A DNA stretch of 64,000 nt from Perkinsus olseni (taxonomy: Eukaryota; Perkinsozoa; Perkinsida; Perkinsidae), in assembly GCA_013115135.1 (NCBI GenBank), contig JABANP010000202.1, forward strand, positions 23,379-87,378, given 5' to 3'. Under the pieces are notes generated by a model that saw only the letters and a list, made by a program, of their open reading frames with translations, was not told where the DNA came from and searched no databases. Both the position numbers and the translations under genes were made by a program. Positions 1-64,000 of this stretch are shown piece by piece (position 1 is the stretch's first letter; the number at the start of each line of letters is the position of its first letter).

Positions 1-1057
1 ACAATGTAGAACCTTTCTCGAGTTCGGACCGTCCAGATGGGTAGATGGTTTCGCAAGTCGTGACTTCGTAAATTACGAATCGTAATCCTCGGAATCTTTT
101 GGTAAGAGACTCTCACTGAGAGCAAAAGAATCACCCGAGTTCCTAACGCTCCATCGAGAGGAGTCCGTCTACTATTTCTTTCTTATTTGGTCCAAGATGC
201 CTCCGCACATGGACAACTCTCGCTGTACGGTTCGACGTTGAGCGAGAGTTCTCTTGCTCCGAGCAAGTTGCTCGAGAGCGAGGCAGTTTGTACGACTATG
301 AAATTGTCAGCTCGGTTCTTACAGGAGTCCTCCGAGTCCTCATAGCTATACTTGCAGTCTCCCAACCAATTCTCCCACTCTCGGGGGTTCAACTCGGATC
401 CAGAACGCTGCGATGGTTGAAGGTCCTGGGGGCGACATGTAGAGAACATAACCCGCCACTTCACGGCCAAGGGTAAGGCTGGGCTAGCGCGCAGCGCGAG
501 AGAGGAAGGCTTCCAGTCTCCTCACCATGCGATACCATAATCAGGCGGGCGAGATCTCCTCGTGCCCGAAAATGAGTGCGATTCTCAATTTCCGGCGCGA
601 ACTTGGACCGCAAGATGCGGGAGATTCCGGTGTATCATCCTACGCCAGAGGTTCAAACGGACCCAAGCCTAGCAGCGTTAGCTGTCAAGTTGACAGTGCC
701 AACTTCTAGTCCGAAGTCGCGGATTCCGTATCCAGTATCCACAGGTCGGCCGAGACCTCCAATGGCCCCGTTTTTGAGGCCTTGAAGCTCTCAAGGAAGA
801 GGACTTTCACGAAGAAAGTCCGGAAGAGCGCTGAGCTTTCGAGTTTAAGGCTCGGCCCTTTTCCGAAACCGTAGAGGGGTTACTACACCTGCCTCGCAGA
901 GGAGGCCTGCTTCTGTCACTGACACGAGGCTGTCGGGCTAGAAGCGATCAGATGGGCTCCGACTGGTAGATCATCAATATTATTGATTCTCGCCTCATCG
1001 AGAAAACTATGAGCACCGGAAGTCCTGGTAACTTGTTCTTAGTTGGTATTTTCAACA
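1..1057. other. no supported gene
   Basis: Short open frames exist on both strands, but none shows a recognisable domain, signal peptide or convincing exon structure. I see nothing assignable before the secreted-protein gene that starts near 1058. Confidence 0.5.
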
Positions 1058-1705
1058 ATGTCGTACTCGCTGTGGACAGTCGTGTTCACGGTCATCTGCG
1101 GCTTTACTACTACACCGATCGCTGCGAGTGATCTCTATGATATCTTCTGCAGGCCAGGAACAACTTTGTCCAAGACCGAATGCTTTCTGGAAGAAGACAG
1201 ACGTGTAACTCGCGCTTTCACCTACGAGGTCCGTAGAGCCCCGGATGGTAACTCGCCCACATTGACTGATTATTGCGACGTAGACTGGAATGGAGAAGCT
1301 ATCGTATTCTTCCCTGGCTGTAAGCTTGGCCATTTGCCTGACAGTACAAGCTATCACTCCTACGTGCAGAGGAGCGATGAAGACAGGATAGTCGGTGACG
1401 ACCACCGTAGACCGTTTAGGCTAGTGGACAAGGTTCCGAAGATGACAATCAAATCTGATGCTAAGTCACGAGGGCTGAGGTACACTTCGGCCTCTCCCAG
1501 TGCTACACTGGATGTCTCCAAGAAAGGGAAGCTGACCTGGGGTGAAAATGGTCGTCCCATTGGGCAAGCAACGTGGCTCAAGAAGGAGGGACATAGGCAC
1601 ACTGCAACAAGCCCTTACTTCGTGCTCCCAGATGGCCCTGGTGGATTTTTCATCCCCGGACACGCTGTTGTTCTCGGGAGCACGATCACTGTTCTGCGCA
1701 GGTAG
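1058..1705 (+). CDS. secreted protein of unknown function
   Basis: An uninterrupted frame of about 215 residues. The first in-frame ATG at 1058 is followed by a hydrophobic stretch (about residues 3-18, WTVVFTVICGF) and a small-residue region ending in PIAAS, which reads as a signal peptide. The mature part has five cysteines in its first half (for example FCRPG, ECFLEE, DYCDV and GCKLG) and a basic second half rich in Ser, Lys and Gly with no motif I recognise. No introns are needed. The product is probably exported. No function can be assigned. It does not share the cysteine pattern of the small secreted family at 17.7-30 kb. Confidence 0.65.
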   Translation: MSYSLWTVVFTVICGFTTTPIAASDLYDIFCRPGTTLSKTECFLEEDRRVTRAFTYEVRRAPDGNSPTLTDYCDVDWNGEAIVFFPGCKLGHLPDSTSYHSYVQRSDEDRIVGDDHRRPFRLVDKVPKMTIKSDAKSRGLRYTSASPSATLDVSKKGKLTWGENGRPIGQATWLKKEGHRHTATSPYFVLPDGPGGFFIPGHAVVLGSTITVLRR

Positions 1706-3416
1706 AGTGTACGATGATATCTTGCTTTCGAGCCTTCCGTCGTCTCAGGACCGACCCCGGCCTAAGATTTCCTGATGATGCCTGGTAGGTCGGAATATCT
1801 CAAGTTGTTCGCCGTGCCGTGCCTCTTTTACCCGCAATGCGGGTCCCGCATTAATCTTATGATATAATCGAGGTCAATGGTACAGGCCCTGTACTACAGG
1901 GAGCCGGTGATGATTTTCAGGGATCTCGATTCTCCCACTTCAAGTGACGATGAACCCCCGCCGAGGTAGACTCTGCCGAGGCATTTCCGCACGTACGATC
2001 CGTCCCTCGTTCAGTTACGAGGAAGAAATGAGAATGCCGCCCTCCCTAGGGCTATCGAGTCTACAGGTCAGAAATGGTATTCCGGCCCTGGAGACCGACG
2101 TCTGAGGACTCACAACTTGGCGCTGTTGCGGTTGTTGTTGCCATTGCCGTGAAGGCGGTACCCCTGTTGAGTTGGAGTAGGTATCGTCGGCGGCAGTTGG
2201 CCACTGATCCCCACCTGTGGCCGATCACCCTCAGAGTTGGCAGCAGACTGTAACGGCAGTATTTTCTCGAGAGAATGACACGAAGTCGAAGGACTCTAAC
2301 GATTGATCAATCTTAGTCGGCGACTAGTTAGAGTCCACCCTCCAAGGGGGTGCCACCCTCACCTTCAGGCAAGCTCGGTATGAGTTAGGTCAGAATCAAC
2401 TTCGAAGCGTGAATTTCAGGAAGTAGTTAAGAGATTTTCCGTCGCTAGACGGTGGTATACGTTATACAGCATCCACGGGTTGACTGGTGAATGCTTTGAA
2501 GACATTCGAATCACTCACAGTGAAGCGCTACCCGGTAGGGAGAGAATTGACGTATCCTCATTGATGGCTCAGTCCTCGTCACGCATGACGCAGCACCAGC
2601 CCGAGCGAACAGAGCCCCTCCAGGGCGAAGAACCGAGCGTGAACATCCCCAGCACAGACTCACTTGGCAGTCACACGAAATCTCCACCTCATCACGTGCC
2701 AGCTTCGACCATAGATGCCGGCAAACCTGAGATAGGATTCCTGACGCCCCGCTAGGAAGCATGAGCCTTACTCTCAACAGGACCTGTCGAACAGGTCCTC
2801 AGTGACCCGAAATCATCCACCTATCGGGTGGAGCCAGGTCTTCAATGAGCCTCGACGAGCTAGCTTGTCTTTAGCTTACGGACGATTGTTAACGTTGCGG
2901 ACTCTGAGTCGGCTCATACTTGTTAAGTTAATAACAATAACCTTGTTAATAACTCCTCATTGAGGAGTTAGTTTCGTTATATTGATAAGGGAGCGATCAG
3001 GCATCGCGTTCGGAGACTCCGGCGGCCGGCTCACACCGACGGTTTCACGGGGTGCATAGCTACGATCCGCTAGGAGAGGAACAACGTGAAGCTGCGATCC
3101 TTCAAGAGCCGTGAAAGGCGAGTTGCCATCCGCGCCGGCAAGTCACGGCGAGATCCTAAAGAGGATTTCGCACCCTGACCGAACAGCGTCACTTGGCGGA
3201 ACCATCGACCATCAGGGAAGACGCGGATAGTTTACTGTGAACGCCCCGATGTATAAAGAGACGTACCAATCGAGCTCACCAACGGCCGACCGTCGACGAG
3301 AGAGTCCGCCTTCCCAGGCGATTGGACGATTGCTTTCGCGAGCCACTTGAAAAACACAACCGAAATGAAAACGAAGATGCTGGTTGTATCAACACTTTCG
3401 ACTTCCGACAGGATCT
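1706..3416. other. non-coding region with small palindromes
   Basis: No convincing gene. It contains compact inverted repeats such as 2779-2799 (9-bp arms, 3-nt loop) and 2951-2969 (8-bp arms, loop ATT). A 91-residue open frame at 2480-2755 has no recognisable feature and I do not call it. Confidence 0.45.
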
Positions 3417-5067
3417 TCATAAAACACAACTTCGCCCGAGGGCTCCTTCCTTGCCTCCTGAGGCTGCTGGGACGAACTGTCGAGGAAAGATATCAACTGC
3501 CGGGCTGCGTTGAACTTCGCCTCCTAAAAATTAAAATCCAGCAAGCAAACACCCTAGCCGGGAATCGAACCCACGACCTTAGGCCGTTTCTTCCCACCTT
3601 CCCATCTGCCGCTACGCCTACGAACTCTCTACCGTTCAGGCAGTCCGTGCTCAGCAGCGCTCTGAATATGGGCGGGACTTCACCCTGAAGACCCACATGA
3701 TTCCGCCGTCGTGCGTTTCCTCCTACCTTGATAGTTTCCACGCGCCACTTAAATTTCCCAGGCGACTTTCCGGCAAATTTCTGCAGCCTTGTATTAGCCT
3801 CGCCCATAGGGTTTGTATGGCCGGCCAGGATCGACCTCTGGATATGCTCTCCTGAGATGTAACGATCGTTTGGAAAGCACGAGCGAGGGGCCGTTACTCT
3901 CTGCGGTCGGTAGATGGGTATCGATCTTTTCCTAGTGCGTACTTAGCGCACGCCCGCTGAGCGTCCTTCTTGCGAGTCACCCAGGGGCCTCGAAAACTCC
4001 TTTCTGTCCCATTCAAAGGGAACGTCGCCGAGGCCGAAAACTGCAACGAATAAACCTCGCTCCGCTAGCATTGTCTTCAAAACTCACCAAGGGCCTTGGC
4101 ATCTCCCGAGGCATCATCTCGAGAAACTGCCACGTAACCCGTCGGGCGTCCTCGTCGGGCGTCCCACCGTAGGTCTCGACCGTCCTGATCAGACCGATCA
4201 TCAGCGCCCCACCCTCTCCCGTGTCGAAGCTCACCTCTCTAGAATCTGAAGGTGAGGTACTTTGTTGTCTTCTGGTCGCCATTCGATGACCGCTTCTTTG
4301 TGCGTTCCGACGGAAACGAATTGTCTTGTATCCTCGCCGGCTGCTGCGTCATCATATGGCTGAGCTCTTGGTGTTTTCTCAGCTATGGGAGATCTCACCG
4401 GCCCAGTGGTCTAACGGTTAGAGAACACCTCTACCATCCGCCAGGTCTCGAGTTCATTTCCCATCGAGACCAATGGTTACCTACGGCGGGGGCAGCTTCC
4501 TTCCCGTCCGACAAAGCCTTTTGAACCTGAACCGCCAAGCATGCTGGAATTACATCTATTCCACTCGACTGATGATCTCGATTAAAAATTATAGCTCCCA
4601 TCAATCATTGCGAAACCGTCGGGAAGCGTTCGATACCAGGGAGTATCCTCACCTCCATCAGCAAGCCCACCGGCAGTCCCAGAGGGATCCACAGCTTGTA
4701 GTTAGAGGCCATCAGCGCATCCCGGGACGAGAGGGCGTTGGTCACCAATGACTCCACCATCTGAAGTAAAACCCGCAAAGTCCTCGCGTAACCTCAAGAT
4801 ACCATCATCGTCCTCGAATCTTATATTCTTCCGCCAGAGATAGCTGGGATATTGAAACGAATGAACTCCCGATTCCTGCGGGTGCCCGGCGACGAAATAA
4901 AAGATTCCCTCAATAGCGCCGCGATACCGCATCTCGCCGAATTCACGGTAATGTCCGACCTCCCGTTCGATAGAGTAATTCCAAACCTGGAATTGATTTT
5001 TACACGTAAGATGCGCTTCCAGAGTCGATCCTGAGTTCCAGAGTAGGTTCGTTGAACGGGACACCAT
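3417..5067 (-). CDS. multi-exon protein of unknown function
   Basis: Coding exons can be traced, but the 5' end is unsure. Frame and splice sites support an exon at about 4282-4080 (starting MATRRQQ, with the stretch DTGEGGALMIGLIRTVETYG), an exon ending at 3684 (NHVGLQ), and a last exon 3523-3417 joined across an intron at 3524-3683. An upstream exon near 4800-4690 encodes a helical stretch ending LGLPVGLLMEV. This resembles segments in the gene at 9836-15231 (LNLPVGLLLEL and LCLPRHVMEAV), so the two may share a small helical domain. A 5'-splice-like GTATCTTGAGGTT occurs near 4805. Span and exon chain are approximate. I do not recognise the family. Confidence 0.4.
3524..3683 (-). other. intron with tRNA-like sequence
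   Basis: A 160-nt intron that starts GTGAAGTC and ends in a T-rich stretch before TAG. Its 3' half carries an A-box-like GTAGCGGCAGATGGG and a B-box-like GGTTCGATTCC in transcript sense, spaced as in a tRNA. The flanking exons join in one frame. It is likely a tRNA-derived insertion that now forms an intron. The stems are degenerate, so this is not a working tRNA. Confidence 0.5.
4385..4475 (+). repeat. tRNA-like relic
   Basis: Contains an A-box-like TGGTCTAACGGTTAGAG and, about 50 nt on, GAGTTCATTTCC, which matches a B box poorly. The T-arm is replaced by a longer hairpin (GGTCTCGA with TCGAGACC). It lies antisense to the flanking - strand gene. It reads as a decayed tRNA-derived element rather than a gene. 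Confidence 0.3.
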
Positions 5068-5840
5068 TACTCACTTGAGAGACTTCCGCATCCGACCGCC
5101 CCCTAGCCTTCATCCTCGAGGACACAGCATCGATGACCTCATCCCCTTGCTGCCCGTCCGACATTAAAATCAACTGTCGCTCCAATTCTATTGGAAGGCC
5201 GCCGCGACGCTTCCCAGACTCAGTAAATGGGTAGCTTGCGAGCGACGATTATCAATTCCATCAATTCGAGGGGCCAACGCTTCAACGTTTGTGTGATGAG
5301 ACAGATGTAAGAGGAAATCAGTGTGGGATTCCGGAGAAAATTGGTATCGAATGAGGAAAAATTGAATAAAAATTAGACACTGTAGACCAGGAACACCTCT
5401 CCAAATGAGCGAACTCGGTCACTAGTGTCTTCCGCGTCCGTCGAAAGCGCTCCCTTCAAGATTGATGAGCCAACAAGTTATGCCCCTCAGGCGTATCTTT
5501 CGGATACGGTAAGATTTGCAGAGGTTAACCCCATCAAAAGATACCAAGAGGAGCTTCCCTTGGAACCTTACATCGAAGAAGCGCTCGCAAGAACTCACAA
5601 TATCTCTCTAATTTTGAACCCAAGTCGTCCTCGGAAGAAATCTCCTCAGCAAGTTGAACGTTTTCCGTGTAACCAATGAGCTGCCCTCATCAGCCGTACG
5701 ACCACTAGCGTAACCCAACTCCTCGTGAATTCGAGAAAACACTCATCGCTGTTGCCGCGACGCGAGCGAAGTGACGAAGAGTAGAAAGTAGGCAGTAAGA
5801 TGCCGCTGTACAGTAGGAGTTGCACGCATGCACACCAGCG

Positions 5841-8112
5841 TTACTGCTTGGCCGCTATGATACGACTCATCAAATCTGCGACGCCCGGGAGCTCCGCGTG
5901 GTCGTTAGAGTTAACCTTCAGTTTACCCAGGGTCTGGTGAGAAGACGATCCAAGGCGAATTTCGTGGCGCGCGAGAATTCACCTTGATTTCAGTCATTGC
6001 GTTACCCATGACGACCGGAACATCAGCGTTCTGCAGCATCTCCTTGTCGTTCATCGCATCGCCAATACAAGCGATCGAGTTGTCTACAACGGAGCGTTTT
6101 TACCCGGGTAAAGACGTCAGCAACAGCAACCCCTCACATCCAAGACGCTCCTTCAGGACACGAATGCCGTATCCTTTGTTAGCCGCTGCCGGTATTATAT
6201 CGCAGAGGAATGACAACGACTGGGCAGCTGCACATCCGTGAGATCTAAAAATGCACCCCGTGGGATTCGAACCTCCGACCTTCCGCCACAGCCTTACTTA
6301 GCGAAGTCCTTCAGCCGCCCAACAACTTCTCCTTTCATATATTCTGGATCCCGAGTGATGACATGAACCTGACATACACCTGAACTCCGAGATATTAATG
6401 AGAATCTCTGCGGCGGCCCTCCAGGTGGATATCAGAGAGACCCTCGGTGACCCTGGTTGGGAGGGACTGCTGCTGGCCTGCTTCGCCAGAGGTCGCCGGA
6501 TCGATCCCCGGCGAGAGCATCAACCCTTCTTACCATATGAACCGGGATGGCATCATCGCGAACCTTCTCCAGGAGACCATCATAGCCGCCGCAGTCCTCA
6601 GGCGACGGATCGTCAAACCTGAGGAAAAACATCAAAAGGTAAAAAAGGGAAGCAAATCTTCCACTAAAACAACACCATATCACTCAGCAGACGGACATCA
6701 CCGTTGCTGCTCATCGCTCATGCGAACTCATATTTCTTTGGCAAATGGCATCAAGACCGCGACGAATGGATACCCAGCGAAAAGGGGTCTACGTGTGGAC
6801 CATACCTCCGTGAGATATTCGATTCGGACAACCGATACTGTCTGTGTGTGAGTTTAAATTCCAACGCCGACAGTACGGCTTAGTTAGACTTCCGCCGATA
6901 CTGTAATAGAATGAGTCAGCCACGTAGTAACTACGCCAATTCACGATGGCTAATTACTGCGTCAGAAATCCCTCACTCTCAAGGTCACACAGCCGCGATG
7001 CCTACATTCGTTCCATGCACTTGACAAAGTCGTTGGTAAACGGAGCCAAGACCCGGTCGCCGCTACAGACGAGGGGGATCACTTCTTGCTGATGACGGAG
7101 GCCGTTGACCAAATCACAAACCTGCCGATTGTAGATGAACCGACGAATCGCGGAAGGGGATTGCAGACGATAATATCAGGCCAGATCATATTTTGTAGCC
7201 GTAGATTTTTTAACAAGCTGTAGTTTTCATCGGGCACCAGCGCCCGAGAAGTGGCCTTATCACGACGTCGGTAAGAGAAGTGTAAGTATCTCCGATCTGC
7301 CGGGAAGCATCCCACTATGGAAGGCGGATACGATCAGTATTCTCTACTATCTGTCGTCCGACCACCACACGTGTACTCGTCATGGCCATACACATAGTAG
7401 ACAGGGAATCAGCGGACGCCAGGTTTCCTATATCAGACCGCTTCTCGAGTTAACGCCTACGCCCGGATGGCCCGAGCTTACGACAAGCTTGCCCGCTACA
7501 GCCCGTTGCGCGCCCTTACGAGAAAGACAGCACGAAATAGTCTCACTCCTAGCTCAGTACAATCAACCGGCATCCTCCATTCCATTAAACAGTAAGGCGT
7601 GCAGCTGGTTGCATTCAAGAGATCGTCGCTCATATTGAGTGCTCCGGCTACCATCCACGTAGGGCAGAAAAAGAAGAGCGGCAAGAAGAATGAGAACGAG
7701 GGAACGCCCATTCCCATCGCAAAGTTCAACCAACTTTCCAGCGCAGTTTGCTCCGGAGTCAGGCGCTTCATCAAAGGCTGAAATCATGTTGACTGGACTT
7801 CAGATTCCGGAAGTCTCACATTGCAACCAAATCTTACGTGCACAAGGTAATTTCGGTGTTGATTCTGAGTGGTTCAGCGAAGAGGGAGTGACGGGAAACA
7901 GGTATGCATTATTTCTTCTTAGTTTGGTCATAGCTAAGCAAATTTCAATATTCCCTTTTTTTGATCTTACTATTTGATAGTCCAGCACAACATTCGACGC
8001 CACCTGGCCCTCCTCGTCATAGACAACACACCCATTGAGGTAAACACCAGGCAGGGAGTATCTAACAACAACCACGACCTACCCATGACGAACTAGGGTC
8101 AACCTAAGATAC
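5841..8112 (-). CDS. HAD-superfamily (Cof-type) phosphatase, multi-exon
   Basis: A predicted haloacid-dehalogenase-type hydrolase acting on small phosphorylated substrates; the exact substrate is unknown. Traced exons are 8078-7971 (PGVYLNGCVVYDEEGQ, the usual NG..VYD block), 7121-7006 (VCSGDRVLAPFTND), 6618-6534, 6368-6298 (VHVITRDPEYMKGE, cap domain), 6244-6138 (DIIPAAANKGYGI, motif III lysine), 6083-5983 (CIGDAMNDKEML, the metal-binding GDxxND motif) and 5933-5841, ending at a TAA. The introns between the last exons are only 49-54 nt. The amino-terminal DxDGT nucleophile motif was not found, so the first exon lies upstream of 8112, is missing or has diverged. The family call is strong. Exon limits between 7005 and 6618 are not settled. 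Confidence 0.75.
5934..5982 (-). other. 49-nt family-A intron
   Basis: Begins GTGAATTCTCGCGCGCCA and ends CACCAG. It joins the HAD motif-IV exon to the last exon in frame (GNAMTEIK to TLGKLKVNSND). It contains the recurrent core GCGCGCCACGAAATT. Confidence 0.8.
6084..6137 (-). other. 54-nt intron
   Basis: GTGAGG to TTGTAG. Removal joins KERLG to NSIACIGDAMND in one HAD reading frame. It shows no clear membership in the recurrent families. Confidence 0.75.
6245..6297 (-). other. 53-nt intron with tRNA T-arm-like sequence
   Basis: GTAAGG to TTTTTAG. The middle reads GGTTCGAATCCC, a near-perfect B box, followed about 10 nt later by a T run like a pol III terminator. The T run abuts the splice acceptor. 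Removal restores the HAD frame (DFAK to SHGCAAAQ). The intron looks like the 3' end of a tRNA used as an intron. Confidence 0.75.
6369..6533 (-). other. 165-nt intron with palindromic GGATCGATCC core
   Basis: GTAAGAAG to ATGTCAG. It joins IPVHM to VHVITRDPEY. Near its 5' end is CTCGCCGGGGATCGATCC, related to the GCGCGCC...GATCGATT arrangement in the introns at 10814 and 14195. Confidence 0.6.
8079..8112 (-). other. 34-nt family-B intron
   Basis: Starts GTATCTTAGGTTGACCC and ends GGGTAG, with GT following the acceptor. Removal joins FYTMIWR to VVVVRYSLPGVYLNG in frame. It is one of the shortest introns in the window. Confidence 0.7.
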
Positions 8113-9835
8113 TCTCCATATCATCGTGTAAAAGCTCTTGCCAACCCGAAGAACTCTACACATGGCGTGCCCCGAGTAGTAAGGCCCTCAAAGGTGGTCA
8201 AATTTGGGAGCGGGCTGAAAGTATGGTGCTGCTAGTCTGACTAATTCCACCCACAGCTGGTTGATGTCACCACCAGATTCCCGGGCTGATTTGAGACACC
8301 GTTGCTCCAGCGAGGCGGCACAGCGGATAGAAGGTAACTATATTGTCTGCGACAAGTTACTGTCGATCACAGCACTGACGCCATTCCTTCTCATTATCAG
8401 TGACTAATCTAACTTTCAGTGACGCTGCTGTGAATAAATCGGGATACAGCCTAACCGAGTTACCGCTCTGACTCTGTGGGCTTCATCTGCCGTGACCTCT
8501 TCCATTCGTGCTAATCCTATTTCCTCTGCAATGGAGGCTCTCCCTTCATCACTAAATTCTTCAGCTGAAGAATAATTGGTCCTTGCTTCCCGCATGATGG
8601 GGCACCAAGGGTGTTTGGAAGACCTCGTTCTAGGCGGCCAACAATCAGATTTCGGCATCCGAGATGAGATGCCAAATGGCTGCCAATTGTGCCGCACACC
8701 CGCGTGCCCCAGCCTTATGAATTCACTATCCACGGGATCGGACGACCCCTCCCTTAGGGCTTCGAGTATAGCTTCCATCAAAGAAACACGTATTTTCCCT
8801 CCAATGGCGGCCTTCCGGGTGGAGGCTTTCAAAGTCGTAGCCCATTCAACCTTCTGGGAGTCGACCCAAAGCTGTAATTCGCCCTTAACGTCGTCCCATA
8901 AAGATTGCCGATCCCTGCTCAGATGGAGCCAGTCCTCAATCCGCCGGCCAACTAACGAATGGTGTCAGTTTCGCGGGCAGCTCTCACTCTCATCGAGAAA
9001 ATAGGGTTTTTTTGCTCGGCCACACGTTAATTTACGCAGATATCTCCCATGGATTTCTCTCCAGTTTCATTCATTCTGAGTCCATAGATACCGACGGTAT
9101 CTACCGTTGGTAGCCGGAAAATCGTCCGGGTTAAACACTTAGATCAGCTCAGGACAATTATTTCGACCGGACCGTCAATCTCCCCTGAAGACCTTACAAA
9201 TCGATCCCCCCCTTAGAGAAGCACTTAGCTGCCGACATCCTGCATCGACCCGTCGCGGGAATCACCGAACCTGCACGCCCAAAAATCACCCCCGTCAGCA
9301 CAGACTAACCCACATCCGAGTTTCTGCGCGCGATGTATCTTCTCGAACGTAACCTCATGAATGCTGTGATCAGGACCCAAGGACTGTGCCATCCATGTCC
9401 GTGCAGACGAGCTCCACTGGTCGCAGAAAGTCCCTCTCGCCCGTCGGCAAGGCGCACGACGTAGTGCCTTCCGTTGCGGGAGTAAAGCTGGGCATGGTGC
9501 GGTAGGAAAGAAGAGAGAGAAACGAATAATGCTACAGATGACCGGACGTATCTTCCAGTGGTGTCATGAGCACGCTTCGACCTCAGGATCTTTCACAATT
9601 CACCACAAGCCCTCGCCACAGATGGTCCGAATCTTCTGTCACACCAGTAATCACGCATCGCACAGCGAAGAAGTATCTTTCGGAATTCTAGGGCCACCCT
9701 AAGATATCTCCCGAACGAACAGATATCCAAGCATCACAATAATCGTTTTCGAAGGCCTCATCAACACAGCAAGCGGAGCGATGCGAAAAATCAAATCCCA
9801 TTCCCCTAAGCACAACACAGCCGTTACGACAAATG
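8113..9835. other. mostly unresolved; possible exon on - strand
   Basis: A 138-codon open frame on the - strand (8832-8416) includes an acidic/basic stretch LARMEEVTADEAHRV that looks protein-like but is not assigned. It may be an upstream exon of the HAD gene or part of another gene. Near 9705 the - strand reads ATATCTTAGGGTGGCCC, which matches both the family-B intron start and the terminal repeat of the element at 46445. Confidence 0.35.
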
Positions 9836-12800
9836 TTATCGGTGGCCTTTCCCGAAGTAGCTCGAGGGAGGAGGAGGGGGTGGCGGGGGTGGCGGAGGTA
9901 CACTGAACTGCCCCTGCTGCTGCTGTTGCTGGATGGCCATGGTGGCGGCAGCCTCGCCCGCTTCCGCAGCCGATCGATTCAACAGAATCGGTGTGCTTCG
10001 CTTCGGTGTTTGCTCGGCAGCTGCTGCGACCTACCGGAGAATCTTCATGCTTCAACCTAAGATACCCGTCTACTTGTCTCGGAGACATCCACGTCCGAAA
10101 ATCAACAATCTCAGTTTTCGCTTCACCCGCGGCGCTTGGACTGCCGTCATTCCGCCGCAGCCGAACCCGTTTGCCCGGCGGGCCGCCCTGATGCATAGAA
10201 TGGGGAAAACTATCATCACTCGTGCTTCGCTCCGCCCAGTTTTTGTGATGAATACCAACCTGAAGGAGACCGATCAACGTGGATACGTCAAAGGCAGTTC
10301 ATCAAACATCGCTGGTTGGGAAAAACAGCAGAATTTCCGTGAAATTTTTTTTTCGTGAAGCCAAAAAAATTTCTGTTAAGCCAAAATTTCTTCAACACTG
10401 AAAAGAAAACAACAAAAAATCAATAAAAACAATCCAATCAAACGAAGTTAGTCAAAACTATACCCGAACGACTTCGACGCCGGAAAATCTTCGGGAATCT
10501 TAGGTCGACCCTAGGCACTTACAGAATCTTTCCTCCCTACAGGATGCCGTCCGTACTTGCCACCCCAACCCTGTCCATCCGACGGCGGCGGCCGATGGAG
10601 TCTTCCCGGACGATTAACAGGAGAGTCCCGCGTTTCCTAAAACAACAGCTGGTAATAATTTCGTGGCGCGTGACGATTCACCACCTCCATTTCCTCTCGA
10701 TAATGATGACTCCCTTCATGCGCGACTTCCACAGAGGAAAAAGATTCCTCCCCAACCCCCTCACTCGATGAACCCGCTTCATGTCTCTCAGGAGTCCGCC
10801 GAGCTTCCCCAACCTACAAAGGTCATCAACAAATCGATCACCAGGGCGCGCGCTTTTTACACCCCACCTGTGAAGTATCTGTCCCTGTGCATCCAGCCGC
10901 GATCGCCGCCCTCCTGAGCTCGAGAAGCAGCCCGACCGGCAAATTCAGACCGACCCAGGTGGCTTGGGTAATATCCATTATATTAGGCGCGGAATCCAGC
11001 AGGTTGTCTCTCAGTATCGTGAGAATCTGCAGCAATCGTCGTCGTCATTTTTCTGACACCTCTAGCGATGCCCGATCATCACCTTTCGGATTTCAGTCTC
11101 TCCGCGGCCACGCTTTCTCAGGGCTTCTCGGGCGTGAAAAATAACTTCGAAATTCTCATCACTTCCTGGAGCCATCAACAATCAGAAGTTAAAAAAAATA
11201 TGACAAACAGGAGAGCAGGCCGCTACTGCAGTAAATCGATCCAGCCGCACTCGTAGAGGACCAGGGTCGACCTCGGATACTCAGCCAACCGTCGAAGATA
11301 CTCCACGGGCTGCAACTTAGCAGCTTGCCCATCTCTCTTCTACAAAATCCTCCGGTCATAAGCGAAAAGACTTTCCTCAAGAAAAACTTTTTTCCAGAAT
11401 TTTCCACATCACTTCAAAAAAATTGATCCCAAAATATTCCTTATAAAGTACCTCAAAATAAATAGCGCACGAGCATCCCTTCACCGCCCAGCATCACTCC
11501 CAACCCCCTCTCCGTGTCACCAGCGAGAAATTAACACCTTAAAATTTGTGGACGAAACTTGAAAAGCTGCAGCCTGGCTCATCTAACTAAGCCAATCGTT
11601 CGACATCAAACTCCGACACCCGAAAAAATACGCTTTTTTTCCGCAAAATGCGTATTTTTTCGGTTTTTTTTTCAAATTTCTTTCTCGCCATCCTACACCG
11701 TCCCTGAACGCGACAGCTATGAGTAGGTGTTAAATCGTTCAGGATCTCTCAATAATAGGGTCCAGATGGATACCCCCCTTGAGGTTGATAGGTCGAAGCT
11801 TGCGAAAAATATCTAAAAAGATACCAAAATTTCCAGCAGATTAAAACGCGTTGAGAAAGATTGTACCAGGCAAAAATCGATCACGCGATCGATTTCACTT
11901 ACCCAGGAGGGCCCTGAAAAGTCTGCCGAACTGCATAGCCGCTCTGTCTCCCTCCCGCTCCCACAACATAGCGATCCACCTGCCCATCAACAGGGTATCT
12001 GAAAATCCAAATTCCCGCACAAAAAATATTTTCTGTGCGGCTTCCGCAACCCCGCGCGTATCTTTGCTACCCGTATCCTGCAGGGTAAGAAGATCCTGCA
12101 AGCTGCCGCTGCTGCTGTTGCCAGGCCCCGGAAAGCTGACCCGGGGACGGTGGCGGTCGCGGCGCTTCGAACCTTAGGCCTTCAGCCCCTCCCGGAACAT
12201 AATTGTACTCCAACGGGCGCATCATGTATCGACCCATTCTGTTTTGTGCCAGCTCCAACCCAGGATACGCTCCCATCACCCTCGATGGTATCGGCTGGGC
12301 CCCGACGAAATTAGTCGCCGTCGAATTTTCCCGGAAATTTCCGGTGGAAAATCTCCTTCCTTTTCCGCCTTCCCTATCATAAGGCCCGCCAGTAAAATAC
12401 GACGACGACCCGCCCTTCCGCCCTGAAAAAACAGAAAAATATTCTGAAATTTTTGCGTTAAACTCGTGGAGCAAACGAACGAGTCCAAAACGTCCAGCGT
12501 TCCTCATTAGCTGCGGAGAACGCAATCTTGATCATTGACAAGCATGACAATCGTCATCAGAAAAAAAGGGCAATTTCCCAGCAGCCCAGTCCAATCAGTC
12601 AAGCCGCGATTTCCCGCTAAAATCGACAATCCCTAGAAGGGTTTTAGTTTTTTTTTCATGATTTTTCCTTTTTCCATTCGCCCCTCAGATTTTTTCCTAC
12701 TTGAGTAGGAGTCCCCAACCCTCCCTACCCCTAGTACCAGAATTCCCCGAACTCTTCCTCCTCGCCGGAGCTTCGTTGGATTGCGGCACTCCAATAGAAT

Positions 12801-15231
12801 CCAAAAACGCCGACAACTTGAAACAAGCATCGTTCTGTGAGTCCTAACCGCAGACAAAAAATCATACAAACCTTAGCGGAGCGAAGCCGCTCACTTTTTT
12901 GCAACTTTGCCAATCCGAAACAAATTCCTTCTGTAGTTGGGGTACTGTCACTGAGGACTGCCAAAGCCCAACCTCATCTTCCGGTCGGACCGGCTCGCCA
13001 GCGGACTCCTCCGTCTTCACCGCGGAATCAGCAGCCGGGCTCTCTTCCTCCTAAGAAACAGATGGGTTCCCCCGCAGGCTCTTCCCGAGGTAAACAGGTT
13101 GCCAAGACCCCGGGTTCTATCCCTGCACTCGACGTTTTTCAATAATTATTCACCTGATGACTTCAAGAACCCCCCAAGCAACAGATTCCAACCAAAGCCA
13201 ATCGGAAAAAAAACCAAAAAAAAATCCAAACCACCCAGCGAGTACTTTACTCCACCACCACCCTTCATCTCTCAATCCTAATTCACCAAAACAGCGACCC
13301 ATACCAACAAATTCCCACACCGGAAAAAATCTACGGAAAATTCCCGATTCACAAAATTCCGCCCTCCACTACTTTGCTGCACACGTGTTTCCATTCCATC
13401 ACCGTCGCCCCAGCCCGGTGGAGCTTCTGTCCGAAGTACCGCTGCAGACGAATATGTACCGTTTGAAGTATATTAGCATTTGGGTCGCCGCCTAAAATCA
13501 AACCCCTCCCAATTCGATACCACACTTTCCTGAATTCCGTAGGGAAAAAATTCCCGATTTTTTTCCCGAATCGCCCAGTTTACCATGCCGGGCGACCAAG
13601 TCGTCCACATCGAGCTGAAGCGTCTCGATGGCGTTCCTCGCCGCTTCGCGCTGACTCGCCTTCTTCATCGGATGCCAACATCCGATGAATTTCATCAGCC
13701 GAGCTGAGTCGCCTTCCGGGGCGTCCAACCGGAAGGAGACTGTGGCTCGGTGCTGAACACCACCCAATCCGTATCTTGCATGCTTCAACCTAAGATACTA
13801 CCTCCAATCGCTCACCACTGGAGCCCACCATCCTCGATTCATACTCCCAGTTGAACAGCCCCACGCCCGGCGCGGTGTTGCGATTAGTCAACCGCTGGAC
13901 CGCTCTAAAAATATCCAAGGTTCAAGCTGGCATCAAACCAACAACAAAGATACTCTAATAATTTCCTGGCGCGCGGTCACGATTCCACGCCAATTATTAC
14001 TCTTGCAACACTGCCACCCACGACACATGAGGGTCTCCCAGCTGCTTCAAAGTGTACGGTACAACCTCCACAGACTCGATCGGTTTTTGCTGGGTGCCGG
14101 GATCGAACCCGGGACCTATCTCAGCCGGCGCTCCTCCCTCTCCCGTCCGCTTCTCCCCCCGCCGGGCCGCCTCCTGCCTCCTCCTCTCCCACTCCTAACA
14201 ATCACAAATCGATCATCCGGGCGAGCGAGAATGTTACTTCCTTAGTTATCGCAGGCTTATCACTCTCTTCCGCAGCAGCCGGCGTCGGAGCTTCCGACTG
14301 CCACTCAGCCAGCGCCTAGGAAACAACTTCCAACCCGACCTCCCAGGTTCAATTCCCACGCGCTCCATTTTTATTCAACATTCAAGCCCTCGACTGTAAA
14401 CCAAAACCAACGAAAAAACCACCACTCGACCGATAAAAATTATTCAGGAAAAAAATTTCCGCCATCCCCTATGACTTTATCCGCTCCTCCTCGACCGTTT
14501 CCTCTGTCATCATCATCAATCCCAATCTCCTTTCTCACAGCCTCCATAACGTGCCGAGGCAGGCACAGAGCGTCCCAAATATCGGGGGTAGTGGCAGCGA
14601 AGGACTCTACCGTGTCGAAGTAGTTCTCTTCTAGAATCCTGTTCACCTGATGCGACGATCATTCCCTGAACAGGACGATAAAAACCATCGGGAGTTGTGG
14701 ATTTTCGGCGAGTTAACATCTGTAAATTACCCGACCTCTCTCCTAGACACACTACGGCCGCGGGAGGGGGACGCAAAACTTGCAAGTCGACCGAAGTCCA
14801 ACCTCTGTAATGTGATAATGCATCCCAAAAGATACTCAAGAGGAGCGCAGCGCGAAGGTTCTTGGCTTCGAGAATGGGGAAGTCGTCCGATGAGAAATCA
14901 GGAAACAGCCTAGACGACGACGGAGACGGACAAAGGCAAAAATCTGCCCAACCTAACCCCCGATGAAAATCCTCCACAGCTCACTCAATGGTTCACTAGT
15001 TCGAGACAAATCTTAGGTCGAAGCTCGGCCAAAACGAAGATGAAAGATTCCACACCGGAACACCTCCAGAAAGTAACCATTCTCCTCCCCTCCATTACTA
15101 CCCTCATGATCTCGACGTCCGGTTCTCCCAAAGTCCCTCATGTTCTCAAACACCACTTCCATGAAGCTAGCAGCATCGCCAGCACCAGCAGCAGCAGCAG
15201 GACGACGAAGAAGACCTCTCACAGCGGGCAT
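9836..15231 (-). CDS. multi-exon protein with dsRBM-like segment and Pro/Gln-rich tail
   Basis: Probable start at ATG 15231 (MPAVRGLLRRPAAAAGAG). Frame-checked parts are an exon with DIWDALCLPRHVMEAVRKE (about 14630-14480); an exon chain 14350-14001 with APTPAAAEESDKP, then LKQLGDPHVSWVAVLQE; an exon at 13904-13802 joined across a 49-nt intron to a stretch ending ASQREAARNAIETLQL, which resembles the C-terminal helix of a double-stranded-RNA-binding motif; Gly/Arg-rich exons at 12.4-12.1 kb (RYFTGG-like and NFRENSTATNF); and a final exon with a Gln run, a Pro run and SSYFGKGHR before a TAA at 9838. RNA-binding is an inference from the dsRBM-like block and low-complexity composition. It could be two genes. 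Exons between 11 and 12 kb are only partly resolved. Confidence 0.5.
10031..10073 (-). other. 43-nt family-B intron
   Basis: The donor GTAGACGG precedes GTATCTTAGGTTGAAGC; it ends CGGTAG and GTC follows. The join places WMSPRQ before VAAAAEQTPKR in one frame that continues to the Gln/Pro-rich tail. Confidence 0.65.
10637..10681 (-). other. 45-nt family-A intron
   Basis: GTGAATCGTCACGCGCCACG at the 5' end, AAATTATT next, TTTTAG at the 3' end. It joins REEMEV to ETRDSPVNRPG in frame. It carries the same core as the introns at 5934 and 16661. Confidence 0.75.
10814..10862 (-). other. 49-nt family-A' intron
   Basis: GTGTAAAAAGCGCGCGCC, then TGATCGATTTG, ending TTTGTAG. It joins DRYFTGG to VGEARRTPERH in frame. 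It shares GCGCGCC...GATCGATTTG with the intron at 14195. Confidence 0.7.
13753..13801 (-). other. 49-nt family-B intron
   Basis: The donor is GTAGTATCTTAGGTTGAAG. An internal AAGATAC can pair with GTATCTT near the donor; the acceptor is GTTCAG. It joins SSGERLE to HRATVSFRLDAP within the dsRBM-like region. Confidence 0.75.
13905..14000 (-). other. 96-nt intron with family-A core
   Basis: Opens GTAATAATTGGCGTGG and contains GCGCGCCAGGAAATTATTAG. The two AT-rich parts (TAATAATT and AATTATTA) form an inverted repeat. A family-B-like GTATCTTTG follows. The frame-consistent acceptor is ATTTTTAG, joining VAVLQE to AVQRLTNRN. Confidence 0.6.
14195..14237 (-). other. 43-nt family-A' intron
   Basis: GTAACATTCTCGCTCGCC, then GATGATCGATTTG, ending TTGTTAG. 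It joins DKPAITKE to EWERRRQEAAR in frame. Confidence 0.7.
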
Positions 15232-15976
15232 GGCAGATGCAAGCGAAGACTGTAGGAAGAAGCGTCACTCGCCACGAAATTACCCCAACCTGGAATAAAT
15301 CCACCAGCGGAGACGACCATTCCGCCACCATCCATCAACATCCGCAATCACACAGACTCTTTGCACTGGGTGGTCTGAACTCTAGGACAACCACAAATCC
15401 TAGTACTAACCATCTCAAGGCGGAGAGAGTCCGTAGGATAAGATGGGAGTTGTGGATGCCGAGAGGAGCTTCAAAACGGTATGAATGGCCCACAGCGTTC
15501 GTCACATTTGAATTGTAGTAATGACTTCCTGATTGTTGTCGTGGTTCCGTGATGAAACCCTTTTACAAACGATGAGGCGTTCGGGTACTATGAGCAGTCA
15601 GGTCTACGAGCGTCTCTCCGGCAGGAGGACGAATATCGGAAAAGTTGGTATGTAATAAAAATAGCTCCCGATATACTTCAAACCAATAGTCGATTAATTC
15701 ATCATTTCCTCATCGAACTTCTCGCGTGAATTCAAAATGCATCACGCTTACCGCTGAGCAGAGAACAGCAGCAGTCTGACTTCAGTCTCGATACCCTCAA
15801 CAACAACAACGCAAAGATACACTCGCGAAAAAACGACTAAAAAGACCGCAACAGGGCCGGCTGGAGAATGAAAAATGATGGCGCACGGGGGCCGTCCAAA
15901 AACAGCGAAAAAAACTACTCGTCTTTCTTGAGCAGCTCGTCCCTAACCTGCTCGAAAAAAGCTATTTCCACCCCGA

Positions 15977-16938
15977 CTAGAAGCTCCCCAATATCACCTC
16001 CATGATGATCTTTCCGAGATTATTCTGACCCTTCCCCGACCGCAAAGGAGACGCCCCAAAACGTGTCGTTCCAAACATTCCCTTCGACCAGCTCTCGGTC
16101 GCCCGTCTCCATCAGCATGCTCCTCAGGGACTCTGACCCGGCCATGAACTTAGCGCGAACAACTTGACGCATAACGTCGAGGCGGATGTCGTTCCACCCC
16201 TCCCTCAAAGGCTTGGCACGCCGCCCCCACGCCTTCGCCTGATACCATGCCAACATCTCCTACGGGATTCTTGCAGTTTCGAGCGGTCGACATTTCCACG
16301 CTAGCCTAGGGCGTCATGATAGTAGCCGGTCGTCGTTGAGCCTCTCTCTTCCAAACACGTTCCACACTCAAAGCTACTGAGCAGGCCGACCGCGTGCGAG
16401 TTTATAGTCCAACAGCGACAGCACCTCTTCGGCCACACCATCCGACGTTCGATATTTTGTCGGCCAATACTCGTGAGTTAAATCCCCTTCGTTACAGCAC
16501 CCTTTCTTTGGTCAGTGTAACGGAATTTTTTCATACCAAATTTTCCCCTACTCTATTACAGACTTCGCCGTCTTGCACTTCTCCACCATCGAGCGCCGCT
16601 TCTCAACATCGAGAATCTTCTGAGCTTGGAAAGCATGCTCAGCTGTGGGATACAAGATTCCTGCCAAATAATTTCGTGGCGCGCGAGAACTTACCACCAC
16701 TACTACTACTACCATCATCCATCCTGACTGGGTCGTCGCTGAAGTTGGACAGAAAACTGAACGCTCCCTTTGAACGTCCTAATGGCCTCTCCTTTGCTGC
16801 TACCTCCCGACGCAGCCGACGATGCGACTTTACTAATGGATTTCTCGACCATTATAGGAAGGAACCTGTTTTGTATCTTGCCAGGTTCAACCTAAAGATA
16901 CGCTGAAGCTGGGAGTCTTCTCGAACTGACGTGTACAT
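15977..16938 (-). CDS. NADAR (YbiA/DUF1768-like) domain protein
   Basis: The NADAR family includes N-glycosidases acting on ADP-ribose- or riboflavin-related intermediates; the substrate here is unknown. Exons: 16938-16902 (MYTSVREDSQ), 16796-16695 (FSFLSNFSDDPVRMDDG), 16660-16560 (YPTAEHAFQAQKILD, the hallmark block) and 16238 onward (AKAWGRRAKPLREGWNDI, then LMETGDRELVEGNVWNDTFWG). The expected C-terminal GKGQNNLGKIIMEV is encoded just downstream but one frame over. In the upstream frame translation stops at about 16020. Either a very short intron or a true frameshift lies between FWG and GQNN. The family assignment is firm. Integrity of the last 15-20 residues is open. Confidence 0.75.
16661..16694 (-). 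other. 34-nt family-A intron
   Basis: GTAAGTTCTCGCGCGCCACG followed by AAATTATTTGGCAG. It joins MDDGSSSS to GILYPTAEHAFQAQ in one NADAR frame. The whole intron is essentially the family-A element. Confidence 0.85.
16797..16901 (-). other. 105-nt intron opening with the family-B motif
   Basis: Starts GTATCTTTAGGTTGAACC; AAGATAC follows 20 nt later and can pair with the start. The frame-consistent acceptor is GGTAGCAG. It joins the presumed first exon to PKERPLGRSKGAFSF. Confidence 0.5.
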
Positions 16939-17704
16939 CCAGCCCCTCAGACGGCCTTCACAATTCCATTCAGTTTTTACCGAACTTTCAGCCCCAACGC
17001 AAGCACTCCGCCGAAGCGGTGAGGAAAGTCGATTTGAAAGCTGCTTGTGCGCCGGGAGAGGACGCTGAGGAAATCCATGGCCATTAAGAATGGGGGAGAA
17101 CGAAACTCGGCCACTAGTCTAATTGCTTCAAATGAATAAAATTTCAATCAGCGTCGGCTAGACGCATCACCACAGCAGTTGGAGGCCAGCCGGTCCGCAA
17201 GTGGATACCCCCACCCTCCAACACCCTCGGCGGCTTCGGTCCCATCAGCTAACCAACTACCATTCTGCGCTCGCGTGCATGAACATCCGTACTAGATTGC
17301 TCAGCGCTCGAGCCGTTAAGTCGGTCCATGCCACCCAGGGCTGCAGGAAGACCAATCAGGTCGGTCGTCCTAGCTCTGCTACATCATTCTACACTTCCGT
17401 CTGAGTCGAGTCCGGCGATATTATCCAATGATTGTGCGGGTCTGTACGCGTAGACAGTCTATGGCGATCGCCTCCTCCTAGCTGCTCGTCGTCAAACGAT
17501 TTCAACTACAGCCTTTCGAGTATCATTCTCGGCACCCTTGCCAACCTTGCCGGACTCAGTTCGGGCACTATCTGCCTTTGCCAGAGTTATCATCATCATC
17601 GACTACCCGAGCACTCCCGCACAAGTCTCCGATCGGAAAGATCGCTCCAGCCACAGCCGGAAGACTCGTCCGACCAGACCACCATCAACCCTCATCGCAC
17701 CAAC

Positions 17705-17953
17705 ATGAAGGGTATTCTTATTATGACAATTCTGTCCATCGCCATCGCCGCCCCTCGTCCACCTGAGCCCAGCACCACAAGCACCCCTACCGAGCCCGAC
17801 GTCATCGTCGAGCCTGTGAGCCCACCTTGGCCGGTCGACGAGTTCTGCGACTATTGCCTTGGGTGCAAGAAAGGGAGAACACAGATCATCCCCGGCTGGT
17901 GCTTTGCTGTCTACGAGACTTGTGGATTCTCTTGCGAAGGCTGCTGTGTCTAA
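17705..17953 (+). CDS. small secreted cysteine-rich protein, copy 1
   Basis: 82 residues: a signal peptide (MKGILIMTILSIAIAA), a Pro/Thr/Glu-rich linker (STTSTPTEPDVIVEPV), and a C-terminal knot-like domain with eight cysteines in the order CxxCxxC-x11-C-x6-C-x3-C-x2-CC. It is the same arrangement as at 25051, 27421 and (broken) 29890, so this is a dispersed local family. All members are on the + strand and intronless. The products are probably exported and disulfide-bonded. Function is unknown. It lies on the strand opposite to the surrounding intron-rich genes. Confidence 0.8.
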   Translation: MKGILIMTILSIAIAAPRPPEPSTTSTPTEPDVIVEPVSPPWPVDEFCDYCLGCKKGRTQIIPGWCFAVYETCGFSCEGCCV

Positions 17954-18603
17954 ACCCGTACCACAACATCACCAACAACCAGGATTCTCTCCACCGCACT
18001 CAGTCAGCTAAAATAGCATTCATCTTGCATGATGAAGACGCTAATTCTGCGCGTCGCTCCGCCACCGGGCCGCTATTGCCCCGACCCGGATATGTTCTCG
18101 AAGCTCCAGTAACATCATCCCCTTTTTCTTGCTCAGGTCGAACATTAGATGTCTCGAGGATTGCTCGCTCTACCTCCCCCCGACTAGCCTGTCGTTCAAA
18201 CCCTGAGCGTGTGGAGTTCAGTCCAAGAGAAGGAGAAGGATACTCCGTGGTTTCTCAGAGCAAGGCTGTGTTCTTTTCTAAGCTCATTCTCGGGAGGGGA
18301 ATCAGCTGTGCACGCATGCACAAGACGATCGACGCATCATGTGTACCATGAGAGGCCACCGAAACGCTCGGATCAGGGAGAGCAACAGAGCTGCGTGAGT
18401 CGCAGTGAGGGTCGTGGTGTCGAGGATTCTGAGGAAGTGAGGCTAAGCTGAGGGTGATGCTTCCTTTCTTGCCTCCTAGCTGACTTGCCGGCGGCTGGCC
18501 AAGGTCGAGCTGATGGAACAACGACTGTCATCACGCCAGTGGTAACTCACCGTATGCTAGATCGCGCTTGCATCGGGATTCACGAGAGTAAATCGTGGAG
18601 GTG

Positions 18604-21600
18604 TTAAGCGCTCTGAGGACAGAAGGCTGAAGTTCTACACCCGCTCAAATGGCCTGCCTTGCTCCTGGCCAAGCTGAGGCTTAAGTTAATCCTCCGAGAT
18701 TCAAAGAAGAGCCAGCCTGACCTATTCCGCATCCTGCCAGATTCAACCTCAAGATACTCCAACACGAACACTCTTATCGTAAAAGCCCGGATCAAACCAT
18801 TTGTAAGGGGGCCTCAACAAAGGCAAACCTTCCCCTCAGTCTCACCAGCTTCTCGCATGGTAGACCTTCGGGATATCACCCAGTTCAACTCTCCTCAGCG
18901 ACGGGAGGCTCGTCGAGCCTCCACCGAGATCAGCCACACCAGCAACTTTCACCCGAGAAGCAGAAGGAAAGTTCAAATCCTCGACGTCAACATCCACCGG
19001 AAAAATACGATCGATGAAGCGCGACAAGCAGCCCCGACTCTCCCTGGGGAAAACAGGAAAGTAGAGCGCGACGCAGATAATAGAATGAATCAGACAAAGC
19101 GGGACGAGCGTGTACGGGTGGCCTTCGCTGACCAGCTCCAGACTGACCTTAAAAATCGACCAACAACCCACAAAAAGAAAAAACAGCGCTCGTCTGGTCC
19201 TGGTCGGGGATCTCTCCACTGCACGAGCTCCCGTGAGAATAATGAAAATATAGAGTGGCATCCTCGTGAAGGCCAGTAGTACTTGAGGGAGGAAGCAACC
19301 CACAGCCCAAAGGGGACCCCAGATGATGATGTCAGGCGCCAACAGACACAGTGCTAGGTTTATATTTACAGTTGACAGGAGAATTACCTGATAAAACCAG
19401 TACGTTCCACGGGACCAATTCTTAGCGTTGAATCGCAAGAAGCTATCCAACGACAGGAGCTGGAAGGCCCTCCAGGGTGAGAGAATGGTCAAGTCAGACC
19501 CATTCTAGACACAAAACTCGGGAATAGGGGAATTTTCCTTCAGGCGAAATGTCCTACAATTACCCTTCCTATTGCCATTTTCTATGCCAAGAGCTGCGAG
19601 GCTCCGTAGTCTGCTTGTCGAATCGTTCACTATTCTCAAACGGGTTGGTTTACGTCTCAGAAAGAAATTCTAGATACAAAAGCATCCTTCCTTTATGAAA
19701 GCCTCACAGCAGTTTTTTCACCGACCTTTGAAATTTCGATAAAATAAAGGCCTTCGCTTTATTCGACGACAGCCTAAATTCTGGCCTTGCAACTCCTTTA
19801 CATAATTCCGCAGGACTTGGTCAGAAAATTAAAGGCAGAAGATGAAGAAATTTTGAAGTACAATCGAACTGGGGACGTCTCTCCTTAAAGCCCATTCCCT
19901 AGTACATATTTAAAAGGTATGGTTCCTCGTCTGATGCCCAACGTCTGCCGTGCCGCCCTTCCCACCTCAGATTTGACGACTCTCTCGAAGGTCGAGAGAT
20001 CACCGTTATACATAGCAGAGATTCTCCCCGTCACAAACCTTGGACAACAAAGCGAAGATGCCATTCATGCGTCATACTAACGCTTGGGAGAAATTGAGAC
20101 CCTCCAAAGTATGCCCGTAGTAATTTACTACTAGTAAATACCTCCCCTGCGCGATTCGCGCAGCGCGAAGCACGGCAAGAATGATTCTTCCCATTTCCAA
20201 CTACCCTGACAATCCTCCCTTCCACTACTGATGCTTCGGACGCTGACAGTCCAGTGCTAAGTAATGGCAGCTTTCACTACGTACTCACAAGTCCCCTTAA
20301 GAACCCAGCAGAGAAAATCTTATTGCCTTGTCCTACTCTCTATCAGCCTCGACTGTGCACTTTGTGTTTTCCATCTGGAAGGTCATGATCTGATTGACCA
20401 GAGCATCTCGATCTCGGACGTAGCGACTAGCGAACGGACAAAGGACGCCCGCCAACAGGAGGCCCTCCGGGATAGCACAGATGAGACGAGCCCTCAGACT
20501 AGCCTTGAAGGACCCCACCACAGCCTGAGGGAACCCAGTGCAGATAGCTGTCATGAAGTTACTATTATTACCACTTCTATGCTCAACAGGATGTTGCCTA
20601 CGAAGCCCACCAGAGTAAAGGCGAAGACAAATTTAATTAAGGGGAAGGGAGATGAAGACGACCTGGTCCCGATAGCTGCTTCCAACCATCCATCTGCCAT
20701 CAAAAAGGGGGTCCAATCGCTGTAACCACTCGACGCAATAAGTCGATAATTTTCCGATGTTCTCAAGAGAAATTTTATCACTTCCAAGAACTCTCGAAGA
20801 ACTCCAGATTTTCACCGAAAACCAATTTGGTCCCAACAAAATTGGCAAAAGCCGCCACTACTCCCGCACCAACCTGCAATAGCAAGTCTGGGGACGCTCC
20901 TGAATCTTCCCTTATAGCGACGTGCAGTAGAAAAATCGCGTCCCTCGGGCCCAGTCGCTTATTACTCTTTGATGCCCCTCCCAACCCTGCGCAGTTCCTC
21001 CACGACTGGACTTCCTCTCTCGGCAGGCCCTCGATCTCCATTCAACGCCCCAGCCTTGAGGCTCAGGAAGGCCGCGAGCTCATAGACGCACCAGAGGCGA
21101 TCAAAGTAACACTTCGACCACATCACTACTATCGACGAGGAGCGGCTCAAATAGGAACCGAGAGAACGGATGCCGACCTCCTTGAGAACGGGCTGAAGAG
21201 TAGGGAATGGTGTGGTATCGTAATTCAGATTGGCATCGAAAATTTAGACGCCTCCGTCTTCCCTCACCCGCCTACATCATCCTGCGGAATACAACAGTTA
21301 TCGACGAACAGTTTGTAGCTGCTTCTGGTGAGCTGAAAATTCGGTAGAAGTAAAAGCAAAATGAACACACTAGTACCTGCCATGATGGCGATGATGCCGA
21401 GTTGACAGTGGCCATCCGACTCACTTATACAAGCCAAGAAATGCGCCGTGGGGAGGCTCGTATCGGGTGCACTCTGATTACAGTAAATATAGAGTACAAC
21501 AGAGACCTCGATGATGGCAGCAGCGATGGCCGACCAGGAAGCTCGCTGGTAGTTGAAAAGGTAACACAAAGCCAGGAGCCTGCAGGGAGCTCTCTGTAAC

Positions 21601-22056
21601 AACAGAATCAATCGACACAGGAGGGTATTACTTCTCCCACCAGGGGGCATTCCAGGAGTGGCTGACGAAAAAGTCAAGACGAGGAACACTGACGGAGTTA
21701 GAATATCTTTTGCGGAGGGAACGATCGGTGTGATGACCTCGGTTAAAAGGGTTATCTGAGAAGAACCTTTACCTGGATTCGAACCTGAGTCCTTCGCAAG
21801 CTAGCGTACCCATCCAACTCATTAACCTGTAGGCGGGTACCCCTCGCAGAGTTGCAGTCCAAGAGCCTCCGAGCTCATCCAAGGCAACTGCCGTGGCGCC
21901 TTCGGCCGAAGCTACCATCACCCCCGACAGTCCATCAGTAGCCTCGTCTAAGTCGGAGTATCTCGGAGTATCATCATCCTCTTTAACTTCCCTCTTCTCC
22001 GATGCATCAAACGCGGTTGTTGTCATTGACAGGACAGCATGAACTGCAGTGGGCAT
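18604..22056 (-). CDS. multi-pass membrane protein with TIR-like module
   Basis: Start near ATG 22056 or 22026 (MTTTAFDASEKREVK). Exons: 21755-21632 (SVSVPRLDFFVSHSWNAPWW), 21579-21276 (hydrophobic segments, then KLFVDNCCIPQDD) and 21192 onward (VLKEVGIRSLGSYLSRS, then SKCYFDRLWCVYELAAFLSL). The FVSHSW...FVDxCCIxQxD...RLWCVYELAAF series is the TIR-like block of a large family typical of dinoflagellate-lineage genomes. Downstream are further membrane segments and a CTVEADRE-type block (about 20330-20550), then a hydrophobic C-terminal part (19492-18850). A donor at the end of that frame suggests one more exon toward 18604. Whether the module signals or cleaves NAD is not known; I infer only membrane location. 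Confidence 0.7.
21193..21275 (-). other. 83-nt intron in TIR-like gene
   Basis: GTAGGCGGGTG to CTACTCTTCAG with a clear pyrimidine tract. It joins NCCIPQDD to PVLKEVGIRSLG, as expected for the family. It has no recurrent core and serves as an ordinary-intron comparison. Confidence 0.65.
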
Positions 22057-22110
22057 CCGTGAGGTCCCCGGATCGAATCCCAGCACCGCCCGTTCATCAA
22101 CACCAACTCA

Positions 22111-22325
22111 ACACTTGGTCTTTGACACTTTACAACTATTAATGGAGAACCGCGAAGTTCACAGCGTAGAGGCAGATAGCCGACTGATATCGAATCTCGG
22201 GAGAGGGACGTATTGGCAACACGGTGTTGCAGCGTATCCGCTAGAGAAGCGCGCTATAGCCACTGCTCGAGATTGCGGCATGCATGTTCAAGAGGGCGAT
22301 GCGCGACCATCGCGGGGCCTTCCTG
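22111..22325 (+). repeat. dispersed direct repeat, copy 1
   Basis: About 215 bp nearly identical to 28674-28890, starting ACACTTGGTCTTT. It has no coding signal. The pair flanks cysteine-rich genes 2 and 3. The second copy has a short extra block near its 3' third. Confidence 0.85.
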
Positions 22326-22896
22326 ATGTCATGTAAGAAGAGCGCGGAGTAGACTTCTACCCGCTGGGGGAACGTGGGGACTCCCTACTACGAAAGACGG
22401 TCACTCAAGAGTGGAGACGATAACACAATTTGCCATTGTGCTGAAACTCCCGCACCGAAAGCTCACCCTGCCAGAACACATACAGGGCTGCCAAGAGGCT
22501 CGATCCGGAGCCGAGCCCGGCAGTGATTGGCGCAGTTGGCGCCGAGCACGACAATCATACTTTGCGCAGCACGCATACCCAAAGCGTTTCGTCTACCCTC
22601 TAGCGTCGCTAGAAACCGTTTCACTACTAGAAATGGTACATTAATCACCAAGAACCTGTCATACGCGCTCTCCCTTGGTTTTATCTATTCTTTATCGCCA
22701 ATAGTAATTGCTGAATTGCGGAAATCTGAGGAGTATGTCGTGTAAGGAAGAAATCTCGCTCGCCCGAAAAATTCGCTGGTGAGCCGTGCAGCACGCGCGC
22801 ATTCAGTATAGCGCCTAAACAGGTTTTCTTCGACCGAACATAAGAAGTTACTTCGTCTGGTAGGCGTTGAAAAATTTGACTGAGACCTGGCGTTCC

Positions 22897-22938
22897 TTAG
22901 AAAAGTGCAAAGTCTCATTAGAAAAGTGCAAAGTCTCC
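22897..22938. repeat. two-unit 21-bp tandem repeat
   Basis: Two adjacent copies of TTAGAAAAGTGCAAAGTCTC plus one variable base, followed by a partial third start TTAGA. Confidence 0.9.
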
Positions 22939-23216
22939 TTAGAGAAACGTCGAGGGCGAGCGCGGTTTCTTCCTCAGGCTAGCAACGGCCGAATCCCCAA
23001 TGGAGAGGGCCCATCATGGGCCGCCCATGTCACGGACGTGAAGTCCATCGACGAACCCAAGTTGGGTTACTCAGCATCCCAGTCGTTAGTCTCGATGCTT
23101 CCGATAGACAACTATAGCTTCACCACGTGAACTGGTCGTGGCGGATATACAGCAGTCCAGAGCAATGAGTCTCTCCCATTTAATGTGATGTCCTTCAATT
23201 CCAACTCCTAAGAAGT

Positions 23217-23241
23217 GAATGAAGGAGTTACTCCTTCATTC
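23217..23241. repeat. palindrome, 12-bp arms, 1-nt loop
   Basis: GAATGAAGGAGT, a single T, then its exact reverse complement. Confidence 0.9.
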
Positions 23242-25050
23242 AGTAGCAGGCCGCTACTAGCAGCCCTCCGTCGAAATTCACCGTGATCCGAACCCAGGGG
23301 CAGGCAGCGCACTGCTCTAACGGCAACCCCTGGAGTGTCACTCGGGGAGCGGTGAGCGCTTCTTTACTTGAGCCTCGTGGCCCATCACTTAGAGTTCTGG
23401 GCTCGGCGTGGGTGATAAACCGTAACAGTCACATCGTACGTCACTGACGTAACGTCAGGGTTCTCTTGTTGCTCGCTTGCTATGCAGCGCCTGGTTGAGA
23501 CTTGCTGACTGGTTCGTACGTGGTGATCTCCTGACAACTGCTGTCATTCATTGTTGTAGTTCCACAGGGACCGTGAACCACCTCATGAACCCGGGGCCAT
23601 TGTGAGTGCATAATAACCGATTAATAGCAGTGGTAGTTGGTCGCGGAAATTAACCGTTGATTGCAGCACCCCGCGAAACGATTCGAACCGTTTCGTTAGG
23701 GCGAATGAGATATACAACATATCGACAGGAGAGTCTCCTGAGGCGACTTCTATTAGGAGTGCGAGAATCGTCATAGTAAGGGATAGAACCTGAGTGATAC
23801 TGAGAATGGTGAGATCACAGCTAGGGAGTAAGAGAGCAAGCGAGATGTCTCAGTTCTCACACCATTTATCCTCGATCAGAACGTCGAGCGCACTAGGCAC
23901 ACACGAAATTGGAATTCCGCTTTAGTCGTTGCAGTATTGTATTGTGCAAGAACCAACTGTCACGAGGGCAGGTCGTATATCCTCTCAGTTGCAGGAGTAA
24001 CTGACGATGCCTGGCATAGCTCAGGGGCCACGCATCCACCTACCCAGATCAGTGGTGCTCTTGCTGCGGTTGAGCGAGATGGGAAAATGACTCACATTAC
24101 AGCTCGGGGATTGGGTCCTGGCTATCCCAGGGGCAGCTTTTCACCAGGTTTTCGACATCTGACATCCAGAATCTGGATTCCAGATCGAGGGCGAGCGGCG
24201 TGTAATGCCCGTTATTGGGCCAATAGGCCCTATTGGCATATCATCCATACTACGATGGCCAATGCACTCAGAGGCAGTAACCAGTGGCAGCATCATCCCT
24301 CAACCCCAAAACTATGCAACACACACGGTGAAACATGGTCCAAACGCTAAAACGAAGGTAACAGTGGCGAGGGTAACGAGGGAATACAGCGACTAATCCA
24401 CAACTACAGTATAATCGACTATCAGGATCAGCCAATATCGTCGAGCACCAATGTAGCCAATGCACAACTCGGACAGTAACACAGCCTTCGTAGCAGTCGT
24501 AGTGGCGAATCGACAGCGCAGAGACGAGAGGGGGCATAGATAGATGAGAAGTGGGGAGGAGGGAATTTTTACCGCCACTCAGTCACCACCCGTTGGGTCA
24601 CCCAACTTGGGTCATCGTCGAGTTCGGTATAGTCGGTCTAGCTTCGTATACTCCGAATGAGTATCACTCCCACGTCAAGAAATCATGAGTATCTGCTAAG
24701 TCATTCGCTTTTTCAGTTTAGAACTATCGAAATCGAACACATGGTAGGCTAGCGTAAGCTCTAGCCTAGAACGCACACTCATGCACGCGAGTGCAAGACT
24801 CGTAGTGAAGTCAGACGGCTTTCTAAAAGTATTGATACGCAGTAGGAGTAGAGATAATTGCGGCGATCATAGTCTAACAGTACTGATTCAGTAGGGTGCA
24901 AGATAGCGCACAGTCGTCACTATATTGTCTCTATAGTGCTACTGCTCTCTGTCCGGGACGTCGCACGTGCTAGCCTAGCCCTGCTAAGCTCCTCGCGCCA
25001 GTGTACGCACACATAAGTTCACTGTGCGCCACAATCGAATCATCGTAAAC

Positions 25051-25323
25051 ATGAAGGCCTTCTCTGCTATAAACATCCTGTTCGTCATTGGTGTTGCTTT
25101 TGCCGCCCCTAGGATTGACCCTCCCACGACCCCTCCTCCTACGACGGTTGCTCCGACCGATGACTCCGTCATTATCGAGCCCGTGAATCCTCGCGAACCT
25201 CTCTGCATCACTTGCAGGTCATGTACAGGTTCGTCCGATGACGATGTTGATGTCGACTTTCAATGTTTCATAAACTTGTTCCAGTGCGGCTTCGATTGTA
25301 CTTACTGTTGCGAAGGATTGTAG
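25051..25323 (+). CDS. small secreted cysteine-rich protein, copy 2
   Basis: 90 residues. ATG at 25051 begins a signal peptide (MKAFSAINILFVIGVAFA). A Pro/Thr linker ends in DDSVIIEPVNP, and the C-terminal domain has CxxCxxC, two spaced cysteines and a final CxxCC. The closest relative in the window is copy 4 at 29890, with a nearly identical signal peptide and linker; the 3' flanks are also related. Likely exported. Function unknown. Confidence 0.8.
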   Translation: MKAFSAINILFVIGVAFAAPRIDPPTTPPPTTVAPTDDSVIIEPVNPREPLCITCRSCTGSSDDDVDVDFQCFINLFQCGFDCTYCCEGL

Positions 25324-27420
25324 GAGAGAGTCAACAGCCAGATCTCCCTTCTGTACCGCTTTTGTTGTATTCACTCTTGCAAGGGTTCTCAGAACGTCGT
25401 GAGAGTCAACAACGAAATCCATCTTCTGTGCCACCGTGACTCGCCTATGAGCACATATTTTGTATGACCACCCGTCGTGCATCGGCTCAATAGTGATGAC
25501 GATGACGATTTGTGCCAACATCTTGTCCAAATGTTCGAGTGCCGCACCGCCTGTGCTACATTAGCTGGAGCCGAACCGAGATCGTTAGCCAGCCATGTAT
25601 ACGGCTCGTAAGAAGCTAAGATACACTCAATTTTTTTCAAAACCATCCATTTCTAAGCGGAATGTTCTTCTCCCTCGAGTTGGCAATGACAGTGGGTGCG
25701 GCAGTCCGTGATGGTGCACTCCAATTTGGAGTCTCTAGATGAACCGTCACCTCGACTATTCCTGAGAGCTCTCAGCCTGAGATGAAGCTATGGCATACAA
25801 CAGTCTGCGGGTTGCGGCCTCCGTCGTTACTTGCCTACACTAGCCCCACTTCACTACAATATTCATCTCCACACTAGGTTCGGTGCCCAGGGTCTGCTTC
25901 GTCACTGGATTTTAAGTCCAGATTTTTAAATTTTTACTTCACTCACTCTGAGTGATTCACTCAATCCTTCGGAAAGATCCCTTCGCGCGCTTGTATTTTG
26001 TCGAAGAACTATTTTCAACTTGTAGCAAGCTCGCAGCTCGGTGCACTCTCCCGAGCCCGTCCCAACCCTCTACACATTCGACTTCATAACTCTCACGACG
26101 CTCAATGCGCTGATATCTGGACGAAAGTGGCGACAACCCTCTTGCGTACGCGCGCGGAGCCTGTGCCGCTGTTGCTTCTCCGTTGTTGCTCATAGTCAAC
26201 GCAAGGCGAGAAAGATGGTAAAGTCTTCTACTTTCTGCTTCTAAGCTTAGTCTCTCGAGGGGAATAAGCTAAGCACACATGCACCAGACGATCGGCGCAC
26301 AATGAGTAACGGCCGCCGAGTCGGCGGCGCCGACGTAGCTCCGCTGGAAGAAAGCATTTATCGAGCCCACAGCAATTTATCTCAAACGTGGAAATGTTTT
26401 TTAGGAATCTCCAGTGATCGACCTGCCCACAGCCCTGCTACAATAGTCGAGCGGAATTCGCTTTTTCTGGCTACAGGTCCCTAACAAGCTCAAGTAACTT
26501 GATGGTAACTTGAGTCAAGTTCGTTATACGAATATGAAGTTCCCTTGTGTTTCACCTTATCGGATGGGTAATAAGTCTTTCGGGAAACTTCTTGACGAAT
26601 GCTGCTCTGTACAGCCCAGACTATCGTCGTTATTCGCTAATGGGCGCCATATTTAGCTCGATCACCCATCGGGCATCTGCTAACTGAGTAATGATGATGA
26701 AGGATATTATTAACGTGATAAACGTGAGTAAGATCATCCCCATAGCGAGCACAAGGGGCATGAGATGCAGCATCTCAGATGCTGCCAGCAGCCGAGATGG
26801 TTGTTGTTACTATCGGGCACACGTCCAGGTGGAAGCATCTCAAAAGCACGCACTTTCCTTGCTCAGTACAGTCTGGGCCAGACTGTCTACTACAGCCTGG
26901 CTCAGAGAAAGGTTCAGCCAGTCTTTGAGCGGATGAAAGCGAAAAATATGACACTCTCTAGCGTGTCTGTCTGTAGCTTAGTGAAAAACGCATGCTCATG
27001 GACACGTGCAGCAGAAGGCGGAGGTCAGCAAGATGAGGTCGTCTTAGATTAAAGATACGCAGGAGCAGCAGTAGTAGAGGTAACGACTACGATGTAATAC
27101 TCGAGTAACAACACCAGCCGTTACAAGCTTTACACTTTGTTGTCACAACAGTAGTTACCAGTATCTGAGGATGTGAGGTACTCCGTGCTTTCAAAGCACT
27201 GCTTTGCACTCGCGTGCATGAGTAAGCGTGCAAGGTGGACGCTAGACAGCTGTTACAGCTGACGTTATTGCACAGCTGCACTCAAGGCCAATATTGCCCC
27301 ACTTTGGAACCCGTCTAGAATAGCAGCCACACCCGATGTCGTGGGGTAGAGGCCAAAGGGTCGATCCAACATTATCATCGACAGGCATGATATCATACAG
27401 TTTAAGCCTGTAACTCAAAC
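25324..27420. other. non-coding region with duplicated 3' flank
   Basis: About 25420-25750 resembles 30220-30550 and part of 28300-28400 (shared phrases such as TTTTGTATGACCACCC and ACCATCCATTT), so the secreted genes were duplicated with their downstream DNA. Palindromes occur, for example 26868-26886 with 9-bp arms and one-base loop. No gene is supported. Confidence 0.5.
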
Positions 27421-27669
27421 ATGAATATCATTCTGAGCATCCTCTTCATTACGGTCAGCATCACCACTGCTGCGCCACGTCCACCCGTGCCGACGACGAC
27501 CACTAAGGAGCCTGATACTGACGATTCCGTCGTTATTAGGCCTGAACCCGAGGTGTGGTGCCTGAAGTGTTATCTATGCCAGACATACGGAGCATTCGTT
27601 ACTTCCACTCTTTCTTGTCCGACGGTTTACGAAGTATGTGGTGACCCTTGTTCGGCGTGCTGTGATTGA
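27421..27669 (+). CDS. small secreted cysteine-rich protein, copy 3
   Basis: 82 residues: a signal peptide (MNIILSILFITVSITTAA), a PVPTTTTKEPDTDDSVV linker, then the same eight-cysteine domain ending in CSACCD. It is more diverged from copies 2 and 4 than they are from each other and similar in length to copy 1. No intron is needed. Confidence 0.8.
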   Translation: MNIILSILFITVSITTAAPRPPVPTTTTKEPDTDDSVVIRPEPEVWCLKCYLCQTYGAFVTSTLSCPTVYEVCGDPCSACCD

Positions 27670-27792
27670 ACGAGCACGAGATAGCTGCGAGACTCCGGAT
27701 GATCAGCATCCTCCGCACTCACTGCGGATTTTGTACCCTTAGTGGAAACACTACATCTCTTAAGGGCATTTCAGACCATCCCAGATGGTACT

Positions 27793-27817
27793 ATTGACCC
27801 AATAGTATTGGGTCAAT
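27793..27817. repeat. palindrome, 12-bp arms, 1-nt loop
   Basis: ATTGACCCAATA, a single G, then its exact reverse complement. Confidence 0.9.
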
Positions 27818-28673
27818 CCCTCATGAGAATGACAGTATTGAGTTAAAGTCAAGAAAGGAAGGTGGAGCTGTTGAAGGGCATCACCACCGCTTGGAGTCCT
27901 GATCAGTCCAGCTGATGGGACAACGACGACCATGCCGTACCCGATTACCGCAGTTCAACAGGCGTGGATGCTGCCAGCAACATGCTGGAGTCGGATCGAG
28001 GATATTTCGATGATCTCTCCGGCAATAGTTCTCTGTACAGCCCAGGTGAACCGCAAGTCTGCTCGCACTAAATGCAACCAGGGTTGGCGCTGTCTTTCGT
28101 CGAGCGTCTTCCCTATATCAACGCTATTTCCTAGTGAGCGCGTATTTAGGTCGATCACCTATCGGGCATCTGGTCACTCAGTAATAACGATGATATATGT
28201 ATGGTGAATACATGCATCCCTCGATGAATGGTCGCTACCATTCTGAATTCTGCTCTGCCCGGAAAACTGCTGATATCAAACCTAGTCACGCGCCGCATGA
28301 AGCCAAGATATAATCCACTTTTCAATATTCACATTCTTCGTTTGAGTTCTCAATGACAACGGGCTCGGCAGCCCAAGGCTTGGGCCCCACCGGGTTGGGC
28401 CCCAAGCGGTTATACTCTTAGTGGGTCATCATCCAAGGCCGCCGTAAAATATCTCATCCGATTTCATTCATTTGATTCAGATATCCCGCAAGCTACCGGT
28501 AGGAGCGAGCGAGGTAACGTCTGCGGCTCGCAGCTTTCGCCGTTATAATAAGGGCGTTATTTAATCGCCTCGGCCCATCGCTCAAATGGTCATGAATTTT
28601 TGAATTGACGACAGCTCCCTACTTGCGCGAACTTCACCGTCCGTTTATCAAGTTGATGTTGAACACTCATTCG

Positions 28674-28890
28674 ACACTTGGTCTTTAAGACTTTACAACT
28701 ATTAATGGAGAACCGCGAAGTTCACAGCGTAGAGGCAGATAACCGACTGATATCGAATCTCGGGAGAGGGACGTATTGGCAACACGGTGTTGCAGCGTAT
28801 CCCCCAGGAAAGCGCGCTATAGCCAGGGGCTATTAGCCACTGTTCGAGACCGCGGCATGCATGATCAAGTGGGCGATCATCGCGAGGCCT
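28674..28890 (+). repeat. dispersed direct repeat, copy 2
   Basis: Near-identical partner of 22111-22325. Differences include a short duplicated block around AGCCAGGGGCTATTAGCC, itself hairpin-forming. Confidence 0.85.
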
Positions 28891-29889
28891 CACTGGAGAC
28901 TCGCATGAAAAGCGCAGAATAACCTTTTAGCCGAGTTTTGCATCCACCGCACTAAGCTGGTGGATGCGGCCGATGGCGTGATGGCTATTGCTGATGCAGA
29001 CTTGTCAGCGACCCATAGGATAGCGGCTCGCTCATCCGTCGAATTTTTCTGATTGGAGGTAGTTCAGTCCACACTACCACTACCAAACTTCTCTTTCATC
29101 GCCGACTTTCCCGAGCCCGATTCGATGCGAACTTCGCCCCCGGAAACGATCGCCATAGCCAGTTTACTTTTCTCAGTGAGCCATATTCACCGACGAGCCT
29201 CGTTGAACGAGGCACTCAGGTGTTTTCACTAGTCTTATTACTCAGATCAAGATATCTGATATCTGATCTGAGTCTTATGACTCAGATCAGGCACTCATTT
29301 CAAGATCTTTACGGTGAAATGCAGGGCATCACAGCTCAAGAGAGGAGTGTTGTTCAACAACACTTGTTGCCGCTGGCAAGTTGCCAGCCGGGAAGACAAT
29401 TACGATGTCGAAAGCACTGAACGATACAGCTGCTCTCCTGATCTCGTGAGACGCCCCGTATATTTACCCTAAGCGTCAGGCAATGACGCAACCGGTATGA
29501 CTTGTGTTACGTAGAGAGATTGTTTGGCTCATGCCGCAGGAGAGCTCCAGAGAGCAAGTGCTAATCATGCGTAGTCTACGCAGCGCAGACTTTTCGGCCC
29601 TGTCCCTGTAATGGGGCTACCCTCGGGTATCTATCACATGAACAGAACAGGAGAGCAAAATACATTCCTCCTAGTCTACACTTACGCGCCGACGAGGAGG
29701 TCAACGACTCGGAGTCATTGGCCTGGCCAGGTGAGCATATCATCTGTGAGAATGCACGGTCCCTCACCGCAAACCAGCAGACAGCAGATGGGCATATGGC
29801 GCGGCGGCACTGGCGCCATGATCGGTTTTAACCCAGCTCGGCGTTGTTGCACCGCCAATCCGATAGCTCGATTCAAACTCATCGTGAAC

Positions 29890-30149
29890 ATGAAGACCTT
29901 CTTTGTCGCAAAGATCCTATTCGTCATTGGTGTTGCTTGATCCCTCCCGCGACCCCTACTCCTACGACCGTTAATCCGACCGATGACTCCGTCATCATCG
30001 AGCCCGTGAATCCTGCAGAACAAGACTGCGCCAACTGCTTTTTCTGCAGGAGATTGCCTGCGGATGATATATTTAACCACGGTGAATGTATTAGGAACTT
30101 GTTCGTGTGCGGCACTTCTTCTTGTGATAGCTGTTGCCAGGGTTTCTAG
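29890..30149 (+). pseudogene. small secreted cysteine-rich protein, copy 4 (frameshifted)
   Basis: Begins like copy 2 (MKTFFVAKILFVIGVA), but a net loss of 16 bp directly after the signal peptide brings a TGA into frame. The linker (VNPTDDSVIIEPVNP) and the full cysteine domain, ending CDSCCQGF, continue intact in another frame to 30149. Cysteine number is preserved, so the break looks recent. An unrecognised splice event is possible but not supported by GT-AG signals at the gap. Most likely a young pseudogene of the secreted family. Confidence 0.75.
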
Positions 30150-30835
30150 AACGTCATCGGAGCCAACTTTTGTACCAACTTCTTTCTTCTGTACTGCGGC
30201 AGTACTACTGCCGTTGCCGGATAATAAGCTCATCTTTTGTATGACCACCCATCGTGCTTCGGCCCAGTAATGATGATGATGACGAACTATGCTTCTATTG
30301 ATGACCTGTCTCTCTCGGCACCAACTGTGCTACATTCGCTCAAGCCGAAAAGAACTCGTTAGTCAGCCTGGTTCGCCTAGCCATGTATGCGTCTCGTAGA
30401 GAAGCCAAGTGCATTCAATTTTTCAATACCATCCATTTTTCAGAGGACTTTTCTCTTCCTTGAGTTGTCAATGATAATGGGTGCGGCAGGCCTAGGCAAC
30501 TTGGGCTGCCTAGGACGGTGCATTCCCAGGGAATCATCATCTGGAGTGCTTATGTGGGCTTCCACACGGAGCCTCAGAGGTTCAACCTCTACCGGCAAAT
30601 ATCTCATCCCTACGATGTTCCTTCTCACAACTCAATACCACTTGGAACGAAGTTATGTGTGTGAAAAAGTCTAACCACAATAATAGCGATACTAGTCCTT
30701 TAATTAAGGCACGGTTACTTAACCTCCGGATATCATACGAGCTAATCGCTCGGGGCGACCTACAACAACGTGGCAGTCGCAAGTTGCGCAAGTCACACGT
30801 GCTGCTCGCGATGGCCTAAGGAACGAACGGCCTCT

Positions 30836-30872
30836 GAACGAAGAACAGAGGAGCCTCCTCTGTTCTTCGTTC
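30836..30872. repeat. perfect palindrome, 18-bp arms, 1-nt loop
   Basis: GAACGAAGAACAGAGGAG, a single C, then the exact reverse complement. It would extrude as a near-closed hairpin. Confidence 0.95.
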
Positions 30873-31283
30873 GAATGCTTCAAAGAGACGCACGGGCGAC
30901 CGATTTTTGGGATGAAGTGTCTAATAAAGACGCAAAGAATTGAGAATGCCATATGATAGAGAATTTCATGTAGATTCAGAATCTGTAATTACTTCTGTTT
31001 TATTATTCTGCAATTGATAACAAAAATCGATCGCGCGTTTTTCGCGCGTCGCGTCTTCATGAGGGGTCTGCCCTTTTTAAGTCGGCACCCTGTAGAAGGG
31101 ACACGTTAATAAGGGCCAGTCATGAAGATCGCGAAGACTTCGCAGTATCCGCAACGACAGCACCTCAATGAGTGCCATCGACGTCCTGAAGGGGCATATC
31201 AGTACTGACTCTCGTGAGACAAAGAGGATTACACGCGGGAGGAACCATAGGCTATGGTCCATAGCAGTGCCACGGGAGAAAAT

Positions 31284-31371
31284 GCATCATGAAGGGTTCG
31301 AACCGGATACCTACTAGCATCGAAGATCTGACTTTTCATCCCTAGTTGTGCGCCACTAAACTAAACAGTCC
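31284..31371 (-). repeat. tRNA-like relic (A and B boxes)
   Basis: The - strand has TAGTTTAGTGG (A-box-like) and, about 50 nt on, GGTTCGAACCC (B box), followed by GCATTTT. The acceptor ends do not pair, so it is not a functional tRNA. It may be a tRNA-derived SINE fragment or pseudogene, related to the T-arm-like introns. Confidence 0.4.
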
Positions 31372-31596
31372 CTCTTTGACATCCTACAGAGTATTCATGA
31401 ATAATCGTGGAGGAAATCCAAGATCAGCAAGATCCGCAAGTGACGATAAACGTTCCGAAATAGCACTAAATTTTACACCGATAAAAATCGGCTACATAAC
31501 GGGTTAACGAAACGGCAGAATTTATACAGGGGTAAAGAAATCTTACAATCTACAGCGGAGCGAAGCTCTCGCGAGGACGGGACAAAAACAGGGGTG

Positions 31597-34500
31597 TCAA
31601 AAAAGCAAGTTGTCGGGGTTCGGTATCACATCACGGTTCAACTGCATCAGACAACCGAAGAGGGAATCGCTAATGGAGAGAAATAGCCGACTCGAGTCGG
31701 GGCTGAAGCCAAGACCCGCTACATTACCGAAGATATCAACGACCTGACGACCATCAGAAATGACCGCGCGCCACGAAATTATTCTCTTACCTGCTCGCAT
31801 GTGAAGTCAGACGCAGTATCAACCACATGAACCAAGTCGGCCGGCTCGGCAAAAGCCAAATACCTGAGGGGGTTTCCAACAGCGACGCTGCGACAGCACA
31901 TCACCGTCCATCTCCAGAGAAGTGGCAGGTCCTGACTGCTCCGAGGACCGTCCCTAGCGACCGAAGGGGCTGGTCGGGCTTAAGGTTACGGACATCCCAT
32001 ACACGACAAGTACCATCCTGAAAAGATGACGATTCGCATCGTCTGTTATCATGATACATAGAAGCCGCCGGAGAAACGCAAATTGACTGGCTCGACCAAC
32101 TATCAGGTCTCGCTAGGAGCAATAGAGCCGAAACAATAATACTAACAGTGAATCCGAGTCTGTGCGTAAGCAGATAAAAACGTGTCTCCTGCTCGAGCCA
32201 GACACGAGCTGCAGTGATGATAGTCTAATAGAGATCATCACCACATTCTACAGAGAAGCGCCGGATGCTACATATCTGCTAGGATATAGTAGCGTGAAAA
32301 CCCGGATCCTAGAATCCCGATACCTCCCAAATCGATCGATGCCAGTTCGTGTAAAATCTTCCCCGCGCAACTCGCGAACGTCCGAGCGCTCGAAAACTTG
32401 CCAAGACTCGTTTATACCCTGAGTCAACCTAAAGATACCCCCTTTACCTGATTTCCGGTAGCCAGGAGATTGCCATTGGGGTGCCAGGTAGAACAGAAGC
32501 CATAGTCCAGATGGCCCTTCAACACCAACGCCTTCTGCAACTTGGCCGAGTTACGACGGTCCGAAATTATCACAGCTCGATCGTCACCCGAGGCACAGAG
32601 GACTCGAGAATCCCGCGGGTTAACAGAAACATGATTCACCGACCAGGAGTATCTGAGTGACCGAGATCAGAAACCGCCAGCATCCTTCTCCGAGACGGGC
32701 ATCAGAGCAAATAGGGGGAACCTTAGAGAGGCACTGGAGTAGTACTACTCCGTGAATCTCAGTAACACCCCAGATCATTTATGCCTCAGACTAGAGGACA
32801 CGGTTGAGGTTTATCAAAGTAATCGCGTCTCACCACAGGTGAGCTTCACTCGAGAGACGCAAGGATTTAATCGCTACCACCTTCGGACAGTGACTCCGAC
32901 ACGAGAACTACTGTTATAATGTGTCCTCCAAACCCAATTCGTAGCGAAGAAAACGGGAGACCACCGGGAGTGAGCTGCCCCTTCCTGTTAGTACGTGGCC
33001 TCGGAGACGATAGCTCCTCCGTGAGAGACGTCGATGTCCCGGAGAACTCGGTCATTATTGGCTACTATCATATGGAGAGGCTCACAGCCCATTCGATAGA
33101 AGGCCTGCTGCTCGTAGAATTGGCCATAAACCTGTAAAATGCACCATGCTAGGTTCGACTCTCCGACCGATGACAGGCCCTACACTATCTGGGAGCTTCC
33201 TCAGCATGTGCTCCTCAAAGATACTCCCGTCCAGGTCCATCCTAGGGAACCATCTCCTCTCGCCGTGCCCACTGTCCTCTTCCAGCGGCGTCATAATAAC
33301 ATCATCCATCTCGCCGTCAGCCTCCGCGCCACCATCACTCGAGGCAGCCCCGTCCACCGACATGCTACCAATGATTCGCCTAAGACAAGCTCTCGCTGCC
33401 GAGCACCTCTCTCGGGCCTCACCGTTGCGAAGGCTTCTCATCCTCAGACACTCTAGGGGAGAAGTAACCGCTGCTCGGCAGTATCAGGGAGTAATTGGTG
33501 ATGTTATTGCTGGCATCGCTCATCCGGGCCTTCAAAACCTACCAACATTTTTCATCATAAGCACGAGTCAACCTCGGATACGCCGCGCCTATCGACTACC
33601 TCCTGCGCATCGTGCGTTCTAGTGACGATGATCGTGGAGTCGAAGCCGCCAGAGACGGCAAAGCCCCTATTAACATCGATGCTGGACAAAGTATGAACAG
33701 GCTGCGAGTGCATTTGGGTGGCCTCTCCCGTGAGAGTGTCGTAGCGGTACAAAGTGGAGTTACAAACAAGATAGACAATACCTGAAAAAGACCAAATCCC
33801 ATCTCGACCTTCGGCGGGTTCTCATTGGCAGTACTGTTGGCAGTGGGGACGGTGAGATGACGAAGTTGGAAATGATCGACGGTGGGGTTAAGTCTCCACA
33901 CGGAAGGCTCCCCGCGGTAGCTTCGGCAGAATCGATAATAGCACAGGTTCACGCGATCCATCTGATGAAGCAAGTTGACCTGTTCCGTATCTTGCGCGCT
34001 TAACCCGTAGATACCTCTGTTATGGCCTGCTTCCTCTTCTTCTCCAGAGCGTCATTCCAAGTGACATTGTTATAGTTCGGAGAAGTCCTGCACCCGTCGC
34101 TCTCGATACTCGAACCGGTTTATCGCAAACCTGCACACAAAAAAAATCAAACAAAAAATTTTCCAAAGTCCCTCGTGTCACCTCTCCCATGGTATTCCCT
34201 GCGGGTCCGTCTGCGACCTGTCACCCGGCTGCCTCCTCAACGCCCACTGGACCTCCGCTCCGGTGATGTCCCTCTCCGGAGTAGACGGTTGCGGCAGCAA
34301 CGGCCTCACAGAAGACAGCAAACTGCGGGTTGATTGGATCGAACTCTCCTCGGTTATCCTCATCCGCTGTCGAGAAAGCAGCAGAGGCGTCTCCCGTACG
34401 GCCACCACGGCTTCTTCCGATTCCACCGATCCGAACTCGCTGCCGCAGCTCACATCATCGCTCGGGAACGACTCACAGCAGCTAACCTCACTATCACCTT

Positions 34501-34916
34501 CGTCCCACCTGGGGTCCCACTCCTCAGCAGCATCGCCACCTTCCAAGGCCATGCGAGTACCAACTTTTTCGCAACCCTCATCCTCAATACTCCGACGCGA
34601 CACAACCGAATCTTCGCTCGAGTAGCCCTCCTCATCACTCGTTCTACCTACAGCTCTCCTCCTAACTCGGAAAGTCCGCCGAGGAGGCAGACGGCGACGG
34701 CGGGCCGACTTGGATCGGCGACTTCGGTAGGGCCGGGCAGGCGCTACAACCGGTGGTTGTTGATGATGTGGGGCTCCGCTTTGGACCATAGCAGCATACA
34801 CCACAATGATAACAAGAGAACTCGACGGGGACCCGACAACAGGCCACAACAAAAGTAACTGACAGTAGGCACCAACTTGACCTATTTCGCATCTTGCACG
34901 CTCGACCTAAGGATTC
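31597..34916 (-). CDS. WD-repeat protein, C2A9.03-like family
   Basis: Exons traced on the - strand: 34881-34182 (a hydrophobic segment, Arg-rich and acidic stretches), 34087-34015, 33979-33835, 33781-33600 (YRYDTLTGEATQMH, then AVSGGFDSTIIV), 33538 onward, 32652-32448 (CASGDDRAVIISDRR, HPNGNLLATGNQ), 32017-31905 (DGTCRVWDVRNL), 31863-31791 (YLAFAEPADLVHVVDT) and 31743-31597 (NVAGLGFSPDSSRLFLSI). The final blocks match the conserved C-terminal propeller of the uncharacterised WD protein family typified by C2A9.03. An acidic frame at 33441-33082 may be an inserted exon. The amino-terminal exon upstream of 34916 is not resolved. Introns are mostly 35-61 nt. Confidence 0.75.
31744..31790 (-). 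other. 47-nt family-A intron, inverted
   Basis: GTAAGAGAATAATTTCGTGG at the 5' end, then CGCGCGGTC, ending GTCGTCAG. The family-A core is present in the opposite orientation to the introns at 5934, 10637 and 16661, yet it is still bounded by GT and AG. It joins DFTCEQ to VVDIFGNVAGLG in frame. Confidence 0.8.
31864..31904 (-). other. 41-nt intron
   Basis: GTGATGTGC to CCCCTCAG. It joins CHFSGDG(R) to YLAFAEPADL. No recurrent core. Confidence 0.75.
32018..32447 (-). other. 430-nt intron with family-B motif near donor
   Basis: The donor GTAAAGGG is followed at once by GTATCTTTAGGTTGACTC; the acceptor is CTTTTCAG. It joins LLATGNQ to DGTCRVWDVR. It shows that the B motif also occurs at the start of a long intron. 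Confidence 0.7.
33539..33599 (-). other. 61-nt family-B intron
   Basis: The donor GTAGTCG lies upstream of GTATCCGAGGTTGACTC; it ends TTGGTAG with GT following. It joins RTHDAQE to VLKARMSDASNN. Confidence 0.6.
33782..33834 (-). other. 53-nt intron
   Basis: GTACTGCC to CTTTTTCAG. It shifts between two otherwise unconnected frames and joins VPTAN to SIVYLVCNSTLYRYD. It lacks the recurrent motifs. Confidence 0.75.
33980..34014 (-). other. 35-nt family-B intron
   Basis: GTATCTACGGGTTAAGC at the 5' end, AGATAC pairing with GTATCT, ending GGAACAG, with GT next. It joins KKRKQAITE to VNLLHQMDRVNLC. An in-frame TAA inside makes removal necessary. Confidence 0.8.
34882..34916 (-). other. 35-nt family-B intron with GA donor
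   Basis: Aligns along its length with the intron at 33980 but starts GAATCCTTAGGTCGAGC, so the 5' dinucleotide would be GA. It ends GCGAAATAG, with GTC next. A downstream open exon starts exactly there. The upstream exon is less certain. Confidence 0.45.
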
Positions 34917-35305
34917 CCCCAACGAGACTCCCCAATCTATCAGTGCCTACGAGACTGCGTCTCTCCTCAGGAAACCATCGCAAGGTTTATCCTTCAAACC
35001 ATGAAGCTTCCCCTCTCTACTCCGGAGTTCAATATCCCCGCGAGAATCGACGATGCGAGTCAACGCAACGCAGCAACGAACGAGACCCTCACTCTATCCC
35101 ACTCGAACCACCACGAATTCGTCGCCGAGGATTTAGCGCGCGCCGAGAAATTCCCGAAGCCAATGAACTAACAGCGCGGGAGGGAGAATCCGACGTTGAT
35201 GCTGGTAAGATTCAAAGTAGGTTACGTTGGAGAATGCCTGCCTCTGATCGATGGAACTTGGAGCTATGATGCCACCTCCTTCTAGTTGTAAACTGTTCTT
35301 CCCCC

Positions 35306-36559
35306 ATGTCTACTACTACAGCCGCGTACAACTTTTTCTACTCGGCCCCCAAAGTTGAGCTGCACATCCACTTTGATGGTGCCTTCGACGTGGACTTCCT
35401 CTACCAAGTCGCCAAGCGTGATCTCGACCAACTTCCAGAGACCGTGCCTGCCCCTTGGAACGGCCCCGATGCCACCATAGCCGTCCGGTCAGCCATCGCG
35501 GCCTGTCAGTCTAAAGAAGATTTCGAGAAGATCACCTGCCTCGGTGCCGAAGCTGTCGTCGCCAAACGACTCGAGAACGGCGGCAAGAAGGGTGCTGGTC
35601 TGGCATGCATGCTCGATTGCTTCGCCATCTTCACTCCGGTCGTCCAAGGCAAGAGGGACGTCATCGAGGAGATGGCCTTCAAGGTGTGCGAACGCCAGTA
35701 CCGTGAGAACGTCGTCTACACTGAACTCCGCTATAACCCCCACGTCCTGGCGAAGGAGGGCTCAACCCTCCCCGACGCTCGCAGCGTCGTCGAGGCTGTC
35801 ACCGCGGGTATCGAGCGTGGTAAGAAGGTCTTTGGCATCGACATGAATCAGATCCTCTGCTGCATGAACCTGATGCCCGGGGTCAGCGCTGAGGTCGCTC
35901 AACTCGCCGTCGAGTTCAAACCCAAGGGTGTTGTTGCCATCGATGTCGCCGCTGGCGAGACTCACTTCGAGAACGAAGATCTCAAGAAGGCTCACGTCGC
36001 TGCTTGCCTGGAGGCTGAGAAGGCCGGTCTTCGTGTTACTGTGCACGGCGCCGAGGACGGTCCGGCCAAGAACTTTTGTTGTGCTGTTCGCGAGTACCAT
36101 GCTGAACGCGTGGGGCACGCGTACAAGATCGCTGCCGACCCGGAGATGTACCAGATGGCTCAGGATACTCATACTCACATCGAGGCGTGTCCTACTTCTA
36201 GTATCTGTACCGAGGCTGTCTGTCTACCCCAAGTTCATCCGGAGAAGCCGATCCTTGATAGCTTGGATTGGAGTCAGCATCCTATCAAGAAGTTTATTGA
36301 GGATGGTCTTAGTGTTAGCATCAGCACCGACGATCCGACTGTATTTTTGACTCACATTACGGGCGAGCTCGCCATCCTCGCCGATCGCTTTGGCCTAGAC
36401 GCCCATCAAGCTGGCATGCAGGTCACTATGAACGCCATTGATCGCTGCTGGGCCTCTGCTAAGCAAAAGTCCAAGTATCGTGAGATGACCCTCAACTACT
36501 ATGAAGGGGAGGAGTCAACTGTTGAGGAGAGCGGTAGCACCGTGGATCACAGCGACTAG
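35306..36559 (+). CDS. adenosine deaminase family protein, intronless
   Basis: 417 residues in one frame. A zinc amidohydrolase predicted to deaminate adenosine or a related purine nucleoside. Visible motifs: PKVELHIHFDGAF (HxH metal ligands and substrate loop, residues about 15-27), VYTELRYNPH, VTVHGAED (metal His and catalytic Glu), ERVGHAYK and SISTDDPTVF (metal Asp and neighbouring Asp), a complete catalytic set. Length is slightly above a typical ADA. The neighbour at 36678 is a paralogue with seven introns, so this copy may have arisen by retroposition. Codon usage is GC-rich except for a block at 36194-36348 that is almost identical to the paralogue, suggesting gene conversion. Confidence 0.9.
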   Translation: MSTTTAAYNFFYSAPKVELHIHFDGAFDVDFLYQVAKRDLDQLPETVPAPWNGPDATIAVRSAIAACQSKEDFEKITCLGAEAVVAKRLENGGKKGAGLACMLDCFAIFTPVVQGKRDVIEEMAFKVCERQYRENVVYTELRYNPHVLAKEGSTLPDARSVVEAVTAGIERGKKVFGIDMNQILCCMNLMPGVSAEVAQLAVEFKPKGVVAIDVAAGETHFENEDLKKAHVAACLEAEKAGLRVTVHGAEDGPAKNFCCAVREYHAERVGHAYKIAADPEMYQMAQDTHTHIEACPTSSICTEAVCLPQVHPEKPILDSLDWSQHPIKKFIEDGLSVSISTDDPTVFLTHITGELAILADRFGLDAHQAGMQVTMNAIDRCWASAKQKSKYREMTLNYYEGEESTVEESGSTVDHSD

Positions 36560-36677
36560 GTTGTGCGATTCCTTGCAGCCTTTGAAGCGCCCTTGTTTAT
36601 AGTTGTACAAAAATGAGTTTCTCTTCAGTGTTCCTTTGAGTGTTGAGTTCCGATGTAAATCAATTTGGCAGTCGTTG

Positions 36678-38576
36678 ATGGTTGCTTCCACGTATGAGTT
36701 CCTCAGGTCGGCCCCAAAGGTCGAGCTTCACGTTCATCTCGACGCCGCGTTCGACACTTCCCTTCTCTACGAAGTTGCTCGGAGGGACCTCTCTGTCCTG
36801 CCAGAAGAGGTGCTTTCGCGTCGCTATACACTCGCGATTCCGCGGCATGGCCAGGCCGAGGCGATAAGAACCGTACACGGTGTCGTATCTCGATGTTCGA
36901 ATAGCCTTCTCGTTCGCCTTGAAGGTTCACCAGAGCGAAATGCACTTATTGAATTTGCCCGTCCTAATCAGCGTTCTGCTGAACCTCTGAATCAGATTTC
37001 AAGTCGCTCCTTCGGTGGCTCGGATCGAGTTGAAGATCGTCTCGATGCTTGCGTCGACTCAGGAGCCGGCGCCGTGGCGTGACGGAACTGTACGCGTTAG
37101 AGAGCAAGTAGCAGCTTGCCAAAAACTTGGATGACTTTACGCGGATTGTGACGATGAGGGCTGAAGATGTCGTTGCTGGTCGCCTCGACAGAGGTAGGGA
37201 ATCGTAATGATTTTCTGTCAAGTTGTGGTATGAGATTCGCACCGCAGAACCTTGCCTCAGATCTCAGCTTCGATTCCTCGTCTCGGTTGTCTTCTGTCAG
37301 GTTGTCGCGGTGCTGGTCTGGCGTGCATGCTGGACTGTTTCGCAATTTTCCTACCAATCGTCAGAGGCAAGAAGGACGTGTTGGAGGAAATGGCATACCG
37401 ATTCTGTCGGGACCAGGCGCAGCAGAACATCATCTACACGGAAGTGAGGTAGCCCTCGACTCCCCAACGTCAAGCACACCTCCATTGAGCCATGGCCGAT
37501 CACCACCCATCGAGGATCTGCAGCACTTGGCCGGGGTCAGGTACAATCCTCATATATTGAGCAAGGAGAAATCTTCACTGCCGACTCCGCGGAGCGTTAC
37601 AGTGGCCATCAGTAGGCATTCAGGGAGTGTCTCCTTGCGGTTCAGCTTCTTCCAATCGGGAGGGTCGTGAACACGCGAATTGGATGGGACTTATCGTTCT
37701 CAGCGGCCGGCTTGAGACGAGGCATGGAGGAGTTTGGGATCGATGTGAAGCAGATATTGTGCTGTATGAACAGGAATCCCGAGATGAGCGCGGACATCGC
37801 TGACCTCGCCATAGAGTAGCAATGCCTTCTCTCGGCCGCGGGCAGGCATCTTCTTCTCTGTCATTGAACCTCCCTCTAGGTTTAAAGGATCCGGAGTCGT
37901 GGGAGTCGATGTAGCGTCGGGTGAGCTCCACTTTGACCAGGCCGATGTCAGAGCAGCTCATGTCGAGGCCTGTAGTTTCCGACCATACTGCTGGGGGTTG
38001 AACAACTACCTCAGGTCGTCGGGCAAAGTCCGCTGGTCTCCATGTGACGATTCACGCGGCTGAGGATGGTCCAGGAGAGAACTTCTGCTGTGCCGTGACG
38101 AAGTACTCAATAATACACAATCTCGGTTGACTCTTCCGCTCACCAGATACTTTGCCGAGAGGATCGGTCATGGATACCGAATCCACGACTCTGTGCTAGT
38201 CGACAGCGAACTTTATCAACGCGCCAAAGCCACTGGAGCCCACATCGAGGCCTGCCCCACTTCTAGTATCTGTACCGAGGCTGTCTGTCTACCCCAAGTG
38301 CATCCGGAGAAGCCGATCCTTGATAGCTTGGATTGGAGTCAGCATCCTATTAAGAAGTTTATTGAGGATGGTCTTAGTGTTAGCATCAGCACCGATGGAG
38401 GCCCGGTGTTCTCTACTGACCTGTCCAGCGAGATGTCCATTCTAGTTAATCGCTTCAACTTCGACGGCAGGAAGGTTGGCAAAATGGTGACGATGGCGGC
38501 GATTGCCTGCTGCTGGGCTGACGATGTGGCCAAAAGACGGTATCAGGAATTAGTATCTGCTTACTATGCCTCTTGA
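36678..38576 (+). CDS. adenosine deaminase family paralogue, eight exons, one frameshift
   Basis: Exons by alignment to the intronless copy: 36678-36809, 37063-37193, 37301-37448, 37541-37611, 37705-37815, 37880-37974, 38015-38102 and 38147-38576, all with GT-AG junctions and consistent phases. Motifs: KVELHVHLDAAF, IYTEVRYNPHIL, FGIDVKQILCCMN, VTIHAAEDGP and ERIGHGYR. Two oddities affect function. Exon 2 has a five-A run where four would keep the frame, giving an early stop. The block matching STDDPTVF reads STDGGPVF, so the second Asp is lost, and the substrate-loop Gly is Ala. The gene may be a decaying or altered copy, or the frameshift may be a sequence error. Confidence 0.7.
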
Positions 38577-39482
38577 GTCGCGCGTTTCTGCACTAGATAT
38601 TTTTGGAACTTCGTTCAGTAGAGTTTCGAGGGACTCTTCGACCTATACTGATTAGTACTTGGTGATGACCAATAACATCCTCTCGGCGCTGGAAATTCCC
38701 CGACAGATCCGAACAGCACTGCGGAGATCCCCAAGGTGAATTAGAGCATGCCCCTCGAGCATGGCAAATAATGCGCGCCTCGGCCTGGGTCTTCGAATAT
38801 CGAATCTTGGAATATCAAATATTCAGTGTCGTCTGCACGGGAGTGAGGCTGAGCTCGACTCACTCAAGAAAATGCCTGTGAGAGGAATCTGTTTCGGGGG
38901 GTCCCAGTGAAGACGATTCTTTCTCTTCGCTCGAGGAGGAGGAACCGTCCTTACCGAGGATGGCGAACAGATATCCAGCTCGGGCCGAGGCTCGGATCGA
39001 GCTGCTGCGCGGGCAGTTGATATACCCAGGACCGGTCCTAGGATCGATCCTGTGATCCTCTGAACGCATTCAGGATGATCGATCCAGGGATTGGTCCTAC
39101 AACTGCTCCCAGGATCGATTTACTGAACAGCCGGAGGTTGGCGAAACCAATCTGAGCGAACCCTGCCGCAGAGCAAGCAAGGGTTGTCCTATCGGACAAC
39201 GATACATCACGAGACATCGGATGGTAGGCTTAACGTCCGGCAGGAACAGAGTCCTCTACTGGCTGTGCAGCTGATGTCTCACTGCTGCACCTTTGTGTTG
39301 AATGTCCCGCCCCGACCGGTTTCACCGACGGCATGTGACTTTGTCCATCGCGGTTCCAAACCTCCAGAAGGCCCTTGCACCCGCGTGCACACGCGTGCAC
39401 ACGCAAGCGTGAGGGGATGTGCATGCCATTAGTTGTTAGTGTCTGGGAGCTTCGAGCAGGGATGTCTCTTCACCCTATCAAA
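38577..39482. other. intergenic region
   Basis: No gene is supported. A cluster of GGATCGATCC-type palindromes lies at about 39000-39120, and a GT/GC-rich imperfect tandem stretch (CGCGTGCACA units) at about 39378-39405. Confidence 0.45.
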
Positions 39483-40325
39483 ATGAGCTTCCTTCCGGCA
39501 TGGTTGATGGTCGTCGCTCAAGTTCTGCTGTATGGCATGGCTCAGCATGCAGGCCATTTCGTCCATCAGGAACCCTCGGGAGCGTTCATAGCTTCCTATC
39601 ATCTGCACCAGAACGGCGATCTTTCACTCAACTTTGAGGTCCCTCAAGGCGCGCGCTTCTTCGGTGTTCGCCCTCTACGCCTCAGCGGGGGTCCCCACAC
39701 TTACACCATCGAGTTCACTCCAGAATCGAGAGGAGTTGACGCGATGTATGACGGTATTCGGGAACTCTACCAAGATGCCGATATTCAACCTGGCGACTTG
39801 ACGACGCTCACCTACGACTCTGCAAGGCCTGATATCCTCTATGCTACTTTTGAGGGTCGGAAACTTCACTTTGAAAGGTTGATCTTGCCTCGTCCCGGTG
39901 AGTTTGAGAGCAGCCAGTCCGATGAATTCTCCTGGAGGTATCGCATCTATCCCGATCATCTGGTTGACATAACCCTCTCGTGTCCAAATGCTACACGACG
40001 GGGTGGCCCGGGTCCCCTCACCTCAACTTTCCGTCTTCAGAATGGCTCCTTTGAAGATTCCACAGCAGACTTGATTGAGGTTGTAGACTTGCCTCCATCT
40101 GAGCGAAATGGCAGATTAGATTTCGAGGGTCTCCGTCAGGCCTATGATGAGACCTGCGAGCATTCGTCGCGGTACGATGTCGATTTCAAGGCTCTCGTGC
40201 CCCTTAGCCCCTACATCATCCACTTGGCGGGTAGTGATGGTAGCTCCTTCCCACTCACTATGACCTCCGGTACCTTGGGCACTGTTGTATGTGAAATGGT
40301 CCCATTGATGCCGCCTTCTTCGTGA
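39483..40325 (+). CDS. secreted lineage-specific protein
   Basis: About 280 residues from ATG 39483. The signal peptide (MSFLPAWLMVVAQVLLYGMA) is followed by HFVHQEPSGAFIASYHL. Conserved blocks seen again in other copies in the window are SGGPHTYTIEFTP, ALY/MYDGIRELY, IQPGDLTTL, CPNATRRGGPGP, STFRL and NGRLDFEGLRQAY. Related full or partial copies are at 45824-48744, 55866-56299, 54152 and 62297. Relative to the 45824 copy the C-terminus is short and its last about 25 residues differ. A further ATG at 39462 could also serve. No known domain; probably exported or vacuolar. Confidence 0.75.
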   Translation: MSFLPAWLMVVAQVLLYGMAQHAGHFVHQEPSGAFIASYHLHQNGDLSLNFEVPQGARFFGVRPLRLSGGPHTYTIEFTPESRGVDAMYDGIRELYQDADIQPGDLTTLTYDSARPDILYATFEGRKLHFERLILPRPGEFESSQSDEFSWRYRIYPDHLVDITLSCPNATRRGGPGPLTSTFRLQNGSFEDSTADLIEVVDLPPSERNGRLDFEGLRQAYDETCEHSSRYDVDFKALVPLSPYIIHLAGSDGSSFPLTMTSGTLGTVVCEMVPLMPPSS

Positions 40326-41980
40326 AGGCACGCATGGGCTCAGGTCCCAGGAGCGTTCTGATGGTGATACTAACGACTGATGCTTCGGCCTTTACATCAC
40401 CTAGCTACCAGGGTGCGGAGGGCGGCTCGGATATAGCATTTGTTATTGAGTTAGTCTGGAGTTCATAGTCATCATTCTTCCCTTCGTTCACGTTTATGCT
40501 AACGGTCGTTCAAAACTGCTCATTACCACTATGCGCTTTCTTGTGATTGATAGCCGCGCATGTGTCATCTGCTCTCTCGTTTTGGGGGGATTGGTGACGT
40601 TACTTCGAAACAAGAGGTGCGGGTGCTCTGCCAAGGCTCCTTGTCTCTCCTACATTCGTATGCGGCCTGCTACTCCTTGCTACTGCTAAGTCGCCTCTAC
40701 TTCAATTTGAAATTTTTAAATCGCGTCATCCTGGGATCGCGTTGAGGGAGGGCTCGACTGACCTCTCCATGAGAGGCTCTCATACGTCGTGTTGTGACAG
40801 CGACTGGAGAACGTTCAGCATCACGGAGCAGACTATCCAGCAGACGAAGGATCAAATCCTCAATGCTCTTGTGCTACGACTCAGGGCTGACTGGCGAATG
40901 GCCTTCGCTCGAAGTCACTTGTTCACTGTGAAGAAAACTTTTGCCGTTCACGTTCGACCTCTCCGAACTTCAGCAGTAACACACTGGTGGTGTGTCACGG
41001 GTGGTGAGGACCTGATGGATCTGTTTCTCATCTACCTCTCTCGAAGGGGGACGGCCCCTCACGGTATCGTCCTCGCTGTGAATTAGTGGGTAATAGATTC
41101 GTGAGTTGTGAAAGTGTTGGTATCGGGGCTCATCCGGTCACAGGCTTCCGGTGTGTACTGCCGTACCGGAAAAGTGCCTTGTGCGTATAGCGAGCCACCA
41201 TAGCTGAAAGGGGCTTCAAGTGGTTTTATTCAGCTGCCTGGGATACTATTTGCATACCAATGAAAGCGCCAAATCCCGTCTACTCGTCGCCAAGGGCCAT
41301 GTCGTCTACCAAGGGACTTCGCTTCCGCGCCATGGATCACGTAAGTTGCCATTGGGGAGAGTATGTGATTACTTCAACGCCTCAGGCACGAACCAAGCCA
41401 AAGAAGCTGCGAGACTACTGCTTTGATCACCTGGCCAGCAACTATCTCTTTTTGACAATTAATCAAGGTAAGAGGGCGCATTTCACCAAGGCGGTGTGAG
41501 TGGTGTCCGACGAGCGAATCGTCTGTTCGATCTGCGGCCTCGTCGCCGCCGTTGAAGTCGGTCGCAAAATCCGCGATGCTGCATCGCGGTGCAGGCTTGC
41601 ATCGCCGATGCAAGCCTGGCGAACGATTGGCCCATCGTGAGCCACCGAGCCGAGAGTGTCGATAAATTTCTCTTGGCTCAAACTCGATATCCTGCGCTCG
41701 ATTCCTCGAGCGCAGCACAGCCATTGGTGGAACCTTTCACACATGGCTCGTCGAGCCCGAGGTCGACCATTTGGAGCACAACTGGCCAGAGCTCAACTGA
41801 TGGTGCTGAATGGGCCACGGAACAGTTCCATCGCCCGGCAGATGAGCCAAAGCATTGGCGTCCAACTCGCTTTAATGCAGGTGACGAACCAGGAGATAAC
41901 CCTTGGGCACAGCTCTCAGCCTCTGAGATGAGCGAGGTAACAACGTCACCGCTAGGGCCCACCTGGCTGGGTCATGACAG
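40326..41980. other. unresolved region, possible 5' exons
   Basis: Open + strand frames at 40742-41086 (with SITEQTIQQTKDQILNALV) and 41656-41931 look partly protein-like and could be 5' exons of the DRC5-like gene, but I cannot join them. Two palindromes sit at 41571-41589 (9-bp arms) and 41592-41618 (13-bp arms), each with a one-base loop. Confidence 0.35.
41571..41618. repeat. two adjacent palindromes, 1-nt loops
   Basis: 41571-41589: CCGCGATGC, T, reverse complement. 41592-41618: CAGGCTTGCATCG, C, reverse complement. Both are exact. Confidence 0.9.
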
Positions 41981-44900
41981 GTGTATGCCCGCCTTCCAAG
42001 CGATCTTCCTATCCTTGAGGCGATACGTCACGTCTCTGATGAGGAGTACTGGAAGCGTCGAACTCACGTAGCTTCCAATGCACTCGCACTACAGTATTAC
42101 AACCAAACGCGTTCAGGAGCAGCTATTGGCGAATTACACTGGCGGGCCCTCGGGTGAGTCGCCACATCATCCGCTGTTTTACGCACGAGAGTGCTCTGTT
42201 GGAGTTTTAGAAAATGCTTCGTCGCCTGGTACAGCGACACTGCGCTACCTAAGGACTTTGGGCCCTGCTACGGGCCTTGGTCTTGACGAGAATAACGGAG
42301 CACCGGCTAAGAGTCAGGGCACTGCCACAGCGGCCGCTGTGAATCCATTGGGCCACGGTGGAAGCTGGAAACAGGCGTGAGACGACTAGTGCAAGACTAA
42401 CTCCGATCAGCCTGGGCTGACTTTGAAGGTTCATCGAGACCTGGGCGAACAGAGAGATCACCGTCCTTCCGCTCGACCCCTCGCCAGAGAAAATACGGCA
42501 ACTCGCGCTGGTAGTGATACATACATCCGGGAGGATTCGAACCTATGCTCTCTAGGTGCTTCAAACCACAGCGGATTACATCTTCCGTCTTGACCTCGAT
42601 GAACTGCCCTCTAGTCTGGACATGGCACTGCTTGTGGCTCGCCTTCCGTGCCTCTGCTCCTTGAAGGTGACCTTCGGCCGACGCAGGAAGCTGGGTGAGC
42701 AGCCACACCATCGCATCATAGCGTGGAGCTGTCCTCTTGTCAAGGAATGGCCTACGACCGTGCCCTGTTTGGTATGAAGATAAATGACGCAACCAACCTG
42801 TCGCGCGCCCTGAGGTGACAAAGGTCTCTCTGTTCTATCGGCAAACCCGCATCCTGATAGGTTCACTCAGACTCTACACAGCCTTTCATTGCCGCACAAT
42901 CTCATTGACGATGAGCTCACAAAGGTGCCACTCTTCCACGCTCGGAGATCTGCTCCGTTGACCTCATTTTTCCCTAGTGACGTATGACTTAGCCTATGTG
43001 AAAGCGGTCAGCATTCGAGAAGATACTTAATCGTGATAGATACTGGTCGTCGGTCTGAGGTCCTGCCATGTGCTCACTGACTTGGATCTCTCCCACAATA
43101 AGATCTGTGACAGGGTAGGATGAAACCAACGGCGCTAGACTGAGCTGCTCTCGTTAGGGTGCTCGCAAGATATCTTCGCTTCTCTCTCCCTCCGAGGAGA
43201 TCAGATTGAGCAGACTTTCCTTGGCCGATAATAACATCCACGCTAACGGGGCGATGCATATCGGTCGCCACTTAGCCGAAAACGACAGCCTGCAGGTGAG
43301 AACGTATACTGTTGGGGCCCAGAGGATAGTCTACCCGGGTGGAGAGGCACGACGACACAAGTTGCCATCGCGCCGAGAGCTCAGTTTTTCTGAATACGTA
43401 GAACTTATACGTGAACCCATTGGCAACCTTATACGGTATAAGGCTGCCAATGCTTCCGACATCAGCTGCGAACAAGCTAATTGTGGTCGTCGTGTCTACT
43501 CTACCTCCTACTAGCCGCACGCGCTGATTTCATCATTTGGTAATGAGGAGAATGATACGATCCGTGTGATACGAATGATCAAGGTGAAGGCTGGACCGCG
43601 AGCGCGAAGCCCTCAGTCACTTATGGCGCGACGCCGCTGAAATTGTCGGATGCGACGGTAGTGATGATCCGTTCGACGAATGAATGAAAGTCTTATCTTG
43701 AGTAGGCAATGTCCGCTGGAAACCTGAATACGCTCTCTCAGGTGCTCTCGTTGAGGCTCAATCGTTGCGAGGACAATGGCGCCTCACACTTGCTGCAGAG
43801 TCTCATGGCCAATTCGACCTTGGCTAGCCTGGATCTCTCGAGCAACGACATCACGATCCACACTCTACCGTACGTAACCTTGCCTTTCCTCATTCATAAC
43901 TCTGGCAGCTACCTGACTCCCTTTCTCGCCGAAAACAACACCCTGGCGACGCTCGATCTCTCGGCCAATCCTTTGTATACGGATCCCGCGGAGCCAACGA
44001 TGGCTAAGGAAGGTCCGCCGTTGTTTAAGCTAATATGACGAAGTCTGGTCGCCTCTGTTCAGACGCTTTCATCCGAAATCGTCCCTCGAAGAGGAAAGGA
44101 AAAGTTGGTAACGCAGTGGCGGAGTACATCACAGTAGAAGTGAGATCTCCACGGGATAATGGAGTCTCTGCGGATCCTGTCGGCCAGGGATTTGAAGACC
44201 TCCGAGTCGAGAAGCAGAGCATAATAGGGGTCTTCCTCACTTGCTTGGCTGAGAAGAACTCCGGCCTTCAGTGCCTACACCTGCGCTCTTGCAGGTGAGC
44301 TGACTACGCTGTGCTTCCCGCAGTCGCTCTCATTTCGGTCGACCGTAGGCTCCCGGCGATATTAGAAGAGCGAATAACGAAATTCGTCACACGACGAGAT
44401 CTCCTCAACCGTGGGTTGAATGTTGACGCTTATGAATCGGCAGCTGTCCTCATTCCCACTGAAGAAGAGTGAGTCACGAGAAAAGGGTCATTAGAGTGAA
44501 GCCATTGCGGCAGATCCGAGGGCTCTGGCATGGAGAAGCCGGAGAAAGCGGACGAGGTTGGGGGTATCAGCAATGGTGAAAGTCAGACCCCGATGGGGGC
44601 ACCCCCTCGCAAACCGACTATTGTTGACGCGTCTTCTCCGAACTAGTCAGTGTTACACCGCATTCATTGGCCTAGGCTCCGAGGCATCTGCTCGTCGGGC
44701 CTACTTTGCTCGACGTATCATAAACTCATGATTTGTATGAAACAATTCAGCCGGTGATATCTCGGAAACAGCTAGGCTGTTACGATCGGGCAGATACAAA
44801 CGATGATATTGGATGACCATCGATCACGGGGTCACTGTGAGACACTCCCGTCCCTCCAGTCCTGCGTCCCATGCAACCTCGTTGTGAATGCGCCCTCTCT

Positions 44901-45154
44901 GTTCAGAGGCTGAGGCGTAGTTGCTGTGCCCTTGAAGGTTTGCGTTGATATTTCGGACAACCGGGAATCCTCTGAGCTGGAAAATTCATTCTGCTCAGTA
45001 CCGTTGTGAGGCATGCAAGCTGCGTGTAGAGAATATTGCTCCGACAGTGTATGTGCCGGCGCTCCTTCGTATGCATTCCGTGGATGAGACAGCCGTGTAC
45101 AACTGCAAGCCATTCAGCCTCGACACAGCTGATTTGTATCTTACGGTAAGATAA
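41981..45154 (+). CDS. dynein regulatory complex subunit 5 (TCTE1)-like LRR protein
   Basis: A structural subunit of the nexin-dynein regulatory complex of motile flagella, by family. Exons: 41981-42153 (LPSDLPILEAIRHVSDEEYW), about 42311-42376 (GHGGSWKQ), 42429-42510 (FIETWANREITVLPLDPSPE), 42556-42694 (FRLDLDELPSSLD), 42745-42814 (ALFGMKINDATNLSRAL), 42861-42924 (LHSLSLPHNLIDDELTK), about 43060-43118 (LTDLDLSHNKICD), about 43206-43295 (LSLADNNIHANGAMHIG), 43742-43869 (LSLRLNRCEDNGASHLLQ), 43909-43974 (YLTPFLAENNTLATLDLS) and about 44187-44294. The order YW block, HGGSW, then LRRs matches DRC5. Introns are 39-50 nt where joined. The last exon and stop (45008 or 45154) and the first exon are uncertain. 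Fits a zoospore-forming organism. Confidence 0.8.
42511..42555 (+). other. 45-nt intron with antisense tRNA T-arm-like sequence
   Basis: GTAGTGATAC to CTCTCTAG. It contains GGATTCGAACC, the reverse complement of a B box. It joins IRQLAL to VLQTTADYIFRLDL in phase 0. This is the same motif as the intron at 6245 but in the opposite orientation, and in a + strand gene. Confidence 0.75.
42695..42744 (+). other. 50-nt intron in DRC5-like gene
   Basis: GTGAGCAG to TTGTCAAG. It joins RRRKLG to MAYDRALFGMKIND. Confidence 0.75.
42815..42860 (+). other. 46-nt intron in DRC5-like gene
   Basis: GTGACAAAGG to CCTGATAG. It joins NLSRAL(R) to FTQTLHSLSLPHN. Confidence 0.7.
43870..43908 (+). other. 39-nt intron in DRC5-like gene
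   Basis: GTACGTAACC to TCTGGCAG. It joins SSNDITIHTLP to YLTPFLAENN, restoring a regular LRR period. Confidence 0.8.
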
Positions 45155-45823
45155 AAATCAGCTGCCGGGTGAGATTCTTACCCGGGATATCCTCCCGCTC
45201 GACTACGTGCTGAAACTCCTACTAGTTTAACCTTGCACGCGAGGACAGTGGCGCGAGCTTGGGCGACAGGGTTGAGATGAAATGGCAGTACTGAGGAGAC
45301 TGTTTCCGGCGCGCACACAGAGAGAGGAGCATGAGGCAGATAGGGCACCTGGCAGTCAGATTCTGGCTCAATCAATGTCGTTTATGGCATGAGTGCGAAG
45401 GATGCCATACTCGAGGCATACGGCCTAAACCTCGTGATGCGGGGTAGAGAGTCTCTACTAGAGACGCTCTTACCCGGCGGCGCCGGGCCGACGCGTGCGT
45501 TCGGCCGCTGAGGCCTTTTGCAAGTGTGGACGTATTCATCGTTATATTGTCTTGAACTAAGTTCATAATGAACATCGTAATATGCTCACAAGTCTTGTGA
45601 GCAGCGGTCATAGTCTAAGATCTGGGATCGTCTTCAAGGGGCTCGGTCAAAAGTTGCCGCTCTCATCCTACCGTGGGATTGACCCTGACCAGGACCTCAA
45701 CAGTCTGGTCAGCGCATTAATGTCACAAGGCATTCATCCGAGGTCACTGACAGTAGAAATCGGCTATTGTTATATCAGTCCGATGCCTAATTGGAAGATT
45801 CCATCAGCTTTCAAGTCGTCTCA
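45155..45823. other. intergenic region
   Basis: No supported gene. A 7-bp-arm palindrome with one-base loop (GTCTCTA, C, reverse complement) lies near 45450. Confidence 0.4.
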
Positions 45824-48744
45824 ATGCTGGGCTTCATCTCAACTTGGCTGGTAGCCAGCCAGTTGTTGCTGCTGGTGGCGGCTCAAGACCCTGGCAAGTA
45901 TGTTCATAGCGATCCTGGAGGAGAGTTCACTATCATGTTCGACCTCCAGACGGACAATCGGCTCACATTCGTGTTAACACTTCAAACTTTGAAGTATTTA
46001 ACGAGCTGCCGTTTCATGACATCAACCTGCGCCTTGGCGGAGGTCCCCAGACGTATAGCGTTTCATTCACCCCTCCTTCAAAAGGTGTCCACGCCTTGTA
46101 TGGAGGCATCCGTACGCTTTACCGCAAAGCGAAGATTCAGCCTGGTGACTTGACCACCCTAGACTACGATGAAGTGCAGAGGAACAGTTTCTCTGCATTT
46201 TTCCAAGGCAAGAAGCTCAAGTTGGTCAAGTGGTCCTTCCCGCTTGCGGGAGCATTCGAGTACAACAAGCCCGGGGCGTTCAGATGGAGGTACCATATCC
46301 AGTCTGAGAAGCTCGTGGATATCTTCCTCACCTGTGCGAATGCTACACGGCCCGGTGGTCCTGGTCCTGTCGATTCAACCTTTCGTCTCGTTGAGGAACC
46401 CCTTCAAGGCTGGCCCATCGACTGGCTCAGTGTTGAAGATGTATCTAGGGTGGCCCATCGACGGAAAAATAGAAAAATTATTTCCTTCGGGAGGAAATAT
46501 GAAATTTGAAGGAAAAATGAAGGAAAAATATGGAAAAATATGGAAAAATAAAATTTTTCGCTCGGCCTGCCAGCTTTGGCAAGTCCGAACATTACCATTC
46601 GCTTCGAGTAAGCTGTCGGTAGATGTCTTGGACTCATCCATCTTGTTCACAGCTCCGATCAACCCGTTCAATTGAACCTCAACCGTTTCTGGACCGCAAC
46701 CTACCGGTCTGAAGGAAAAGCGGGCGTGCGCTAAACTACACCTTTTCCCGCGCAAATAAAATGTTTTTTCGTTCGGTTTAAACCATTTTGATAGCAATTT
46801 AGCGAGTGTCATTGGCATTAAAAAATTGTCAAACCAAATTCGTTTTGTCACCCAAATTAATATTATGAGCAAATACGATTTAACCCGTGTCATTCTATTT
46901 AAATCGATTTTGATCCAATTTCGCTATCTAAATCATTCTGCTACTACGACCCCCTTCCTGCAACTCGAACACATACTCTAAGCTCATGAAACACGGTAGA
47001 ACACTAAAGCTCGTGAATCACGAGTCGTGATTCTTGCCAACGGTAACCATACTTCAATGATTCGATCCGGTGGAAGTTCCTCCGAGAACGCTACCACGTG
47101 TGGCATCATGTCACTGGCGTGATGTTACGGCTACTACTGTATATGAATTACCTACCATGTTGCGTGTTACCCTCAGCTAATGCTGTGCCTTAGAAGTCCG
47201 ACGCCATTGACGTTGATCATATTGAGATAGAAGCTACGGGATGAAAATTTCACGATGAGGCATGCAATGAACAACGGGGATGCGCGCGACTAATTCGGCG
47301 ACTACTGTAGAGCATTCTAAATTGCATGGAAAGTGAGATTTAATATGCGTGGCACAAGTATTTTAAACTTGCTGAAGTATTTAAAGTGGATAAAAAATTA
47401 ATTTTAAAGTGGATTAAATTTTTTTAAAATGAAATTCGATTTTCCGTGCCCTTTTAAATCAAACGAAAAAACATTTTATTTGATCGGGAAAAGGTGTAGA
47501 TGCGCTTTCCAGTGTATCTCGCAGTTGGACTGTGGCAGTTGACTTTTTATGCATGTATCTTACTTACGAATCACGATTATATTGTATATAATCATATATT
47601 ATATAATAATAGGATAAAATTATATGAGATAACTGGTGCAATTATGTAATCCATATTCATTTCGTATTATAACGAATAATAATCCTATTGGCGCTGCTGC
47701 AGCATTCACAATGAACTGATGACTCACTGTATACATGCTGGTTCTACTCACGAATAAATTTCCGATCAGGAAAAGCAGTATTACCCCGGAAGGCCAGCCA
47801 ACGTCGCCTTCACACCAGCGTCAGCACGCACAAGGATACATGGAATACAGTCTGGCTGACGCTCGAAAGATTTACTAAAAGTTCCCGTAGGAGCCGTGAC
47901 TACAGGCATCGAAAACCATTTGTCCTCTTGGCGCACCATTTTTCCACGTGCTCGGTCTAATCGAGATCACCGACATAGTCGTGCCCCCCAGGCATCACAC
48001 GCCGTGATATCTGTCGTTTTTGGGGTTTTTTTCTGCTTTTTTGGTCTTTTCTGGTCTTTTGTGACTATTTTTCCCTATTTTTCCTATTTTTCCCTATTTT
48101 TCCTGTCCGAAAGAATTTCCTAAATTTCCTTCATCTTTCCGAAGGAAATCGCAGGAAAGAATCGGAAAGAAATAATTCGGGCCACCCTAGATGTATCCGC
48201 AGCGGAGCGGCACGGCAGGCTAGACTTCAAAGATTTTCGCCAGGTTTACCGGGATACTTGCCCGTACTCACAGCAGTATGACACCGACTTCAAAGCGTTC
48301 TTGCCCTTCAGTCCAAACACCGTATACGTGCAAGGTGTTGATGCTTTCTTCTACCCTCTACTCAGGGTTTCCTACCACCTACTACCGGGTACATTCTCTT
48401 ACAGAGAGGCAGATCCTCCCAGCCTCCTTACGGTGGTATATAACATTGCTGCTAATGGGGTCGTGGAGATAAGCTATTCATGCTTGAGTTCGCGGGGTTC
48501 GGTTGCTAAAGATTCCTCGCTGAGTAATGCTGTGTTTTGTCACACTGGTCAGCGTGAAGGCTACTGCCTCGAGAGCATTCCTGGGCAAGCAACGGTCTCA
48601 GATCTCCTCACCTCCATGAGAGAGGAGTGCTCAGGCCCAGTGGGAGGTGAGCAATCCGACTTCATGTGGTTCTACTATGTCTCAGAGGATACCATTCACG
48701 TCTTTTTGGAAGGGCGCACTGTAGCTTTCAGTAGAAGTCCGTGA
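45824..48744 (+). pseudogene. secreted lineage-specific protein, disrupted copy
   Basis: Start ATG 45824 with signal peptide (MLGFISTWLVASQLLLLVAA) and KYVHSDPGGEFTIMF. After RLTF at about 45975 the frame is lost; the next conserved block (FNELPFHDINLRLGGGPQTY) continues in another frame through IQPGDLTTLDYD and CANATRPGGPGP to SVEDVS. There a 1.75-kb TIR element (46445-48190) is inserted. The gene resumes exactly beyond it (AAERHGRLDFKDFRQVY) and runs to a stop at 48744. Compared with the copy at 39483 it has a longer C-terminus (TVYVQGVDAFFYPLLRVSY and beyond). Frameshift plus insertion make it a likely pseudogene, although the insertion plus target duplication is a multiple of three. Confidence 0.75.
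46445..48190. mobile_element. non-autonomous TIR transposon, 1746 bp
   Basis: Ends are perfect 12-bp inverted repeats CTAGGGTGGCCC. The flanking 6-bp duplication ATGTAT is at 46439-46444 and 48191-48196 and splits a recognisable gene, so the boundaries are exact. Inside the ends are A-rich/T-rich arms with repeated GGAAAAATA-type units. No open frame resembles a transposase, so it is probably mobilised in trans. The interior carries AT-rich DNA. Superfamily not determined. Confidence 0.9.
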
Positions 48745-51526
48745 GGGTCATCGTAGTTATCGAGGTGACGGTTCTGATGGTTCTGTAATGGCTATCAGAT
48801 AGGCCATTGCTTCCACGTTATGCAGTCTCCTCATTCGACCGAAGTCGGAGTAGTCGAGTTTTCACTATATCAACACATTTGACACCATCAACCTCCTAAA
48901 AGTCAACAATAGCACTCGAAGCCTTCGAGTCGAAGGTCATCTTTCTGACGTAGGCCGCGCTAAACCGGTGTGCTCGCCAGTGGTAAATCACCATGAAGCT
49001 TGGAACTTCTAGTTCCTCCTTAGGCTCTCATGTTCGCGTCCGCATCGCGAACAAAGACTACTTCTGCTCTTACAGTTATTTCTCGCTAGCAAAAGAGTTT
49101 TTTCCTCCCAAAAAAGGGTGGAGTTCAGCGCTTTCAATAACAGTGATCACGCACGTCTGGGCTCAGGTGCAACGGCGTTGAGTTCTTAACCATGCCCTGC
49201 CAGGACATCCCTGGACTGTTGTGCTCGACATGTGACATGTCAGCGGAAGCAGACAATCGCATTTCATTACAATGAGTAACCGCCCCGCCGATGTCATCTT
49301 CGCCTCAACCAGCGACCAGCTCTGCTCGATAACGGAGTTTTTAGTGTAGTTGCTAGTTGGGAGCGCACGGAAACGATTACCGCCACGGTGGCGGCGCCAT
49401 CCACCGGCACTCTGAGAGCGCTGCCTTTCAGAGAGCAGTGTAATCGGAGAGATTGACAATCCCTTTGGGTAGAATCACAGACATCGTCCGCTGTTCATAT
49501 ATAGTTCTTGGAAGGGTTCGACAAAATCTGCTAGGATTTCTCACTGAGAACTTGATTCATCCGTAGCGCATACCACTTGTGGACACACTCACACTAGTTG
49601 TTATGTAGCGCTCTCTGTCCGGACTCAGAACATCCGGACACGTATAATCGATGGAATTTCCATGATGGAAATGGCTCCTTTCCATGATGAAAGGGACCTT
49701 TCCAAAAGGTTGCGGAACTGCGGCTTCGCTAAAGGCGAAGTAGCTGCTTTTCGGAACTCGCGAACGCATTCTGAAAACTACTAGTTGAACAGTTCATCAG
49801 AACATTGTAGTACGATGTATAGATGCGCCCTATCGGATAGGGCCTATCCTCTTTGTCTAGGACCCTCCAGGAGAAGCTTCCTGGGGAGTAAGGGCTCACT
49901 TTAATCTCGCTCGGGGAACTGAGTTCCAGGAAAACACCGATGCTACATCAGTTGATGTTTGAGAAGATACTGTCACATCATGCTACCCCTAGTAAATAGG
50001 CTAGCTACTCCTAGGCGTTCAATAGAAGCTATGTGTTGTACTCACTGGTGTTGGGATACTCTGTGCTGCATGACAATTAAATGGCGTGCGCGTCATTCTG
50101 TGGCAACTCTGAGTTCCAATCCGCGTTCATATTGATCTGTGCGATTGTCTCTGAGCATGTTTCCTGTTTCTGTTTGTGTTAACTGCGTAGCTAGACGCTG
50201 TGTGAGTCCCTAAAAGGCTGAGTATTGAGCTAAGTAAGACTTATTGGACGCCTATTAGGCGTCGCCTAATGTGATGTACTACCGTAGTACTACTACGCTC
50301 GAGCCACTTGGTCCGTCTGGCAGGGATTCCTGTGGTGTTCTCTGGGGTATCATCTGTGTACTCTTAGATATCTATTGCTAGTCGGATAGGATCGGGTTTA
50401 CACTGTGTACATCACTCCGAGTGATAACCAATGATCCTTAGTGAGGATTCCTTACTGATGACCGAGCGGTTCACGAAGTTAGGATCAATGACCATACGAT
50501 ATGGCATTGGTTAGCAATAACCAATGACATTGGTTATTGATACAAGAACTGGTTATTGTGTTGACTAGTATCCCGCATTTCAGAGCTGTCAGAGGCTGAG
50601 CCGAGCATCGGATGAGATGCGCCGCTTTGCTTAACCCATCCCTCCCACACCGAGCACAAAAACCGGTTCGATCTGCAGACCGCGCTTCGCACTCTGATGT
50701 TTCGCCCTTCGCGGCAGAAGGATCATCGGATAGTCATCAACAGTGCGTGCGCAGTCTCCAGACCCGTTTCTTCATGGGCACGCACAGCTTGTCTCCAGAC
50801 CCACGTGTCTCGAGTGTGGAAATTTAATCCGATATGATACAGTATCATTGATACTACTCGGCCGCTAGAATCTCCGAAGGGCATCATTGACGACTGACTC
50901 CCGCGCAACCCAAAATCGCCTTCTTTGTTTGAGGTGCTCTCCATATCGAGCGATGATCACGAGAAGGACCACAATTCGAAACATCTGAAGTCCGTGAACG
51001 GTATAACAAACTGAGCTATACCGTATAAATACGAACTTCATAGTAGACACCACAGATCAGAATTGGTCGTGTCACAGGGATTGCTCGGACCCTTGTAAGC
51101 CCTCGGTCCTCCGTTGAACATAGTACATTTTTCCCGATCATCGGGACACAATGAGTCTGATATTGAATGTATGATGAATAGCGAATCCACAAGTCATGAA
51201 TCCCAATTCGATCGAATGGTAATACGAGCGTTTCATGAGATTCAGTGAACTTGACTAGTGGGTAAGCCATATGCAGCATTGGATACACTGAAGACCACTG
51301 AAAACAGCCGTTTTCCGAGTCTCCTACGACGCATAAAGTGAGGAGGCTAGCGAAGAGCATAATACGCATGTCCCAAAGGAGCAGGCAGGCACACTGTGCG
51401 GCACACAGTGTGTACTAAAAAAGAGACTATCTGAGACAGCCTAATGACGTCCACATCAAAGGGCCGCAAAGCCCACGAGCGATCATTCAAAATATAGGGC
51501 TGATCACTGATTAGCGCCGACACACT
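48745..51526. other. non-coding part of unit 1
   Basis: No convincing gene. Short open frames are repeated in unit 2 only because the DNA is duplicated. Many hairpins, for example 50247-50263 (8-bp arms, one-base loop), which is absent from unit 2. Confidence 0.5.
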
Positions 51527-52618
51527 TCATTTCAATTCGGCAATGCCGATCTTCTTCTCGCCCCAACGGAAAGAAAAATACTTCCCAAGGAGAGCCGGAT
51601 GACCTATGGTCCATTCGTTGTCGGGATCCTCGTCAACCAGCAATTTGCAGTCCTTGCTACCAGGTTTCGGCTTAGGCTCAACGTAGGCGTCGGGCGTAAT
51701 AACCAAGGGCACCTCAGATCCATCCGGCCCGTCCATAAAGAAAGTCAAGTCCGGCAGGTACTGACGATCGGTGCATGTGATAACGTACCATCCGTCTTCA
51801 CGTCTCATCTGGAATCGCTTCTTACCGCGAGTAGCGATAGAATGAGCAATGGTGACCAAGAATTTAGCGGGTACGCCGAAAATGTCGGCTCCCGTGTCCA
51901 GATAACCATCACTCAGAACAAACTCCCTGGGATAAGAGTCTCCGCCGATGTGAAATCCGGTTAACGTCACAAAACCAGTCTTCACGACCTTCACGAAACT
52001 CATGGGTGCTTTGTACAAGCTCGGGTCGTCGCCACCTAGGATGAGTTTTCCAGTTGCATGCTCAGCTGTGGTGAGGTACAGGGAGAAAACGTCAGTGCTA
52101 ATGACCTTCCTCGACACCAGCTGATCGAGTAGTGTCTTGCGCCCACTCGTGGACTTCCCGCTAGATCTGAGGCCAAGACCAGCGTGCGGATCAATCTTCG
52201 ACGACGGAGATTTATAATCCTTGGTCAGGCCGAAGTCAATGGAAACCTCCCCGACATCGAAGGCGAATTTGCCTGTGTGCTCGAATAAGGTCACTTTAGA
52301 GCCATCAGAAAAAGACACTTCATAGTTGGGACCTTGCGCGCACTGGTCGGGTTTGCAATCATAACATTTGTAGAGGATAGTCTTGCATCCACCAGGCACA
52401 AGAGTTTCATACCAAGGCCTCCAGATGAAGAAAGTTTCCCGAGCACCAGTGTCCACCACTGCCTTTACGTCTTGGCCGTCAACCTTCAGCTTGGCAGTGA
52501 GCCCGTAGCTCAGACCTTCAAGCTCTCGCGAGATATCAACCTTAACCACCGCGGCATCAACAGGGTTCGACACAGCAAGGGCTATCCAGAGGAGATGGAC
52601 GGACATCATCGGCTTCAT
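51527..52618 (-). CDS. pepsin-like (A1) aspartic protease, secreted
   Basis: About 363 residues from the ATG at 52618, which begins a signal peptide (MKPMMSVHLLWIALAVSNPV). A two-lobed A1 protease: the first catalytic motif is KAVVDTGARETFF and the second is GYLDTGADIFGVP. Supporting blocks are GKLILGGDDPSLY between the lobes and EWTIGHPALLGKYFSFRW with KKIGIAELK at the C-terminus. The first motif has Ala-Arg after DTG instead of Ser/Thr-Ser, a departure from typical pepsins. No introns. The frame continues 31 codons upstream, but those residues precede the signal peptide. Predicted secreted or vacuolar endopeptidase. Unit 2 carries a near-identical copy with an insertion. Confidence 0.85.
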   Translation of the reverse strand: MKPMMSVHLLWIALAVSNPVDAAVVKVDISRELEGLSYGLTAKLKVDGQDVKAVVDTGARETFFIWRPWYETLVPGGCKTILYKCYDCKPDQCAQGPNYEVSFSDGSKVTLFEHTGKFAFDVGEVSIDFGLTKDYKSPSSKIDPHAGLGLRSSGKSTSGRKTLLDQLVSRKVISTDVFSLYLTTAEHATGKLILGGDDPSLYKAPMSFVKVVKTGFVTLTGFHIGGDSYPREFVLSDGYLDTGADIFGVPAKFLVTIAHSIATRGKKRFQMRREDGWYVITCTDRQYLPDLTFFMDGPDGSEVPLVITPDAYVEPKPKPGSKDCKLLVDEDPDNEWTIGHPALLGKYFSFRWGEKKIGIAELK

Positions 52619-52776
52619 CAGATGGAAAGTTACTGAGGATGGAAATTCTGACCTTCGAGTTGAGGCCGAGTGCGAGGCCCTCATGGGCGTCGTCGAAGGG
52701 GAGACACGCAAGGCTCACCAATCTCATGCTGGCCCAGCATTGCTGGGTCGGAAGGTCCCAGCCGAAACCCTGAGTG

Positions 52777-52809
52777 CTCCTCGGGGCTACCTGAGGTAGC
52801 CCCGAGGAG
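52777..52809. repeat. unit-1-specific palindrome, 15-bp arms
   Basis: CTCCTCGGGGCTACC, TGA, exact reverse complement. Unit 2 has a different palindrome at the same place. Confidence 0.9.
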
Positions 52810-52952
52810 CCTACCTCTACCACTGTTGAAAAGAAGAAAAAGCTCCAGTCGGGACCCCGGGGATCCAATCCCCAGGAGATGACGGTCACCACCAATTCTA
52901 ATGCTCGAAAGGAGCGGAGCTACTCCTACCATTCTCTTAATCTATGAGTTTG

Positions 52953-52997
52953 CACTATGAGTTATAGTCTATGAGTCATAGACTATGACTCATAGTG
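52953..52997. repeat. 22-bp-arm hairpin, 1-nt loop
   Basis: The arms around G52975 pair at 21 of 22 positions (inner 11 bp ATAGTCTATGA exact). Also present in unit 2 near 61098. Confidence 0.9.
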
Positions 52998-54151
52998 TCT
53001 ACAGTAGCTACTTGCGAAAGGGCTCAACGAAAGGTAATACCGGGCTCGAGAGGAGTTCGGAAAAAAACGATCCCTTTGCGGATTTAGGATGAACGTATGT
53101 TCAATCGCATGACGGCGAACGCACGTGTTGTTCGGGACGAACGCATATACAGCGAGCTAAGGCGCACCAAGGGCAAGGCGGGCACGCAGTAGCAATGGAG
53201 GTAGTTGTCACTATATTGCAAGTTGGTTCGCGCTATGAGGCTACTAGCTTGATAGTCGGCGGGCGCCAGCAGTCGCTGTTCCAGGCGCGGCTCTGTCCAA
53301 CAGAACTGACTCGAAGGGTGAACTCTCCGGCGCCATTTCAATCGCCAAGAAGCGCTCATCCTCAGCAGTATCCCGCACTCATCAAGTTCAAAGCATCAGA
53401 CCCAGTAAGTCATTCATTCGCACAGTTTAGCGGCTCTGGCTCAGCTTGGTATGGATCTCGATGTACACTCCGGCAAATACGTTCACAGCGCTCCAGGAGG
53501 TGCGTTCAGTAACACTTCACGTGCACTATGGTGATAACTGCCTCCAGGGCAGCTGCGTACCCACATTGTTCGTGGTGCCCCTTTCCCCGCTCTGCGGTCG
53601 TCCGTCCAAGCGAATACGTGCGTTCTTTGTCATGCTATTGATCACACGTTTCCACTATAATGACATAGGGAAGACTATAGTGCACGCTAGGTAACAGCCA
53701 CTAAGCACTGAACTAGGCTGTAGCTGCTACAGTAGTCTACTAAGTAGTTTACTTAGCCTATCATCGCTGCACATCTCTTCATTGCTACTTTGTATCATTA
53801 GTCTCAGACAACCGGATGCCCTAATTTTCGGCCATGCACTCGCGTGCAGGAGTATACGTGCTACACTAAGCTTAGTTCACTTAGCTCTAGATCACAGTAT
53901 CAATTGGGTCCTCTCGAGTCCAATTTTACCTTAAACAACCACACTGTTATAGTGCACGTTCACACCGAATTCTCAACGAGATCAGGTTACGGTTGTCTGA
54001 GACTAATAATACGCAGTAGCAGTGAGGGTAATTGTGGCGATGATAGTCTGAGAACTGAGTAGTACTGAACCAGGCTGTAGCTGTGACATAGCGTGTAGTC
54101 GTCACTAAGTGTTGTCACTACAATGCAGAGTCTGCATTGCAGACGACTAAA

Positions 54152-54336
54152 CTGTTCGTTTCCAGGTCGGCTCACATTCGTATCCGAAGTATTTCGCGAA
54201 CTGCCGTTATATGGCCCCAATCTGTGCCGTAGCGGAGGTCCCCATGCGTATAGCGCCTTATTCGCCCCTCGCTCAGGCGGAGTCCGCGCCTTGTATGAAG
54301 GTGTACGCAAGCTTTACCACAACGCTAAAGTTTAGT
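54152..54336 (+). pseudogene. secreted-protein family fragment, unit 1
   Basis: Encodes RLTFVSEVFRELPLYG, SGGPHAYSALFAP and GVRALYEGVRKLY, matching the middle of the family at 39483. A stop follows after NAKV, and the next conserved block is degraded. It lacks a signal peptide and C-terminus, so it is a relic. Confidence 0.75.
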
Positions 54337-55606
54337 CTGGGGACTTGGACACTCTAGCACACGATTTAGTGGAGAAAGACACAGTTCTCTGCATTTTTCC
54401 GAGGGAAAAACATCCAGTTCGTCAGGCGGTCCTTCCTGTTTGCGGGGGCATTCGTGTATAACAGTCGCAGGCGTGAACAGTGCCAGGCGTGAGCTGAGCC
54501 CACTGGGCTCTGCTGGCGAGTAGCACGATTAACATTTGACCATCAACGGGAGACATAGTGGCGACTCAACGTTTCGCTCTGGAAACTGGTAGAGCGCATT
54601 CTTGGCGAGTCCCAATCATAGCAGGAACCGGTAGGTAATTTCCGGTCTGATGTCTTCCGCGCAGTACTCAGAATAAAACCCAGTCGCTGGAGACCAGTTA
54701 AAACGTGCATGTCGTGTAGAATGGATACTAATCAATGTCTCTGGGAGCGCTTGCTTCTTCGTTGACGACCTATCAGGAAGATCCCCTGGGTGGAGAAGGC
54801 TTGCTTCAATCCCATTCCGGGAGCTAGGTTCAAGATAGGCTATCTTGGATAGGAAACAATTGTGGCGACCCAATTCCTCGCCTACTAGAATCCTCCAAAT
54901 TTCCGAGTCGGAAGACGCTATTGATGATTGACTGCAGTAAAACTCAGCACCTAAGTTATCGACTCGTATGATTGGAGTATTCTCCATATCGAGTGACGAA
55001 AATCACCAGAATCAAAAACACCTGAAGTCCGTGAAGGTTTACAATGTGTGATTCACAGCGTGTAGCGGACCGAGCATCTGAGCACTGTACAAATACGAAC
55101 TTCGTAGCGAGAAACGCCGATGAGGATTGGTCGCGTCACAGAAACCACTTGTGTTCTTGCGGGTCCTCGATCCTCCATTTTACATAAGTGACTATTCCCC
55201 AATAAGTCTGATAGCGAATATACGAAGAATAGCGGATCAAGTAGTAATGACGCGAGTCCCTGTTGAATAGGGCCTATTTGATCAAATGACAATATGAGCG
55301 GGTAATCGAAATCAGTGCACTGGATGATTGAAATCAGTACACTTGAATAGTGGGCCAACCATGATAAGGGGAACGTTGCAATACCCACTATGATCGGCTC
55401 TATTCTGGTCTCATACGACCCATACACTGAGTTGGCTAGCAAAGAGCGAAATACGCATGCCCCTCGGGAGCAGGCAGGCACACTGAGTGCCGAAAAAGAC
55501 AGACCGTCTTAGACAGTCTAATGACCGACCATCATCATGGAGCCACAAAACCCATGAGTGATCATCCAGAATACAGGGCTGATCCCTGAATTGGCGCTGG
55601 CACACT

Positions 55607-55855
55607 TCATTTCAAATCGGCGATACCGATCTTCTTTTCACTCCAACGGAAAGAGAAATACTTCCCAAGGAGAGCCGGATGACCTATGGTCCATTCGTTA
55701 TCGGGGTCCTCGTCAAATAACAAAGCACAGTCCTCACCACCAACAAGTTTAGGCTTAGGCTCAACGTAGGCATCGGGCGTAATAACCAAGGGAACCTCAG
55801 ATCCGTCCGTCCCCTTCAGGAAGAAGGTCAAGTCAGGCAGATACCGACGATCGGT
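55607..55855 (-). pseudogene. truncated aspartic protease C-terminus, unit 1
   Basis: Covers YLPDLTFFLKGTDGSEV, EPKPKLVGGEDCALLF and EWTIGHPALLGKYFSFRW, then ADLK and a stop. It is cut at 55855, the duplication joint, and lacks both catalytic DTG motifs. It differs from the full copies at several sites, so a second protease gene existed before the duplication. Confidence 0.8.
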
Positions 55856-55865
55856 GTTTGGTCAC

Positions 55866-56299
55866 GTCCAAACACCGTATACGTGCAAGGTGTTGATGCT
55901 TTCTTCTACCCTCTACTCAGAGTTTCCTACCACCTACTGCCAGGTACATTCTCTTACAGAGAGGCAGATCCTCCCAGCCTCCTTACGGTGGTATATAACA
56001 TTGCTGCTAATGGGGTCGTGGAGATAAGCTATTCATGCTTGAGTTCGCGGGGTTCGGTTGCTAAAGATTCCTCGCTGAGTAATGCTGTGTTTTGTCACAC
56101 TGGTCAGCGTGAAGGCTACTGCCTCGAGAGCATTCCTGGGCAAGCAACGGTCTCAGATCTCCTCACCTCCATGAGAGAGGAGTGCTCAGGTCCAGTGGGA
56201 GGTGAGCAAGCCGACTTGATGTGGTTCTACTATGTCTCACAGGATACCATTCACGTCCCTTTGGAAGGGTGCACTATAGCTTTCAGTAGAAGTCCGTGA
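55866..56299 (+). pseudogene. secreted-protein C-terminal fragment, unit 2
   Basis: Starts mid-gene at TVYVQGVDAFFYPLLRVSY and runs to the same stop as at 48744, with a few substitutions (for example the final FLEGRTVAF reads PLEGCTIAF). No start, signal peptide or N-terminal half. Confidence 0.8.
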
Positions 56300-59091
56300 G
56301 GGTCATCGTAGTTATCGAGGTGACGGTTCTGATGGTTCTGTAATGGCTATCAGATAGGCCATTGCTTCCACGTTATGCAGTCTCCTCATTCGACCGAAGT
56401 CGGAGTAGTCGAGTTTTCACTATATCAACACATTTGACACCATCAACCTCCTAAAAGTCAACAATAGCACTCGAAGCCTTCGAGTCGAAGGTCATCTTTC
56501 TGGCGTAGGCCGCGCTAAACCGCTGTGCTCGCCAGTGGTAAATCACCATGAAGCTTGGAACTTCTAGTTCCTCCTTAGGCTCTCATGTTCGCGTCCGCAT
56601 CGCGAACAAAGACTACTTCTGCTATTAGAGTTTTTTTTCTCGCTAGCAAAAGAGTTTTTTCCTCCCAAAAAAGGGTGGAGTTCAGCGCTTTCAATAACAG
56701 TGATCACGCACGTCTGGGCTCAGGTGCAACGGCGTTGAGTTCTTAACCATGCCCTGCCAGGGCATCCCTGGACTGTTGTGCTCGACATGTGACATGTCAG
56801 CGGAAGCAGACAATCGCATTTCATTACAATGAGTAACCGCCCCGCCGATGTCATCTTCGCCTCAACCAGCGACCAGTTCTGCTCGATAACGGAGTTTTTA
56901 GTGTAGTTGCTAGTTGGGAGCGCACGGGAACGATTACCGCCACGGTGGCGGCGCCATCCACCGGCACTCTGAGAGCGCTGCCTTTCAGAGAGCAGTGTAA
57001 TCGGAGAGATTGACACCCTTTGGGTAGAATCACAGACATCGTCCGCTGTTCATATATAGTTCTTGGAAGGGCTCGACAAAATCTGCTAGGATTTCTCACT
57101 GAGAACTTGATTCATCCGTAGCGCATACCACTTGTGGACACACTCACACTAGTTGTTATGTAGCGCTCTCTGTCCGGACTCAGAACATCCGGACACGTAT
57201 AATCGATGGAATTTCCATGATGGAAATGGCTCCTTTCCATGATGAAAGGGACCTTTCCAAAAGGTTGCGGAACTGCGGCTTCGCTAAAGGCGAAGTAGCT
57301 GCTTTTCGGAACTCGCGAACGCATTCTGAAAACTACTAGTTGAACAGTTCATCAGAACATTGTAGTACGATGTATAGATGCGCCCTATCGGATAGGGCCT
57401 ATCCTCTTTGTCTAGGACCCTCCAGGAGAAGCTTCCTGGGGAGTAAGGGCTCACTTTAATCTCGCTCGGGGAACTGAGTTCCAGGAAAACACCGATGCTA
57501 CATCAGTTGATGTTTGAGAAGATACTGTCACATCATGCTACTCCTAGTAAATAGGCTAGCTACTCCTAGGCGTTCAATAAAAGCTATGTGTTGTACTCAC
57601 TGGTGTTGGGATGCTCTGTGCTGCATGACAATTAAATGGCGTGCGCGTCATTCTGTGGCAACTCTGAGTTCCACTCCGCGTTTATATTGATCTGTGTGAT
57701 TGTCTCTGAGCATGTTCCTGTTTCTGTATGTGTTAACTGCGTAGCTAGACGCTGAGTCGGACTCAGTGAGTCCCTAAAAGGCTGAGTATTAAGCTAGGTA
57801 AGACTTATTGGACGCCTAAAGTGATGTACTACCGTAGTACTACTACGCTCGAGCCACTTGGTCCGTCTGGCAGGGATTCCTGTGGTGTTCTCTGGGGTAT
57901 CATCTGTGTACTCTTAGATATCTATTGCTAGTCGGATAGGATCGGGTTTACACTGTGTACATCACTCCGAGTGATAACCAATGATCCTTAGTGAGGATTC
58001 CTTACTGATGACCGAGCGGTTCACGAAGTTAGGATCAATGACCATACGACATGGCATTGGTTAGCAATAACCAATGACATTGGTTATTGATACAAGAACT
58101 GGTTATTGTGTTGACTAGTATCCCGCATTTCAGAGCTGTCAGAGGCTGAGCCGAGCATCGGATGAGATGCGCCGCTTTGCTTAACCCATCCCTCCCACAC
58201 CGAGCTCAAGAACCGGTTCGATCTGCAGACCGCGCTTCGCACTTTGATGTTTCGCCCTTCGCGGCAGAAGGATCATCGGATAGTCATCAACAGTGCGTGC
58301 GCAGTCTCCAGACCCGTTTCTTCATGGGCACGCACAGCTTGTCTCCAGACCCACGTGTCTCGAGTGTGGAAATTTAATCCGATATGATACAGTATCATTG
58401 ATACTACTCGGCCGCTAGAATCTCCGAAGGGCATCATTGACGACTGACTCCCGCGCAACCCAAAATCGCCTTCTTTGTTTGAGGTGCTCTCCATATCGAG
58501 CGATGATCACGAGAAGGACCACAATTCGAAACATCTGAAGTCCGTGAACGGTATAACAAACTGAGCTATACCGTATAAATACGAACTTCATAGTAGACAT
58601 CACAGATCAGAATTGGTCGTGTCACAGGGATTGCTCGGACCCTTGTAAGCCCTCGGTCCTCCGTTGAACATAGTACATTTTTCCCGATCATCGGGACACA
58701 ATGAGTCTGATATTGAATGTATGATGAATAGCGAATCCACAAGTCATGAATCCCAATTCGATCGAATGGTAATACGAGCGTTTCATGAGATTCAGTGAAC
58801 TTGACTAGTGGGTAAAGCCATATGCAGCATTGGATACACTGAAGACCACTGAAAACAGCCGTTTTCCGAGTCTCCTACGACGCATAAAGTGAGGAGGCTA
58901 GCGAAGAGCATAATACGCATGTCCCAAAGGAGCAGGCAGGCACACTGTGCGGCACACAGTGTGTACTAAAAAAGAGACTATCTGAGACAGCCTAATGACG
59001 TCCACATCAAAGGGCCGCAAAGCCCACGACTCGTGGGCCACGAGCGATCATTCAAAATATAGGGCTGATCACTGATTAGCGCCGACACACT
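56300..59091. other. non-coding part of unit 2
   Basis: Duplicate of 48745-51526. Unit-specific palindromes occur at 57752-57766 (CTGAGTC, G, reverse complement) and 59022-59038 (GCCCACGA, C, reverse complement). Confidence 0.6.
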
Positions 59092-60771
59092 TCATTTCAA
59101 TTCGGCAATGCCAATCTTCTTCTCGCCCCAACGGAAAGAAAAATACTTCCCGAGGAGAGCCGGATGACCTATGGTCCATTCGTTGTCGGGATCCTCGTCA
59201 ACCAGCAATTTGCAGTCCTTGCTACCAGGTTTCGGCTTAGGCTCAACGTAGGCGTCGGGCGTAATAACCAAGGGCACCTCAGATCCATCCGGCCCGTCCA
59301 TAAAGAAAGTCAAGTCCGGCAGGTACTGACGATCGGTGCATGCGAAGACGTACCATCCGTCTTCACGTCTCATCTGGAATCGCTTCTTACCGCGAGTAGC
59401 GATAGAATGAGCAATGGTGACCAAGAACTTTGCGGGTACGGCGAAAATGTCGGCTCCCGTGTCCAGATAAGCATCACTCAGAACAAACTCCCTGGGATAA
59501 GCGCCTCCACCGATGTTGAAGCCGGTTAACTGCACAAAACCAGGGTGAACCACTGTCCGAATTTGGACATTGTCCATCTGCAATTTTGCCGCAATTTGCG
59601 GCAAGAAAAATAATTGGCGAAAAATAGGAAAAATGCGAAAAATGCCAAAAAATGCCTAAAATTTGAGCCTCGAGCGTACACAAGTGGACCGGGTACCTAC
59701 GAGTCATCACCTTCGCCCGTTTGCGTCATTGACAGTTATATCAACGATGGTAACAGCGCTGTACACTTGTTTACCTCGCGGCAGGCCTTGCGATGCGATT
59801 CGATGCAAATTGCCATCGATCAGACGGGCGCGCGCTAAGTTCATGCGCTGCTCGACGAGTACGATGCGGCACATATGGTTCGGAAGTTGTTTATGCGGGC
59901 CACGCGTGCTCGTGATGCCCCACGATAAGCGTAGCGTTGCCTGCTCCTTCCGTGATCACCTGCATCGCCCTAGTAGCACTCGGATCGCCTCAGTCGCCTC
60001 GACAGAGGCGACAGGAAAATTTTTCGTATTTTACGGCTATTTTGCGCATTTTGCGAGTATTTTGCACAATTTTCTTGCGGAAAATTATTTTTTTATTTTG
60101 CAGGACATTGGTGCACCCTGCACAAAACCAGTCTTCACGACCTTCACGAAACTCATGGGGCCCTTGTACAAGCTCGGGTCGTCGCCACCCAGGATGAGTT
60201 TTCCAGTTGCATGCTCAGCTGTGGTGAGGTACAGGGAGAAAACGTCAGTGCTAATGACCTTCCTCGACACCAGCTGATCGAGTAGTGTTTTGCGCCCACT
60301 CGTGGACTTCCCGCTAGATCTGAGGCCAAGACCAGCGTGCGGATCAATCTTCGACGACGGAGATTTATAATCCTTGGTCAGGCCGAAGTCAATGGAAACC
60401 TCCCCGACATCGGAGGCGAATTTGCCTGTGTGCTCGAATAAGGTCACTTTAGAGCCATCAGCAAAAGACACTTCATAGTTGGGACCTTGCGCGCACTGGT
60501 CGGGTTTGCAATCATAACATTTGTAGAGGATAGTCTCGCATCCACCAGGCACAAGAGTTTCATACCAAGGCCTCCAGATGAAGAAAGTTTCCCGAGCACC
60601 AGTGTCCACCACTGCCTTTACGTCTTGGCCGTCAACCTTCAGCTTGGCAGTGAGCCCGTAGCTCAGACCTTCAAACTCTCGCGAGATATCAACCTTAACC
60701 ACCGCGGCATCAACAGGGTTCGACACAGCAAGGGCTATCCAGAGGAGATGGACGGACATCATCGGCTTCAT
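59092..60771 (-). CDS. pepsin-like aspartic protease copy with TIR-element insertion
   Basis: The same gene as at 51527-52618, start at 60771. The N-terminal lobe (KAVVDTGARETFF) runs to KVVKTGFVQ, where a 574-bp element lies between 14-bp duplications. The C-terminal lobe resumes with LTGFNIGGGAYPREFV, AYLDTGADIFAVP and the intact C-terminus. Unspliced, the frame stops inside the element. A GT in the upstream duplication (60123/60122) and the AG closing the downstream duplication (59530) delimit 594 nt; removal would restore the frame with loss of two residues. Whether it is a gene with a new intron or a pseudogene cannot be decided here. Several substitutions relative to the other copy cluster near the insertion. 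Confidence 0.7.
59544..60117. mobile_element. 574-bp non-autonomous TIR element
   Basis: Termini GGTGAACCACTGTCC and, inverted, GGTGCACCAATGTCC (13 of 15 match). The 14-bp flanking duplication CTGCACAAAACCAG is at 59530-59543 and 60118-60131. Absent from the homologous site in unit 1, so it inserted after the duplication. Subterminal A/T-rich arms resemble those of the element at 46445. No transposase. Confidence 0.9.
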
Positions 60772-62296
60772 CAGATGAAAAGTTACTGAGGATGGAAATT
60801 CTGACCTTCGAGTTGAGGCCGAGTGCGAGGCCCTCATGGGCGTCGTCGAAGGGGAGACACGCAAGGCTCACCAATCTCATGCTGGCCCAGCATTGCTGGG
60901 TCGGAAGGTCCCAGCCGAAACCCTGAGTGCTCCTCGGGGCTACCTCTAGTAGAGGTCCTCTACCACTGTTGAAAAGAAGAAAAAGCTCCAGTCGGGACCC
61001 CGGGGATCCAATCCCCAGGAGATGACGGTCACCACCAATTCTAATGCTCGAAAGGAGCGGAGCTACTCCTACCATTCTCTTAATCTATGAGTTTGCACTA
61101 TGAGTTATAGTCTATGAGTCATAGACTATGACTCATAGTGTCTACAGTAGCTACTTGCGAAAGGGCCCAACGAAAGGTAATACCGGGCTCGAGAGGAGTT
61201 CGGAAAAAAAAACGATCCCTTTGCGGATTTAGGATGAACGTATGTTCAATCGCATGACGGCGAACGCACGTGTTGGTCGGGACGAACGCATATACAGCGA
61301 GCTAAGGCGCACCAAGGGCAAGGCGGGCACGCAGTAGCAATGGAGGTAGTTGTCACTATATTGCAAGTTGGTTCGCGCTATGAGGCTACTAGCTTGATAG
61401 TCGGCGGGCGCCAGCAGTCGCTGTTCCAGGCGCGGCTCTGTCCAACAGAACTGACTCGAAGGGTGAACTCTCCGGCGCCATTTCAATCGCCAAGAAGCGC
61501 TCATCCTCAGCAGTATCCCGCACTCATCAAGTTCAAAGCATCAGACCCAGTAAGTCATTCATTCGCACAGTTTAGCGGCTCTGGCTCAGCTTGGTATGGA
61601 TCTCGATGTACACTCCGGCAAATACGTTCACAGCGCTCCAGGAGGTGCGTTCAGTAACACTTCACGTGCACTATGGTGATAACTGCCTCCAGGGCAGCTG
61701 CGTACCCACATTGTTCGTGGTGCCCCTTTCCCCGCTCTGCGGTCGTCCGTCCAAGCGAATACGCGCGTTCTTTGTCATGCTATTGATCACACGTTTCCAC
61801 TATAATGACATAGGGAAGACTATAGTGCACGCTAGGTAACAGCCACTAAGCACTGAACTAGGCTGTAGCTGCTACAGTAGTCTACTAAGTAGTCTACTTA
61901 GCCTATCATCGCTGCACATCTCTTCATTGCTACTTTGTATCATTAGTCTCAGACAACCGGATGCCCTAATTTTCGGCCATGCACTCGCGTGCAGGAGTAT
62001 ACGTGCTACACTAAGCTTAGTTCACTTAGCTCTAGATCACAGTATCAATTGGGTCCTCTCGAGTCCAATTTTACCTTAAACAACCACACTGTTATAGTGC
62101 ACGTTCACACCGAATTCTCAACGAGATCAGGTTACGGTTGTCTGAGACTAATAATACGCAGTAGCAGTGAGGGTAATTGTGGCGATGATAGTCTGAGAAC
62201 TGAGTAGTACTGAACCAGGCTGTAGCTGTGACATAGCGTGTAGTCGTCACTAAGTGTTGTCACTACAATGCAGAGTCTGCATTGCAGACGACTAAA

Positions 62297-62481
62297 CTGT
62301 TCGTTTCCAGGTCGGCTCACATTCGTATCCGAAGTATTTCGCGAACTGCCGTTATATGGCCCCAATCTGTGCCGTAGCGGAGGTCCCCATGCGTATAGCG
62401 CCTTATTCGCCCCTCGCTCAGGCGGAGTCCGCGCCTTGTATGAAGGTGTACGCAAGCTTTACCACAACGCTAAAGTTTAGT
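62297..62481 (+). pseudogene. secreted-protein family fragment, unit 2
   Basis: Duplicate of the relic at 54152-54336, with the same blocks and the same stop. Confidence 0.75.
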
Positions 62482-63751
62482 CTGGGGACTTGGACACTCT
62501 AGCATACGATTAAGTGGAGAAAGACACAGTTCTCTGCATTTTTCCGAGGGAAAAACATCCAGTTCGTCAGGCGGTCCTTCCTGTTTGCGGGGGCATTCGT
62601 GTTTAACAGTCGCAGGCGTGAACAGTGCCAGGCGTGAGCTGAGCCCACTGGGCTCTGCTGGCGAGTAGCACGATTAACATTTGACCATCAACGGGAGACA
62701 TAGTGGCGACTCAACGTTTCGCTCTGGAAACTGGTAGAGCGCATTCTTGGCGAGTCCCAATCATAGCAGGAACCGGTAGGTAATTTCCGGTCTGATGTCT
62801 TCCGCGCAGTACTCAGATTAAAACCCAGTCGCTGGAGACCAGTATAAACGTGCATGTCGTGTAGAATGGATACTAATCAATGTCTCTGGGAGCGCTTGCT
62901 TCTTCGTTGACGACCTATCAGGAAGATCCCCTGGGTGGAGAAGGCTTGCTTCAATCCCATTCCGGGAGCTAGGTTCAAGATAGGCTATCTTGGATAGGAA
63001 ACAATTGTGGCGACCCAATTCCTCGCCTACTAGAATCCTCCAAATTTCCGAGTCGGAAGACGCTATTGATGATTGACTGCAGTAAAACTCAGCACCTAAG
63101 TTATCGACTCGTATGATTGGAGTATTCTCCATATCGAGTGACGAAAATCACCAGAATCAAAAACACCTGAAGTCCGTGAAGGTTTACAATGTGTGATTCA
63201 CAGCGTGTAGCGGACCGAGCATCTGAGCACTGTACAAATACGAACTTCGTAGCGAGAATCACCGATGAGGATTGGTCGCGTCACAGAAACCACTTGTGTT
63301 CTTGCGGGTCCTCGATCCTCCATTTTACATAAGTGACTATTCCCCAATAAGTCTGATAGCGAATATACGAAGAATAGCGGATCAAGTAGTAATGACGCGA
63401 GCCCCTGTTGAATAGGGCCTATTTGATCAAATGACAATATGAGCGGGTAATCGAAATCAGTGCACTGGATGATTGAAATCAGTACACTTGAATAGTGGGC
63501 CAACCATGATAAGGGGAACGTTGCAATACCCACTATGATCGGCTCTATTCTGGTCTCATACGACCCATACACTGAGTTGGCTAGCAAAGAGCGAAATACG
63601 CATGCCCCTCGGGAGCAGGCAGGCACACTGAGTGCCGAAAAAGACAGACCGTTTTAGACAGTCTAATGACCGACCATCATCATGGAGCCACAAAACCCAT
63701 GAGTGATCATCCAGAATATAGGGCTGATCCCTGAATTGGCGCTGGCACACT

Positions 63752-64000
63752 TCATTTCAAATCGGCGATACCGATCTTCTTCCCATCCCAACGGAAAGAT
63801 AAATACTTCCCAAGGAGAGCCGGATGACCTATGGTCCATTCGTTATCGGGGTCCTCGTCAAATAACAAAGCACAGTCCTCGCCACCAACAAGTTTGGGCT
63901 TAGGCTCAACGTAGGCATCGGGCGTAATAACCAAGGGAACCTCAGATCCGTCCGCCCCCTTCAGGAAGAAGGTCAAGTCAGGCAGATACCGACGATCGGT
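63752..64000 (-). pseudogene. truncated aspartic protease C-terminus, unit 2
   Basis: Duplicate of 55607-55855, with small changes near the end (YLSFRWDGKKIGIADLK). It reaches the window edge, so truncation here rests on the unit-1 parallel. Confidence 0.7.

Follow-up and report, generated by a model that had tools for sequence, protein, structure and literature searches.

Palindromic insertions in Perkinsus olseni are very probably excision footprints of hAT transposons

Introduction

Two tandem units in a 64,000-nt stretch of the Perkinsus olseni genome, which as a whole is referred to here as the window, differ from one another by short palindromic insertions. The question raised by this locus is which process places an inverted copy of a short sequence beside the original. 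A search of literature titles, with subscription journals mostly outside its reach, returned none on such scars in Perkinsus. We analyzed 235,370 bp of sequence, comprising the window and 20 pieces of the same genome. The palindromic insertions are very probably footprints left by the excision of transposons of the hAT superfamily, with a whole inverted copy of the 8-bp target likely being retained during repair.

Results

Differences between the tandem units

A full alignment of the two units (Table 1) contains 10 gap events and 93 mismatch columns, seven of which are misalignment within the palindrome site at 52.8 kb. Five gaps are of 1–2 bp each, four are palindromic sites with net differences of 10, 14, 14 and 10 bp, and the largest, of 588 bp, corresponds to a 580-bp hAT element together with one 8-bp target copy. 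This alignment confirms the palindromic insertions between the copies that the initial annotation had reported, which are more extensive than was first claimed. As a description of the indels in general the report holds for the larger gaps, all those of at least 10 bp being palindromic or a transposon, but not by count, six of the ten gap events being non-palindromic.

The intervals previously given for four palindromes were correct, those at 50247–50263 and 59022–59038 having 8-bp arms and those at 57752–57766 and 60942–60956 having 7-bp arms. The long palindrome, placed at 52777–52809 with 15-bp arms, is in fact larger (Table 1) with arms of 17 bp, and all five palindromes have a loop of 1 nt rather than loops of 1–3 nt. 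The palindrome at 57752–57766 had been described as specific to unit 2, where it is indeed found, but the corresponding site in unit 1 is not cleanly empty (CTGTGTGAGTCC where CTGAGTCC would be expected), so that a gain in unit 2 and a partial loss or other scar in unit 1 are indistinguishable there.

Structure of the insertions

Four of the five palindromes match exactly a structure in which an 8-mer X (x1 to x8) is represented by x1–x7, then by the reverse complement of x1–x8, and then by x2–x8. This amounts to a 14-bp insertion on X and a footprint of 22 nt in all, and where footprint and empty site can be compared between the paralogous units, at 50248 and 59023, the difference is +14 bp in each case. 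In the fifth, longer hairpin x1–x7 (52786–52792) is followed by the complement of x8 (52793), the inverted x7–x1 (52794–52800), 10 nt of inverted left flank (52801–52810) and finally x2–x8 (52811–52817), the whole case (52776–52817) picking up again precisely at x2. A chain of overlapping footprint-like sequences lies nearby, with starts at 52954 and 52961 that have 2 mismatches and exact ones at 52968 and 52975.

The window as a whole contains 36 exact footprints. Those outside both units, besides the example in Table 1, start at 65, 253, 1830, 1880, 20148, 23008, 23437, 24164, 26313, 26762, 27185, 30191, 31244, 45444 and 47010. Footprint-like 22-mers with at most 2 mismatches number 25 in unit 1 and 26 in unit 2.

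Table 1. Positions in the window of the tandem units, footprints and resident element
Feature	Positions	Target 8-mer or ends	Basis or counterpart
Tandem unit 1	48311..55855		Self-BLAST and full alignment
Tandem unit 2, reaching window end	55866..64000		Self-BLAST and full alignment
Exact footprint, unit 1 only	50248..50269	X = ACGCCTAA	Unit 2 with single X (empty site)
Long-hairpin footprint, unit 1	52786..52817	X = GCTACCTC	Entire hairpin 52776–52810
Overlapping footprint-like chain, 7-nt spacing	52954..52996		Counterpart in unit 2 at 61097–61139
Exact footprint, unit 2	57752..57773	X = CTGAGTCC	Unit 1 reads CTGTGTGAGTCC (another scar or an eroded one)
Exact footprint, unit 2 only	59023..59044	X = CCCACGAG	Unit 1 with single X (empty site)
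Exact footprint, unit 2	60942..60963	X = ACCTCTAC	Unit alignment, footprint scan
Exact footprint outside both units	20117..20138		One of 16 such in the window
Non-autonomous hAT element, 580 bp	59541..60120	Ends CAGGGTGAACCACTGTCC / CAGGGTGCACCAATGTCC	Unit 1 site empty
Left 8-bp target duplication	59533..59540	CACAAAAC	Flanks 580-bp element
Right 8-bp target duplication	60121..60128	CACAAAAC	Flanks 580-bp element

Abundance and fixed unit length

In the 235,370 bp the exact structure occurs 72 times with a unit of 8, using 63 distinct X, while units of 7 and of every length from 9 to 14 gave no exact structure at all, and the exact 8-nt structure was likewise absent from a Markov control. Counts at 0, 1 and 2 mismatches were 72, 68 and 59 against expected values of 0, 0 and 1.7, giving 199 footprints with at most 2 mismatches where 1.7 would be expected. 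A scan of 50 kb of E. coli found no such structures. Scars are present in most of the sampled genome pieces, and exact or slightly decayed marks have a density of about 1 per 1–2 kb. Pfam searches with 10 frames in or near footprint-free stretches returned no match.

Hairpins with a 1-nt loop are frequent in the window: 79 have 7-bp arms and 24 have 8-bp arms, whereas 10 first-order Markov sequences gave 4.1 and 1.0. Hairpins whose loop is 0 or 2 nt are about as common as in the Markov sequences, and loops of 3 nt are modestly enriched (8 vs. 2.7 at arm 7). Hairpins with a 1-nt loop are in excess at arm 5 (286 vs. 173) and arm 6 (94 vs. 39) too, for which the full product alone is insufficient as a cause.

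Other junction products

A fully templated insert of any length from 4 to 29 nt other than 8 was seen 0–2 times, against 72 for 8 nt; inserts of 4, 5, 6 and 7 nt numbered 2, 1, 2 and 0, with none in the control. Shorter templated inserts of 1, 2 and 3 nt numbered 38, 17 and 11, where the control gave 33, 9 and 0. There may also be a second product joined plainly as a 6-bp tandem duplication. Tandem 6-bp repeats of the kind left by joining without inverted bases number 158, compared with 61 for the Markov control, a difference that does not demonstrate plain joining since 6-mer direct repeats are enriched at most spacings and two-copy tandem repeats of unit 6 (65) stand between those of unit 5 (152) and unit 7 (18).

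Resident hAT elements

Lying within an aspartyl protease gene, the 580-bp element of unit 2 has the features of a hAT MITE, namely an 8-bp target site duplication (TSD), inverted ends of the CAGGG type and repetition in the genome. From 25 end matches its family has approximately 13 copies. A second family gave 58 end matches at no more than 1 mismatch, with 4 for a reversed-pattern control. We examined 13 copies of the first family, 12 from elsewhere in the genome and the window's own, and 10 of these have an exact 8-bp TSD; the exceptions are L048 (7 of 8 positions), L058 (no match) and the hybrid L052. In the second family the TSD is exact in three of the five copies examined, no matching TSD being found for the copies L073/L074 and L075/L076. 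Resident copies found are few relative to scars. A further candidate resident element, L009, was set aside as probably due to chance, the scan allowing 1 TSD mismatch having produced 3 candidates where offset controls produced 1, 2, 0 and 1.

The left end of L052 reads CCCGACC, then AGGTCGGG, which is the reverse complement of CCCGACCT, and then a shortened element end, while CCCGACCT is retained in the right flank. Judged from its sequence, this arrangement is a flank-hairpin product, one-ended and apparently still joined to the element.

Candidate hAT transposases were identified by the Pfam model PF05699, which scored above its cut-off in 21 of 35 candidates and in none of 14 control genomes. 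One match lies in a 668-aa open frame, 595 aa of which were read, that would encode a putative transposase.

We also searched for paralogous pairs with an element in one copy and a footprint in the other at the same 8-mer. The queries were the joined flanks of 10 first-family sites (including L058, which lacks a TSD) and three second-family sites, the second-family query also containing 35 nt from a fourth flank. This gave 14 aligned stretches, 10 among 206 matches for the first family and four among 37 for the second; all 14 are empty at the element site and none forms such a pair. As a by-catch the search yielded two sets of footprints with empty copies. L051 (X GGCGGTAC) exceeds L063 and L064 by 14 bp, the empty copies being 1–2 bases off X, and L079 (X TAAGTGAT) exceeds L071, L081 and L082 by 14 bp, with X exact in L081.

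Target preference

A target preference of hAT elements is nTnnnnAn. The scars share it, T2 or A7 accounting for 56 of the 126 positions in the 63 distinct X (p = 6.4e-7 in one of the 16 tests made by base and position). The resident TSDs have 7 of 24 (12 TSDs) or 9 of 28 (14 TSDs), which is close to background, so the two resident families may not be the source of most of the scars.

Discussion

The footprints retain a target duplication with a unit length of 8, and in all 72 exact cases the centre of the palindrome is the complement of the element-adjacent base, which is itself absent from the flank copy. These features can be accommodated by the following scheme. An element inserts and duplicates the 8 bp of X on either side, as is seen for resident copies and would have happened at each scar. 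The transposase would then cut each flank one base away from the element, and the exposed flank ends would close as hairpins, the left running from x1–x7 through the complement of x8 and the right mirrored through the complement of x1; this is established hAT chemistry, and its sequence signature is visible in the scars. Opening each hairpin at the 8-bp duplication or past it would leave 3′ overhangs, the reverse complement of X on the left and X on the right. These overhangs could anneal over 8 nt, and gap filling would give x1–x7, the reverse complement of X and x2–x8, which is the empty site plus exactly 14 bp. Direct joining of the opened left end to the right one would instead produce a longer palindrome with x2–x8 behind it, as at 52776–52817.

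The excision chemistry of hAT elements is already known; what is unusual here is the dominance of a single complete inverted product and its density. An account of Ac/Ds, also a hAT system, describes footprints whose palindromic additions have at their centre the complement of the transposon-adjacent base, which is lost (PMC5873905). Palindromic additions, base loss and joints with microhomology are shared by Perkinsus and by Ac/Ds in Candida albicans, yeast and Arabidopsis (PMC5873905, PMC1978519). In those accounts favoured products make up 35 and 18 of 128 C. albicans revertants and, for an Arabidopsis set, 11 of 17; the 128 revertants comprise 28 product types with a longest addition of 3 nt, and arms in yeast reach 20 nt (PMC5873905, PMC1978519). 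Ac/Ds products are varied and mostly short additions, whereas in Perkinsus the full 8-nt inverted product dominates those with inverted bases. As described for human cells, TcBuster, another hAT element, shares the 8-bp target duplications and the small complementary insertions, which are ascribed to hairpins on the flanks and to end joining, but has the consensus nnnTAnnn and small variable insertions, while the Perkinsus scars have T2/A7 (PMC3499496). Amoebophrya introner elements, as reported, also concern an alveolate, whose genome has numerous inverted and direct repeats spreading like transposons; they are however introns with inverted repeats of 8–20 nt and direct repeats of 3–5 nt (PMC7789003), while the Perkinsus scars are of 22 nt with no element inside.

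The dominance of one inverted product, with 72 examples of the full 8-nt form to 11 of the 3-nt insert, and the great excess of scars over resident copies found could also indicate a dedicated or domesticated hAT-type system for programmed element removal with one main scar, comparable to DNA elimination in ciliates. We regard this as very improbable, as the paralogue differences in scars and elements resemble ordinary hopping. It is even harder to believe that hAT proteins made the scars by abortive cutting at targets that never held a fully inserted element: the scarcity of resident elements and the failure to find an element-and-scar pair in the 14 aligned stretches would suit it, but known hAT hairpins arise in the DNA flanking an inserted element, and the hybrid end of L052 is probably a hairpin product adjoining one.

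Replication template switching, in which the polymerase moves over to the opposite strand, returns and so makes inverted copies, was the first idea and was dropped once the unit length proved constant at 8. Such mutations, as described, also leave perfect hairpins beside the original sequence in one step, and four switch points can yield an inverted plus a direct copy (PMC8794818). Variable switch points and unit lengths would be expected of them, whereas only n = 8 was found among n = 7 to 14; there is no evident reason for that unit (72 vs. 0 at 7 and 9–14), and neither T2/A7 in X nor the remnant at the resident transposon end in L052 is explained. The Perkinsus scars thus differ from short template-switch mutations in their fixed unit and in the involvement of a target duplication and a transposase, and we consider template switching scarcely credible. 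Of the original proposal, recent inverted duplication by one distinct process with fold-back DNA stands; the fold-back step is better explained by the flank hairpin of a hAT transposase at excision. The loss of one X base from either outer copy likewise speaks against the template-switch part of that proposal. RNA genes were rejected, no Rfam match at the gathering threshold being found in the window or in L054, L069 and L060.

With excision by hAT transposases as the preferred explanation, the near-equal mismatch classes suggest long-running hAT activity rather than a single burst. Tentatively, and with rather less than even confidence, we propose that in Perkinsus hAT breaks are mostly mended by a single annealing route in which the whole inverted 8-mer is kept. 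Decaying 14-bp scars of like build, in tens of thousands and far in excess of the resident elements, could then serve as a genome-wide hopping clock and be among the main sources of larger indels. The scars would account for an extensive class of hairpins and small indels that might otherwise be mistaken for RNA structures or replication errors, and would provide a natural read-out of DNA hairpin opening and joining in an alveolate, where other hosts show mixed products. They would also preserve an extensive fossil record of how transposons have hopped: as the footprint identifies itself in one genome with no need of an empty copy, past excisions would be countable and roughly datable.

Differences between the tandem units

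The genome containing the window comprises 61.5 Mb in 968 contigs. The two neighbouring tandem units share 97–99% identity by BLAST, and in their full alignment there are 93 mismatch columns, seven of which come from misalignment at one palindrome site, and ten gap events, of which five span 1–2 bp, four are palindromic sites and the remaining one measures 588 bp. All five palindromes described in the initial annotation were found, which in this small sample compares with about 86 substitutions. The longest, reported with 15-bp arms and different limits, in fact spans 52776–52810 with arms of 17 bp, and the loops, said to be of 1–3 nt, measure a single base in all five cases. At 57752 the counterpart in the other unit differs from a clean empty site. 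Read against the other unit, the insertion structure is x1..x7, the reverse complement of x1..x8 and then x2..x8, where X (x1..x8) is the 8-mer on which each scar is built.

Features of the window discussed in the text
Feature	Positions	Remarks
Tandem unit 1	48311–55855	BLAST
Tandem unit 2	55866–64000	BLAST; cut off by window end
Aspartyl protease copy, unit 1	51527–52711	Single open frame
Aspartyl protease gene, unit 2	59092–60867	Split by hAT element
hAT element, unit 2	59541–60120	580 bp
Adenosine deaminase open frame	35306–36559	
Frame with apparent broken relative following	35306–38576	
Similar segments	36176–36330, 38241–38395	97% identity
Chained footprint-like units	52954–52996, 61097–61139	

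An eight-nucleotide rule

Hairpins with a 1-nt loop are strongly enriched in the window, with 79 of arm 7 against 4.1 expected (about 20-fold) and 24 of arm 8 against 1.0 (24-fold), while those with 0- and 2-nt loops equal expectation and those with a 3-nt loop and arm 7 are up about threefold (8 against 2.7). In a larger set, 1-nt-loop hairpins with arms of 7, 8, 9, 10 and 11 number 176, 52, 27, 7 and 5, against 9, 7, 0, 2 and 0 in the control, followed by a sparse tail of still longer arms.

The exact structure was scanned for at unit lengths n of 4 to 14 in a survey set of 235,370 bp, made up of the window plus 20 pieces, none longer than 10 kb, taken from contigs 1, 50, 100 and onward. There were 72 instances at n=8 and none in this set at n=7 or at any n from 9 to 14; at n=4, 5 and 6 there were 72, 6 and 3, against 47, 3 and 0 in the control. 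The 72 scars have 63 distinct X, because duplicated stretches have some scars in common. With 0, 1, 2 and 3 mismatches the counts at n=8 are 72, 68, 59 and 94, against 0, 0, 1.7 and 25 in Markov controls, and 50 kb of E. coli sequence contained no such structure. Steady, long-lasting production of scars with slow decay would yield near-equal classes of 0, 1 and 2 mismatches, a reading that gives no date. In the same set 1-nt-loop hairpins also exceed the Markov control at arm 5 (286 against 173) and arm 6 (94 against 39), and these may stem from scars that have decayed or from a different, shorter product.

The pattern is genuine, and beyond the window it is repeated in 17 of the 20 pieces sampled, which carry at least one scar each. 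These 171,370 bp hold 36 exact scars and 102 with up to two mismatches, unevenly spread at 0 to 31 per piece; one stretch, L010, contributes 12 of the exact scars and 31 of the wider class. If such arbitrary pieces were typical, a rough extrapolation would give about 13,000 exact and 37,000 recognisable scars genome-wide. The whole window contains 97 footprint-like 22-mers with up to two mismatches, none of them at 2797–20116 (about 17 kb) or 31266–40698 (about 9 kb), giving about one per 0.4 kb elsewhere. The first gap may be gene-dense; ten frames in or near the two gaps had no match in Pfam. Adenosine deaminase genes lie inside the second. The open frame there matches a protein of Perkinsus marinus at 88% identity and, across 81% of its length, a partial protein of Perkinsus olseni at 98%, which makes a Perkinsus, a mollusc parasite among the alveolates, the likely source of the DNA. 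The similarity of two segments in this region may reflect gene conversion.

Resident elements and empty sites

The 588-bp gap corresponds to an element of 580 bp, bounded by CAGGGTG ends, together with its 8-bp duplication CACAAAAC. About 13 copies of its family exist, judging from 25 end matches, and of the 13 read, ten have exact 8-bp target site duplications (TSDs), one (L048) matches at 7 of 8 positions, one (L052) is a hybrid and one (L058) has none. L058 and L059 are longer copies that share a similar additional internal segment. A second hAT-type family, found in L010, has ends that matched 58 times when one mismatch was allowed, compared with 4 times for the reversed pattern, and exact TSDs in three of five copies read. 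In the stretch L054 a resident element lies within a repeat that forms long tandem arrays, spaced at 581 bp with weaker copies in between on contig C601 (177277–182655); the repeat is also present on C380, C650, C713 and C825 and had no match in Rfam. We found 21 hAT dimerisation domains above the cut-off, one of them in a 668-aa open frame that also has DUF4371 in the 595 aa read; the sequence match of this frame to the solved Hermes transposase was not significant (E about 0.7).

Two scars with empty counterparts were found by chance, one in stretch L051 against L063 and L064 (X GGCGGTAC, empty copies 1–2 bases off) and one in L079 against L071, L081 and L082 (X TAAGTGAT, with an exact match in L081). 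The gain is exactly 14 bp in each case; both scars have the exact structure, which the partner stretches lack. Searches with joined flanks gave 206 matches for ten first-family sites and 37 for three second-family sites; the 14 paralogous stretches fetched and aligned were all empty at the site, and no locus was found that is occupied by the element in one copy and scarred in the other.

Origin of the scars

As described in PMC5873905, the hAT transposase makes its cut one base into the flank, after which hairpins close the ends; for Arabidopsis, PMC1978519 reports hairpins and microhomology joining. The scars match the known hAT excision product in having a fixed 8-mer, outer copies that each lack the insertion-facing base, and a palindrome centre that is the complement of the lost base. 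Hairpin opening would occur far from the tip, after which two 3′ overhangs would anneal across 8 complementary bases; if annealing instead took place over the 6 shared direct bases, the site would return to its original state without a visible trace. The fold-back form proposed in the initial annotation holds, while its template switching is without support. Two products are allowed by the hairpin model and not called for by template switching. In L052 the right flank retains CCCGACCT, and on the left CCCGACC is followed by AGGTCGGG and a shortened element end; in our reading of the sequence this suggests that the left flank hairpin was opened over all 8 nt and then joined back to the element within a common GGG. 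At 52776–52817 the left hairpin reaches 10 nt into the flank beyond the duplication, after which the sequence restarts exactly at x2.

Excision products in published hosts are mixed and mainly short, with some favoured (PMC5873905, PMC1978519), whereas here the full 8-nt form dominates among products with inverted bases that keep both flank copies (72, against 11 with a 3-nt insert and 0–2 for any other fully templated length from 4 to 29 nt). The 3-nt insert, at 11 against 0 in the survey-set control, is possibly a minor excision product, while inserts of 1 nt (38 against 33) and 2 nt (17 against 9) are hardly separable from background. Plain joining without an insert, at 158 against 61 in the Markov control, might also arise, but for most spacings 6-mer direct repeats likewise exceed that control, and tandem duplications of 6 bp (65, beside 152 of 5 bp and 18 of 7 bp) are raised slightly at most.

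T at position 2 or A at position 7 of X occurs at 56 of 126 positions (p=6.4e-7, one of 16 tests), a preference that resembles the hAT target consensus nTnnnnAn. Resident TSDs are near background (7 of 24 positions in 12 TSDs, or 9 of 28 in 14), and therefore most scars may come from other families. Resident elements seem to favour palindromes, since three of 11 empty sites lie within 1-nt-loop palindromes of arm at least 7, compared with 0.9% of sites drawn at random (P=1.2e-4; 3 of 14, P=2.7e-4, with three sites added). Four footprint-like units are also chained at 7-nt steps into a 45-bp near-perfect palindrome, through what may be successive insertions into older scars or more than one round during a single repair event. 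Old scars may thus serve as targets of new insertions. What produced the scars is most likely the familiar chemistry of hAT excision, with a single dominant inverted product and an unusually high density.
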